Assembly (NCBI GenBank): GCA_947561395.2
Contig: OX387190.1
Coordinates: 27,770,858-27,834,857 of the forward strand
Direction: 5' to 3'
From: Buxus sempervirens
Lineage: Eukaryota > Streptophyta > Magnoliopsida > Buxales > Buxaceae
Length of the DNA: 64,000 nt
The notes under the pieces were generated by a model that was not told the origin of the DNA, did no database searches, and was given only the letters and a program-made list of their open reading frames with translations. Made by a program: the position numbers and the translations under genes. Position 1 is the first letter of the stretch. Each line of letters starts with the position of its first letter. Shown here piece by piece: positions 1 through 64,000 of the stretch.

Positions 1-711
1 TTAAGTGTGGTTTGGTTTGAGCCGCACTTCAAATGCGGTTCTGATCTTCTAGAAGTTTGCCACATGTTGCCAACTGGCGACAACTGGCAGATTCGTGCAT
101 ATTTGCACGTTTTAAATGCCAAACGCATTTCAAATGCGGTGTAAGCACCCAAATTTTGATCAAACCAAAATGTGCTAAAATAAAAGCCCTAGCTGAAAAG
201 TCAAACCATAAGGGGACAAAAGTTGACTTTTTGATCAAGTACTAATTGGCCACCACACTTCTTCCCAATGATTAGGAAATTCCGACACGATTCTAACACA
301 ACTGAATTTGCTCAGATCGGGATCCGAATGAAGAAGTTATGGGCCGGTCAAACTTGAGAGGGAGCAGAAATTGACTTTCTGCTAAGCCCCAGATCAGCTG
401 CTTAACCCTATCCCAATGGATAGAGGATTCCGATATGGTTCTAACGCAAATGAGTTTGCCAGAATCGGAGTCCAAATAAAGAAGATATGAGCAATTGAAG
501 TTCTAGGGCAGCATTGCCGAAAATTGCCCACGTGGCAAAAGAGCAGAAAAATATCTCAGGGATGAATTCGTAAATATCCAAAATGCTAAAAATATCTCAA
601 GGATTAATCTGTAAATATCCGGGGGGCAATCTACAATTATCTCAAGTGTCAAATCAGTCAAATCGGTCAAATCCAGGGGTAAATCTGCAAATATCGAAAA
701 TTTGCCTTTTT

Positions 712-957
712 GTATCCAACATAGATTGTCAAATATGCATAATTTTGCTTGTATCCGACATAATATGTTGGATACAAAAGATTTTTTTCCGAAATCTTGT
801 CGGATTCTTTGACAAATTTTCTGAAAAAATTTAATTTTTGAAATGATTGTGTTTGTATTTGACATTTTATGTAGGATACAAAGGAATTGTAGTGTATTGG
901 ACCTACATGGCCGGATACACATACAATTATGTGTATCCGACCTTACAAAATTTTGCT
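712..957 (+). repeat. 39-bp-period palindrome array in F1
   Basis: Palindromic units start at 712, 751, about 785 (degenerate), 855, 894 and 933. Starts in each run are 39 bp apart. The clearest unit, at 751-775, has arms GTATCCGAC and ATGTTGGATAC-like; the unit at 894 has GTATTGGAC and GCCGGATAC. The array ends immediately before the TATA box at 957. Decay is heavier than in the solo LTR at 16926. Confidence 0.75.
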
Positions 958-966
958 TATAAAAAT
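957..966 (+). promoter_or_regulatory. TATA box of F1
   Basis: TTATAAAAAT follows the palindrome array and precedes a C-rich leader and a splice donor at 1241. This is the arrangement seen in every LTR of this window. Confidence 0.5.
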
Positions 967-1725
967 GGGGGCAGCACCCCCTAGCCGAGGTTGGCTGCCC
1001 CTTTTTCTGGTTTCCCCCTCCCCTGCTAGTCCGAAACCCATCCTTTCCACCCTTCCTTGCTTCCCAAGTCCCCCCAAGCACCACTCAAGACCATTATACC
1101 TTTCTACTCTCCTTTCTCCCTTCATTCTCACTTGAAAACCACCTCAAGAAGTTGCTGTTGGTGTTGAAAGGAGGTGCTCCAGCCACTTTGCTTGCCTCAA
1201 GGAGGATCGAGTACACCACTCCAGGGTTTTTTAACCCCAAGGTAATGTTCCCTGTAACATTTTGTATATCATAAGTTGGAATGAACATGTTCTAAGCAAG
1301 TTGGAGTGTCCTCCATTTTTAGCATGTTATTTTCTTCTTTTCCTAGCATGTTAATGTCCCTCTTCTCTACTTTTTCTTCTCCATTTTGCATAAGAAAAAT
1401 CCCATGGTAAGGGGAAGACACATGGTCGGCTTCAAGGGAGGAACAGGGCCACCTTACATATATATGTTCTTAATGGTTTTTAGAGCCCTCTTTTGCTACT
1501 GATTTATCTCATTCGAGTGGAGAGTTTGTTCCCTTCATTTTCTATTCCTTTGTGCCCCATTAACTCCCCCTCTCATCCTTTCTCTTGTTTGGTTTTGCCT
1601 CTTGTTTTCATGTGTGTTTAAATATATCATTTTGCATCATGGGTAATTGTTCAGATTTAGGTTCTTTATTAATATATATCTTGGACGCATGTTCTTTCCC
1701 ATAACACCCATTGTGACCTCTTTTA

Positions 1726-1739
1726 GGGCCCGATTGGTT
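1726..1739 (+). repeat. Harbinger left TIR
   Basis: 14 bp, one mismatch with the right TIR at 9587-9600. TTA target duplication lies just outside. Confidence 0.9.
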
Positions 1740-2337
1740 TGCAGAATTTGGGGGCGGAATTGGGGTAAGAATTGGAATTGGCTTTTCAATTCCAATTCTT
1801 TTGATTGGTTAAATATTTAGAATTTGGAATTTGATTTAGAACCCAATTCCATAGAATTACTTTATAGGCTATTTTAAAATTACCTAATTATCTGCCAAAT
1901 CAAGAAGAATCGGTGATCGTGAGAGAGAATTAGAAGCCCGTATACGCTTGTCTCGTTTTCTTCTTCATCGCAAGTCGGCAGGTTTTGCAAAGAGCGGTAC
2001 GTATAATCTCCCTTCTTCTTCTCTCCTGTCTCTCTATTCCCTCTCTCCCCTTCTGCCATATCTCTCTCTCTTTCTCTCTCTTCGTTTTTTTCTCTCCCCT
2101 GTTCTTGCTCTGGATTTCTTTCTCCATTGTTTTCTTTGTGGCATGTGGGAATGTTCGTGCTGCAGAGCTTCGACCATCGGTTTTGCATAATCTTTTCCTG
2201 TGAAAGAATTCACCTATTGTTCAAGTTTTGCATAATCTTTTTCTGTTCCTTTTCTGGTCGTCTTTTCCTATCTTTTTCTTCTGGTTTTTTTTTCTTTGGG
2301 TTGTCTTCCTTTCCTTCCTTTTTCTGGTCATCTTTTG

Positions 2338-3332
2338 CCATAAGTTTTTTTTCTTTTTCAGTCCTCTTTTTCAAGCCATAAGTCTTTTGGCATAAGTTTG
2401 CAATCTGACTCATAATTGCATAGAGGATCTCGAAGCTGCACCATTAGAGCTACAGTGAAGTTGTTCCCCAACAAAACACATCTTCTGCTAGAACCTTTGC
2501 CCTTTTTTCTGTCCTCTCTTGATCGCCCACAAACTAAATCTGCGCAAGTGGCATGATGTGCTACAAGAATCTTTGAAGTCCACTCGCTAACTTGATCTTC
2601 ATCATCCTCCACTATTCTAGCATCCAGCCTCATCCATTCATCCAGCGTTATTGATAAACCCATCAATCCATCAACATCACTAGATTCACTACTACCATCC
2701 TTAATGTCCAACAATTGCAACCCTGCAGCTCTGTCCATACCAAGAGATCCACAGTTGTTAGCCATATTCCCCTTAAGGGTTGAGAGCTCTCCAATCAAAT
2801 GTGGATTGATGTTTGAAGGTGCATCCTCATCTGACATTCCAGTCTGTATTCTCAATCCTTCCATTGAGAGGGCTTCAATTTTATCCATTGCCAAAGGAGC
2901 AAGATCTTCTAGAGAAACGTACTCAGAGCCTTTTTCTTGGGCTACTGAACTAGAAGTCAAGACATTAGATAGATTTTGATGTAAACCTCCTTGGCCTTTT
3001 TTTCTCCTACCAAATGCATCTTGTCCAACCTTTGTTTTATGCTGAAAAAAGCATTCCCTATGACAACAAAAAAAAAAGGCTAAGGAATCTAGACTCAACT
3101 AAGCAATGAAAATTATGAACCCACAAACCTCTCTGATGCATCCAATTTAGATGCAGCTTCCCATGCTACTTGTTTCATAGTTTTCCTAGTTATATCTTCC
3201 AAAGGCATTAGCTTGTTTTCCTGCATAAAGAGCTTTTCAATTCCCACTGATGCCAGACGCTGGAGTATCTCCATAAGTTTTTTTTCTTTTTCAGTCTTTT
3301 CTTGCCATAAGTCTTTTGGCATAAGTTTGCAA
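2338..3332. repeat. Direct repeats bracketing the PMI1 fragment
   Basis: A 60-70 bp sequence rich in CATAAG, T-tract and CTTTTTCAGTC occurs at 2338-2404 and again in the same orientation at 3271-3332, immediately outside the PMI1 similarity. Shorter, decayed versions continue from 3345 to 3500. The arrangement suggests the host fragment was copied into a pre-existing pyrimidine-rich repeat of the transposon during gap repair. Confidence 0.6.
2412..3272 (-). pseudogene. Captured fragment of a PMI1 / PMI1-related gene
   Basis: Two minus-strand exons match the central-to-C-terminal part of PLASTID MOVEMENT IMPAIRED1-type proteins, which act in light-driven chloroplast and nuclear movement. Exon a (about 3272-3129) reads MEILQRLASVGIEKL and KLMPLEDITRKTMKQVAWEA. 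Exon b (3057 to about 2412) reads YVSLEDLAPLAMDKIEALS, GMSDEDAPS, AAGLQLLD, DVDGLMGLSITLDEWMRLD and LLGNNFTVALMVQLRDP. The 71-bp gap 3128-3058 has GT and AG ends and splices in frame through a split arginine codon (AG/G), giving SERECFFQ. Similarity stops after ..DPLCNYE. Because the intron is retained, the copy came from genomic DNA rather than mRNA. Both exons remain open, so capture may be recent or the frame protected. No start, no N-terminal C2-like domain and no natural stop are present, so it is not a functional gene by itself. Confidence 0.85.
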
Positions 3333-4250
3333 TTAATCTGGTCGTCTTTTGGCATAAGTTTTTTTTCTTCTTAATTCCTCTTTTTCTAGCAATATGTGGT
3401 CGTCTTTTTGCATCATTTCTGGTCATCTCTATTTCCTTACTTTTAATTTTTTTTGGTTGTCTCTTTCTACCACTCTTTTTTTGGTCGTCTTTTCTTGTGA
3501 TCTCTCCGATCTTTATCGTTATCGTCAAAAAATCACATTTTTTAAATCAATGTCAAATGGAACCGATAACAATCACTTTTCTTGTGACCACTCTTGCAAA
3601 TATTAGGTCCTCCTTGCCCAATATATCTATGGCCTCTCTTGCAAATAGAGGAGCCAAATCATTTCAAATGAGAATTATATTTTGTAAATCTAGCAATGCA
3701 AGCAGAATTTTGAAGACTCTCTTCTTCTTCTTCACTCTCTCTCTAATGTTATGTTTTAAATTGATGTTGTACAATTTCTTTTTCAGCAACCTCTCACGTG
3801 ATCATTGTCTTTGTTGCAAACAAAGTGATACCCAACTATTACCTTCAAACATTGCCGGTGTGTACTATTGCTTCCTATATTTTTCTTCATCTATTTTGTC
3901 TTAATTTTTGTTATCTGTATATTTTTGCTGCTATTATGTGCTATGTTTTTCTTTTTTATTTGTTTTACACTAAATTCCATATATGTGCATGTATGTGCTT
4001 CGGTGTGTACTGTCAAAATGCATGATTAATATGTTGTTTGATATGCAAATTTTTTCTTTACAGATGGATAATAGATTGATTGGTATTCATGCCAACAATG
4101 ACACAAAAGAGAAAAAGAAGAAACTTATTTTACATGCTGTAGACACCCCAAATTGCACCCCAATATAAGAGATTAACTAAGAAGGGCTCCAAAGGTCTTA
4201 TTTGAGCCTTGACATATGTCAAACTTTCAAAAACAATCAAAATTGATGAC

Positions 4251-4517
4251 AACCGTACTGAGTATGCGGTTTTTATAATCTTGGTCTCAACCGCTCTGTA
4301 TGTGCGGTTGCAACCGCACACACAGCACGGTTCACATCAATGCTTGTTGCGCTGGCGGCCACGTGGCTTCGCGAAGCTTCGGCCGTTAAGCCGCGTGGAC
4401 AGCAATCAATTAAAGCATAACTGAATTGAACCGCCCTGTATATGCGGTTTGGTCAAATTTGTACATGAACCGCACTTTGAGTGGCGGTTGTGTAGAAACC
4501 GCACTGAGTATACGGTT
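4251..4517 (+). repeat. AACCGC/GCGGTT palindrome array in A1
   Basis: Six 21-22 bp palindromes with 6-bp arms AACCGC and GCGGTT start at 4251, 4289, 4312, 4429, 4468 and 4497. Single arm changes occur (AACCGT at 4251; TACGGTT at the end of the last). Several spacings are 38-39 bp or a multiple. The array lies about 200 bp upstream of the TATA box. Confidence 0.8.
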
Positions 4518-4718
4518 TTGGCTGTTTCGGGGATTGGCGAAATGGCTCGATCCCTGAGCCTTATTTACGCATATTACCTCTCTCTTTGGGACTTGAACTC
4601 CCTATTTCACCCCCCGAAACTTGCTGAATTACTCCAATTCAAGCCTTGGAAGAGAATTGGAATAATCTAGAAGGCCTTTTTGGCCTACCCTTGGGACTCT
4701 TCTACCCTTGACTTGGCC

Positions 4719-4832
4719 TATAAATAGAGGGGTCCTCCTCTTGCAAATGGCTGACAATTTGAAGCTTAGAAGCTCTGCAAGAAGAAGGAGAAGCTCTGCT
4801 GGATTGTCTACTGAAGGCTCAAGCTACCAAGG
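4719..4832 (+). promoter_or_regulatory. LTR A1 core promoter and first-exon splice donor
   Basis: TATAAATAG at 4719-4727 is followed by the conserved GCAAATGGCTGACA start of the leader and a splice donor CCAAG/GTAAAGC at 4831/4832. The same TATAAATAG-RGGG...GCAAATGG arrangement is found in the other A, B and C LTRs. Confidence 0.6.
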
Positions 4833-7800
4833 TAAAGCTCTCTTTCATTTCCAGTCTTCCCTTTTACATTCTAGCAAATCTCTCATCTTCTACCTTTCTG
4901 TAGTGTAAGGCCTTTGTGCATTTTTGCAACCCCAAACCCCTTCTAAAGTACCTTGGAATCCTCTCTAGCCGTAAAACGTGAAGAGAGAGCCTGGGGAAAA
5001 GGAAGGTGGAATGGATCCTCTAGGTTTAGAACCCTCAAATGACGAAAAGCATGCTATATGGTTATTTTGAACCCTTGAATGCTTCTCTGATTTTATTTTA
5101 TATTTGGAGAAGATGTGAATCCATGCTCTCAATAGCCATGGATTCCAACCTTCTCATAGAAATGAGATTTTCCACACCTTCACACTCACTTTTCACTATT
5201 TTCATCAAATAGGCTAGATCTTGGGCTTTCCATGTTCAATATGGAAAATCTGAGGTCCTAGGCCTTAGAATGAGTTTTAGAACTTCATGAGAGGATTTCT
5301 TGTTGATTTTGAGGTTTTGGTCGAATCCACATGCACTGGTTTCCATGTTTCCTCTTCAAAAACCTCAAAACAGGACAGATCTGTGGCCTGTCTTGGAAGA
5401 CTCATAACCTCATCCTCCGGATGAATTTTTGAGTGATTCCAAAGACATGTGATAGATTGGAAAGCCTATTTAATATCTGGAAATTTTCATCCACTTCCAT
5501 GTAGCCAATTTTTGACACCATCTCTTCAAAATTTGTAAGTCAGTTCAGCCCAGATTGCTGAACTTGCCGCTTTGAGGGTGCACTATTTGCTCAGTTTTAA
5601 TCCGTTTCCTATGATTCCAGTTTCTGAGTTTTCTTTGAGAAGTCTATTTTCATTTCCAACTGGTTTCAGCAGATTTCAATCTGTTTTGTGTCTTGGGTGC
5701 TCAGTTGACTCAGAAGTGCTCGCTGGCATAGTCCAGAGCTCATCTGTGGTCTTCTAGGCCTGTTCAAGAGAGCACACAAGTCACATCCGGATAGAGATTG
5801 GTGTGAGGTTTTTTTCTTTGGAAAGATGGCACCACATACTTCCCCCATATCAATTTTCATGGATTTTTATTGAGCCAAACTCCACGAATAGAGCTTTGAA
5901 AATGCCTACTTAACACTTTTTCTGAGTTATAACAGCAGATTTCATATGTGGATTTCTCTCTTGTTTTGGATCGGATTGAGCTGAATTTTCTACTATATAC
6001 TCTAATATATACCAGTTTTCCAATGGCTTTGGTTTCATTTGATTTGTATTTGAATTGGGGGAGTTATGGTTTATCAAAGCTTTCAAGTTCTTTTGACCTA
6101 ATTTCTCCAGATTTGCCTTAGCATGATTTTCTTCATTTTTTACTTTGATTTTCCTTCACTCATGAGGTTTTAGAAGTGATGAATCCACAAAGAGAGCCTA
6201 AGTTCATTAGACTTCTCATGTGGAATGATCACATACATGGTGCTTGTGGTAAGCATCCTTTTGCCCATTTTGTTAGAAAAATGATTCTTAGCATAAGCAA
6301 GCATATGGTAACCGTCTTAGACGGATGAGTGGGGGTGCCTAACACCTTCCCCCGCTCATAAATAATTCCTCGTACCCAATCTCTGGATTTTCCTTGTATT
6401 AGAGCTACTTTGGCTCTATTTGACATTTATGAACCCTTTGGTGTCCATTCACACCTTAAAATGGATGGTGGCGACTCTTATTTTTATCGATCCCCGCGTG
6501 ACGATAATCAGAAGTCATCCGAGATGACGAATCCATGTCTCACACATGCACTTGCTTGTACTATTATGGCAATTACAATTTGGCATTATGGAAAATATAT
6601 TGTGAAAGGACCAACTGAAAATAATGACATTTTAAGGAAACTATATTTAACACATTTGTATGGTGCAAGTGATATAATGTGTTATGATAATTTACGACTT
6701 ACAAAAAGGGCATTTTATAAGCTATGTGAAATCTTACGCGGAAGGGGTGGATTATATGACACAAGGCATATCACTGTAGAAGAATTAGTTGCAATGTTCC
6801 TACATGTCCTTGCCCATGATGTCTAGTTTTGAGTAATTAAGGGTACTTTTATCCGTTTGGGAGAGACAATTAGAAAACATTTTAGTTTTGTTCTAAGGGC
6901 AATGCTCAAACTAATGAAGGATTTCATAAAAGCGACAGATAATGTTGAAAATGATTCTGAAAATGCAAAATGGAAATGGTTTAAGGTAAACAAAAAAATT
7001 GTACACAATACATAGTTACATTAGTTGTTTACAAATTAAGAAAACTAATTTCTTACTCTTTTCCTCAGAATTGCCTTGGAGCTTTAGATGGAACATATAT
7101 CCAAGTAACCGTTCCACTTCAAGATCAAGGTCGATATCAAAATAGAAAGCAAGATATTTCTACGAATGTCTTAGGAGTATGTGACCCCAACATGAAATTT
7201 ATTTATGTATTACCTGGTTGGGAAGGATCAGCTTCAGACTCTAGGGTGCTAAGAAATGCCCCTACTAGATCTTGTCCATTATCTGTTCCCATTGGTACTT
7301 TTTTCAAACCTTAATTATTTGATTTCATGATTATTTTTATGATTTATTTAGTTGCTGATTTGTCCATCGATTATAGGAAAATACTATCTAGTTGATGCAG
7401 GATACACAAATGGTCTTGGTTTTCTAGCTCCATATCGCCAAACTCATTATCACCTTAATTAATGGGTTGTAAGTGGAAATAATCCAAATAACTACAAAGA
7501 GTTATTTAATATTCGCCATTCGATCTTCAGCAAGGAATGTGATTGAAAGAACATTTGGTTTGCTAAAGAAGCAATGGGCCATTTTGAGAACTCCATCATT
7601 CTTTGATGTGAAAACTAAGGTAGTGATTGTGATAAACTTTTCATAAAAAAATTGTAATAGAAATTGATTGTTTAAGTAACATCTTTTTATGCATAAATTT
7701 AGGTGCGGATAATCAATGCTTGTTGTGTTATACACAACTTCATAAGAGACGAGCATCGAGAGATAGATGATAGCCTTTTAAGGAAAGTTGATGAAGAGTT

Positions 7801-8218
7801 ATCATCAAAGCCACAGATACCAGAAGAGTTAGATGAAGTATTGATAACAAGTGTTCAAGTTACAAATGAGTGGACAAAGTTTCGAGATGATTTAACTCAA
7901 AGCACGAATGCTAACTATCAAGCTAGGCGAAGGAACATAAATTAAAGTTATAGATTAATTTAGCATTATTTAGTCTTTTGACTATATTTTTTTTATAATT
8001 CTTGAACACATGAGAAATTCCTTTTGTTAATTAAATTGAATTGTGATATTGGTTTATATCTCCTCATACTTGGTGGTTTTAATTTATTTTTGAAAATATC
8101 ATTTCCTGTGTATGCTATCAAAAATTTTTATGGCTCAATATTTATTATGATTTATGAAATTACGATTGCATATTGTTTCAAGTAACTATTGTATTAAAAT
8201 TTGTGTAGATTATTACAG

Positions 8219-9185
8219 ATGGAAAGTGGTAGATCTTAATCTCCAGCTCAAAATGTAAGAGAGAAAGGAAAATCATATTTTAAATGGACAATAGAAATGG
8301 ATCGTGTTCTAACCACTATTCTCCTTGATCAACATAACCTTGGAAATAAAACACCAAATGGATGGAAGCCTCCAGCCTTCACTGCAGCTATAGATGCCTT
8401 AAAAGATCAATGTGGTGTATCAATTTCTAAAGATAACATTAAATCTCATCTCAAAACTTGGGACAAACACTACCGCATTGTTAGTGAGATTATCAAGCAA
8501 AGTGGTTTTGGATGGGACAACACCAAGAATATGGTTCATGTTGATGATGAAAACATGTGGAATGCTTTTTGTCAGGTATATTGTAATTTAGTTTAATGTT
8601 TAAATCTTTACAAAAGTATATTACCTTGTACTAATTTTAGTTATTTTATTTTATTGTTAACAGTCTCATGTAGAAGCAAAGTGTTATCGGTCAAAAGTGA
8701 TTGACAACTGGGATGACTTGAGCATCATTTGTGGGCAAGATCATGCTAATGGAGATGGTGTAGAACGTGGTGAAGAGGCAGAACAAGCTTTTGTGGCTAA
8801 TGATGGAGCTCACGTTAATAATAATGTTAGTCTTGATGATATAGATATTAGTGATTTACCTTCTCCTACATCCGGTTCTTCATCTCATCAACAGGCGCCA
8901 TCATCTGCATCACTTTTGCAATCCTTAAGGAAAAGAAACCATACAAGTGACACATTGGCAACTGCAGTTTCCCACATGGCCCAATCAATTGATAGAGCCT
9001 TAAATAATGAGCCTGCTAAAGTGAGTGCACAAGTAGTATTTGAAAAGGTCTCCAAGGTTCTAGATCTTGAAGTGTCACAACTTATCAAGGCGGGTGATTT
9101 TCTGACAAGTGATCCACGGAAGTTTGAGTATTTTTCATGCCTTTTAATTGAATTTAGGAAGGAGTGGATAAAAATGCATACTTAA
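8219..9185 (+). pseudogene. Harbinger Myb/SANT-like ORF, one nonsense codon
   Basis: Second Harbinger protein, in the family a DNA-binding partner that takes the transposase to the ends and nucleus. Exon 1 is 8219-8575: ATG, MESGRS, then TAA at 8237, then an open frame KWTIEMDRVLTTILLDQ, NGWKPPAFTAAIDALK, KSHLKTWDKHYRI and GFGWDNTKNMVH, a typical Myb_DNA-bind_3 domain. An 88-bp GT-AG intron (8576-8663) leads to exon 2 (8664-9185) beginning SHVEAKCYRSK, with an acidic, serine-rich middle and the C-terminal SDPRKFEYFSCL. Only the early stop breaks it; translation from the internal ATG at 8297 would give the whole domain except its first helix. Lies about 270 bp downstream of the transposase stop. 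Confidence 0.9.
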
Positions 9186-9586
9186 ATAGTTTTTTATTTT
9201 ATAATATAGATATAGATTAGTATTTAGTAATTAGACTATTATTTTTTTGGATGGTTTATGAATATTAATAATGCGGTCAAATACATTGTTATTTTAATTT
9301 TAGTGTTAAAGTTTTATATTATTATCAGTTTTTAAAATATAGACTTGATATGTCATGATAATCAATCACTTGTGTTGTTATTATTAACATGGGAATGATA
9401 CAAATCAATTCTTCATAAGTTCATCCAATCAGTGGAATTGGATTTTAAATCAATTCTTCATGGAAATGTAATTCCAAATTTCAATTCCCTTGCCATCCAA
9501 TCACAATAAATTCAATTCTACCCAATTCCAATTCTTGATGAATTAGAATTGGAATTATAATTCTTAATTCCAATTCCAATTCATTG

Positions 9587-9600
9587 AACCAATCGGGGCC
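9587..9600 (-). repeat. Harbinger right TIR
   Basis: Inverse of the left TIR with one difference. The duplicated TTA follows at 9601-9603, rejoining the F1 unit. Confidence 0.9.
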
Positions 9601-9899
9601 TTAGTTGCTGCCGGAATGGTGGCCTCCCCCCCTTCTCACTTTTCCTCACACACACACGCCAAGCATGTTCATGTGCATTAGCCCCCTGCAAGGATCCCCA
9701 TCCTCCTTAGCTACTATTTTGTTCATATAAAGCATGGTCATGCATATGCACATGCACATACTCACTAAGATCTAAGGCATGCATCTTGTTTGTTGCTTAG
9801 ATGAACTTTATTTGTTTCACTTGTTTGCTGCCATGAGAGTTGAGAAGCCCCAAAAGCTAGCCCACTTGAAAAAATCCCAAAAAAATGTATACTGTGAGT

Positions 9900-10041
9900 T
9901 GATCCGACAACTCAAGTCGGATCAGCAGGATTTTATTTGTAGCCGACCACCCTGGTCAGCTACTCTTAGTTTTGTGTGTAGCCGACATCTAAGGTTGGCT
10001 ACAAGTATGTTTTCTTGTAGCCGACACTTCAGGTCGGCTAC
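9900..10041 (+). repeat. 39-bp-period palindrome array with GTAGCCGAC arms
   Basis: Four units start at 9900/9901, 9939, 9978 and 10017, exactly 39 bp apart. Arms are GATCCGAC/GTCGGATC in the first and GTAGCCGAC/GTCGGCTAC in the last, with one or two mismatches in the middle two. Compared with other arrays the T-to-G change in the left arm is matched by A-to-C in the right arm. Confidence 0.85.
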
Positions 10042-10122
10042 ATCCCTGTAAAATTCAATTTCTGCATTTGTTGATCCTGTGGCTTTCTCTAGATTGTTCC
10101 AATTAAACCAAATGAACCAGTA

Positions 10123-10147
10123 GGGTTTTCGGGTAACCCGAAAACCC
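10123..10147. repeat. Perfect 25-bp palindrome
   Basis: Arms GGGTTTTCGGGT and ACCCGAAAACCC around a single central A. It lies at the start of the GGGCCC-rich part of F1; a looser equivalent (AATGGGTTTTTGGG...CCCAAACCCATT) occurs in F2 at about 12466. Confidence 0.8.
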
Positions 10148-11050
10148 AAAATGGGACTTGGACCACTCGGTCCAATTTGACTCACTATGGGCCTTCCAAC
10201 GGGGCCTACCAAGCCCGACAAATCCACTTGAGTGCAAATAAGTCAATTAAATAAACTGAGTGGGCCACACCAATCGAGGCCCACCAAGAGCCCAATTCAT
10301 AGCATGAAGGCTTAGATTAGGACTGGTTTGCCCGAGACCACGGGCAAGGCCTATCGGGCCCACCAAGCCCATCAACCAAACAAGGGCAGGGTTCTAAAAC
10401 CCTAACTCAAAATGCCTTGGGATTTCAAGCCCAAAACTAGGTAACGGGCCCCAAGCCCGTGTCTAGCCCGCTTCAGTACAATTAAATCAAGATAAATCAA
10501 ATTACTTGGTGACCACTGTGTGGCCTACCCCATGGGCCCACAAAACCATCTGAGCCCACCAAGCATAAATCTTAAACGCTTTGGATCAAACCTTAAATAA
10601 AATCAACCAAAACGGAAAGGGATTATCCAACGTAACCCCAAACAGGACTTGGGCTTCCACTAAAGCCCAAATTGGTATCCGTGGGCTTTCCAACGGGGCC
10701 CACACTCCAAACCTAGATCACTTGGAATAAAAAGATAAAATCAAATCAAAGGGACCCACACCACTCAAGTGGTCCCGCCAGACTTAACCGAACTGTGCAT
10801 GCTTTGACTTACGAATCGGGTGAGTGTAGAGCCAAGTTGACTCATAACCAGGAAACCCATGGGACTCGTCATTTGACGAGGTGGACTGGGGTGTCTACGG
10901 ACTTCCCCGGATCATAACCAAGACCCTATATAGAATCTCAAGCTGCAGACCGCCTAATAAAAAAACCTAGGCACCCAGGTGTCTGCCTGCACCCCCATCA
11001 GGCAGTGGCGACTCCAACCTTCCTGAATTACCCTTTAGGAGGCACACCCA

Positions 11051-13095
11051 CCCGTGCAACCACGCGCACATGCGGTTCGAGAGGAACCACACTTAAAGTG
11101 TGGTTCTGACCAAACCACACTTCAAGTGCGGTTTCGGAAAATTTCGTCTATAAAAGGGAGCCACAGCCCCCATTGTTCAAGGTTGGTCCCCCCACTCTCT
11201 TCTCTACTTCGTCCCCACCTTGTCCCACAACCAAAAAGCCCCTCCATTGCTCTCCCACCTCTACACCTTGTTCTATTGCCCATTTTACCCCTCAAACCAT
11301 TACTTTTCACCACTTCGAATCACTCGGAACCAAAGGAGGAGCCGAAGTGCTGTCCACATCAACAGGAGAATCCCAATACCTCAAAACAAGAAGGTAATAG
11401 CAAGGTGAGCTTCTCCATCACTTTGTATTTAAAATATATGAAAATCAGACTATTCTGACAAGTTTCTCCTTGAGTTTCTTTTTAGACTTTGATCTTGCTA
11501 TGTTTTTCTAACTCATTTGCTCTCTTTTGCACGCCAAGAGAGACCCCATGGAAGGTGGGGATCTCTACACGAAAAAGGGAGGAGAGTAGTTTCGTAGAAA
11601 TCAAAGGATGCTTAAGTCAACATAACCTTCATATTTGTCGGGTTAACTAATTTTGCTTGTTTATTAAAGAGGGGTCCTGTCCTCTTTGTATCATCTATTG
11701 TACCCCTAATCAACCTATCCCTCTCTCCTTTCTTAGTTAAGTTTACTCGCTTGCATGGTCCATGCTTATCTTTGGCATTCCTGGTTCATTTTCAAGATCC
11801 TTCATCTTGCATGCTAGGTCCCGTACTTACTTTGATTAGCACACACATGTATGTTTTTGTTGTAACACTCACAAGCTCTTTCACCTCTTTTGTATATTTT
11901 CATGTTATAGCGCTTATATGCATGTCACTTGCATCACTACACACCACTTCTCTCATGTCATGTGTAGCATATGTGCATAAACCATGTTGTATAAGCATAC
12001 TGATCATGTCACCAAGGTGCAATGAGATGTTGTCTCACTCTCTGTCATGCCATGCTTCCATGAAATCCTTGAATGATTATATGTCTGCATGTTTAGTATA
12101 ACTTAGCACTATATATGCATGCTTGTGAATGGTTTGAATGAAGGGTGATGAGCCAAGACCTTTCCCATTCGTGGAACACCAAGAAGTGAGAGTTTGAGCT
12201 TAAAATGAGCATTTTTGCAGTTTTGATAAGGTTCCAGAGGCCATGGAGCTGGTAGACATCCCCAAGGAGCAGATGAACCGGTCCGCGCTAGCGTTGCGGA
12301 GATTTTTGAAAATCAGGCCGGAACTGCATACTCAGTGCAGTCAGGCCTGAACCGCATTGGTTCTACAGTTCAGTCCAGACCACATTCCATATGCAGTCCA
12401 TTTTCATAATAAATAAAAAAAGCAATTTTTTAAACCCGATCCGACCCGTTTTAATGCAAATTAAACCCAATGGGTTTTTGGGTCAACCCAAACCCATTTT
12501 GAGACCTTGGGCCCTCCAATGGGGCCCACATACAATCCGGCCCAAACAAAGCCCGTTTCCGTAAATAGGCTAAAGGCCACATGATTAACTGCCCATGGGC
12601 CAAGACCAAGCCCACTGGGCCTTAAAAGTCTTAACACATTTAATTAACTTGCATGTTTAATAAACCCTTAAATCAAAATGACCAAATCCAATAAGGGTTA
12701 CCCAATAACCCTACTGGGCCATGGGCTCAAACCCAACTGGGCATTCCAACAGGGCCCATATCCGACCAACTTAACCAAAAAGATATAGAAAGACAAAAAT
12801 CAAAATAAAAGGGGCCCACACCTTCAGAGGACCCCACCAAACCAAACTAAATACATGCTGAGTTAGGACAATGTGAGATAGTTGACTCAAAACCAGGGAG
12901 ACCCGAGGGACGCATCAAGCCAACGGGCCAAGCCGGGGTGTCTTCAGACTTCCCCGGACGTAATCGAGAACTTAGCCAGATCTCTAATAAACCGTAGACC
13001 AGAAAAATTATGCCCGGATAGGCACCCCTTGTGTCTACCTGCACCTCTCAGACAGTGGCGACTCCGATAGTCCCGAGGCACGCATAATATTTGCA
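11051..13095 (+). mobile_element. LTR-like unit F2
   Basis: Second copy of the F-type unit, directly after F1: palindromes at 11085-11134, TATA box at 11149, pyrimidine-rich leader, long non-coding body, two GGGCCCAC/CCAAC-rich blocks (about 12500 and 12740), then TCTTCAGACTTCCCCGG and CAGTGGCGACTCC at 13053, all in F1 order. Edges are approximate and I could not find a target duplication. F1 and F2 may be two LTRs of a collapsed element or two tandem solo copies. Confidence 0.5.
11085..11155 (+). promoter_or_regulatory. Palindrome pair and TATA box of F2
   Basis: A perfect 21-bp palindrome (AACCACACTT, A, AAGTGTGGTT) at 11085-11105 and a near-perfect one (arms AACCACACTT and AAGTGCGGTT) at 11114-11134 stand 15-45 bp upstream of TATAAAA at 11149-11155. 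Compared with the A-type arm AACCGCACTT the change is made on both arms of the first palindrome. Confidence 0.65.
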
Positions 13096-14529
13096 TGCAC
13101 CTCTTCATGCGATAAATTTTCGATGCACACAGCTGGTAATGAAGGATGAAAAAAAAAGAAGAGGAAGGAAAAAATGTAGTGAAAACCTGGAAAGACACTA
13201 CATGGTAAATAATCAACCATCTACTAGAAGGAAATCGTCAGAGAGGAAATATCAGAATTGGCATAGATCCAGATGAAGTCCTCATGTTAGTGGTTCTTTT
13301 GAGATACAATCACTCTTCAAGTAATTGAGGAAAGTCTTCTTTTCCAGATTGAAGCAACATAATAAGAACTATGGTACAGCTGTTTCTGAAGCATTTGTGA
13401 ACAAGTCGATGGCCATCAAAATTGCCATTAGGAAATTGTTGCTAAAGTTGAAGTCGTATAAAAAGAAATTTCCAAAATTAGTGTGAAATATGAGGAAGTT
13501 CTCATACCATGGATACATTGTAGAAACAATTGTTCTTCAATTGGATGAAGGAAGATGTCTTTCCAAACTTGGGCAAAATAGTCAGATGGAAAAAGCCATC
13601 ATATCTTGAGCATCAATTAACAAGATGATGGTCATGGGAATGATTCTAAAGGTTCCAAAGGCTTATTTTGTCCTTCATTTTCTATAATAATCTTCACATT
13701 ATTCAACTCGGTTTTAATTCTTTTGGACTATATGCTAATAAGTGATTTGGCCATTTTTTCAAGAAAATATAAAACACGAAGACAAAAATTATATTTTTGG
13801 CCTATGATGAGCATCTATGTCTTTTCATAAAACATTGGTTTTACAAGCATTAGAAAATTCTGAGACCACTAGTATAAAACCTATTTTTTTACATTCACAT
13901 TTGCATTCTTTTATTAGGATTTCTTTTTACAAAGGTAAAAAAAAGAAAAAAGGAAAGAAGAATAAATAAAAGAAAGAAAAAATAATTTTTCATCTCTGCT
14001 GGTTGGAAAGTTTCTCTTCAAAGAGCTGGGGCATGCTCAAAATCCTTTCCCTTTGAGATTTCAAAGTAGTTATCATATCATCCAGGACAGCAAACATGGC
14101 CTTAAATCCTAAAAGTTTCAAAGTAGCAACATATCTTTTCTTCTATACATGAGTCTCAATCGTTTGATCATGAAGAAGGCATTCAGTTTGGTAGTAAGAA
14201 GACATGAAGAAGAGATCATGGGTAGTAAAGGCATAAGGTTAGATCAGCACATCATGATTCTCAAATCCATTAATCAAGAAGAGGGCATTCACTTGGGCAA
14301 TTAAAAAGCATGAAAGGCAGGTTATAGGCAACAAGAGCACATACATAGTTGCAGCAAATCATTATTGAGAGAGAAAGAAGATAAAGAAGCAAAAGCAAAT
14401 TGTAGAATATTCAAACACATGTTTGGGCATCACATGGCACCCAGGTAAGCAAATAAAAAAAGTCAATCAAGAAAAATTCAATAAAATATTTCCTTCCATA
14501 AGGTGAAAAGCATCAAAAAGTAATTGAGT
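13096..14529. other. No gene recognised
   Basis: AT-rich sequence with purine-rich stretches (for example 13144-13170 and 13938-13985) and short broken frames. Some words (AAGGCATTCAGTTTGGTAGT at 14176 and AGAGGGCATTCACTTGGGCA at 14280) recur loosely, suggesting an old degenerate local duplication. I see no domain, RNA gene or TE end here. Confidence 0.5.
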
Positions 14530-14820
14530 TTGTAGAGGCCAATTTTCAAATAATATAGAACGATTGTTATGTTACTATTCATGATCTTGTAAAAATGCTG
14601 TTGTAAATCTTTTGTAATCATGGTTTGTTGCTGGTGTTTAAAAAGGTATATCATTCTTTAAGGATACTTCTGAAAGAATGTTTTTGTGAAAAGTAAAATT
14701 ACACTTATTGTATATTATTTTAAAAAAGTGTCACTAATTTTTCAATTAAAAAGGATTTCCCCAATTTGAACCCCATCTAGCATTTTAGTGCATGCAGTCA
14801 TCAAATTGCATCCAAATCCT

Positions 14821-15105
14821 CTCATTTTTCAAATCCGCCTGTTAGCGGACCCTTTCTCAGGTGCTTCTGATGGCTTTCCATCAGGTCTTTCGGCCTTGGC
14901 CGTATGCCTAAATTTAATTTTGCTTAGTGCAAAAACTAACATTAATGTTGGCGGTGGTGTCTTTGGTAATCTGGATTTGGGTATTATGTCTCTTTTTTGT
15001 TTTTTCATTTGCTCAATGGTGAATGTTGTTATCTATGATATTCTGTTACTTTTTGCTAATGAAATGGCCTAGTTATGCCCTTCTACGAAAAAAAAAAAAA
15101 AGAGA
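14821..15105 (+). mobile_element. Short retroposon insertion with poly(A) tail
   Basis: This about 280-bp block interrupts the segment shared with 62.5-63.5 kb and ends in a run of 14 or more A at 15090-15104. The end ...AATGAAATGGCCTAGTTATGCCC before the A-run resembles a 5'-truncated LINE 3' end. I do not see clear target duplications, so class is uncertain. Confidence 0.4.
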
Positions 15106-15234
15106 GAAAATAATTCTCTCACGTGTCACTTCAAGTGGGATTCCACTCTCATAGGAACCAGGATCACCTAACTTCCTTGTTCTTAAATCATACACCTTAT
15201 GTGCGAGTCGGCCAAACTTCACGCCGGATGAGAG

Positions 15235-15459
15235 ACTGTGCAGCCTCTATCTACAATGTTATTTGCAGCATGTATATGATTCCGTTCACGCTAGATGAGG
15301 GACTGCATGTGCAGCCTCTATCTACAATGTTATTTGCAGCATGTATAGGATGTGTTCACTTATTGTTTATCCATTTTTTTAGTTTTTTGTGTAGGACCCA
15401 CATTGAACGGCATTCCTTGAATGCTGTAAACAAAAGTGTAGATAGAGGCTGTACAGTCC
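15235..15459. repeat. Local direct and inverted repeats
   Basis: A sequence containing CAGCCTCTATCTACAATG and TTATTTGCAGCATGTATA occurs twice directly (15239-15275 and 15311-15348). Its CAGCCTCTATCTAC part returns inverted at about 15439-15452 (GTAGATAGAGGCTG). The inverted pair could fold into a hairpin with a loop of about 90 bases. Confidence 0.65.
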
Positions 15460-15782
15460 ACATTCTAACTTCACGCAGTAAGCTAAGCATAGGCTCCACA
15501 CACCAAACGATCCCATACAAAACGTCCCGTGGCATGACAGTACGTATGGTATATGTCCCCGGAAGAAGATGCTCGAGTGAGGTCATGCTAAACATCACGC
15601 AACGACATCCTGGTCCGTAGGTCACAAAAAATAAAGAAAAAAACAAAGGCTTCCGTGCCTCACGATATCCTACTTTTCTGATCCAAACCGGCCATGCAAT
15701 GTCAGTGAACGTGGACAGTTCCGACCTAAATATCCCCAAGAAGTGTTTCAATTGATAATGGTGGGTTTTGCAATTGTTTCAG

Positions 15783-16451
15783 TGGACAGATCTATGCAAA
15801 TCATTCTTGGAAGAGGCCAAATGGTATTATAATGGATATGAACCGACACTTAACGAGTACATAAACAATGGATGGATTTCAAGTTCACGAATAGTCATTC
15901 AAGTGCATGCTTATTTTCTTTTAAGTGAAAATATAACAGAAGTAGCAGTCGAATGCTTAAAGGACTACCCAGATTTCCTACGTTGCTCATCCCTGATTTT
16001 CAGGTTTATCTATGATCTTGGAACTTCAAAGGTACTTCACCAATCCTTTTAGCTTAGAACATACTAATTATTTCTAAAATCATCCCAAAAGTTACTATAT
16101 TCCTTCCTCTAGCTAATAGAATCTTTATTTTGCAAATTAATGCAGGAGGAAATGGAGAGAGGTGATTCTTCGAAATCAGTACAGTGTTACATGCATGAGA
16201 ATAACGTGTCTGAGGAAGCTGCTCATGAACATATCAAACATATAATAGCCCAGATGTGGAAAAAGCTAAATAAATATTTAGCTTACTATTATCGTTTGCC
16301 CCGTTTGTTTATTAGTTCTGTAGTAAATATTGTTCGGATGGCCCAATGTTTGTACCAATTTGGGAATGGGCATGGTAATCCTCGCCAAACCAAGGAACAG
16401 GTGTTGTCTGTACTGCTTGAGCCAATCCCAACTTACAAGGGAATAGACTAG
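15783..16451 (+). pseudogene. Terpene synthase 3' end (last two exons), truncated
   Basis: Exon 15783-16031 (249 bp, the usual size for the penultimate TPS exon) reads WTDLCKSFLEEAKWYYNGY, PTLNEYINNGWISSS and DLGTSK. After a 114-bp GT-AG intron the last exon 16146-16451 reads EEMERGDSSKSVQCYMHE, VSEEAAHEHI and LLEPIPTYKGID-stop. This is the C-terminal part of the class I alpha domain of a plant mono/sesquiterpene synthase. In the NSE/DTE motif (N/D-D-L-x-S/T-x3-E) the first metal-binding residue is Y: it reads Y-D-L-G-T-S-K-E-E. The upstream exons with RRX8W and DDxxD are absent; sequence shared with the right-hand TPS upstream region lies 30 bp before the exon. Both frames are open, but a product could not bind the catalytic magnesium cluster normally. 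TPS-b membership is likely, not certain. Confidence 0.92.
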
Positions 16452-16925
16452 ACAAAGAGGTTCATCAGCATCAGTATATAGCTTGTTTTATCTTCTTAGA
16501 CGTACTAATGCATTCATGGTGGATATGAAGCAATTCAGTCATCAAAAATTATCTTGAATATGTTCGTTAATGGGTCAGATTCGAGTACTTCACTCTGGTT
16601 TTTTTCCGCTAGTCTAGTACCCGTAATTCATCTCTCTCTCTCTCTCTCCATTCTCTGTTCCCTCTATTGTGAAATCCTTGATCAAAGAGCTTCAATGGTC
16701 ATACAATTTGTTCAAGGCAGATATATTTCCATGCTGATCTCTTTTGGTGCAAAAGATCACAAAAAACGAAAAAGGCGGTCCAGATCTGGCTAATAAATTG
16801 ATTCCTGCAACTTGCGATTTCTCAAACAATGGCTATCTATTGGTTTTTGCTCGCCTGTCAGTTGCTTCGTGAGTCCATACACTGAAGATTTACAACTATA
16901 ATCATCTCTTTTCTCAATGTACATT
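16452..16925 (+). other. Downstream flank of the TPS pseudogene
   Basis: AT-rich, with a (TC)n tract at 16631-16648. It probably includes the former 3' UTR. No further coding sequence is recognised before the LTR at 16926. Confidence 0.4.
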
Positions 16926-19193
16926 TGTAGACACCCCAAATTGCACAGTCAAAATGATCAATAATCATCAAAAATCATTATCTCCTCTGAAACCAGCACA
17001 GAATTTGAGAAAACCATTTTTTTCTTGTATCCGACAACTCAGGTCGGATACAAGTACCTTTCTTCGTATCCGATGGAACATGCCGGATACAAGCAAGCTT
17101 TAGTGTATCCGGCATCATATGCCGGATACATTAAGGCACTTGTGTATCCGGCCTGATATGTCGGATACATAAGTTTTGCTCAAAATTAGGGTTTTCCGAG
17201 AGTTTTCACTTTTTACCATCATATCCTTCATTAAATGAATGGAAATCTCGAAAATAGCCTTAGGGTTAAGGTTGGTGGGCTATAGACATTATGTTGTATC
17301 TACCATCCCACCAACCCTAACCCTAGCCTTTGCCTATAAATAGGAGGCTCCTCCTTAAGCAAATGGCCAACAATTCTTGCCAAGAACTTTTGCCAAGAAG
17401 AGTTCCGAGTGAAGAGGGAAACCGCTGCGGAATTTCTAGATCTAGATCTCTTCTTCTACCTTTCTGTAGAATAAGGCCTTAATGTGTGTATGAAAACCCT
17501 TCCCCGGCTCAAAGTATCTCAAGACTCCCCCTAGCCGTAAAACATTAAGGCGGGATCTAGGAGAAACGAGACTGGGGATTGATCCTAGTGCTAGAACCTC
17601 TCTTGTATAAGCCTTTTGGATCTATGTAAACCGTTTCATATTCAAAGTACCCCAAGATTATCTTGAAGAACCATGTTTAACAGGGAGAGAGAACTAAAGG
17701 AAACGATAATGGAACGGAACCCTAGGTTGTTTTTAGAACCCTATTTTGATTGATATGAATGCATGTTATCTTTGCTATGTTGTTGGAATGATTTTTACGC
17801 CTACACATACATGGCACGTGATTTTGGCGGGATAGGCTCATATTTCGAATTTATCGCATTTATTGTGATAAATCTGAAATAAATAGCCCCAAGCAATTCT
17901 GGGATGTTTTAAATGATTTCCAAAAGATTTTGATTCATCTTACACGAATTATACACACTTTATCACAGTTTTGAATTGGTTTTATTCAAAAAAAGGCTTA
18001 ACTTGACAGCAACTGTACCCCTACTTCGGACACTCATAACTTCATCGTCCGGATGAATTTTGGAGTGATTCCAGAACCATGGGAAAGGTGAGGCTGTCTA
18101 GTTTGTGCTTACAAAATTTCATTAATTTCTATCAAGCAGATTTTGGACACCTCTCTGTCGAAGTTTATTGGTCAGTTCAGGTTTAAATACGGAACTTGTC
18201 ACTTCGACTAAGCGCCATGTGTTCGTTTTAAATCCGATTCGAGTTATTTTTGTTTCTGGGCACTCCTTTATGAGTCTATTTTCAAATCCAGTTGTTTTCA
18301 TAAATGTTTGACTAGATTTGCGTTGTTGGTAACAGATTTACTCAGAACTGCTCATCAGCATTTTTCTGGGTAAATCTGTGATCTTCGGGGCCTGTTCGGG
18401 AGACCACCCAAGGCACATCCGAATGAATTTTTGTATGAGGCTAGTTTCGTTAGAAATATGGCCATACAGACTTCAATCACACCATTTTCATGGATTTTTA
18501 TGAAGCAGATTTTTCTAGGTGATTTTCCAAGCTTGCATGCTTGCCACTTTTGATTTTCTCCAGCAGCAACTTTAAAAGAGCCATAACTTTTAGAATTTCA
18601 ACCGAATTTAATTGAAATTTTGTATGAGACTATTATTTACCATAATCTTTCAAATTTATTTGGTTTGGTTCAATTTAAAATTGAATTTGAATGATTTCAA
18701 GACAAATGGCATTATCTTTTGCCGAATTTTCCGGATTTAACTCAACTTGGTTTTGTGCAACTTTTGCTTTGATTTCTATCTATTTGTGATATTCCAGAAA
18801 TGATATTGACAATAAAGAGGATCTGGAATCCATTTGGATCTTCATGTGAAGATATCATACATTTGTCTTTTTTCAATATTTTAATGATTTTAGCAAGCTT
18901 TCTCACTTTTTTGCATGAACAAACACTTGGCAACCACCTTGTGTGGGTGAATGGGGGTGCCTAACACCTTTCCCCATTCATAATCTAATCCCCTTACCCA
19001 TCTCTGGATTTGATTTTCAAGTAGGGTTATTTTTACTCTAGAATTTGTCTTTTAGCTATTTTTGCTTATTTTTAATCTTTTGGTGTCCATTCACACCTCT
19101 AAAAATTGAATGGTGGTGACTCTCCCACTTTTTAAGTTGAGCCCATGTGTTGACGGAGGGGAATCATCCCGGTGATTTTTCCCATGTCTCACA
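16926..19193 (+). mobile_element. Solo LTR C1
   Basis: TGTAGACACCCC at the start, CATGTCTCACA at the end, perfect 5-bp duplication ACATT (16921-16925, 19194-19198). Length 2268 bp. Order of parts: palindrome array (17027-17168), TATAAATAG (17335), leader starting AGCAAATGGCC, CTAGCCGTAAAAC block (17531), GGGGGTGCCTAACACC (18953) and TGGTGGTGACTC near 19110. It is non-coding. The TPS pseudogene lies just upstream. Confidence 0.93.
17027..17168 (+). repeat. 39-bp-period palindrome array in C1 (best preserved)
   Basis: Four 25-bp palindromes start at 17027, 17066, 17105 and 17144, exactly 39 bp apart, so each is a 25-bp palindrome plus a 14-bp spacer. Arms: GTATCCGAC/GTCGGATAC, GTATCCGAT/GCCGGATAC, GTATCCGGC/GCCGGATAC, GTATCCGGC/GTCGGATAC. 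The 7-bp centres differ. The last unit ends about 170 bp before the TATA box at 17335. Confidence 0.92.
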
Positions 19194-19372
19194 ACATTTA
19201 TTGAGTTTTGATTTCTTAAACATATTTTTTTTATATGATGTATTTTTCTAAATCTCTTCCCTAAGTTAATCTTATCCGAAGATTTAGATCTGTTTTTGAA
19301 TTTTTGGTTTTGATTTCTATAATTTTTCATAACTAATTTCGTTAAGCTGGACTGAGATCCCTTTTAGACTCC

Positions 19373-19470
19373 ATGGATCCGTGGTCTAATGATGAAGTCC
19401 ATGCGCTGTTGAGGATCAGATCTAACATGGAGAATTGGTTTCCGGACTTCACTTGGGAGCATGTTTCAAG
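19373..19470 (+). pseudogene. Trihelix (GT-2/GTL2-like) DNA-binding domain fragment
   Basis: A 98-bp open stretch beginning ATG reads DPWSNDEVHALLRIR, NMENWFPDFTWEHVSR and then meets a splice donor AG/GTAAAT. This is the first part of a trihelix (GT factor) domain, with the three-tryptophan spacing W..W..W, closest in my memory to GTL2-type proteins. The rest of the domain (usually KLAE.GF.RS..KCKEKFEEE) is not seen downstream. It is a lone exon end, so most likely a captured fragment carried by a transposon. Confidence 0.75.
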
Positions 19471-21062
19471 GTAAATAAATTCATCCTTGTGACTCCTGTC
19501 TCTTGTCCTACTAACTGTTTCTGTTTTTCATGACATGGATAAATTAGGGTTTTTCTCTAGAGGTTTTTCTATTCAATAATATGGGAGTCTCTTTTGAGTC
19601 ATGGATACTTATTTTCAGCTCCTTATCTTGAGAAATCATGGTTGCTGGAATCAAAAACATGATTCTGTATCTTTGTCATGTTAAAAAATTACTTCATTTT
19701 TTTTTGTTCTTCTTGATTAATTGTTGCATCTTAGTTCTAGCTTATCTCATGAACCTGGGACTACCTATTAGGGGATCTGCTTTTATTCATTCATTAATTC
19801 GTACTTCTTCTTCTTCTTCTTGTTTTGTTGATCAAGAAAGGAGAAAATTACAGGAAAAATTAAAAGAAAATCATCCTAATATAGGTTAATGATGGCTATG
19901 TTAAATTAGCTTACTAATAAATGTTCAGAGCATACAAATAAAGAAATGATGGACATTGCAGTAGTTTCTAAACTTATTTGAGTTCTTATTATACCAATAA
20001 AACTGTTTCATTTGCCTAGTTATTCCAGAACTTGTTAGTGCTATAGGAGGTAATTGCAGCAAGAAGCAAATGTCCTTCCTACCATGGCTTGAGCAGCAGA
20101 TTCAATAAATTCTTAAGGTACCATACAATGTTTGTTTTCTTATTAGTCTGGAATAAATGAAACAAGAATACTCTCTTTAGTTTTTTTGTATTAAATATTT
20201 GTTTCTGGTACTGCTATGCAATGTTTGGTTTCTTATTAGTGTGGAATAAATAAAACAGAAATACCATATTTATTTATTTTGTGCTATATACTTGCTTCTA
20301 GTACTGCTATACAATTTAATTTCTGTTCTTTTTTTTTCCAAAAGGATCGGCACTAGAGCATTCCTCACCAATGTTATTCTCCTATAGATGGACAAATAAC
20401 AGAGGTCATCCTTACTCTCTGGGATTGAAAGGAATCCCAGTTAAAAACTATATTAAATGGAGTTTGGATGTTGTAAATATTTGTGCGTTGTTGCCACAAT
20501 TTTCTTGGATGCTGCTAATATTTTTTTCTTGAGAATATATATGAACAGGATATGATCTGAATTTTTTTGTATTTAATATTGTTATTGTAGATTTCCTTGG
20601 GGAGGAATAAGTTGTGAGTTGTAAATATGGAGATCACCAGTGTTATGGAATATGTGGAGATTTCAAAGAAAATTATAAAGAAAATTGTATATCATATACT
20701 TATAGCAAGTAAACTTTAAATTTGCTTGTTCATGTATATAATTTGCTCTTGTTCAAAATTCTTTTTTCCTTTTTTAAAGCAATATAGAGGACATGGCACG
20801 AGATGCTGGAAGTGTAGATGTTGAAGAAGATGTCCTATTTGGTAAGCCATGGCCCCATCTTTTCTCCATTGTATTATATAAAATTCATTATGTTAATTTT
20901 TGTCATTCTTATAAAAGTATTGCAGACTGAGTTGGGCCTATCAATAGTAATTTTGAGTGAAATTTTTGTTGGTACCTGGTGGAATCTCAAATTGACTAGA
21001 CATCTTTATTCAATGCTTTGTACTTTCTGAATGCTCAATAAGTTCTTTGCTTTATCATTCAG
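19471..21062. other. Intron-like and fragmentary sequence, unidentified
   Basis: T-rich, intron-like DNA with short open pieces bounded by plausible splice sites: 19752-19888 (NLGLPIRGSAFIHSLIR, then QERRKLQEKLKENHPNIG), 20030-20118 (LVSAIGGNCSKKQMSFLPW) and 20790-20841 (EDMARDAGSVDVEEDVLF followed by GTAAGC). I do not recognise the genes. They may be further captured exons. Confidence 0.4.
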
Positions 21063-21190
21063 GTATATAAAGACAGAAATATAGTTGCAGAGATTGTGAG
21101 AAGAGCTTAAGGGGCAAGATTTAAAGCAATTGCCCTGACTACTGTTGATAACCCAATACTACGCAAGGAAGCTGATATCAAGAAAAAGTG
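21063..21190 (+). pseudogene. Glycolate oxidase exon fragment
   Basis: After an AG acceptor the sequence reads VYKDRNIVAEIVRRA-stop-GARFKAIALTTVDNPILRKEADIKKK. This follows the peroxisomal (S)-2-hydroxy-acid (glycolate) oxidase stretch YKDRN.[32 protein letters not shown] of the flavin-binding TIM barrel. It has one TAA and small substitutions or indels around TVDNP. Only this exon is seen, in the same orientation as the trihelix fragment 1.6 kb upstream. Confidence 0.8.
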
Positions 21191-22243
21191 TACCTAAACT
21201 CATATTCTTTTTTGTTGTTTCATTCATAAACGCTTCTAGCTAAGCTGTTGGATAAGAACCACCATTTTTGCGTCACAGGTTGCAACCCTAGTTGCATTGG
21301 ACTTTTTCCCCACCTGGAAACACATGACTTACCCTTCTCAGACCTCTTTCTTTCATGTTTTCACACCTTGTATCAACCTTCCTCTTTATTAAGGCCTTTA
21401 TTTGATTGTTCTTCCTTATTTATCCTCTTTTAGGTGCTTAATATCCCAGCCAAGATTAACAAGAGTATGGTTGAAATTCTCTCAGGCCTGTCTCTCATTG
21501 GACCTTTTAAATTTTTAACTGTTGTGTTTTTTTATAATGCTTTGTAACAAGGCCTTTTAAATAAGCATTTTGTCAAGCACTTTTCTAGATATATATTTTT
21601 TTTGGTATGGAAGCACTTTTCTAGATATATGTAAAATCCCAAATTTTAATGAAAATCTAAAACTTATTAGTTTACAAATTAATTAATGCCAAATTGGAAA
21701 ATTTTGCAGAGTTAGAGATTGAAAGGGTTCAATCGGATCCTCGGGTGAACCGGATGGACTATTTATATTTAAATAGGTATGGGGAAATTTTAGGAATGTA
21801 TTTGGTTAAAATTGTTTTAGTTTCGTGATGTGGCATGCTAGGTTTAATTAAGTAAGCAAGCTGCTGGTGTAGGGAGTTTTTGTTTTTGTATATTGAGTCT
21901 ATTGTTTTCAATCAATCATTCATTTTTTCTTTTTGATTTTTGAATATCTTTGCACCTATATGATCCACAAGGGCTTGTCACTTAATTTATATAGTTGTGA
22001 TTTAAGGACCACCTTTGAGATTTTCTTAATAATAATTTTGTTGAATGAATATTTGTTGGCCATACGAGTAGATTGATTTTTTTTCCTTTATACATAAATC
22101 TAAACAAAGCATAACTTGAAGTCAATTTTACCGCATTAGGCCTTTTGGGAGCCTAGCCCTTAGTGACACGAGCTTGAGCTCAATAATTTTTAACGAGCTT
22201 GAGCCAAAAAAATTTTAAGAGCCTGAGCCGAGCGTGAGCCTTG
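21191..22243. other. No gene recognised
   Basis: T-rich sequence. The last about 90 bp (22150-22243) carry repeated GAGCTTGAGC / GAGCCTGAGCC words, and the same style of sequence continues on the far side of the element at 36277, supporting one insertion locus. Confidence 0.5.
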
Positions 22244-24667
22244 TGTGAGACATGGAAAAATCACCTAGATGACTTCCTCATCATCACGCGGGGTTTACAA
22301 ATGTTTGGAATCGCCACCATTCAAGTTAAAGTGTGAATGGACACCAAAAGGATCATAACAAGATAAAATAGAGTTTAAAGCAACTCTAATACATGGTCAA
22401 ATCCAGAGATTGGGTAAGGGGATTAGGTTATGAGTAGGGGAAGGTGTTAGGCACCCCCGCTCATCTATATAAAATGATTGCCATATGTTGTTCATGCTTA
22501 AAAGAATGCTTGCTAATAAAACAATCAAAAAGTACTTAAAAAAAACAAACACATGTGTGATTCCTCCATATGAGTAGCCCAATAAAACCTGGACTCTCTC
22601 TATGGATATATCACCTCTAGGACTTCATGATTAAGTGAAAATCAGAGTAAAGCTTGAATAAAATCAAGCCAAAGCAAATCCGGAAAAATCCAAAAGAGAT
22701 GAAGCTATACTAGCTTGAAAACTTCAATCAACCATAAATCCTTCGATTTAAACTCCAATCAAACAAAACCAAAACCATTAGAAAGCTGGTATGAAGTAGA
22801 ACACTCAGTATAAAATTCAAATTAATCTGATTAAAAACGAGGAAGAAACACTCAAGCAAATCTGCTGTTGAAAACCAGAAAAAGTGATGAGTGACCAACT
22901 TTGAAACTCTATTCGTGGAGATTGGCTCCATATAAATCCTTGAAAACTCACATGGAATAAGTATGAGGTGTCATCTTTCGAATGAAATAGGCCTCACACG
23001 AAACTCCATCTATTTGCGACTTGTATGACCTCTCGAACATGCCTAGAGGATCATAGATTAACTCAGAATTCTGCTACAGCGCAGCTCTGAGTTAATCAAA
23101 CACATGAGACACAAATCAAAGTGAAAACTCTTGAAACCAGTTGGATTTGAAAATAGATTCACAGAGGAAAACACAGCAATTAAAATCACTTGAATCTGAG
23201 TTAAAATGAGCAAATGGTGCTCGGTCAAAGCAGCAAGTTCAGTAATCTGATTTGAACTGACCTGCCGACTTTGATCAAATGGTATAAAAAATCCACTCCA
23301 TGTAAATTGCTGAAATTTTTCAGACAAAAACTAGACATATCCACCTATCACATGTCTTTGGAATCACTCAAAAATTCATCCGTATGATGAAGTTATGAGT
23401 GCTCTAAGACAGGTTACAGGTGCTGCCCAGGTTTGGAAAATCTGAGTGAAATCAAGCCAAGACAGTGAGTGTGTGTTCTTGATTCGATTAAAATGATTTG
23501 AAATCACTAGGAGAAACTCATGGAGTCCTAAGAGTTCACTCTAAGACCATGGATCTCAGATTTGCCATATTGAGCATGGGGAATCCGAGATCCAAGCCTA
23601 TTCTTAACAAAAGCATGTGAGGTGTGTGTGTTCATGGTGGAAATCACAATTTTAGGAGAAAACAAAGATGTAATGCTTTAGAGCATAGGTCCTAGTGTCT
23701 TCACTAGATCCACAATAGCATCATTCCAGAAAACAACTACCACACAACAAGATAATCAATATGCAAGCTCTTCATCACAAGATGGTTCAAATCCTAGAAG
23801 ATCCATTCCAACATCTGTTTCCCAAGCTCTCTCTTCACGTTTTACGGCTAGAGAGGATTCTTAGGTACTTTAGGAGTGGTTTGGGTTTGCACACACACTC
23901 AATGGCCTTACACTATAGAAAGGTAGAAGATGAGAGTGCTAGACTGTAATAAAAATGAAGAATAGAAGGAAGTAAACTTACCTTAGTAGCCTTGAGACAG
24001 AAATTCGGCAGAGCTTCACTTCTTCTTCTAGAGCCTCCAAGCTTCAAATCAGCAGTCATTTGCAAGAGGAGGACCTTTCTATTGATAGGCACAGCCAAGG
24101 GTATAAAAGACCCAAGGGTAGGCCAATAAATGCTTCTAGATTACTCCAATTCAAATTAAATGTATGAATTGGGTAATTCTACAAGTTTCGGAGAGTAAAA
24201 TAGGGAGATCAGGTCTCCTAGAGAGAGGTAATGTGCGTAAATAAGGCTCAGATCTCGAGTCTTTCGCAAATGACCAAATTGATAGAAACCGCATACACAG
24301 TGCGGTTTAGAGCAAATCGCTTTTTATTTGCGGTTGCAGCACAAATCTCCCCAAACCGCACATACAGGGCGGTCACAATTCAGTTATGAGCTAATGATTG
24401 CTGCCAACGTGGCCTAACGGCCTGACAGCCACGTGGCAGCCCACTTGCGCGCACGCAAGAAGCATGAACCAAAACCGAACTACGTGTGTGGTCGCAACTG
24501 CATACACAGTGCGGTCGAAACAAAATGGCCAAAAACCGCATACACAGTGCGGTCAGCACCTTTTTTTGAAGATTTTTGAGTTTTTGACAACCGTCAGAGC
24601 TCAAATAAATCATTTAAAAATTCTTTTATTGCCCTCTCATATTGTAATGCAATTTGGGGTGTCTACA
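22244..24667 (-). mobile_element. LTR A2
   Basis: Minus orientation: begins (right edge) TGTAGACACCCC at 24667, ends CATGTCTCACA at 22244. It carries an AACCGC-type palindrome array (24287-24556) and a decayed TATA box (TATCAATAG, near 24080). Flanked on both sides by CCTTG (22239-22243, 24668-24672). Confidence 0.9.
24287..24556 (-). repeat. AACCGC/GCGGTT palindrome array in A2
   Basis: Palindromes such as AACCGC-N9-GCGGTT at 24287-24307, and further units around 24318-24340, 24354-24374, 24474-24515 and 24535-24553, several with one-arm substitutions. Confidence 0.75.
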
Positions 24668-25049
24668 CCTTGCAACCCTCTTCACTGGAATTGGAACCAA
24701 TTAACAGCGGAGAGCAAGAAGACTCACAAATTGCACTTTCCGAGATAGTGTCAAATTAGTCATGACTTGCAAGGATTTCAAAAGGGTGATTTTCTTTTTG
24801 GAAAAGAATTTGTTTAGAGGATTTGCTGAAAAGTACATAACTTTAAGGGGCAGATCCTCTTCTTGCGTCTCACAGAGCACTTGTGGCTATGAAGTGAGAC
24901 TCGAGCAAATTTTTGAAACAAAAGTTGGTAAAGTGGCAATCCTTACAATCCACAACTAATTTAAACACAAATCTCTTGACAGAGCTGGGAAAAATCTTTT
25001 GAAAATTCATTTTTTGGTGCTGACTGCACATAGACTGCGGTTTTGCTTC

Positions 25050-25117
25050 AACCGCATTTGTTTTGCGGTTGACACAGAACCGCACTGATTGTGCGGTTTT
25101 CTAGGGCTTATTTAAAA
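25050..25117 (+). promoter_or_regulatory. Palindrome pair and TATA-like box before the PMD gene
   Basis: Two perfect-arm 21-bp palindromes (AACCGC-N9-GCGGTT) at 25050-25070 and 25078-25098 stand directly before TTATTTAAAA (25108-25117) and a C/T-rich leader. The arrangement copies that of the LTR promoters but in the direction of the antisense PMD gene. Confidence 0.6.
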
Positions 25118-26835
25118 CGCGATCGAGACCACACCATCTTCACTTCGCTTTTTTTTGCCCCCGACCTCTGCACTTGCCAATCTCTCCTCCGACCGCAACC
25201 TACCTCCGGTCCTCTTCTCTTCTTCTCCGACGACATCACCCCCTCCAGCGACTCCGTTCCTCCAGTGACTTCTGATATTCTCCGACATTTCCCAACGCTT
25301 GCCCTCACTTGACACCGGCTCTAACCATCTTCCATTTCAGCCGGCCTTCAATTGTCGTCTTGATTGTGCGGTTCAGTGCAACAGGGAGATCTCAAACAAT
25401 GATCAAACGCACCCCCCCCCCCCTCTTGATTGGGAGACTTCATTTTTCTTGTAAGACGAAACTATATTTCGGCTGATACAGGTAGGCCCATAATCCTAAT
25501 TTCTCTTGCTAGCAATCATTCTAGGAATTATTGTACTGAGTTCCCGAATGAGTGAATGCCACTTCTTTGTTCCTGAATGAATGAAATTGTTGTTTTGTTT
25601 CTGATGGGATAATCCCCCAATTTCTGCATATGCTCATTGCCTGTGTTAATTCGACTTTTTCCTTTGTCATTGGCAATCTGTAAACCTTTTGAACTTGAAT
25701 ACTAATAACCTCCAGATTTGTGTATATGTGAATGAAGGTATAAATCTGATTTTTTTCTTGTCGATACTTCATCTGGTAATGTGTATGGATTCTGTGACTG
25801 GGTGACTCCAGAAATGCATAAATTTTGATGCCTTGTTCAAAGCCTTGACATGGGAATACTTGGTGCTATGAACTCACTTTGACCTGCTTTCTGCTTTTTG
25901 TTATGCATGCAACCCCTGATTTATGATTAAGTTTTTCTCTGTCTTGCTCTGGAATGTTTGGGTGCTTTGGTCCATGTTTTATCCATTAATCATGCTTCAT
26001 CTAGGCGTTCTATTAGCCACTTGGGATGACCAAAGCTCCGAAATGAGGTTTTTCATTGACTGTCAGTTTAGCATGCCCCACTGAGCACCACAAATTCCTC
26101 ACATTTGCATGGGTTTGAGTTGTTGTTTATAACTTCATGTCCACTTGATCACTCTTTGATTGTCTTTTTACTGCCTTTCCTCTGTAAACCAGAAAATAGA
26201 ACAAATTTAGTAGTTTAGGGACTTTAGGCAATTTGTAAACACATCAGAGTTCTGAGATTCTAGAAACAAACCAAGGACTCTAAAGCATTTTTTCTTTTCT
26301 CTTTTTTTTCTTTTTTCTTTTTTCTTTTGTTTTTTTTGATCGTATAAGAAGGATATATAGGAAATTTATTTCCTGTATATAATTCGTATATATAACAGAA
26401 ATAGCTAGATAAAAAATTAACAATAAAGACTCCTAAAAATTTTGGAGAACAAAAGAGTTAAATCCTGGTTCGGTCGGGCACTTTTGAAGTGTTTCCTCCG
26501 ATCTCCATTCTTGTCTTCCTGCAATTTGAACAAATTGATTAAATGCAGAACAAAACATTAAAGAAAACCTATGACTTTAAATGCAAAGAAAGCCTAAAAA
26601 ATCTATGACTTTAGATGTAAAAAATATAATGAATTTCCCCCTGAAATTTGATCTTGTAGATGGCCCGCACTCACCGTGCTTCTAGGGATCCTGTTGATGA
26701 GCCTTCTTCCTCAAGGGTTCAAAGGGATCCGGCTGACGTAGCCTCTTCCTCTAGAGTCGAGCAAGATCCTGATCCCTGTAGACACCCAAAATTGCACTGT
26801 AATTGACCAAAAGCATAAAAAATAGTTTTTCTTTT

Positions 26836-26957
26836 GTAACCAAAATCAAAGTTCGGGTAAAAGTTCTTCTCTTGGTATCCGAAAATAGATTTCGGATACA
26901 CTTTTGTTTATTTGTATCCGAAATATTATTTCGGATACAAAGGTTTTTGTTTGTATC
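26836..26957 (+). repeat. 39-bp-period palindrome array in B1
   Basis: Units start at 26836 (degenerate), 26875, 26914 and 26953, each 39 bp apart. Arms of the two middle units are GTATCCGAAA/TTTCGGATAC-like. The fourth unit, GTATCCGAC/GTCGGATAC, is cut by LTR B2 after its first five bases and finishes at 31201-31220. Confidence 0.88.
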
Positions 26958-27031
26958 TGTAAACACCCCAAATTACACTGCATAAGAGAATGAATAATTG
27001 GCCGAAATCATAGAAAGGAAGTCTTTCTTTT

Positions 27032-27173
27032 GTATCTGAAATCAAATTTCGGATAAAGGTTAATCTCTTTGTATCCGAAATCTATTTTCAAATACACATT
27101 TGTCTATTTGTATCCGAAATATAATTTCAGATACAAAGAGACTTGTTTGTATCCGACCTGTTTTGTTAGATAC
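27032..27173 (+). repeat. 39-bp-period palindrome array in B2
   Basis: Units start at 27032, 27071, 27110 and 27149, exactly 39 bp apart. Arms are mostly GTATCCGAAA and TTTCNGATAC; the last is GTATCCGAC / GTTAGATAC. Several arms carry single mutations, so the array is older or under weaker constraint than C1. Confidence 0.88.
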
Positions 27174-27758
27174 TAATGTTTTGCTCCAAATTAGAAATCT
27201 CGCGAGTTTTCACTTGTTTTTACTGTTTAAGAAGTGAGGATTCCCACATTTAGCCTTCGGAATTAACCCTATACTCCCAAGTCCATACTTTAGGGTTAAG
27301 TTGGAGGGTTCTAGACACATGTTTGTGTCTACCATTAGGGCTGCATTCCTTTAAGTTTGCCCTAATCCTTGCCTATAAATAGAGGGCCTCCCCTCAAGCA
27401 AATGGTCAGAAAGTGGAGATTGAAGAGCTCCAAGTGAAGAAGGGAACCCCTGCCTCTCTAGTTTTAGAACTCTCGGTAAGCCTTGAACTCTTTTCTTTTC
27501 TAGTTTTAATTTCTAGGATTATTCTGTCTTCTACTTTCTTCTGTAGAATAAGGCTTATGTGTGTGTTTGTTACCCAAACCTACTTCCAAGTACCTCAAGA
27601 CTATTCTCTAGCCGTAAAACGTGAAGAGAGAGCTAGGGGAAAGGGAGACAAGTGGATCCGTAGGGCAGACACCCATATGTGATAATCTTAGAAATGTATA
27701 GTTTTAATGTTTGGTTTAGGTTGTGTGATGATTTATTGATGAAATATGGAGGAATACC

Positions 27759-30166
27759 TGTAGACACCCCAAATTGCACCTCAATATAAGAGAATACCTA
27801 AGAAGAGCTTCAAAAGTCTTATTTGAGCCTTGACATATGTCAAACACTCAAGAACTCTCAAAATTGGTGCCAACCGTACTGAGTATACGGTTTTTATAAT
27901 TTTGATCTCAACTGCTCTGTATGTGCGGTTGCAACCGCACACACAGCACGGTTCAAGTCCATGCTTGTTGCGCTGGCGGCCATGTGGCTTCGCGAAGCTT
28001 CGGCCGTTGAGCCGCGTGGACAGCAATCAATTAAAGCATAACTGAATTGAACCGCCCTGTATATGCGGTTTGGTTAAATTTGTATATGAACCGCACTTTA
28101 AGTAACGGTTGTGTAGAAACCGCACTGAGTATACGGTTTTGGCTGTTTCGGGGATTTGCGAAATGGCTCGATCTCTGAGCCTTATTTACGCATATTACCT
28201 CTCTCTTGGGGACTTGAACTCCCTATTTCACCCTCCTAAACTTGCTGAATTACTCCAATTCAAGCCTTGGAGGAGAATTGGAATAATCTAGAAGGCCTTT
28301 TTGGCCTACTCTTGGGACTCTTCTACCCTTGACTTGGCCTATAAATAGAGGGGTCCTCCTCTTGCAAATGGCTGACAATCTGAAGCTTAGAAGCTCTGCA
28401 AGAAGAAGGAGAACCTCTGCTGGATTGTCTACTCAACTGTTCAAGCTACTAAGGTAAAGCCCATTTGAGTTATTACTTCCTTTTTATGTTCTAGCAATCT
28501 CTCATCTTCTACCTTTCTGTAGTGTAAGGCCTTGGTGTTGTTTGTAGCCCCAAACCCCTTCTAAAGTACCTGGGAATCCTCTCTAGCCATAAAACGTGAA
28601 GAGAGAGCCTGGGGAAAAGGAAGGTGGAATGGATCCTCTAGGTTTAGAACCCTCAAATGATGAAAAGCATGTTATATGGTTATTTTGAACCCTTGAATGC
28701 TTCTCTGATTTATTTTACATTTGGAGAAGATGTGAATCCATGCTCTCAATAGCCATGGATTCCAACTTTCTCGTAGAAATGTGATTTTCCACATCTTCAC
28801 ACCCACTTGTCACTGTTTTTGCAAAGATAGGCTAGATCTTGGATTTCCATGTTCAATACGGAAAATCTGAGATCATCGGCCTTAAAAAGAGTTTTAGAAC
28901 TTCATGAGAAAGTATTTTGTGGATTTTTGAGGTTTTGGTCGAATCCACATGCACACATGCACTGGTTTCCATGTTTCCTCTTCAAAAACTTCAAAACAGG
29001 GCAGATCTGTGGCCTGTCGTGGAATGCTTATAACTTCATCCTCCGGATGAATTTTTGAGTGATTCCAAAGACATGTGATAGATGGATGTATCTACTTAAT
29101 ATCTGGAAATTTTCGTCCACTTCCATGTAGCCAATTTTTGACACCATCACTTCAAAGTTTGTGACAGTTCAACTCAGATTGCTGAACTTGCCACTTCGAT
29201 GGTGCACTATTTGCTCAGTTTTAATCCGTTTCATGTGATTCTAGTTTCCGAGTTTTCTTTGAGAAGTCTATTTTCATTTCCAACTGGTTTCAGCAGATTT
29301 CAATCTGTTTTGTGCCTTGGATGTTCAATTGACTCAGAGGTGCTCGCTGGCATAGTCCAGAGCTCATCTGTGGTCTTTTAGGCCTATTCAAGAGAGCACA
29401 CAAGTCACATCCGGATAGAGATTGGTGTGTGATTTTTTTCTTTGGAAAGATGACATTACATACTTCCTCCATACCAATTTTCATGGATTTTTATTGAGCC
29501 AAACTCCACGAATAGAGCTTTGAAAATGCCTACTTAACGCTTTTTCTGAGTTATAACAGTAGATTTCATATATGGATTTCTCTTTCATTTTGAATCAGAT
29601 TGAGTTGAAATTTTTACTGTATACTCTACTATATACCAGTTTTCAAATGGCTTTAGTTTCATTTGATTTGTATTTAAATTGAATGAGTTATGGTTTATCA
29701 AAGCTTTCAAGCTCTTTTGACCTAATTTCTCCAGATTGGCCTTAGCTTGATTTTCTTCATTTTTACTTTGATTTCACTTCACTCATGAAGTTTTAGAAGT
29801 GGTGAATCCACAAAGAGAGCCTAAGTTCATTGGGCTTCTCATGTGGAATGGTCACACACATTGTGCTTGTTAAGCACCTCTTAGTTCATTTTACTAACAA
29901 ATGATTTAAAGCATAAGCAAGCATGTGGTAACCGTCTTAGACGGATGACTGTGGGTGCCTAACACCTTCCCCCGCTCATAAAAAAATTCCCCGTACCCAA
30001 TCTCTGGATTTTCCTTGTATTAGAGCTACTTTGGCTCTATTTGACATCTATGAACCTTTTGGTGTCCATTCACACCTTAAAATGGATGGTGGCGACTCTT
30101 AACATTTTACCGATCCCCGCGTGACGATATCGGAAGTCATCCAAGATGACAAATCCATGTCTCACA
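27759..30166 (+). mobile_element. Solo LTR A3 (innermost)
   Basis: TGTAGACACCCC to CATGTCTCACA, perfect duplication ATACC (27754-27758, 30167-30171). 2408 bp, nearly collinear with A1 including six AACCGC-type palindromes (27872-28138), TATAAATAG at 28340 and CTAGCCATAAAACGTG at 28582. It sits inside B2, which sits inside B1. Confidence 0.94.
27872..28138 (+). repeat. AACCGC/GCGGTT palindrome array in A3
   Basis: The same six-unit layout as A1, with a first unit AACCGTACT..ATACGGTT now perfect on both arms, where A1 has one arm changed. Confidence 0.8.
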
Positions 30167-30384
30167 ATACCATAGATCTATGCTATTCATAGCATTAAAT
30201 CTCATTTTTCTCATATATTTTGATTTTTCACATTGTTTTCTCCCTTTTTATGTTTTTTGATGTTTTTAGTCATTTGGGCTAAGATCTTCGATCTTCCATT
30301 GTCCATATGGTAGATCTAGGATTAGAAGCCTTCTAGTAATCTCTAGGATTTCATGTGGTGGTTTTTGAGTCATTTTTGGTTTTT

Positions 30385-30710
30385 GAAAGAAGACCCTACA
30401 ATCTAAGCTCTCCCCTTCTGATGTTTTTCATCAACGTGGGTGTATTTGGTTTAGATTTTTTTATTTAATGAGAAATATGAGCTAGATCTATGTCCTGGAT
30501 TGTTCATATTCAATTCTGCAATATTTTGTAAAAATAATATTTTTTGTTTTTTGAGAGAAGACCCTACGGTCTAAGCTCTCCCCTTTTGATGTTTTTCATT
30601 AACGTGGGTGTATTTAGTTTAGATTTTTTTATTTAATGAAAGTATGGGTTAGATCTATGCCCTGGATTGCTCAGATTCAGTTCTACAATATTTTGTAAAA
30701 ATAATATATT
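30385..30710 (+). repeat. Tandem duplication in B2
   Basis: A unit of about 170 bp containing AGAAGACCCTACNNTCTAAG, TTTTGATGTTTTTCAT and AACGTGGGTGTATTT occurs twice in tandem, starting near 30387 and 30556. Confidence 0.65.
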
Positions 30711-31753
30711 TTTATATTTTTTCCTAGATTTCAAGGATTTAATTTAAAGCCATATTTTCGGAGTTTTTATTTTGGATTTGTTTTCTTTTGATTTCAGTCA
30801 ATCATTAAGTCCAAGAAATGGTTTTTGTTTTCATAAAGAAGGATCCAGAATTAATTGGATCATTCACATGGAAATAAGCTATACATTCTTTTTTTCCTTT
30901 TGTTTTGATTTTTATTAGCAAGCATTTTTTATAGCATGAACAACACTTGGCAACCGCCCTGTGTGGATGAATAGGGGTGCCTAATACCTTCCCCTGTTCA
31001 TAATCTAATCCCCTTACCATATCTGGATTTTTATTTTAAAGTAGAGTTATTTTTACTCTAGTTTTGCCTTTTTTGCTTTATTTGATGATTTTGGTATCCA
31101 TTCACACCTTAAAATTGAATGGTGGCAACTCCTCCCTTCTATGAATCCCATGTGATGATAGGAAAGTCACTAGATTGATTTTTCCATGTCTCATAGTATC
31201 CGACCTGAGTTGTCGGATACTAATGTTTGTTGCAAATTGGAAAATCCCTAGAGTTTTCACTTATTTACTATTATACCTCTGTCTGAGAAGTGGGAATTCC
31301 AGAATTTAGCCTTAGGGTTAAGTTGGAGGATTCTAGACACATTTTTGTGTCTACCATTAGGGCTCCCTTAGCCCTAGCTCTTGCTTATAAATAGGGGGCC
31401 TCTTCTCAAGCAAAGGGCTGAGAATTGAAAGTTAGGAAAGCTCCAAGAGAAAAAGGGAACCCCTGCCTCTTTGCTTGCTCAAATCCAGGTAAGCTTTCTT
31501 CCTCTTTTATTTTTCTGTTTTTAAATTCTAGGGTTAGTTTGATCTTCTTCCTATCTGTAGAATACAGCCTACTTTGTGTTTGTACCCAAACCTGTCTTTA
31601 AGTACCTCAAGACTACTCTCTAGCCGTAAAACGTGGGAGAGAGCTAGGGGAAAGGGGAACAGGTGGATCCGTAGGATAGACCCCTATGTATTGTAATCAT
31701 CTCTTTTTCTTATTGTAATGCTTTGTTTATGATATGTGACTGTTTATTTCTGT

Positions 31754-32600
31754 AATATGGAGGAATACCATGATCTATGTTGTTCATAGCATTAGATCCC
31801 ATTTTCCTCCTAAAAGCATTGTTTTTATTGTTTCTATTTTATTTTCTTTCTTTTGGTTATTAGGCAAGGGTCTTGGATCTATCATGGTCAATATGGTAGA
31901 TCTGAGATCAGAAGCCTTAAAGTCACCTGGTTTCCTGAGGTAATTCACACATGGAGGAATACCATGAATCTATGCTGTTCATAGCATTAGATCCCATTTT
32001 CCTCCTAAAGCTTTGTTTTTATTGTTTTTATTGTTTTTATTTTATTTTCTTTCTTTTGGTTATTAGGCTAGGATTTTGGGTCTATCATGATCAATATGGT
32101 AAATCTGAAATCAAAAGCTTTAAAGTAACCTCGAGGGTCTCCTGCAGTGGTTTTTCAAGTTGTTTTGATCTTTGAGAGATGATCCTATGATCTAAACTCT
32201 CTTTTGATGTTTTCATTATTAGGCAAGGATCTTGGATCTATCATAGTCAATATTGTAGATCTGAAATCAAAAGCCTTAAAGTAACCTCCAAGGTTTTACA
32301 AGGTGTTTTTTTGTGTTATTTTAATTTTTGAGAGAAGATCCTACGGTCTAAACTCTCCCTTTTGATGTTTTTCAAGTGAACCTATTTTAGATCTCTCAAC
32401 CAATGGGGATCTGTACCAGATCTGTACCCTAGAAATGTTTGGATTGGTTCTTCAATATTAGGAGATTATTTTTGAGTTATTTTAATTTTTGAGAGAAGAT
32501 CCTATGGTCTAAACTCTCCCTTTTGATGTTTTTTTTATCAACATGGGTATATTCGGTTTAGATCTCTCAATTAATGAGAGATTTGGACCAGATCTGTACC
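31754..32600 (+). repeat. Tandem duplications in B1
   Basis: A roughly 200-bp unit starting GGAATACCATGATCTATG occurs at about 31757 and 31958. It overlaps a second series of units containing GAGAGAAGATCCTA and TCTAAACTCTCCCTTTTGAT near 32170, 32330 and 32488. The unit is homologous to the B2 duplication. Confidence 0.65.
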
Positions 32601-33842
32601 CTAGATTGGTCCGGTTTAATTCCTCAATATTTTGATTTTAAATGTTTATTTCAAGGATTCAACTTAAATCTAGCCTTTTTGGTGTTTTACTTTAGGTTTG
32701 CTTTCTTTGATTTTTATCTTCTTCTTTTTTTTTACTTAATCATGAAACCCTCAAGATGGTACATTCATATGAAGGGTCCAGAATTAATTGGGTCATTCAT
32801 ATAGAAAAGACCATACATTTTTCTTGTTATTTTTCCTACTTTTAATTTGGTTTTTCTTAGCAAGCATTTTTTTTAACATGAACAATACTTGGCAACCACC
32901 TTGTGTGGATGAATAGGGGTGCCTAACACCTTCCCCTATTCATAACCTAATCTTCTTACCCATCTCTGGTTTGTTTTTTTTTTTTTTTTTTTAAAGTAGA
33001 GTTATTTTTACTCTAATTTTCTTCTTTGTATTTTATTTAATTATTTTTGGTGTCCATTCACACCTAAATTGAATGGTGGCGACTTCATGATTTTTATTGA
33101 GCCCGTGTGATGATTTAGGGAATCATTGAATTGACTTTCCATGTCTCACATCTTCTCCCAGTAGCCTGGCAGCTTCCGAGTCTGGAGCTTCTGAGGGTTC
33201 GCAAGAGGCGACCCCAAAGGTACTCTCTTATCCCTTTAAGAATAAACCCTTTTCTTTACAACCCTCAACCTAACCCCTTTCTGTTTGCACTTCTAGCCCA
33301 TAGCTGAGGTCCATGGCCGTGGCGGAGCTCGACGCAGGGGTAAAGGCAGATCAAAGCCCCAAGAGCATCGAGTTACCATTCCTCCCGAGATTGCAGATCA
33401 GATCCGAGATGCTCCGCTTCTTCATGATCTGAGGACCCATCCCTCAACCTGCGTTATAGCAGATATTGGTTTAGCCCATCCATCTTCTCATTATTGAGGG
33501 ATCTGGGCTCTCTTTTTTGAGACTATGGCGGACTACTCTATTGCGTTGCACCGAGAGATGGGCCGTTTTGGGTTCGGCCACTTTATTACTATTACTGGCG
33601 TTCACCTGGACTGACCACTGATTGCTGTGATGATGGAGTGATTCTTTCCAAAGACAATGAGCTTCCACTTGCCAGATGTAGAGATTAAGATCTGTCCCTC
33701 GGATTTTGCACTTATCACCGGGATCAGGATGACTGGAGATGTCATCCCTAAGTTGACTAGGCCCTCGGATCTTGAGATTGCCCAGCTCCTGGGATATGCA
33801 AAGATGCCTGTAGAGCCGCAGACCACTCGCCGCAAACCCAAT

Positions 33843-36276
33843 TGTGAGACATGGAAAAATCACCTAGACGACTTCCTCATCATCATGCAGGGTTTACAAA
33901 TGTTTGGAGTCGCCACCATTTAAGTTAAGGTGTAAATGGACACCAAAGGGATCATAAAAGAGATAAATAGAGCTAAAAGTAGCTCTAATTCATGGTCAAA
34001 TCCAGAGATCAGGTAAAGGGATTGGTTATGAGGAAGGGAAGGTGTTAGGCACCCCCACTCATCCATACAAGACGGTTGCCATATGCTGTCATGCTTAAAA
34101 AAAATGCTTGCTAACAAAACGATCAAAAAGTGCTTGAAAGAAAACAAACACATGTGTAATTCTTCCATATGAATAGCCCAATAAAATCTAGACTCTCTCT
34201 ACGGATATATCACCTCTAGGACTTCATGATTAAGTGAAAATTAAGATAAGACTTGAAGAATATCAAAACAACGAAATCTAAAAAAACAATTCAATAGTAA
34301 GCAAATCAAGCTTAGAAAACTCACCCATTCATAAATCCTTCAATCCAAATTCAGTTTGAGTGAAACCAAAGCCACTGGAATGCTGGTATGAATTAGAAGA
34401 CTCAGTAAGAAATTCAGCTCAATCTGATTTAAAATGAGAGAGCACTTCCCAATCAAATCCACTGTTGTAAATTTGCAAAAGCGACGATTGACCAACTTTG
34501 AAACTCTATTCGTGGAGATTGGCTCCATATAAATCCTTGAAAACTCGCATGGAATAAGTATGAGGTGTCATCTTTCGAATCAAATAGGCCTCACACGAAA
34601 CTCCATCTATTTGCGACTTGTATAACCTCTCGAACATGCCTAGAGGATCATAGATTAACTCAAAATTCTGCTACAGAGCAGCTCTGAGTCAATCAAACAC
34701 ACGAGACACAAATCAAATTGAAAACTCTTGAAACCAGTTGGATTTGAAAATAGATTCACAGAGGAAAACACAGCAATTAAAATCACTTGAATCTGAGTTA
34801 AAATGAGCAAATGGTGCTCGATCAAAGTAGCAAGTTCAATAATCTGATCTGAACTAACCTGCCGACTTTGATAAGATGGTATCAAAAATCCACTCCATGT
34901 AAATTGCTGAAATTTTATAGACAAAAACTAGACATATCCACCAATCACATGTCTTTGGAATCACTCAAAAATTCATCCGTATGATGAAGTTATGAGTGCT
35001 CTAAGACAGGCCACAGGTGCTGCCCAGGTTTGGAAAATCTGAGTGAAATCAAGCCAAGACAATGAGTGTGTGTTCTTGATTTGATTAAAATGATTTGAAA
35101 TCACTAGGAGAAACTCATGGAGTCCTAAGAGTTCACTCTAAGGCCATGGATCTCAGATTTGCCATATTGAGTGTGGGGAATCCGAGATCCAGACCTATTC
35201 TTAACAAAAGCAAGTGAGGTGTGTGTGTTCATGGTAGAAATCAGAATTTTAGGAGAAAACAAAGACATAATGCTATAGAGCATAGGTGCTAGTGTCTTCT
35301 CCAGATCCACAATAACATCATTCCAAAAAACAACTACCATACAACAAGATAATCAATATGCAAGCTCTTCATCACAAGATGGTTCTAATCCTAGAAGATC
35401 CATTCCAAAATCCATTTCCCAAAGCTTTCTCTTCACGTTTTACGGCTAGAGAGGATTCTTAGGTACTTTAGGAGTGGTTTGGGTTTGCACACACACTCAA
35501 TGGCTTTACACTACAGAAAGGTAGAAGATGAGAGTGCTGGAATATAATAAAAATGAAGAAGAGAAGCAAATAGTCTTACCTTAGTAGCTTAAGAGCCTTG
35601 AGACATCAATTCGGCAGAGCTTCACTTCTTCTTCTAGAGCCTCCAAGCGTCAAATCAGCAGCCATTTGCAAGAGGAGGACTCCTCTATTTAGAGGCACAG
35701 CCAAAGGTATAAAAGACCCAAGGGTAGGCCAATAAATGCTTCTAGATTACTCCAATTCAAATTAAAGGTATGAATTGGGGTAATTCTACAAGTTTCGGAG
35801 GGTAAAATAGGGAGATCAAGTCTCCCAGAGAGAGGTAATGTGCGTAAATAAGGCTTAGATCTCGAGTCTTTTCGCAAATGACCAAATTGACAGAAACCGC
35901 ATACACAGTGCGGTTTAGAGCAAACCGCTTTTTGTTTGCGGTTGCAGCACAAATCTCCCCAAACCGCACATACAAGGCGGTCACAATTTAGTTACGCGCT
36001 AATGATTACTGCCAATGTGTTCTAACGGCTTGACAGCCACGTGGCAGCCCATTTGCGCGCACACGAGAAGCATGAACCAAAACCGCACTGTGTGTGCGGT
36101 CGCAACCGCATACACAATGCGGTCGAAACAAAATGGCAAAAAACCGCATACACAGTGCGGTTAGCGCCTTTTTTTGAAGATTTTTGAGTTTTTGACAACT
36201 ATCAGAGCTCAAATAAATCATTTAAAAATTCATTTTATTGCCCTCTCATATTGTAGTAGAATTTGGGGTGTCTACA
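33843..36276 (-). mobile_element. LTR A4
   Basis: Minus orientation, TGTAGACACCCC-type end at 36276 and CATGTCTCACA end at 33843. It has an AACCGC-type array at 35895-36162 and a decayed TATA (TCTAAATAG near 35690). Immediate flanks CCAAT and CCTTA do not match, so it is not a simple solo LTR; it pairs best with A2. Confidence 0.88.
35895..36162 (-). repeat. AACCGC/GCGGTT palindrome array in A4
   Basis: First unit 35895-35915 and last unit 36142-36162 have intact AACCGC and GCGGTT arms, with several between. Layout equals A2. Confidence 0.78.
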
Positions 36277-37248
36277 CCTTACCCAAGGTTTATGAGCCTA
36301 AGTAGAGCTATTCAAAGTTCGGATCAGCTCGACTCGGCTTATCGGTAGCCCTACAAATATGATAAAGTTACTATTTTGCACAATTTTAGACAAAAAATAA
36401 TGGAAATATAAGCTGCCAAACTATATTAATTAATTTTATCTAGTTCTTTTGATATGCTTGTATTCGTAATTCTTTCATAGGTAACTTAACAAAAAACTTT
36501 CCATCATCATAGAACTATTCTAGAAAAACATGGAGAGAGTACTTGATCTCTTTTTTCTTTTCTTTTTTTCCATCTTAATTTCATTTGTTTTTTTGACGTT
36601 GACATTAGTGGACTTATTAAGAAATAATGATATGATAGGATGGCAAACAACTAAGTGTTTTAGGTAGCTTAATTAATGATACGGGTGGGGACAATTGACG
36701 TGGTGGCACGGGCTGATTAAGCTAGACATGTCTCTCTTGGGGATGGAAACGTTTCGTTTTATATGGTTCAATTACGATGTGAAACTTTATACATTTACTT
36801 ATAATAGAAATCATCCACAATGCCATATATAGCTCAACGTACTCTTCTCTACCTTACTTCATCCCGTGAGATGACACTAGGGTACCTGGGTTCAAGCCCT
36901 CCTTCACCCTACTCTTTGAACACAATTAAATTTGGTCAGTATTGATCTAGGTTGCAAGTTTTAGAAAACCCTTATCAAAATAATTAAATTTTAATGACTG
37001 TTACGAACACAATTCTTCTAAGAATGACCTTATAGAATATTGTACAAGTCAATTGGTAGAATGTACAAGTCACCCTATAACTGTACATGTTAGTGCATTG
37101 TATCGTACACGTAGGCCAGGTGACTTGTACCTCTCTCTTGTACAATACAATGTCCAAGCCATTTCATAGGGTGACTTGTACACTTATTTAACACTTTATG
37201 AGGGTATTACCATTAAAATGTCACTAAAATTTAATTATGTTGATAAAG
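36277..37248. other. Intergenic flank with an inverted repeat
   Basis: No gene seen. Arms GTACAAGTCACCCTAT (37063-37078) and ATAGGGTGACTTGTAC (37166-37181) form a perfect 16-bp inverted repeat 119 bp across, with further GTACAAGTCA-like words at 37042 and 37118. It resembles a small MITE or a foldback remnant without clear target duplication. Confidence 0.55.
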
Positions 37249-37462
37249 TCTAAAAACAGAGTTAAAAAATGAATTGGTTGAATTGAAATATCTATTGAGC
37301 TATTACATAGATTTATACAAGAAATTATTCTCTAGAATTAGGAAACTATCCCTACAATTAAGCTATACAATGAAGCTATACAAAAAAACGTTTCCTTAAT
37401 CAAAGGTAACGTTCCCATAGCAGTGGATGTTTCCTTAATCAAAGACGTTTCATTCCTTAACA
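37249..37462 (-). repeat. Copia 3' LTR
   Basis: 214 bp. The outer end reads TCTAAAAACAG where the 5' LTR has TGTAAAAACAG, so one terminal base is mutated. It carries one copy of a roughly 30-bp AACGTTCCCATAGCAGTGGA...TCCTTAATCAAAG unit that is doubled in the 5' LTR. Confidence 0.92.
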
Positions 37463-37478
37463 CTCCCCCTCAAGTTGG
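37463..37478 (-). promoter_or_regulatory. Copia polypurine tract
   Basis: CCAACTTGAGGGGGAG on the minus strand directly precedes the 3' LTR; in the family it primes plus-strand DNA synthesis. Confidence 0.85.
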
Positions 37479-39305
37479 AGAGTGAATGTCAAGAACTCCC
37501 AACTTGACCAAGATTGCTAAGAACATATCCTTTCCCAAAGGCTTTATGAATATATCAGCTAGTTAACTTGATGAAGTTACAAACTTGGTAGTGATCGAGC
37601 CATCTTGGATTTTATCTCTAACAAAGTGACAATCCATCTCTATGTGTCAAGTCCTCTCATGGAATACGGGATTTGCAGCTATGTGTAGGTGTGAAACACG
37701 GGAAAAAATCACCGGAGTGATCATCCATCCGTCAACACACGGGATCGACGTAAAAATTGGGAGAGTCGCCACCATTCAGATTTTGGGTGTGAATGGACAC
37801 CAAAATATTCAAAAATCATCAAAAAGTGCAAAAAAGCCAATTCTAGGGTAAAAATAACCCCACTTGAAAATCAAATCCAGAGATTGGTAAGGGGATTAGA
37901 TTATGAATGAGGGAAGGTGTTAGGCACCCCCATTCATCCACACAAGGTGGTTGCCAAGTGTTTGTTCATGCAAAAAAAGAAATAAAAAACCTTGCTAAAA
38001 TTTATCAAAAACCTTGAAAAAGGCCAAATATATGATATCTTCACATGAAGATCCAAATGGATTCCAGATCCTCTCTTATGTCAATATCATTTCTGGAATA
38101 TCACAAAATGATGGAAATCAAAGCAAAAGTTGCTCAAAACCAAGTTGAGGCAAATCCGAAGAATTTGGTAAAAAGTAATGTCATTTGTCTTGAAATCATT
38201 CAAATCCAATTTTAAATTAAACCAAACCAAATCCATCTGAAAGATTATGGTAAATAAGAGTCTCATGCAAATTTCAAGTAAATCCGGTTGAAATCCTAGG
38301 AGTTATGCTCCTTTAAAGTTGCTGTTGAAGAAAATCCAAAGTGATAAGCAGGCAAGTTCGGAAAATCACCTAGAAAAATCCACTCCATAAAATTCCATGA
38401 AATTTGGTGTGATTGAAGTCTGTATGGCCATCTTTTGAAAGAAACTAGCCTCATTCAAAAATTCACTCGGATGTGCCTTGGGTGGTCTCCTGAACAGGCC
38501 CCGAAGATCACAGATTTACTCAGAAAAGTGCCATTGAGCAATTCTGAGTAAATCCGTTACCAATAATACAAATGGAGTCAAAAAATTATGAAACCAACTG
38601 GATTTGAAACTAGACTCATAAAGGAGTGCCCAGAAACAAAAATCACTCGAATCGGATTTAAAACGAACACATGGCGCTCCGTCAAAGTGACAAGTTCTAT
38701 ATTTGAACCTGAACTGTCCAATAAACTTCGACAGAGAGGTGTCAAAAATCCGCTTGATAGAAATTAATGAACTTTGGTGGACATATACTAGACAGCCTCA
38801 CCTTTCCCATGGTTCTGGAATCACTCCAAAATTCATCCGGACGATGAAGTTATAAGTGTCCGAAGTCGGGGTACAGTTGCTGTCAAGTTAAGCCCTTTTT
38901 GGAGAAAAACAATTCAAAACTGTGACAAAATGTGTGTGATTCGTGCAAGATGAATCCAAATCTTTTAAAAACCATTTCAAAACATTCCAGAATTGATTGA
39001 GGCCATTTATTTCAGATTTATCACAATAAATGCAATAAACCCAAAATATGAGCCTATCCCGCCAAAACATGTGCTATGTATGTGCAAGTGTAAAAATCAT
39101 TCAAGAGTAACATAACAACATAGCATGCATTCATATTAATCAAAATAGGGTTCTAAAAACAGCCTAGGGTTCCGTTCCATTATCGTTTCCCTTAGTTCTC
39201 TCTCCCCGTTAAACACGGTTCTTCAAGATAATCTTGGGGTACTTTGAAATTGGAACGGTTTACATAGATTCAAAAGGCTTTATGCTACATAGGTGCTAGC
39301 ACTAG

Positions 39306-42300
39306 TGTAACGCCCCAGATCCGGGTTACGTGAAATGACCGTAACTCGTATCCGAGGGTTAACTAAAATTCACAGGATCCTAGCAGAGTATAAGGAACAT
39401 GACATAAATGAACACAAAAAAATTCAGTTTCAGATATGAAGGTCAGCTAAAGTTCCCAAACACCATCCAACCATGAAGTACAATAATCATAAGTGACTCA
39501 CAATATCCAAAAAAAACCAGACAACTACAAGTCTCTACTCAGCAAAATAGTCCTCCTCACGATACTCCGGATAGCCCGCCGGTATATCAACATCCCCGGT
39601 ATCGTCCTCACCGAGATCTGAAAACAAAACAAACAATGAGATACGAATATCTCAGCAAGCAGCAATGCATGCACAAAATACAGTTATACAATTTAAACCA
39701 TGCATAAGTTGTAATCAATTAAGTTTACGGTTAGCCTCAATTAATCCGACAAAACTCAACAACCATACTCGATAAAAAGTCAAATTCGAGATAAAATATA
39801 CATATATTGGGACTCGTGAAGTTTGTCTATTTTGTGTGGCTAAGCACTAGTGTTCCAAACAATCCAGTCGAAATACTGCAACAGCTCAAACAATCCAATT
39901 CATCGCCCTCATGGCGGAAATACTCGTGTGACCTCACCCTCATGGTGGAAAGGGAGTTGCTGCAGCACTTCCCTCATGGAAGGCCTCTCCATCATGGAGG
40001 AAATGCACTAAGGAACTCTAAACTTAATCCAAACAAAATGTACAAAATTCACTGACAACTCGACTGTGGATCCACACTAAGTCTCACCCTTATTACTTTG
40101 GCAAACTTATCAAATGATTTACAAATTTAGCATAAAGTCATGCTCGATGGAATCCAAGTCATTTACATATGTTAATACCAAATTCAGTTCCAAAGAAACA
40201 CTAAAGCCATCCAACAATAAAAGTTTACAGCAAATGGTACATACAGTGAAAATATTTTTCACTTAAACTAAAATGATAACCAATGAATATTCGAAGAAAA
40301 ACACCTCCAATTTCTATTCAGGTCATAATAGAAACCAACTAAATTCGTTGGTATTAAAATCTGCCCCAGAAATTTCTGATACTCAACTCTTTATTAGCTT
40401 CAACAAAATTTCAGATTTGTTACTCCCTTTTCTAGTTAGTTCTAATATTAATAAGACTTTAATCAAAGACTTACCAAGAAATCATATTCAGAATGATACT
40501 CAGGTCATGCCATAATATTAGTTAATTCAATGAGTTCTAAAATCAGAACAAGAGTGTTTCCCAAAGGTCTAATCCTCTTAGTTTTAAAAGTTCAGATTTG
40601 CTAATTACTTTCTAGTTGAGTCCAAGACCAATTAATCTCTCATCCTTATTGTCAAAAGAATTTCCATAAGTTACTAACAGTTCTAAAACTCCCACTTAAT
40701 TTTGAATAACTCATGTGAAGTAATTAGATAAGCTTGACACAAAATAAGCTTTAAAGAGTCTTCCCACTATGCTGCAGAAAATTTAGGACATGACTCTAGT
40801 ATTTTATCTCCCAATGATTCTCCTAACCATAGCACTAAGTTGGATTTCCTAATATTCTACTGAACAAGGATGCTAATTAAGATTTAGATAAAACTATTTG
40901 AATAGGTGTTAGGAGCTGGAGACATAACTGTTTTAAAAAAAAAAACCCCAAACAGCTACACTTTGTTCTTTATCATCTCTTCCCCACATCTGAACCAAGC
41001 TTCATTCTCTTAAACATAACTAACCAGCTACCAATTCAGTCAATACACTTCCAGCACTTCACTTAGGATCTAAATAACCCATATAAACACTATCGAATTT
41101 AATCTAATAGATTTAATATATATTAGAGATCAAAGAAGTTGGAACAGAAATTTAATACAAACACATTTGAATATCCAACTCATATCTGATTTAGTAGTTC
41201 AAGTAGCACATCACCTATGCCCAGATATGAATGCAGATTTAATATAAATCTGAACTCATTCGAGTTTAAGTTATGGCTCAAATCTGAACTCTTATAAAAT
41301 GAACTCATGAGGTCTAAACTCCTATAACCTGAACTCATAAAATTTGAACTTACAAAAATCTGGACTTATATAATTCTGAACTCATATAAACATGAATTCT
41401 GCTGCAGAAAATTAGGTCCATTTGCTACCATGTTTCTGAGTAAGTCTCTCAATCCAACTTTATCAATTTATCAACAATAGGTTTCTAATAACACTGGAAA
41501 ATTTGAATGACCCTAAATTATCTTGTTTAAATAGCTAGGATTAGAACACCCAAGGCTCCTTTTATACTCATAGAACAAATCTGCCGCATCTGGTAGGAAA
41601 CAAAGAAGATGCTAACCTAGCCATTTGCAGCACATCTATGCATCTGAATTTAATCCACCTCCTAACCAATGTCTTTCTTCTAAAGCACATCTAGCACCCT
41701 TCAATTCATTCAATTGATACTTCTGAACTTTCTATAATTTAATCTCATCAAGATTTATAAGACCCATAGAACTAACGCCCAAATCAGAAACAGAAAAACA
41801 GAAATTCCAAATACTTTAATAGACATCAAGACCTATGAAATCTAATTCAGTTTTGCACTTTTCATGGACTGACCTAATGTATATCTTCCATTCCACTCCC
41901 AGAATTTTAATAATCATCTAAACAGTCTATTTACCCATGTTAGTATTTATTTGAAGCAAGAAACCTTCCACCAACCCATTAGCCGTCCATTACCATTCCA
42001 ACAGAATTTTCCAACAAGTTCATTTGTGACAAACATTCTAACCTCTTCAATTTAATTCAATCAAAAAAAAAAATCTGAGATACTACTTGTAGCCTTGCAA
42101 TAGGACTGAATTAATATTACTCCAACGGAATAGGTCAAACAGCCAATACATTTTTCCCATTCAACAAAACTTATACTTGCTGCAGATACAATGTCCCATT
42201 CAACAAACTTACTTATAAGTTGCTGTAGATACAAAAACTTTAGGATGGAATTAAATCTCTCTAACTAAACACTTCTAACATGATAAGAAACATCATGATA

Positions 42301-43230
42301 ACACAATTTAATCATTTCGAAATTAATTCAATTAGACTAAAACTAAAACATGTTTCAGTCTAATTTCAGGTACAGAAAAAAACAGCATTTTGTCTAACTC
42401 TGTAAATGATCACCATTCATACAAAACCATGATTAAAGAAGGTGCTGCTTGCCTTATTTTTGCTGGCATGCAAACTTCAAATGACCAGCAATGAACTCAG
42501 ATGTTCCCCACGTCCATAACCACTTCAGAATCTGGAAATGACTGCAGAGAAATTTCAGATCTGAGATCTGCTCGTCCAGCTCATATTTCCTTGTGAGACT
42601 TGTTATAACCTAACCAGAAAATAGTTCTTACCTGATCTGGACGTCTGGAACACTCTCCCACTTGAACTTGCTGCAGAAAAATTTTTCCCAGAACTCCAAA
42701 AGAATCCTTGGTTCTCCACCTTCTGCTGCTCTCTCCCTTTTTCTTTTTCTCCAGCAACAATGAAGCTCTAGAAGGCCCTTCCTTCTGCTGCTTCTCTTTT
42801 CTCCAGCCACAAGAACTCCAAGTGTTCTTTCTCCAGCAACCCTTGGAAGCTAAAGAGCCACCTCCAGCCTCTCATCGTGAACCCCTTGCATGTGCCCAAC
42901 CTTTCAGCTCCCACTTAATGATCTGCTGTAGTGCTCCTCCACCCAACTTCCTACACTATGACACATTAACCTTTAGCTCCCTAATTAGTCATTAAACAAA
43001 TACAACCTCCACTATGCAATTATTTTTAATAGGGTTCCCAAATTAATATTTCTTGACCATTGAATTTAAAATGTAACTCCACTTACCCTAGCTTATCCCA
43101 TTTCAAATTTTTCTAAAATTCCCCAAATGCCCTTGTGAAACATCCACCTGAAATTCCACAAAAAAAAAAATTTTTTTTTAAATTTCTAAATATTTTCCTC
43201 CAATTAAAATTCTAAAATCTGGGTTTTACA
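39306..43230 (-). mobile_element. Large solo LTR D, probably chromovirus (Del/Tekay-like)
   Basis: Ends TGTAACGCCCC (39306) and ..GGGTTTTACA (43230) with perfect duplication ACTAG (39301-39305, 43231-43235). Read on the minus strand it starts TGTAAAACCCAGA and ends GGGGCGTTACA, as I recall for Del/Tekay LTRs. A leader-like purine-rich stretch ends at a splice donor (ATCAG/GTAAGAAC, near 42633). 3925 bp, no gag-pol. The lineage is from memory of LTR ends. Confidence 0.75.
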
Positions 43231-43721
43231 ACTAGGGTCAATCCCCAGTCTCGTTTCTCCTAGATCCCGCCTTCACGTTTTACGGCTAGGGGGAGTCTTG
43301 AGATACTTTGAGCCAGGGAAGGGTTTTCACACACAAATCAAGGCCTTATTCTACAGAAAGGTAGAAGAATAGATCTAGATCTAAAAATGTAAGACAGAAA
43401 ATAAAATAAAAGTTTGAGGCTTACCTGAGTTTTGGAAGCAATTTCGCAGCGGTTTCCCTCTTCACTCGGAGCTCTTCTTGGCAGAGATTCTTGGCAAGAA
43501 TTATTGGCAAGAGAGTTAATGGTCATTTGCTTGAGGAGGAGCCTCCTATTTATAGGCAAAGGCTAGGGTTAGGGTTGGTGAGAATGGTAGACACAACATA
43601 AGGTCTATAGCCCACCAACCTTAACCCTAAGGCTATTTCCGAGATTTCCCTTCATTTAATGAAGGACATGATGGTAAAATGTGAAATCTCTCGGAAAACC
43701 CTAATTTTGAGCAAAAAGCAT

Positions 43722-43863
43722 GTATCCGACATGTCAGGTCGGATACATAAGCACCTTAATGTATCCGACATATGATGTCGGATACACTCAAGGCTGCTTG
43801 TATCCGACAACTTATGTCGGATACGAAGAGAAGTGCTTGTATCCGACCTGAGTTGTCGGATAC
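43722..43863 (-). repeat. 39-bp-period palindrome array in C2
   Basis: Four units start at 43722, 43761, 43800 and 43839, exactly 39 bp apart; all have fully complementary GTATCCGAC and GTCGGATAC arms except that the first right arm is preceded by AG. Centres differ: ATGTCAG, ATATGAT, AACTTAT, CTGAGTT. Confidence 0.94.
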
Positions 43864-46410
43864 AAGGAAAAAACTTGTTTTCTCAAATTTTGTGTTGGCT
43901 TCAAAGGAGATGATGATTTTTGATGATTATTAATCATTTTGACAGTGCAATTTGGGGTGTCTACAGTAGGGCTGCTTGATTATCACAATGAAGCAACTCG
44001 GCATTGGCTTGGGTGACTTGTAAATCATGTAACAAATTTTTTAACCAAGAGATCTCACAACAAGTTCCTGCCATAGATCGATATTCAGCTTCTGCCGAAG
44101 ATAATGAGACTGTCTTCTGTCGTTTGGTTCTCCAAGAGATTAAGGACTTGCCCAAGAACACACAATATCCTGTAGTTGATCTTCTAGTGGTTAGGCATCC
44201 TCCCCAATCTGAGTCACAGTAGGCCTGTAGTTTCAATTCATTCTCTGCAGGGAAAAATAATCCTTGTCCTGGAGCAAGTTTGAGGTATCGTAAGATCCTG
44301 TGTGCAACATCCATATGGGGATTGCATGGCTCATGCATGAATCGGCTTAGCACTTGTACAGCGTAAGTGATGTCGGGCCTCGTGACAGTTGTGAGACATG
44401 GATTTGTCATCTAGGATGACTTCCGTATCGTCACGCGGGGATCGATAAAAAGAAAGAGTCGCCACCATTCAAGTTAAGGTGTGAATGGACACCAAAGGGT
44501 TCATAAAAGCCAAATAGAGCCAAAGTGGCTCTAATACAAGGAAAAATCTAGAGATTAGGTAAGGGGAATTATTTATGAGCGGGGGAAGGTATTAGGCACC
44601 CCCACTCATCCGTCTAAGACGGTTGCCACTAGCTTGCTCATGCTAAGGATTGTTTGCTAATCAAAAATGACAAGGGTTGCTTAAAAGTAAGCCAAATGTA
44701 AGTGATTATTCCACATGAGTAGTCCAATAAATATGAACTCTCTCCATGGATATATCACCTCTTATAACTTCATGAGTGAATAAAAATCAAGGTGAAAATT
44801 GAAGCAAAACCAATTCAAGACAAATTTGGAAACATCTGGCTAAAAAAGCTTGAAAGCTTCGATTAACCATAACTCATTCAATTTAAATCCAAATCCATTG
44901 AAACTAAAGCCATTTGAAAACTGGTATATAGTAGAGTATACAGTAAAAAATTCAGCTCAATCCGACTTAAAATGAGAGAGAAATCCACATATAAAATATG
45001 TTGTTTATAACTCAAAAAAAGCGATGAGTAGGCATTTTCAAAGTCCTATTCGTTGAGTTTGACTCAATAAAAAATCATGAAAATTGGTATGGAGGAAGTA
45101 TGTGGCGCCATCTTTCCAAAGAGATAAGACTCATCCCAAACTCTATCCGGATGTGGCCTGTGTGCTCTCTTGAACAGGCCTAGAAGACCAAAGATTAGCT
45201 CTGGACTACACCGGCGAGCAGCTCTGAGTCCATCAAGCACACAGGCTTCAAATCAAATCAAAATCTGTTGAAACCAGTTGGAAAGGAAAATGACTTCTTA
45301 AGGAAAACTCAGAAACTGGAATTACTCAAAACGGATTAAAATTGAACAAATGGTGCACCATCAAAGTGGCAAGTTCAGCAATCTGGGCTAAACTGACTTA
45401 CAGATTTTGAACAGATGGTGTCAAAAATTGGCTTCATAAAAATGAGTAAAATTTTCCAGATACAAAGTAGGCTTTCCCATCTATCACATGTCTTTGGAAT
45501 CACTTAAAAATTCATCCGGATGATGAAGTTATGAGCATTCTAAGACATGGTACAGATGCTGCCCTGTTTTGAAGTTTTTTGAAGAGAAAACCAAAACTAG
45601 TGTATGTGTGCAAGTGGATTCGACCAAAATAACTTGAAATCATGAAAAGCAACTCATGAAGTCCTAGAAATTCATTCTAAGGCCAGAGATCTTAGATTTT
45701 CCATATTGAGCATGGAGAATCCAAGATCTATCCTATTTGATGCAAAACAGTGAAAAAGTGTGTGATATTGGTAAAAACACATATCTAGGAGAAAATTAAA
45801 ATCCATTGCTATTGAGAGCATGGATCATGTTGATTTCTTCAGATTCAAATAGCACAAATAATCAGCATATAAAAATAACATGCAAATCATTCAAGGTAGG
45901 TTCTAGCCTAAAAGATCCATTCCATCTTCCTTTTCCCAAGGCTCTCTCTTCACGTTTTATGGCTAGAGAGGATTCCCAGGTACTTTGGAAGAGGTTTGGG
46001 GCTTGCAAACAATCACCAAATGGCCTTACACTACAGAAAGGTAGAAATTGGGAGTTGAAATGTAAAGGAGAAGCAAGAAATGAAATGGAGCTTTACCTTT
46101 AGTAGCTTGGGCCTTGAGTAGACAATCCAGCAGAGTTTCCCTTCTTCTTGCAGAGCTTCTAAGCCTCCAATTGCCAGCCATTTGCAAGAGGAGGACCCCT
46201 CTATTTATAGGCAAAGCCAAAGGTAGAAAAGTCCCAAGGTTATGCCCAAAAATCTCTCTAGATTGTTCCAATTCAAGTTAAAGCCTTGAATTGATGTAAA
46301 TCTAGAGGTTTCGGAGGGTAAAACAGGGAGTTCAAGTCCCTGAGAGAGAGGTAATGTACGTAAATAAGGCTCAAAGATCGAGCCTTTTCGCAAATGCACG
46401 AAACAGCCAA

Positions 46411-46677
46411 AACCGCATACACAGTGCGGTTTCCACAGAACCGTCACTCATGTGCGGTTTCTATGCAAATACACCTCAACCGCACATACAGGGCGGTTTC
46501 AATTCAGTTATGCTCGCCATGATTGCTGTCGACGTGGCTCAACGGCCGAAGCTTTCGGAAGCCACGTAGCAACTCACGCGAGAAGCATGAACCTCAACCG
46601 TGCTGTGTGTGCGGTCGAAACCGCGCATACAGGGCGGTTCAGACCAAATTAACCAAAACCGCACATATACTATGGTT
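46411..46677 (-). repeat. AACCGC/GCGGTT palindrome array in A5
   Basis: Units at 46411-46431, 46439-46460, 46479-46499, 46597-46618, 46619-46638 and 46657-46677; the last has lost its right arm (TATGGTT). Confidence 0.78.
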
Positions 46678-46721
46678 AGCACCTTTTTGGTTGGTTTTGA
46701 GCCTTAGTTGCACAGGCCAGG

Positions 46722-46803
46722 CTTATTTACATGTAATATCGTTTAAGTAAATGTCCTCGTATTTTTTAATCTCCATTTACTTAAGATATTACATGTAAAT
46801 AAG
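46722..46803. repeat. Long inverted repeat in A5 U3
   Basis: Arms of about 30 bp (CTTATTTACATGTAATATC ... and its inverse ending TACATGTAAATAAG) enclose about 20 bp. The same structure with a shorter loop is at 57755-57818 in C3. A poly-C run follows at 46810. Confidence 0.85.
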
Positions 46804-49800
46804 CAAACACCCCCCCCCCCCCCATATGAATCCATTAAAAATATTTCCAGACCCAAATTCCAAGTGAATAAAAGTCAACTTTCCAGTTCCGGGATAAATT
46901 CCGGTTTTTCAGGTCCGGTAAAAAGATTCAACATGTTGATACAAAGGTATTTATCAAGATTAAAAATCTCAAAAAATTCATTTATGCAATAACATTGCTA
47001 AAAACTTGATTACCGGGAAAAATTATCTTCAAATCTTGCTTTAAAAATATTTCATTTTCTGGGGTCAAAAGTCAACAAAATTCAACCCGAAAAAGTTTGA
47101 CTTTGCATAAAAGATTGAGTTCGGGCCTTTTCCTTTGCGGCTTTGGATTCAAATGGGTTAAGGATCTCAAACCCAATGCTAAGAATTGAAAATTCCAATA
47201 AAAATATTTCTCTCCTTTAAGATTTATCAAAAATCGTGCGATTTTGGGGTGTCTACAACAGTGAGATAGATTAAACGGCCCACTAACCTTCTGTATTGAG
47301 ATGGCTTCTTGAGAAGTTCGCCGGAATCAGAAAGTTTGAGGTTTTGTTCCATGGGAAAAGTGACAGGTTTCACCCCTAATGAACCGCCATCTTGAAGTAT
47401 GTCTAAGCAATACTTTCTTTGGGAAATACATAGACCCTTTTTTTATCGTGATATTTCGATTCCCAAAAAATACTTGAGATCCCCAAGGTCTTTTATCCGA
47501 AACTTGGTATGTAAGAAACGCTTGAGGGATTGAATGGCCTTATGATCATTGCCTGTGATCAAAATATCGTCCACATAAATCAATAGGGCTGTAAATGATT
47601 TTCCTCTTTTGTGGGTGAAGAGAGAGTAATCAGCTTTGGATTGAACAAAACCAGCGGCTTGTATGGCTTTAGTAAACTTTGCAAACCACTGTCAAGATGC
47701 TTGTTTGAGGCCATACAATGATTTGTTGAGGCGACATACCAAATTCTCCCCCTGTCGTTGAAGACCAGGAGGAAGAGACATGTAGATTTCTTCATGGAGA
47801 TCCCCATGAAGAAACGCATTATGTACATCAAGCTGATTAAGGGTCCAATGACGTGCAGCGGCAATAGCAAGAAGACAACGAACCGTAAGCATCTTGGCAG
47901 TGGGGGAAAAAGTGTCGTGGTAGTCAATGCCTTCAGTTTGAGTGTAGCCTTTAGCTACAAGGCGAGCTTTGTAACGCTCGATGGTCCCATCGGAATGACG
48001 TTTAATCTTATATACCCACTTGCAACCAATGGGGTCTTTGCCGGGAGGAAGAGATGTGACAGTCCAAGTGTCATTGGATTATAAGGCAGTTAGCTTAGCC
48101 ATCATGGCGTTTTGCCAATTAGGATCCCCAACATCATCTGAAAAAGTGGTAGGTTCCACATCCCTACTAATGTTGGAAAGAAAGGAAAAATGTGACGGTG
48201 AGCAACGTTTGTAAGAAATAAAATTACAAAGGGGCTAACGTGTACCTTTGGTGTGATCGGACAGTGAAGACGACGAGCGATTGGTAATGGGCCTGGTTAC
48301 TTGAGAGCAGACAAAGTCTTTGAGAAGAATAGAAGGAGTCTTGTGACGCTGAGAGTGACGAAGCGGGGGTGCAAGGGACTCGATGGGAGGTGAAGGTGCA
48401 AGCATAGAAGGAGAGTGTGCATTGGAAGACATGTGGTGAGATGAAGGAGAAAGGGTTGGGTCAAGAAATGGGGTGGGTGTTGGGTCGTTGGTGGGTGGAT
48501 TGGATGGGGAAAAAACGGTATCATCAGTGGATGGGATAGGTAATACGGGGCCGGTTGGGTGAGGGTTGTTGAAAGGGAAAGATGGTTTCACGAAAAGTTA
48601 CATCTCGAGAAGTAAAAATTTTGTGACTATCAAGGTCATACAGTTTGTAAGCCTTTTGGCCGTTGGGGTAGCCCAAAAAAATACATTTGCGAGCTCGGGG
48701 ATCGAACTTGGTGGATGGTTGGACTGAGGTGGCAAAGGTAAGACAACCAAACACTCTTATGTGGGAGTAAGAGGGTAACTTGGAGTATAATTTTTCAAAA
48801 GGGGTTTTGTTGGAAAGAACTTTAGTTGGAAAACGGTTAATGAGATAGACCGCGGTAATGACGCATTCACCCCAAAACCGAAGTGGGAGGTGAGCTTGAA
48901 ATCTCAAAGCATGAGCGGTATCAAGAATGTGGCGATGCTTTCGTTCTACAACACCATTTTGTTGTGGTGTGTAGACGCAAGCGTGTTGGTAAACTATCCC
49001 ATTTTCTCGAAAAAAAGTTTTCATGGATTCAAACTCTTTTCCATTATCCACACATATTTGTTGCACCCTTTTATTGAATTGTGTTTAGATATAAGCAAAA
49101 AAGGTTTTGAGATGATTCTGGGTTTCATGTTTGTGATGCATAAAAAAACCCAAGTATATCGAGTAAAATCGTCAACCACAGTTAAGAAATAACGGGCCCC
49201 AGTAAGAGATGGGGTATTATAGGGTCCCCAAATATCAATGTGAAGGAGACAAAAAGGTGTAGTCGTGGATATAGAACTCGTACCAAAAGGTAATCTAGTT
49301 TGTTTGGCTAAAGGACAAACCTCACAAATATTATTCAAACAAGGAGTAAAGTCCGACAAAGTTTTGGATAAAAAAAAATAACCTGGATGAGGATAAGTGA
49401 CCAAGATGTTGATTCCAAGTATTGGAGGAAATGGCACAGCAGGTTGGTCCAATACGAGAAGCAGGTTTGTCCAGTGCCACAAGATAATAAAGTCCGCCTC
49501 GTTGTTTACCCAAACCAATCGAGAGGGAAAAAAAGTTACAGAACAATTTAAGCCTCGTGTAATTTTACTTACAGACAAAAGATCAACTTTAAACGTTGGT
49601 ACACACAAGACATTTTTCAAATGAAGGTTTGAATGTAATGATAAATTTCCAACGGAAGTAATGGGAGCCTTGTCTCCACTAGGTAATAAAACTGGGGGAA
49701 GAGATGGTGCAGCGGTATTGGGTGTCATTGCTTGAGAAGAAGATGTAATGTGATCCGTTGCTCCAATGTCAATGATCCATTGATGCTTAATTCCAAGAGG

Positions 49801-49932
49801 AGTCAACAAACCTGTAGGAAGAGCAGTAGTATTGGTTTGTGAAGTTTTCGGTTCAATTTCCTTCTCATTCATGACAAAAAATATTTGCTGATATTGATCT
49901 GGTGATAGGTTGGGCATGGCATTCTGCAGTTC

Positions 49933-50886
49933 CTAGATAGAAGATACTGTTTGAACGTTGTTGACTGATGATGGGTTCCATTTTCTGGTATTTCCCCTAT
50001 GCGGTTTATTGGGTTTATGAAGCCGATGTCCTTCCGGGAAACCATTGAGTTTATAACACATCTCTTTGGTGTGGAAATCTCGATCACAATAGCTACAGTG
50101 AAGAGGTTTGCGCACCATCTTAGATGACATGCATTGGTGGTGTTGAACGGCCATAGCTGCAATATCAATAGTTCCTCGTGAAGCACTTAGTTCACATTGC
50201 TTCTCTTCTTGACAGATCAAAGAATAAGCCTTGCGAAGGTTCGGCAAAGGTTGCATGAGAAGAATCTGTCCACGTGCAGCTCCATAGGATTCATTCAAGC
50301 CCATGAGAAATTGCAGCAATGCATTCCTCTCGTCGCGCTCCGAATGTTTCTTCATAGCACCACATGAACAAGATGGCAAATCATTATAGGATGCTAACTC
50401 ATCCCACAGGCGCTTCATTCTTGTGTAATAGGCTGCAACAAACATCGTTTCTTGGCTAAGGGAAGAGATGTCACGTTGTAGCTGAAAAATCCGTGGTGCG
50501 TTGCTCTGAGAAAAACGTTCCTGAAGGTCCTGCCATGCCTCATAGGCTGTGGATGAATAAATAATACTATCAGCAATTGCCGGCTCAATAGAGTTAAGAA
50601 TCCATGAAAGGATCATGTCATTGCAACGCTGCCATAGGGAATGCTCATTTGGTTGTGCACTGGCAGAAGGAGCTTTGATAAAACCATCGACAAAACCTAA
50701 CTTGTTCTTCATGCTAAGAGAGATCCGCATTGAACAATATCAAGTTGCATAGTTGCCTCCATTAAGAGGCTTGGAAACAAGGACCATTCCAGGATGATTC
50801 GAATGGTGAATAAAAAAAGGATTGGAAGCATCAATGGAGTTGTCTTTGCCGATATTTTTAGACGAAGTTTCTCCACTGTTACTCAT
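49933..50886 (-). pseudogene. Copia gag, one nonsense codon
   Basis: Starts at ATG 50886 (MSNSGETSSKN), 55 bp inside the PBS. It continues NPFFIHHSNHPGMVLVS, LNGGNYAT then TGA (50742-50740) where the family has W, then YCSMRISLSMKNKLGFVDG. Gag core: ILNSIEPAIADSIIY, AYEAWQDLQERFSQSN, IFQLQRDISSLSQ. A CCHC zinc knuckle C-SY-C-DRDF-H-TKEM-C lies near the end. Gag forms the particle; this copy is disabled only by the TGA in its main frame. The pol frame follows 15 bp after the stop. Confidence 0.93.
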
Positions 50887-50940
50887 GGTGAGGGAAAAGA
50901 AATTTTGCAGAAAAAAAACGACCAAGGAGGAAAGATTCAA

Positions 50941-50956
50941 CGTGGCTTTGATACCA
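50941..50956 (-). promoter_or_regulatory. Copia primer binding site
   Basis: TGGTATCAAAGCCACG on the minus strand right after the 5' LTR; fits initiator methionine tRNA priming (usual TGGTATCAGAGC) with one change. Confidence 0.88.
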
Positions 50957-51135
50957 TGTAAAAACAGAGTTAAAAAATGAATTGGTTGAATAGAAATCTC
51001 TATTGAGCTGTTACATAGATTTATACAAGAAAGAATTCTCTAGAATTAGGAAACTATCCCTACAATTAAGCTATACAAAAAAACGCTTCCTTAATCAAAA
51101 GTAACGTTCCCATAGCAGTGGACGTTTCCTTAATC

Positions 51136-51410
51136 CACTACAAAAAAAAGGGGGCAACAAGGGCGAATTTTTGCCAGCGGTTTGAGAAAAACGCCGGCAA
51201 ATGGTGGTTTAGCCGGCGGTTTTTTAAAAGCCGCTGGCAAAAACCCAATAGAGCCGCGCAAATGGTAGTTTTGCCGGCGGTTTTTTAAAAGCCGCCGGCA
51301 AAAACCCAATAGAGCCGCGGGCAAAAACCCAATAGACCCGCGCAAATGGTAGTTTTGCCGGCGGGTTTTTAAAAGCCGCCGGCAAAAACCCAGTAAAGCC
51401 GCGCGAATGA
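51136..51410. repeat. CACTA left TIR and subterminal repeats
   Basis: CACTACAAAA followed by repeated GCCGGCGGTTTTTTAAAAGC and its inverse GCCGCCGGCAAAAACCC, about every 70 bp; in the family these bind the transposase subunit. Confidence 0.88.
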
Positions 51411-53039
51411 ATTGTTTTTCCGTCGTCTTCTTTTTTCCCCAAATTCCAGCGCCTCCTTCTTCCCCTTGGCGCGCGATTGTCCTGCTCCATTGCTGTTTTC
51501 CCCAAGTGCTGCCGCGCAATAGTCGTTCTGCTCCATTGCGGTTTTCCCTCGTCCTACTCCATTGCTGTTTTCTCCAAGCGTTGCCGAGCGATAGTCGTCC
51601 ATTGCCGTTTTCCCCAATGACCGGAAAATAAAGAGAGAGAAGATACAGGAAATCTGAAGGAACAAAACGGAGCCTTCATCGCCATCAACGCAAACCTTAA
51701 CCCTAACGCGTTTATTTACGGAGTAAGAACTTCTATCGACTTATTTCTTCAGGTATCTACACAGGTATCACACCCTGTGTAGATACCTCAAAAAGCAAGG
51801 GTGTATCGATAGGGCTCTCTCTGAAGGAGAAGGACAGGCATCAGTAGGGTTCTCATTCATGGAGAAATTGAGATTAAGATTTCTTTGAGCCATATTAAAG
51901 GTTTGTTTGTATCGTCTACGCAGAAGCAGCTTCAATGTCTACCCTGGAAATCGAAGCTCGAGAGTATGTTCTCTGTCGAAGTCTTCTCTGTTTACTATTC
52001 CTCTTATTCATACGGGGATTTTTGAGCTATTTTACTTCTGGAAAGTGAAACTCTCATGTTAATATTAGCTCTGCAACTCTCGTATTATTACATATTGCTG
52101 CTATTCGTAGCTAGAGATTTGCACCTGTGTTAATCCATTGGTAATAAAGACTCAGAACCTGTGTGCTATTTTGCTTTGCAGATTTATTTCCCTTTTTTTT
52201 TCTTTTCATTTCTCTTTTGGTTGATAACCAACAGTTATCTGATCTATTCAGTATATTGATTTGTGATGCATTCTTAATGTCTACAAAGAATTGGAAACAA
52301 CGACCCTTTTTTTAATTTCAGATTTGAGCTTCATTCATTTTATGGTGTTGGATCCGTTCACATGACAAGATTTTTCTGGATCACATTTAACGAGACCCTC
52401 GGTTTTTTACAATTGTCAAGCACAAAGTCTTCGACTGCTCAAGGTTTCTGGTAAGTTTTTAATTGTTTATCCCCTCCTCCTTCTGGTTGTGGTCAGGGTT
52501 TCTCTGCTTTTTTTTTGGTTCTCTCTGAAAGTAATCAACATGTTCTAGTTATGTGGCAATCGTTTGATGTGTTTTATTGTAATGGCTAGGTTTTATGGTT
52601 TGGTGTTTTGTTAATGGTTAGGTTCTGAGTTAGTGTTGCTTCGATGGTTTCTTTTTTATTTCTATCGTTTCATCGATCAACTCTTCCGCTGCCTAATCTC
52701 CCAACAATACCACTTCCATCTCTTAATTCTTACGGAAGGCAAAAACCACAATGACAAATTTGGCGCCGGTGGTGAATGGTTGGTGTTAATTTTTTATGTA
52801 GCTAGAGATTTTTTCAAATTTATTAAAACCCTATCCTAAATGCTCTAATTCTTCGTTCTACCCACTTGCTCTTCCAGATTTCCTTTGTAGTGTGTGTTTT
52901 TGGCAGATGTAAGACTTTAATATTTATCATGGATTTGGGGTTTTAACATATATTTATGTGTTTTACTTTCTTTTCTCGGTTTGTATGAACTACCTTTTAT
53001 TCCATTATTTTACTTTTAATTAGAAGAGTTTATCTATAC
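51411..53039. other. CACTA interior, no transposase recognised
   Basis: Contains a leader-like stretch (51640-51720), a 15-bp-arm hairpin (51751-51788) and T-rich, intron-like sequence with short frames. A candidate start at 51934 (MSTLEIEAREYVLCRSLL) is unrecognised. Other captured exons may be present but I cannot name them. Confidence 0.4.
51751..51788. repeat. Perfect hairpin in CACTA
   Basis: Arms AGGTATCTACACAGG (51751-51765) and CCTGTGTAGATACCT (51774-51788), 15 bp each with no mismatch, loop of 8 (TATCACAC). Confidence 0.9.
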
Positions 53040-53434
53040 CAGTGAAGATGCTCCCTCAGATATGGATCACTAGGGCCTGGGACATCTGGGTCTGTCATTA
53101 CCTGCAATAGAGAAGTAAGGGTTGCAAAATAACAAGATTAAATCTGATGTATATTCCAGATTGAAATCTGATGTCTGAGAAGAAAATGGCGAAGAAAGAA
53201 AAAAGCCTGGGATCGATGTAAAAGGAAGAATACCAGTGTAAAGAAAGTTCTCATATCCCCTCCACGAACCTCAACCTTAGGTTTGGTAGTTACTGCTGAG
53301 GGATAGAGCTCATGGCCATTGCAGACTTGCTTGTTACCATGGTAAGTCACAGTCATCTTTACTGATGGGGGGAAAGGATCCAGAACATCTCCTATCACTC
53401 TCCCAACTATGAGGGGATCACCCATTCTTGCCAT
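53040..53434 (-). pseudogene. Captured CEN/TFL1-type gene: exons 1 and 2
   Basis: Exon 1 (53434-53234, 201 bp, the usual length) starts [17 protein letters not shown] and ends [11 protein letters not shown] 132-bp intron with GT and AG ends (53233-53102) follows. Exon 2 (53101-53040, 62 bp, again the usual length) reads [20 protein letters not shown] with the split W codon and then a GTATAG donor. CEN/TFL1 proteins are PEBP-family repressors of flowering; FT is the activator relative. The H in LREHLHW is the residue that marks the TFL1/CEN side, where FT has Y. Exons 3 and 4, with the anion-binding and external-loop parts, are not seen within the CACTA. No stop or frameshift is present in either exon. 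Confidence 0.95.
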
Positions 53435-55510
53435 GATTGGGATTTGGAAGCAAAGGGTTTAGGAGATTGGATGACACTGATTTACTTGAATGGTTTCTTA
53501 TTGGCTATGGAAGTAGAACCCTCATATATATATAATCATGAAAACCCCCTTCCTTTGTACTTTGATCCTTGGAGGCTTGGGACAGGTGGAATTAACAAAT
53601 ATAGAAGGTGGCACACCAGGAAATGCTTAGTGATCTGTTTTCTCTGAGACCATATAAACAACTCACCTTACCATTCTGATCTTTCTTTCTCCATCTTTCA
53701 GTTGTATTTTTTATTTTTTATTTCTGATCATAGATGTCTAAGTCTTTCTTGTGAATGATTAGAGTAGAAGAAAAAGAAGTGTTGCATGTTGGTCCCCACT
53801 AAGATAGTTCCCAACCTTTCACCATTTTATAATGAAAAGTTAAACAAAGATAACTCCATGAGGTCAGGGATTTTATTCTTTTGCATATGAGGCAATAAAA
53901 GGAGACACTCTTGAAATGGGGTTTGTTAGAACCTTCCCAAACTAAACAAGATCACATAAACTTAATAAATCTGGGGATTCCCTTCAGGAGGAACAGGGTT
54001 TGGGCATATATAAAGGAACTCCACCAAGAAGGCACATTTACAAGTAATGGTTGTCAGTGCTGAGAGGTCATTTCAGATAAAGATATTCATGTGAGTTCTT
54101 AATTTGGCACTGGATGACTGTGGATACCTATAACTGGAAGCTAAAGTAGTTTCCTTTTTCTGAATATCCATGCTTTTTTATTCTGGTTTCAGATACTCCA
54201 TGCATGTTTCATCTTTTCCCTTTTCATTTCTCTAGTCAATTTTCCTTTTTCCTGTTTTCTTCCTACTTTTACACTGTTAAAAGATTTGTATTTGATTTGA
54301 CATACATCATAATAGATTTAATTTTATTTGATTGAAGCATAACGTTAATTAAAAAAGATAATTACATATATAAGAAAACAAACAAGTTAATGAAAAATTA
54401 ATTTTTAAATTAATATCACTTTATTGGCGATATGAAATACAAAACAAATAGATAAACTAGCACCGTGAATTTCTATGTTTTCAGGATTAAGGAAGCTAAA
54501 AATAATCACAAGAACTTTAATTTCAATATTCTAGTTAAGAATGTGACCTAAGAGAGGGTAGCCTTCACTTTATTCCTAGTAAACTGCCATTTAATTCAAA
54601 ATCTTGTCTTAAGAACCCCTAAGGGTGGAATAGCTTATAAAAAGTATCTTCCTTTTTGAAAATGAGATGGAGAATAGTGTTTTCTGTTAAATAACTAGTG
54701 CAACTATGTATGCATACCCTGGAAACTTAAAGAAACAAATAAATAGCAAGGTATCCTCCAAGAATTGAACACTAGACCTCCCGCTCCAATTCCGTGTTAG
54801 ACATTTTGAAATTTAAAAATGCAAACAAGATGATTTTCAATTTTCTACTATTTTAGATGGACATCTATACTATATATCTTGAACACTATACCTCCCGCTC
54901 CAATTACTTTTACTTTTATTCACTTTTATCTCTCAAGTAATCACTTATATATCTTGATAACTACTAACTATTTTGGCATGACACAACATCTGCTGTCTAC
55001 AATGCCCTTCACTTTTGCTTCTAATCACTATTATGTCCTAATTGTTTGCCCACAACTGTCTAACTCGATAAATACCGATAAACCGGTTAAGTAGTTTCAA
55101 ATGTATAGTCAAACATTTTAAGGGATGGAAGGCATTGCAATATTTTTTGCGTGCCTTTCTTCTAGTTGCTGTAATTAATGGAACATATTGAATGGTGCAG
55201 GTGTTAATTTTTTATGCATTTGCCACCTGTCAAAAATGAAGATTGAAGAAATTTTTTTTCAGCATATACTCATGTTATTACGTCTGTTTTGGTTATAGTT
55301 TATGAATATAATTTATTATGGTTCCTACTTGATTGCATCTGAACTTTTGTGTTGATTTGTCTTTATTACAGTCCCAATGATATTGCCTATGTCTTCTCTG
55401 GATATCCTATGAATATATTTTTTTCCTTTTCTAATTGGTGGCTAGGAAGAAAAGAGTGTCATGATTCTTCTCATGCACCAGTATGTCTTTATGTTATTTA
55501 AAGTAGTCAC
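53435..55510. other. Upstream region captured with CEN/TFL1, and CACTA interior
   Basis: Directly upstream of the captured ATG (reading minus) is a plausible native promoter: a TATATATATA box at 53525-53534, about 90 bp before the ATG. How far the host sequence extends is unclear. Further out, 54310-54900 is AT-rich with short repeats such as ACCTCCCGCTCCAATT at 54777 and 54890. No other gene recognised. Confidence 0.45.
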
Positions 55511-58265
55511 TGTAAGACATGGGAAAAATCACCGGAATGATCATCCCTCCGTCAATACACGGGGCTCGAAATAAAATTTGGGAGAGTCGCCACCATTCAG
55601 AATTTTGGGATGAGAATGGACACCAAAATATTCAAAAATCATCAAAAAGTGTAAAAAGGCAAATTCTAGGGTAAAAATAACCCTACTTGAAAATCAAATC
55701 CAGAGATGGGTAAGGGGATTAGATTATGAACGGGGGAAGGTGTTAGGCACCCCCATTCATCCACACGAAGTGGTAGCCAAGTGTATGTTCATGCAAAAAT
55801 AAGAAAGCTTGCTACAATCATAGAAAACCTTGAAAAAGGACCAATGTATGATATTTTCACATGAAGATCTAAATGGATTCTAGATCCTCTCTTATGTCAA
55901 TATCATTTCTGGAATATCACAAAAAGATGGAAATCAAAGTAAAGGTTGCACAAAACCAAGTCGAGGCAAATCCGGGAAATTTGGTAAAAAGTATGCCATT
56001 TGCCTTGAAATCATTCAAATACAATTTTAAATCAAATCAAACCAAATCCATTTTGAAATATTATAGTAAATAAGGGTTTCCTGCAAAATTTCAATCCATT
56101 CTAATAAAAATCCTAGGAGTTAGGCTCCTTGAAAGTTGCTGCTGGGGATATTTAAAAGTGATGAGTGGGCAACTTTGGAAAATCACCTAGAAAAATCCAC
56201 TCCACAAAAACCCACGAAATTTGGTGTGATTGAAGTCTGTATGGCCATCTTTCAAAATAAACTAGCCTCATACAAAAATCCCTTCGGATGTGCCTTGGGT
56301 GATCTCCCGAACAGGCCCCAAAGATCACAGATTTACCCAGAAAAATGCCATTGAGCAGTTCTGAGTAAATCGGCTACCAATAACTCAAATGGAATCCAAA
56401 AATTATGAAACCAACTGGATTTGAAAATAGACTCATAAAGGAATACTCAGAAACAAAAATCACTCGAATCGGACTTAAAACGAACACATGACGCTCCGTC
56501 GAAGTGACAAGTTCTGTATTTGAACCTGAACTGTCTACTTAACTTCGACAGAGAGGTGTCAAAAATCCGTTCGATGGAAATTTATGAAATTTGGTGGACA
56601 TAAACTAGACAGCCTCACCTTTCCCATGGTTCTAGAATCACTCCAAAATTCATCTGGACGATGAAGTTATGAGTGTCCGAAGTAAGGGTACAGGTGCTGT
56701 CCAGTTAGGCCCTTTTTGAGTAAAACCGACTCAACTGTGATAAAGTGTGTGAGATTCGTGTGAGATAAATCCAAAACCTTTGAAAAACATTTAAAACATT
56801 CCAGAATTTGATTGAGGCCATTTATTGGAGATTTATCACAATGAATGTAATAAATCCCCAAATGTGAGCCTATTTGCCAAAAAAAAGTGCTATGTACGTG
56901 CAAGCTTGAAAAAAACATACAAGATCAATAGAACAACATAGCATGCATATATCTCCATCAAAATGAGGTTCTAAAATAGCCTAGGGTTCCGTTCCATTAT
57001 CGTTTCCCTCTGTTCTCTCTCCCCGTTAAACACGGTTCTTCAAGATAATCAAGGGTACTTTGAATATGAAATGGTTTGCAATCAAACAAAAGGCCTTACG
57101 CTACATAGTTTCTAGCACTAGGGTCAATCCCCAGTCTCGTTTCTCCTAGATTCCGCCTCCACGTTTTACGGCTAGGGGGAGTCTCGAGATACTTTGAGCC
57201 GGGGAAGGATTTTCACACACAAAGAAGGCTTTACACTACAGAAAGGTAGAAGAAGAGATCTAGATCTAGGAATGTAAATACAGAAATTAAAGAGAGGTTT
57301 GAGGCTTACCTGGATTCTGGAAGCACTCCTGCAGCGATTTCCTTCTTCTCTTGGAGTTCTTCTTTGCGAGAATTCAAAACAAGAGTTGATTGCCATTTGC
57401 TTGAGGAGGAGCCTCCTATTTATAGGCAAAGGCTAGGGTTAGGGTTGGTGAGATTGGTAGACACAACATAATGTCTATAGCCCACCAACCTTAACCCTAA
57501 GGCTATTTCCGAGATTTCCCCTCATTTAATAAGGGATATGATGGTAAAAGTGAAAAGCTCTCGGAAAACCCTAATTTTGAGCAAAACTAGCGTAACACAA
57601 GTACCTTAATGTATCCGGTCTATGATGCCAGATACACTGAGGTCTACTTGTATCCGGCATTTTTCACCGGATACAAAGAAGGACACTTGTATCCGGCCTG
57701 AGTTGCCAGATACAAGGAAAAAAGCCTTTTTTTTTAATTTTAACACAGGCAATACTTATTTACATGTAATATCGTTTAAGTAAATGGACATTTACTTAAG
57801 ATATTACATGTAAATAAGCAAACACCCCCCATTTGAATCCATTAAAAATAGTTCCAGACCCAAATTCCAAGTGAATAAAAAGTCAACTTTCCAGTTCTAG
57901 GCAAAATTCCGATTTTTCAGGTCTAGAAAAAAAGGTTTAATATGTTAAAACCATGGTATTCGTCAAGATTTAAAATCTCAAAAAATTCATTTATGCAATA
58001 ACATTGCTAAAAACCTGATTACCGGGAAAAATTATCTTGAAATCTTGCTTTAAAAAATATTTCATTTTCTGGGGTCAAAAGTCAACAAAATTCAACCAGA
58101 AAAAGTTTGACTTTGCACAAAAGATAGAATTTGGTCTTTTCCTTTACGGCTTTGGATTCAAATGGATTAAGTATCTCAAACCCAATGCAAAGAATTGAAA
58201 ATTCCAATAAAATATTTCTCTCCTTCAAGATTTATCAAAAATCGTGCAATTTTGGGGTGTCTACA
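55511..58265 (-). mobile_element. Solo LTR C3 in CACTA, chimeric U3
   Basis: Perfect duplication GTCAC (55506-55510, 58266-58270). Minus orientation, 2755 bp. The body is C-type (TATAAATAG at 57417-57425 minus; CACGTTTTACGGCTAG at 57160; palindrome array 57611-57713), but its 5' about 520 bp (57745-58265) matches A5 instead of C1/C2. Confidence 0.93.
57611..57713 (-). repeat. 39-bp-period palindrome array in C3
   Basis: Three units start at 57611, 57650 and 57689, exactly 39 bp apart. Arms GTATCCGGT/GCCAGATAC, GTATCCGGC/ACCGGATAC, GTATCCGGC/GCCAGATAC. A fourth unit expected near 57572 is deleted. Confidence 0.88.
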
Positions 58266-58628
58266 GTCACCAACGGCAGTAAAACATATAATGGAACTCT
58301 TGGAATACTTTCGTTTGTTTGTTATATTTGGTTAGAACATTTAGCTCTTCACAAGAAATTAATATATGATATCCATTTGCTTACGACCTGTTTTTAGCCG
58401 AAATCTTTCTTTTAAGAACTTCAAGGCCAATCAGAAACTGGATTACTTAAAATCTTACAATATTTTGGTTTTGCAAAACAAAATCCAGAAGGTGTTACTA
58501 CAATTGGAACATGTGCTGGCTGATATGTTCAGCAGTACTTATAGGGAAGGAGTTGCATCGTTGATCACGCTTATTGCTTGTCGCTTATTCTTTGTCAGTA
58601 TTGATCTCATTATTATATTTCTTTTCAG

Positions 58629-58719
58629 GTTAACCAGATTGGTACCGTTATTGAATCCATTCGGGCATCTCTTGACTCAAAAGCTGCTAGATGGGGTGTG
58701 ATGGTCAGTCACAGGAGTG
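58629..58719 (+). pseudogene. Captured enolase exon (ENO3-like)
   Basis: A TTTTCAG acceptor, a 91-bp exon reading [20 protein letters not shown] and [11 protein letters not shown], and a G/GTGAGT donor. VNQIGTVTES and [14 protein letters not shown] are core enolase motifs; the [15 protein letters not shown] wording is closer to the plant ENO3 type than to the main cytosolic ENO2, from memory. Enolase converts 2-phosphoglycerate to phosphoenolpyruvate. Only this exon is recognised; it lies in the CACTA on the strand opposite to the CEN/TFL1 fragment, 5 kb away (2.4 kb net). Confidence 0.88.
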
Positions 58720-59571
58720 GTGAGTACTTCAGCTCCTTAAGCTTTATTATCTGGTATTTGCTTTTATTCATTTTAATATGAGATTTGAACTGTTAGCTTG
58801 TCTATTTACTTTTTTTTTGCACTTGTTGGATATTGAGGAGTATTTTGCTCTAATCAATGAATTTCGCATTTTCATTGCTGTTTTCTTATGTAAATTAAAC
58901 AATTAGCTAGATGCTTGGAGTGAAGCCAATTGAAAAGAACATAGTATTTTGACCTCGATATGGTTTAGAGAAATACGGAGATATTTGACAATGATTGGGG
59001 GTGGGAATTAGATTTTTTATTACAGGTTATCTGATTTTGGGACCTATTTGGGCTTGGTCACCCCTTCCATTTTAGGGGAGGTGTTGCCGAAATTTCGGCA
59101 ACACCTCATATTATTCCTTTCTTGGGTTTCCATTTTCGTAGGCGTATGTGAAGAGGAAAGACTTGAATTGGCATACCTTATATTATTGAATAACTTTAGA
59201 GTGAATATAAGTAACTTGAATTGCCATACCTTATATTATTGAATAGTTATTTCTTTATATGTAATTACAAAACATGATTTTATCTAGCTAGCTGTGTTTA
59301 AATTAATATGTGTTTAGATACTAATTTTGCTTTGTTTTTTTTTTTTTTATGTAGGAATGAATCCTAACATGGTCCAATGATGTGCATGTCAAGATTTTTT
59401 TACTTCTTTAGCAGGAATGAAGTCATGATGGTCCGATGATGTGTATGTAGAAGGATATGGCGCAGCTTGCATGATTAAATGTATTTATTATATTTATGTT
59501 AGTTTTTTTCAAATGTATTAAAGATTGAAGTTCATGTTGTAATAGAAAGTAATTGTTAACGTATTGTGGTG

Positions 59572-59730
59572 TAATTTTTGAATGATTTTAATGTATTATG
59601 TTGTAATTTTTTTTGAATTGTTCAAGGATTTTAATATATTATGTTGTAATTTTTTTTGAATTGTTCAAGGATTTTAATATATTATGTTATAATTTTTTTC
59701 GAATTGTTCAAGGATTTTAATATATTGTGT
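59572..59730. repeat. Tandem repeat, about 46-50 bp period
   Basis: Three to four copies of a unit containing AATTGTTCAAGGATTTTAAT, ATATTATGTTGTAATTTTTT in the CACTA interior near its right subterminal array. Confidence 0.8.
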
Positions 59731-59859
59731 TGATTGTCGATATAAGGTATATATGCAAGTGTATAGATCGTCCTTTTTCACAGGTGCAGCAGCAGGTGTT
59801 AAAAAAAAATCATGTATGGAAAAAAAATGAAATATTTAGAAGAACCTGTAGAACCTTTT

Positions 59860-60210
59860 ACCGGCGGTTTTTATACCTTCACCGGCGGTTTTAAACCGCC
59901 GGTAAAGTCCTGGGAAGCGATTTTGGGCAATGCTTTGCCGGCGGTCAAAAACCGCCGGTAAAAGTTCTTTTTCCCAGCGGCCAATGAAACCGCCGGCAAA
60001 TCTTATCTTTGCCGGCAGTCAATAAACCCGCCGACAAATCTTATCTTTGCCGGCGGTCACTAAACCCGCCGAGAAAACTGCAGGCAAAAGTCATTGCCGG
60101 CGACTCCCTTTGCGGACGGCTACGGAAGCCGCCGGAACATGTTAACGGCGGTTTGTCCACTTTTGCCGGCGGTTTTTCGACCGCCGGTAAAAGTCTGTTG
60201 TTTTGTAGTG
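59860..60210. repeat. CACTA right TIR and subterminal repeats
   Basis: Many GCCGGCGG and CCGCCGG-TAAA motifs in both orientations from 59862 to 60190, then TTTTGTAGTG at 60201-60210. Confidence 0.88.
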
Positions 60211-60454
60211 ATCAAAGGTAACGTTCCCATAGTAGTGGACATTTCCTTAATTAAAGATGTTTCATTCCTTAACATAAAGGTTTCGTAAAATTTGCAACTC
60301 AAAACAACAATGCTCTGTTTGATATTCAGTCCTACCTATGAGGATATTCAGTCCTATTCATGATTTTGTATCTGGGATTCTTATTAAGAGAACAAAATTC
60401 TAATTAGGGTTTCTTAACTATTAATTGTCATATAAAATTTCAGAATAAATTCCT

Positions 60455-60640
60455 TGTTCTTAAATCATACACCTTATGAGTGGGCCAAAGTTCACGCGGT
60501 GAGCAAACCATAGGCTTCACACGCCAAACCGTCCCATGTCTAGTTCCCATGGCATGACAGTACGTAGGGGTATATGTCCTCGGATGACAACCCTCGAGTG
60601 AGATCATGCTATCAACGTCACACAACGACATTCTTAAGAT
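60455..60640 (+). repeat. Dispersed repeat R, plus copy
   Basis: Carries GTTCTTAAATCATACACCTTATG, GGCTTCACACGCCAAAC, CATGACAGTACGTAGGGGTATATGTCC and CTCGAGTGAGATCATGCTA. Relatives: 15174-15610, 63060-63355 (plus) and 61930-62190 (minus). Confidence 0.75.
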
Positions 60641-61929
60641 GGATATCAATAGTCTTTGGTCTATGGTAGGACTGTAAGTGGGTCGGATTGGGACCGTTTC
60701 CACCAAGGTCCGAATCTGATTAAGTTATAGGATATTCGAACCTGATTAAATATCTGATCCTTCTTGTTACTGAGTTCGAATCTGAATATAGTTATAAAAT
60801 CCATATTCGAATCTGATTATCCAATTAAATGTTTGAATTTGAAAATCCAATTAAATAGGATTTGTTTATATACTATGGTTATGCTTAATAATACTTCAAA
60901 TAATCTTAAAATCTATATCTTAAGTTCACATTTAAGATGATATATATATATATATCCCTTGCTAGATCACTCTTCCCGTGTTCAAATTTAAATATGTTGT
61001 TACTACCTATTTAGAATGACATGATATCTATTAGAGCATGGTGTTTATCTAAATGGGCCCCACAAATTTACTATGCGTGTAGCGCATGTAGTCCCTTTGT
61101 ATTATTTTAAAAGAAGAATATTAAAATTACTTAAATATTCTTAGAAATATGAAAAAATTACAATTAGATATATAATTTAATCGGACTCGGATCTTAATCG
61201 AGTGGATATGACCCTAATCTGAATTCGATTATAAATGGATTTGATTTTTAGATCCAAATTCGACCTAACGAATATTTAATTGCTAAAAAATTATTTAATC
61301 AGAAACGGATGGCAAATGGGTCATGATTTGACCATTGACAGCCCTAGCCCTAGCTCGTGGGTCGGAAAAAAAAGAAAAAGAAAAAAGAACAAACAAACAA
61401 AGGGTCCATGCCTTCTTTTGTCTTGTACCCATGTACCACCGATCGAGCCTCTAAATTTGGAACCCTAAACACAAAGGAATGGCTAGCTAATTCATTAGCA
61501 TTTTCTTATTGTTGTTCCTGTTCTTTAGTTGCAATCACAGTCCTTGGAATGTTGACAATATTGGTACTGCTTTTGCATTTTTTTTTTTTTGTTGGAAGAT
61601 ACTGCTTTTGAATATGCTATAGAAGGTTCCTGTAAAGGTTCTTGACACGAAGCTGAGTTGAAGTGTGGAAAGGGATAGATGATTTTGTAATTTCAGAGTT
61701 AATTATCGTTGTGCTGTACAAGCGTTGCTTCTAGAACCAATTTTGTAATTGTTTTTACTCTTTTCTATTCGCTTCTTCTGTTAATTAATTAGTTGGAGCA
61801 AAAACCAATATATATATATATATATATATATATAGGTACACACACACACAGAGGTTTCCTTTGAATCAAGTTCCTTCTATGTTCTTCTCCATCGTTCTAG
61901 ATCCTTCTCCATGTTTCTGGTTTCTTACG
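60641..61929. other. AT-rich intergenic sequence
   Basis: Repeated TCGAATCTGATTA / GATTCGAATCTG words (60700-60860, 61180-61270), (TA)n at 60941-60956 and 61808-61834, and (CA)n at 61837-61850. No gene recognised. Confidence 0.55.
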
Positions 61930-62190
61930 GGTCTTCCGAGGACATATATTACCCTACGTAGTGTTATGCCACGTGTTTGGCGTGTGAAGCCTATTGTTGC
62001 TCACCGCGTGAGCTATCCCCTTCCCATGTGAGCATTTTTTCTAGAGCTAAAATCCGGTGGTTCAGTGAAACCACCGGCTGAGTTGCATTTTGTGGTGTGG
62101 ACCCCACTATTGAAAAATGCCATCCATTTGCAAGTTTCATGTTAGAACCATTGAGTGGCTCCAGATGAAACGGTCTCGTTTCCCATAAGA
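61930..62190 (-). repeat. Dispersed repeat R, inverted copy
   Basis: Reverse complement of the R sequence: GGCGTGTGAAGCC, TGCTCACCGCG, plus the adjoining CACCGG / ACCACCGG and GCCACTCAATGG parts that reappear in plus orientation at 63090-63225. With 60455-60640 it forms an inverted pair about 1.7 kb across. Confidence 0.75.
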
Positions 62191-62489
62191 GAGGAGTCCC
62201 AATCTGTTTCAGAGGTTTTTGTATAATCTACTTTAGGGTGGTCAAAAGTTACACGGTAAGATAACGTATGGTAGCTGTCCCACGAAAACGACGAGTGAAT
62301 GGTCATGCAAAAGCGTCACGTGACAGCATTTCCAGCACAAACAGCCATCAAATGGACATGGACGGTTCTGGAAAAAATTTCTATGGGAAACGTGATTCAT
62401 GTAAAATTAAAGGGGAAAATTGGTTTTTAGTGGTATTTTTAAAACATAATTCAGATTTAATCATTCAATTCTTCACAATTAAAAATTAA

Positions 62490-63490
62490 TGATACTTTTT
62501 CAAATAATATAGAGCGATTGTTATGTTACTATTCATGATCTTGTAAAAATGCCGTTGTATATAAATTCTTTTGAAAGAATGTGTTTGTTGCTGGTGTTTA
62601 AAGAAGTATATAATTCTTTAAGGATACTTTTGAAAGAATGTGTTTGTGAAAAGTAAAATTACATTTATTGTATATTATTTTAAAAAAGTGTCACTAATTT
62701 TTCAGTTAAGAAAGATTTGATGACTGAATCTGAATCATTTTTTAAAAACAAACGGATTCACATCATCTACTGGGTGCATCCAGCAGCCAATGTGAATGTG
62801 GCACGTCAGGGCCACATCAGCGGCAGCCCTGACACAAGCCACATTATTTTTAATGTAGCCCTGATGTGCCACATTCACATTGGCTGCTGGATGACCAGTA
62901 GATGATGTGAATCCAAAACAAACACCTATTTCCCCAATTTGAACCCCATCTAGCATTTTAGTACATGCAAACATCAAATTGCATCCGGAATCCTCTCGTT
63001 GACCAACAAGAAAAGAGAAAATAATTCTCTCACGTGTCACTTCAAGTGGGATTCTAAACTTCACGTGATAAGCAAACCATAGGCTCTGGGACCATTTCAT
63101 CTGGAGCCACTCAATAGTTTTAGCGTGAAACATAGAGATGGATGGCCCTTTCCAATAATGGGGCCCACCCCCCAAAATGCATCCCAACTGGTGATTTCAC
63201 TGAAATACTGGATTTTGGCTCTAGAAGAAATGCTCTCCACGCACCAAACGATCCCATTCCAAGTTCCCGTGACATGGCAGTGCGCTGGGGTATATGTCAC
63301 CGGAAGAAGGCGCTCGAGTGAGGTCATGCTATCGACGTCACGCAACGATAATCTGGTCCGTGGGTCAGAAGAAAATAAAGAAAAAACAAAGGATACCGTG
63401 CCTCACGATATCCTACTTTTCTAATCCAAACCGGTCATGCAATGTCAGTGAACGTGGACTGTTCCGACCTAAATATCCCAAAGACGTGTT
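62490..63490 (+). repeat. Upstream segment of the right TPS, shared with 14530-15760
   Basis: Matches the left locus from TTTCAAATAATATAGAGCGA to GACCTAAATATCCC, with two differences: a MITE at 62754-62914 and an R-family block at 63090-63225 present only here. A TPS start codon follows 395 bp after the end. Confidence 0.75.
62754..62914. mobile_element. Mutator-type MITE
   Basis: 161-bp foldback: GGATTCACATCATCTACTGG at the left, its inverse at the right with a 3-base difference, then inner arms CATCCAGCAGCC and GGCTGCTGGATG continuing to GTGGCAC. The 9-bp target duplication AAAACAAAC (62745-62753, 62915-62923) points to the MULE superfamily. The related site at 14.7 kb lacks it. Confidence 0.9.
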
Positions 63491-63884
63491 TGAGCTGAAC
63501 TCTCTAAACTCACATGAAATCGTCTATGATGCTTACCTGCATTGCATTGCTGTGGATCCTTTATCTAAGACTTTTTATATGGATCATCTATAAGATTGTG
63601 TTATGTGCCCCTTAAAGCATTTAAAAAAAATTACATTTACACCATTCAAGGGACACATGGCACAATCTTGATGTTATTCCAGGTTCATGTCACGTGTATT
63701 TGAGTTGGAAGGTGACATTCTTGTATTTGTTCGAATAACTCTATAGACTATGGACCACGACATTCTTGTATTTGTTCGAAAAACTCTATAGACTATGGAC
63801 CACACCACGGAACCATAAATGGGCCACTCCGCCTGAGTTCGAAAACACAAAATAACGCAACATTAATCGAAAACGGTTGCATCA

Positions 63885-64000
63885 ATGGCTTTTCTTCCGT
63901 CGCTTGCAACCTCACCTTCCGTCCCAAGCTACCCCACCCTGTTTGGAGCATCGTACCAGAAAGTTGTGAATTCGTATGATGACCTCCCCAGGAGATCAGC
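63885..64000 (+). CDS. Terpene synthase, start of first exon (cut by window end)
   Basis: ATG at 63885 opens a frame to the window edge: MAFLPSLATSPSVPSYPTLF, GASYQKVVNSYDDLPRRS plus GC (alanine). A Ser/Pro/Thr-rich, acid-poor start as in a plastid transit peptide is followed by RRSA, the beginning of the RRX8W motif that marks the mature start of TPS-b monoterpene synthases. Such enzymes ionise geranyl diphosphate in plastids. The start is chosen because the context AATCAATGGCT is good and the distance to RRSA is normal for a short transit peptide. Only 38 codons are seen, so intactness is unknown. It is on the same strand as the TPS remnant at 15783, so the two are paralogues of one cluster and not one gene. 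Confidence 0.8.
   Translation, partial: MAFLPSLATSPSVPSYPTLFGASYQKVVNSYDDLPRRS

Follow-up and report, generated by a model that had tools for sequence, protein, structure and literature searches.

Palindrome arrays in the LTRs of the window

The region analyzed here (hereafter, the window) is a 64,000-nucleotide stretch of the Buxus sempervirens genome (contig OX387190.1, positions 27,770,858 to 27,834,857) in which long terminal repeats (LTRs), some of them nested, carry arrays of palindromes (Table 1). The LTRs of the window start with TG and end with CA or TA, and 8 of the 10 that were checked stand as single LTRs flanked by a perfect 5-bp target duplication, and thus represent solo LTRs; the two without a perfect duplication are B1 and D2. 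Most of the arrays are located in the U3 of LTRs that start with TGTAGACACC or TGTAAACACC; a literature search with the LTR start string returned unrelated papers among the matches listed. The window also contains a copia-type retrotransposon (47695-50739, minus strand; RVT_2, SH3-like, Pol_BBD and gag matches), pieces of two host genes, namely, the PMI1 C-terminal domain (2361-3098, minus strand) and a terpene synthase C-terminal domain (16113-16448), and CCGGCGG palindromes with 38-, 61- and 84-bp repeats (51193-51381 and 59882-60188), which we take to be, probably, CACTA subterminal repeats. A fragment resembling the A-type PMD2 described below (33369-33854; 66% over 163 aligned residues) adjoins LTR D2, for which no target duplication was found.

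Table 1. Palindrome arrays of the window: position, strand and context.
Array	Coordinates	Strand	Context
C1, 4 palindromes, 39-bp step	17027..17168	+	U3 of solo LTR C1 (16926-19193)
C2, 4 palindromes, 39-bp step	43722..43863	-	LTR C2 (37690-43965), other DNA interrupting
C3, 3 palindromes, 39-bp step	57611..57713	-	LTR C3 (55511-58265)
B1, units 1-3 and first 5 bp of unit 4	26836..26957	+	Upstream of nested LTR B2
B1, remaining 20 bp of unit 4 and second GTATC target duplication copy	31196..31220	+	
B2, 4 palindromes, 39-bp step	27032..27173	+	LTR B2 (26958-31195), LTR A2 interrupting
9900 array, 4 palindromes with GTAGCC/TGATCC arms, 39-bp step	9900..10041	+	
F1a, 2 palindromes, 39-bp step, first degenerate	712..775	+	LTR-like start at 140
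F1 second array, 3 units, 39-bp step	855..957	+	Last unit without right arm, runs into TATA-like box
A1, AACCGC palindromes (CCG-N11-CGG; one N12)	4251..4517	+	U3 of solo LTR A1 (4138-6544)
A2, AACCGC palindromes	27872..28138	+	U3 of solo LTR A2 (27759-30166)
D1, AACCGC palindromes	24287..24554	-	U3 of solo LTR D1 (22244-24667)
D2, AACCGC palindromes	35895..36162	-	U3 of LTR D2 (33843-36276)
E1, AACCGC palindromes	46411..46639	-	U3 of solo LTR E1 (44390-47257)
2 palindromes of the AACCACACTT type, 28-bp step	11085..11133	+	Upstream of TATAAAAG box
2 AACCGC palindromes, 28-bp step	25048..25098		

The initial annotation of the window described 25-bp palindromes following each other at an exact 39-bp step in LTR promoters. 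All 28 unit positions listed there could be read, and the step is exact within each array; the units themselves vary in quality. Those at 712, 894, 17066, 26836 and 27149 are in place but degenerate (6-7 of 11 arm pairs), whereas the unit at 933 keeps its position but has lost its right arm and is no longer a palindrome (1 of 11 pairs). The unit at 26953 is present but split by the nested LTR B2 (target duplication GTATC), with the remainder at 31196-31220, and the C3 array consists of three units, the fourth being absent as a result of a 20-bp deletion. Placement in an LTR promoter holds for C1-C3, B1, B2 and F1a; no LTR was demonstrated around the 9900 array, which aligns with C2 over 143 columns, with no alignment to C2 in its surroundings. 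A separate palindrome, GGGTTTTCGGGTAACCCGAAAACCC, with all 11 arm pairs (10123-10147), follows the final unit of the 9900 array at a distance of 106 bp, and a CGG half-site directly precedes the LTR-like start of F1a (121-150).

Palindromes with at least 9 of 11 arm pairs number 62 in the window, compared with a mean of 16 (maximum 27) in 20 dinucleotide shuffles. Eight pairs of palindromes in the window are spaced by exactly 39 bp; summed over all distances from 25 to 59, the shuffles yielded no pair (18 of 20) or a single one (2 of 20).

The insertion of B2 in unit 4 of the B1 array, and of A2 in B2, implies that B1 unit 4 ends at 31220. The B2 insertion is located exactly within a palindrome (26953-26957 / 31196-31220); plant LTR retrotransposons have been reported to favor palindromes weakly (PMC6911290).

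A second arm type and the common geometry

The A, D and E LTRs, which belong to the same superfamily as the C and B LTRs judging by the same 5' end and similar TATA surroundings, carry AACCGC..GCGGTT palindromes in place of the GTATCCG type. These arrays come in addition to those of the initial annotation, as do the two-palindrome arrays at 11085-11133 and 25048-25098 and a further array around position 20. Degenerate palindromes resembling AACTGC/GCAGTT types were noticed by eye at 12300-12400.

In the GTATCCG and AACCGC types alike, CCG and CGG are exactly 11 bases apart. There are 44 occurrences of CCG-N11-CGG in the window, 40 of them in arrays by our own reading of the list, compared with at most 16 for every other spacing from 0 to 60. 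The CGG-N22-CCG arrangement that makes the 39-bp step occurs 20 times, against no more than 12 at other spacings. CGG-N11-CCG, which makes the 28-bp step, occurs 12 times against a background of up to 11, with about half of the occurrences in arrays, so that the 28-bp step rests on the unit lists and not on this count. The difference between the two steps, 11 bp, corresponds to roughly one DNA turn. The half-site appears in different versions by family: TATCCGG, TATCCGAC, TATCCGAA and AACCGC. The plant factor motifs considered, ARF (TGTCGG), DREB (CCGAC) and MYB (CNGTT), were dropped because none fits all of these versions. Three exact array patterns were not found among viral contigs, in a search from which records of the window's own genome were possibly excluded.

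Genome-wide spacing of the palindromes

Across the 676.5 Mb of genome searched, GTATCCG..CGGATAC palindromes (pattern GTATCCGN{2,31}CGGATAC) occur 30,971 times, with 47 matches for the control; those listed are 25 bp long, save for two 38-bp composites. Spacers of 1-31 bp between palindromes (pattern CGGATACN{1,31}GTATCCG) were found 18,607 times (control 25), and 16,882 of these are exactly 14 bp long (control 0). Among the 50 distinct spacer places listed, 34 are of 14 bp, 2 (one LTR pair) are of 13 bp, and the other 14 are 27-bp composites that have one end in common with a 14-bp spacer. The free variation of spacing that was to count against the initial annotation was thus not observed on the genome scale. 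The other types are less numerous: 369 for GTATCCGAA (control 0), 797 for GTAGCCGAC with a gap of 0-30 (control 12), and 7,151 for AACCGCN{0,30}GCGGTT (control 1,634), a set mixed with CACTA-like AACCGCCGG repeats.

Arrays at internal promoters of full-length elements

On the contig labeled C1, pairs of LTR arrays lie 20.1-20.7 kb apart, with more arrays in between. These full-length relatives are approximately 20-kb Tat/Ogre-like Ty3 elements, with pieces that include gag with a G-patch and antisense ORFs with PMD/DUF7745. The pol ORF at L013 encompasses RVT_1, RT_RNaseH and RVT_3, with weak integrase matches at the cut end, and accordingly combines a reverse transcriptase with two RNase H domains, a feature of Tat elements (PMC9289625); giant size, long LTRs, TG..CA ends and the 5-bp duplication were found as well. 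At L019, a TGGCGACTC.. stretch follows the LTR end, the position considered for the primer site against tRNA-Arg that is expected in the Tat/Ogre group. The pol query had no match at L034 or L037. In a subset of seven antisense ORFs compared with Pfam, five matched PMD and/or DUF7745 at E <1e-7 and none matched TRP28 (PF04195).

Arrays with the 39-bp step are located upstream of antisense PMD1, and two-unit arrays with the same step upstream of antisense PMD2 (L009-L012); one more 39-bp array lies in the leader upstream of gag (L013, one copy). The distance from the array edge to the PMD1 start codon is 128-131 bp at six of seven loci, representing three families; the piece at the seventh, L010, lacks the start. 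A TATA-like box follows the PMD1 array in the printed loci of the GG and B families and is not clear in the A locus. A distant PMD1-like stretch (26-32% identity) after a 39-bp array with mixed GTAG/GTAT half-sites (L027:962-2929) suggests that this arrangement may predate the families studied here. The GTAGCC-type regions (L027-L030, L032, L033) yielded mixed arrays and no clean element.

Half-sites of LTR and internal arrays

If a single factor per family recognizes the arrays, AACCGC in the LTR should be accompanied by AACCGC in internal promoters; we fixed this prediction before an A-type element was examined. The prediction held: in the A-type element (L017-L019), AACCGC arrays are present in the LTR, the leader, the PMD1 and PMD2 promoters and a fifth place, and a second A-type copy (L023) likewise carries AACCGC arrays. 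The fifth array, of AACCG units at steps 28, 39 and 28, is located past the PMD1 end (L017:578-693) and has no known gene associated with it. In B-type elements (L024-L026), the PMD1, PMD2 and LTR arrays have mostly CCGAA and some CCGAC arms. Among 20 A-type PMD1 promoters chosen from 144 matches, 19 contain four AACCG palindromes at steps 28, 41 and 28; the exception, L047, has none within 351 bp. With the B-type PMD1 query, all 20 promoters chosen from 150 matches contain TATCC arrays at step 39 (one 78), with GAAA, GACA, GGC or GGT arms.

The half-site class (AACCG or TATCC) is the same in LTR and internal arrays in all 17 readable elements (4 GG, from L009-L012 with LTR units including L031; 4 A; 3 B; and 6 others), an agreement that, the families being few and related, may reflect a single switch. 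An LTR start was found in 8 of the 18 LTR-side regions fetched; 2 had matches but no LTR start and 8 had no matches. Membership of arrays in one element was assigned from distance and orientation; in L026, the LTR is about 450 bp from its PMD1 array. Within the TATCC class, we compared the two bases inside CCG across 10 elements, with one GG element standing for four: the LTR-PMD1 overlap is 0.608 within and 0.288 between elements, a difference reached in 14 of 20,000 permutations, although this figure overstates independence because the families are few and related. Among the five GA-type elements, the overlap is 0.40 within and 0.49 between elements, so that the LTR-PMD1 match is at the family level. 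This GA-type result, the B-type LTRs with some CCGAC arms and the mixed GTAGCC arrays count against the operator proposal made below.

PMD1 and PMD2 are under purifying selection (dN/dS 0.07-0.33). For the two parts of PMD1, dN/dS between GG and A is 0.14 and 0.18, with silent sites near saturation, and the value within GG is 0.33; for PMD2, the values within GG are 0.07 and 0.10, and the GG-A comparison is saturated. Pol identity is 85% for GG-A (L038) and 87.5% over 850 residues for GG-B (L035). The corresponding values are 65-75% and 71-73% for PMD1 part 1, 61% and 72-74% for PMD1 part 2, and 52% and 70% for PMD2, with 44-45% between A and B PMD2. The divergence of PMD2 is greatest where the half-sites differ most, which, with three families, is a weak pointer to this protein. 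A PDB sequence search with PMD1 produced nothing up to E 1, that is, no solved relative.

Conservation and pairing of the units

When families are compared, arms resemble each other more closely than spacers do, contrary to the second outcome that was to count against the initial annotation (arm complementarity no better than spacer similarity): between C1/C2 and B1/B2, arms are 74-84% and spacers 38-45% identical, and the centers of C and B units are 17-50% identical. Conservation in the C/B arrays is thus conservation in the arms. The alignment of C1, C2 and B2 contains no indels in the 142-bp array; in the flanks, indels number 8 per 251 aligned bases (C1-B2), 6 per 253 (C2-B2) and 2 per 281 (C1-C2). 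In the comparison of A1 with D1 and D2, the first array region has no indels in 84 bases and the second has 2 in 91, with 7 in 476 and 4 in 479 in the A/D LTR flanks. The absence of indels from the C/B array speaks for the operator proposal made below, and two of these comparisons count against it: the second A/D array region has no fewer indels than the flanks, and C1-B2 substitutions are no less frequent in the array (56/142) than in the flanks (85/251).

Among 222 distinct TATCC/TAGCC units, pairing is 73% at position 1, 86-98% at positions 2-7 (of which 3-7 are conditioned, given that the units were chosen by their core), 81% at position 8, 69% at position 9 and 23-46% at positions 10-12. 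Alternative Watson-Crick pairs are common at positions 4, 8 and 9.

Interpretation of the arrays

Starting from the established geometry, spacing and promoter position of the arrays, the concerted difference of half-sites between families and the purifying selection on the PMD proteins, we propose, with a little less than even confidence, that the arrays are operators for a dimeric DNA-binding factor common to the promoters of these Tat/Ogre-like elements and co-evolving with them by family. The operators would act as upstream activating or anti-silencing sites. Each palindrome would bind a two-fold symmetric dimer through half-sites in which CCG and its distance to the dyad are constant (CCG-N11-CGG) and the remaining bases vary by family. 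Several dimers, aligned at 39- or 28-bp steps, would place the LTR and the two antisense genes, PMD1 and PMD2, under joint control, and a further array is present in the gag leader. One version across the promoters of an element suggests that the factor would act in trans and co-evolve with the family. From these sequence patterns, we infer protein binding, the dimeric state, activation or anti-silencing and the candidate protein. The functional module envisaged in the initial annotation, in the form of a bound-protein array, is in this sense favored by the fixed dyad and spacing, the presence of arrays at internal promoters and the half-sites that change together.

In this reading, the factor would be encoded by the element itself, PMD2 or PMD1 being the first candidates. 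The more specific proposal, which we advance only tentatively, is that one of the antisense PMD proteins would, in dimeric form, occupy the palindromes at the LTR, in the gag leader and at the promoters of both antisense PMD genes, and that the families would change protein and operators together, making their regulons private. The same geometry (CCG-N11-CGG, 14-bp spacers, arrays at PMD1 promoters) is compatible with binding by dimers of host transcription factors, with each family recruiting its own member of a single factor family in which the CCG-N11-CGG dyad is retained, and repeated boxes for host factors are indeed known in the U3 of plant LTRs. Variable U3 motifs of plant LTRs, along with stress response, have also been reported (PMC10794571). 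We consider a host factor a somewhat less probable alternative: the internal antisense promoters carry the LTR version in each family, for which a self-encoded factor is the simpler explanation, and none of the plant factor motifs considered fits all versions.

Readings without a DNA-binding protein appear much less probable. Paired arms with alternative Watson-Crick pairs could form RNA hairpins, a series of which was considered in the initial annotation, in the 3' U3 of genomic RNA or in antisense transcripts, with a role in packaging, dimerization or small RNA. The one-sided changes in raw copies of PMD1 promoters are in line with this, with more G-U than A-C pairs (35 vs 18 for TATCC; 52 vs 1 for AACCG), as are the cells of distinct units (66 vs 33). 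However, when counted as distinct events, such changes show no G-U excess in TATCC PMD1 promoters (11 G-U vs 12 A-C) or in 27 window units (15 vs 13); the A family is represented by a small count (4 vs 1). We read the raw-copy excess as inherited changes, so that the test weakly disfavors hairpins. Moreover, the CCG-CGG distance and the step do not vary, whereas the loop of a hairpin would be free to do so, and in two of the three families printed, GG and B, the PMD1 arrays precede the TATA-like box. Altogether, we consider hairpins improbable. Mutational upkeep without function, via template switching or conversion between arms and units, would explain the concerted change of a family's arms among units and on both sides, but we hold it to be quite unlikely. 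Unit-specific centers and spacers hold their position across LTRs while the arms alone change together, so that the continuing homogenization suggested in the initial annotation finds little support, and arrays kilobases apart in one element belong to one class. If, finally, the arrays were an inherited relic, alike through the recent common descent of the repeats alone, substitutions no fewer than in the flanks would be unsurprising; the LTRs of the initial annotation are homologous, and hence their six arrays are not independent. Yet arms outlast spacers, the 9900 array aligns with C2 when nothing around it does, and arrays are placed at internal promoters, which makes a mere relic highly improbable in our estimation.

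Comparison with known systems

Repeated factor sites at promoters or ends are familiar from the U3 enhancer boxes of tobacco Tnt1 and Tto1, the subterminal repeats of CACTA elements and the sites of yeast Gal4. The Tnt1/Tto1 boxes are shorter than the palindromes of the window, and in Gal4 sites (CGG-N11-CCG), the half-sites face the opposite way from CCG-N11-CGG; to our knowledge, the Gal4 protein class is not known from plants. Comparable palindrome arrays were not described among the literature search results listed, which covered open-licence PMC papers. Three components of the proposal are already known, namely, motif arrays that co-evolve with an anti-silencing protein (VANDAL), antisense accessory genes (Retand) and PMD in Gypsy elements.

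Like the elements described here, Ogre/Tat Gypsy elements of plants have two RNase H domains, long LTRs, giant size, PMD and G-patch, and PMD is a frequent extra domain of plant Gypsy elements; palindrome arrays are not mentioned in the consulted sections of that report (PMC9289625). In the Tat-related Gypsy element Retand, the region from pol to the 3' LTR similarly contains tandem repeats and accessory genes in antisense orientation, for which a regulatory role has been suggested, but these genes encode the TRP28 domain instead of PMD, and the LTRs are 315-1,194 bp long compared with 2.3-2.9 kb here; promoter palindromes are not mentioned in the sections consulted (PMC11963269). In Arabidopsis, the host PMD proteins MAIN and MAIL1 are required for genes with a common promoter motif and are tied to transposon silencing (PMC7156037, PMC9899485). 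These are host genes, however, and their DOWN motif, CATGCAGTTT, differs from the palindromes.

In VANDAL elements, the element-encoded anti-silencing protein VANC binds short motifs that are repeated in several non-coding parts of each element; versions of the motif vary from one related family to another and co-evolve with the protein (PMC5735166). In the Buxus elements, likewise, motif clusters are found in several non-coding parts, in a version that depends on the family. VANDALs differ in being DNA transposons with short, non-palindromic YAGTATTAC/T motifs in irregular, changing repeat number (PMC5735166); the Buxus arrays belong to an LTR retrotransposon and are built from palindromes whose dyad and steps are fixed, with PMD1 and PMD2 as candidates for their binder. 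With each family predicting its own half-site within the fixed CCG-N11-CGG frame, the proposal is directly testable. If correct, it would reveal a self-encoded regulon in an LTR retrotransposon, give a job to the antisense PMD genes, whose domain recurs in host proteins involved in the silencing of transposons, and provide, beside VANC, an example of motif-protein co-evolution from a retrotransposon.
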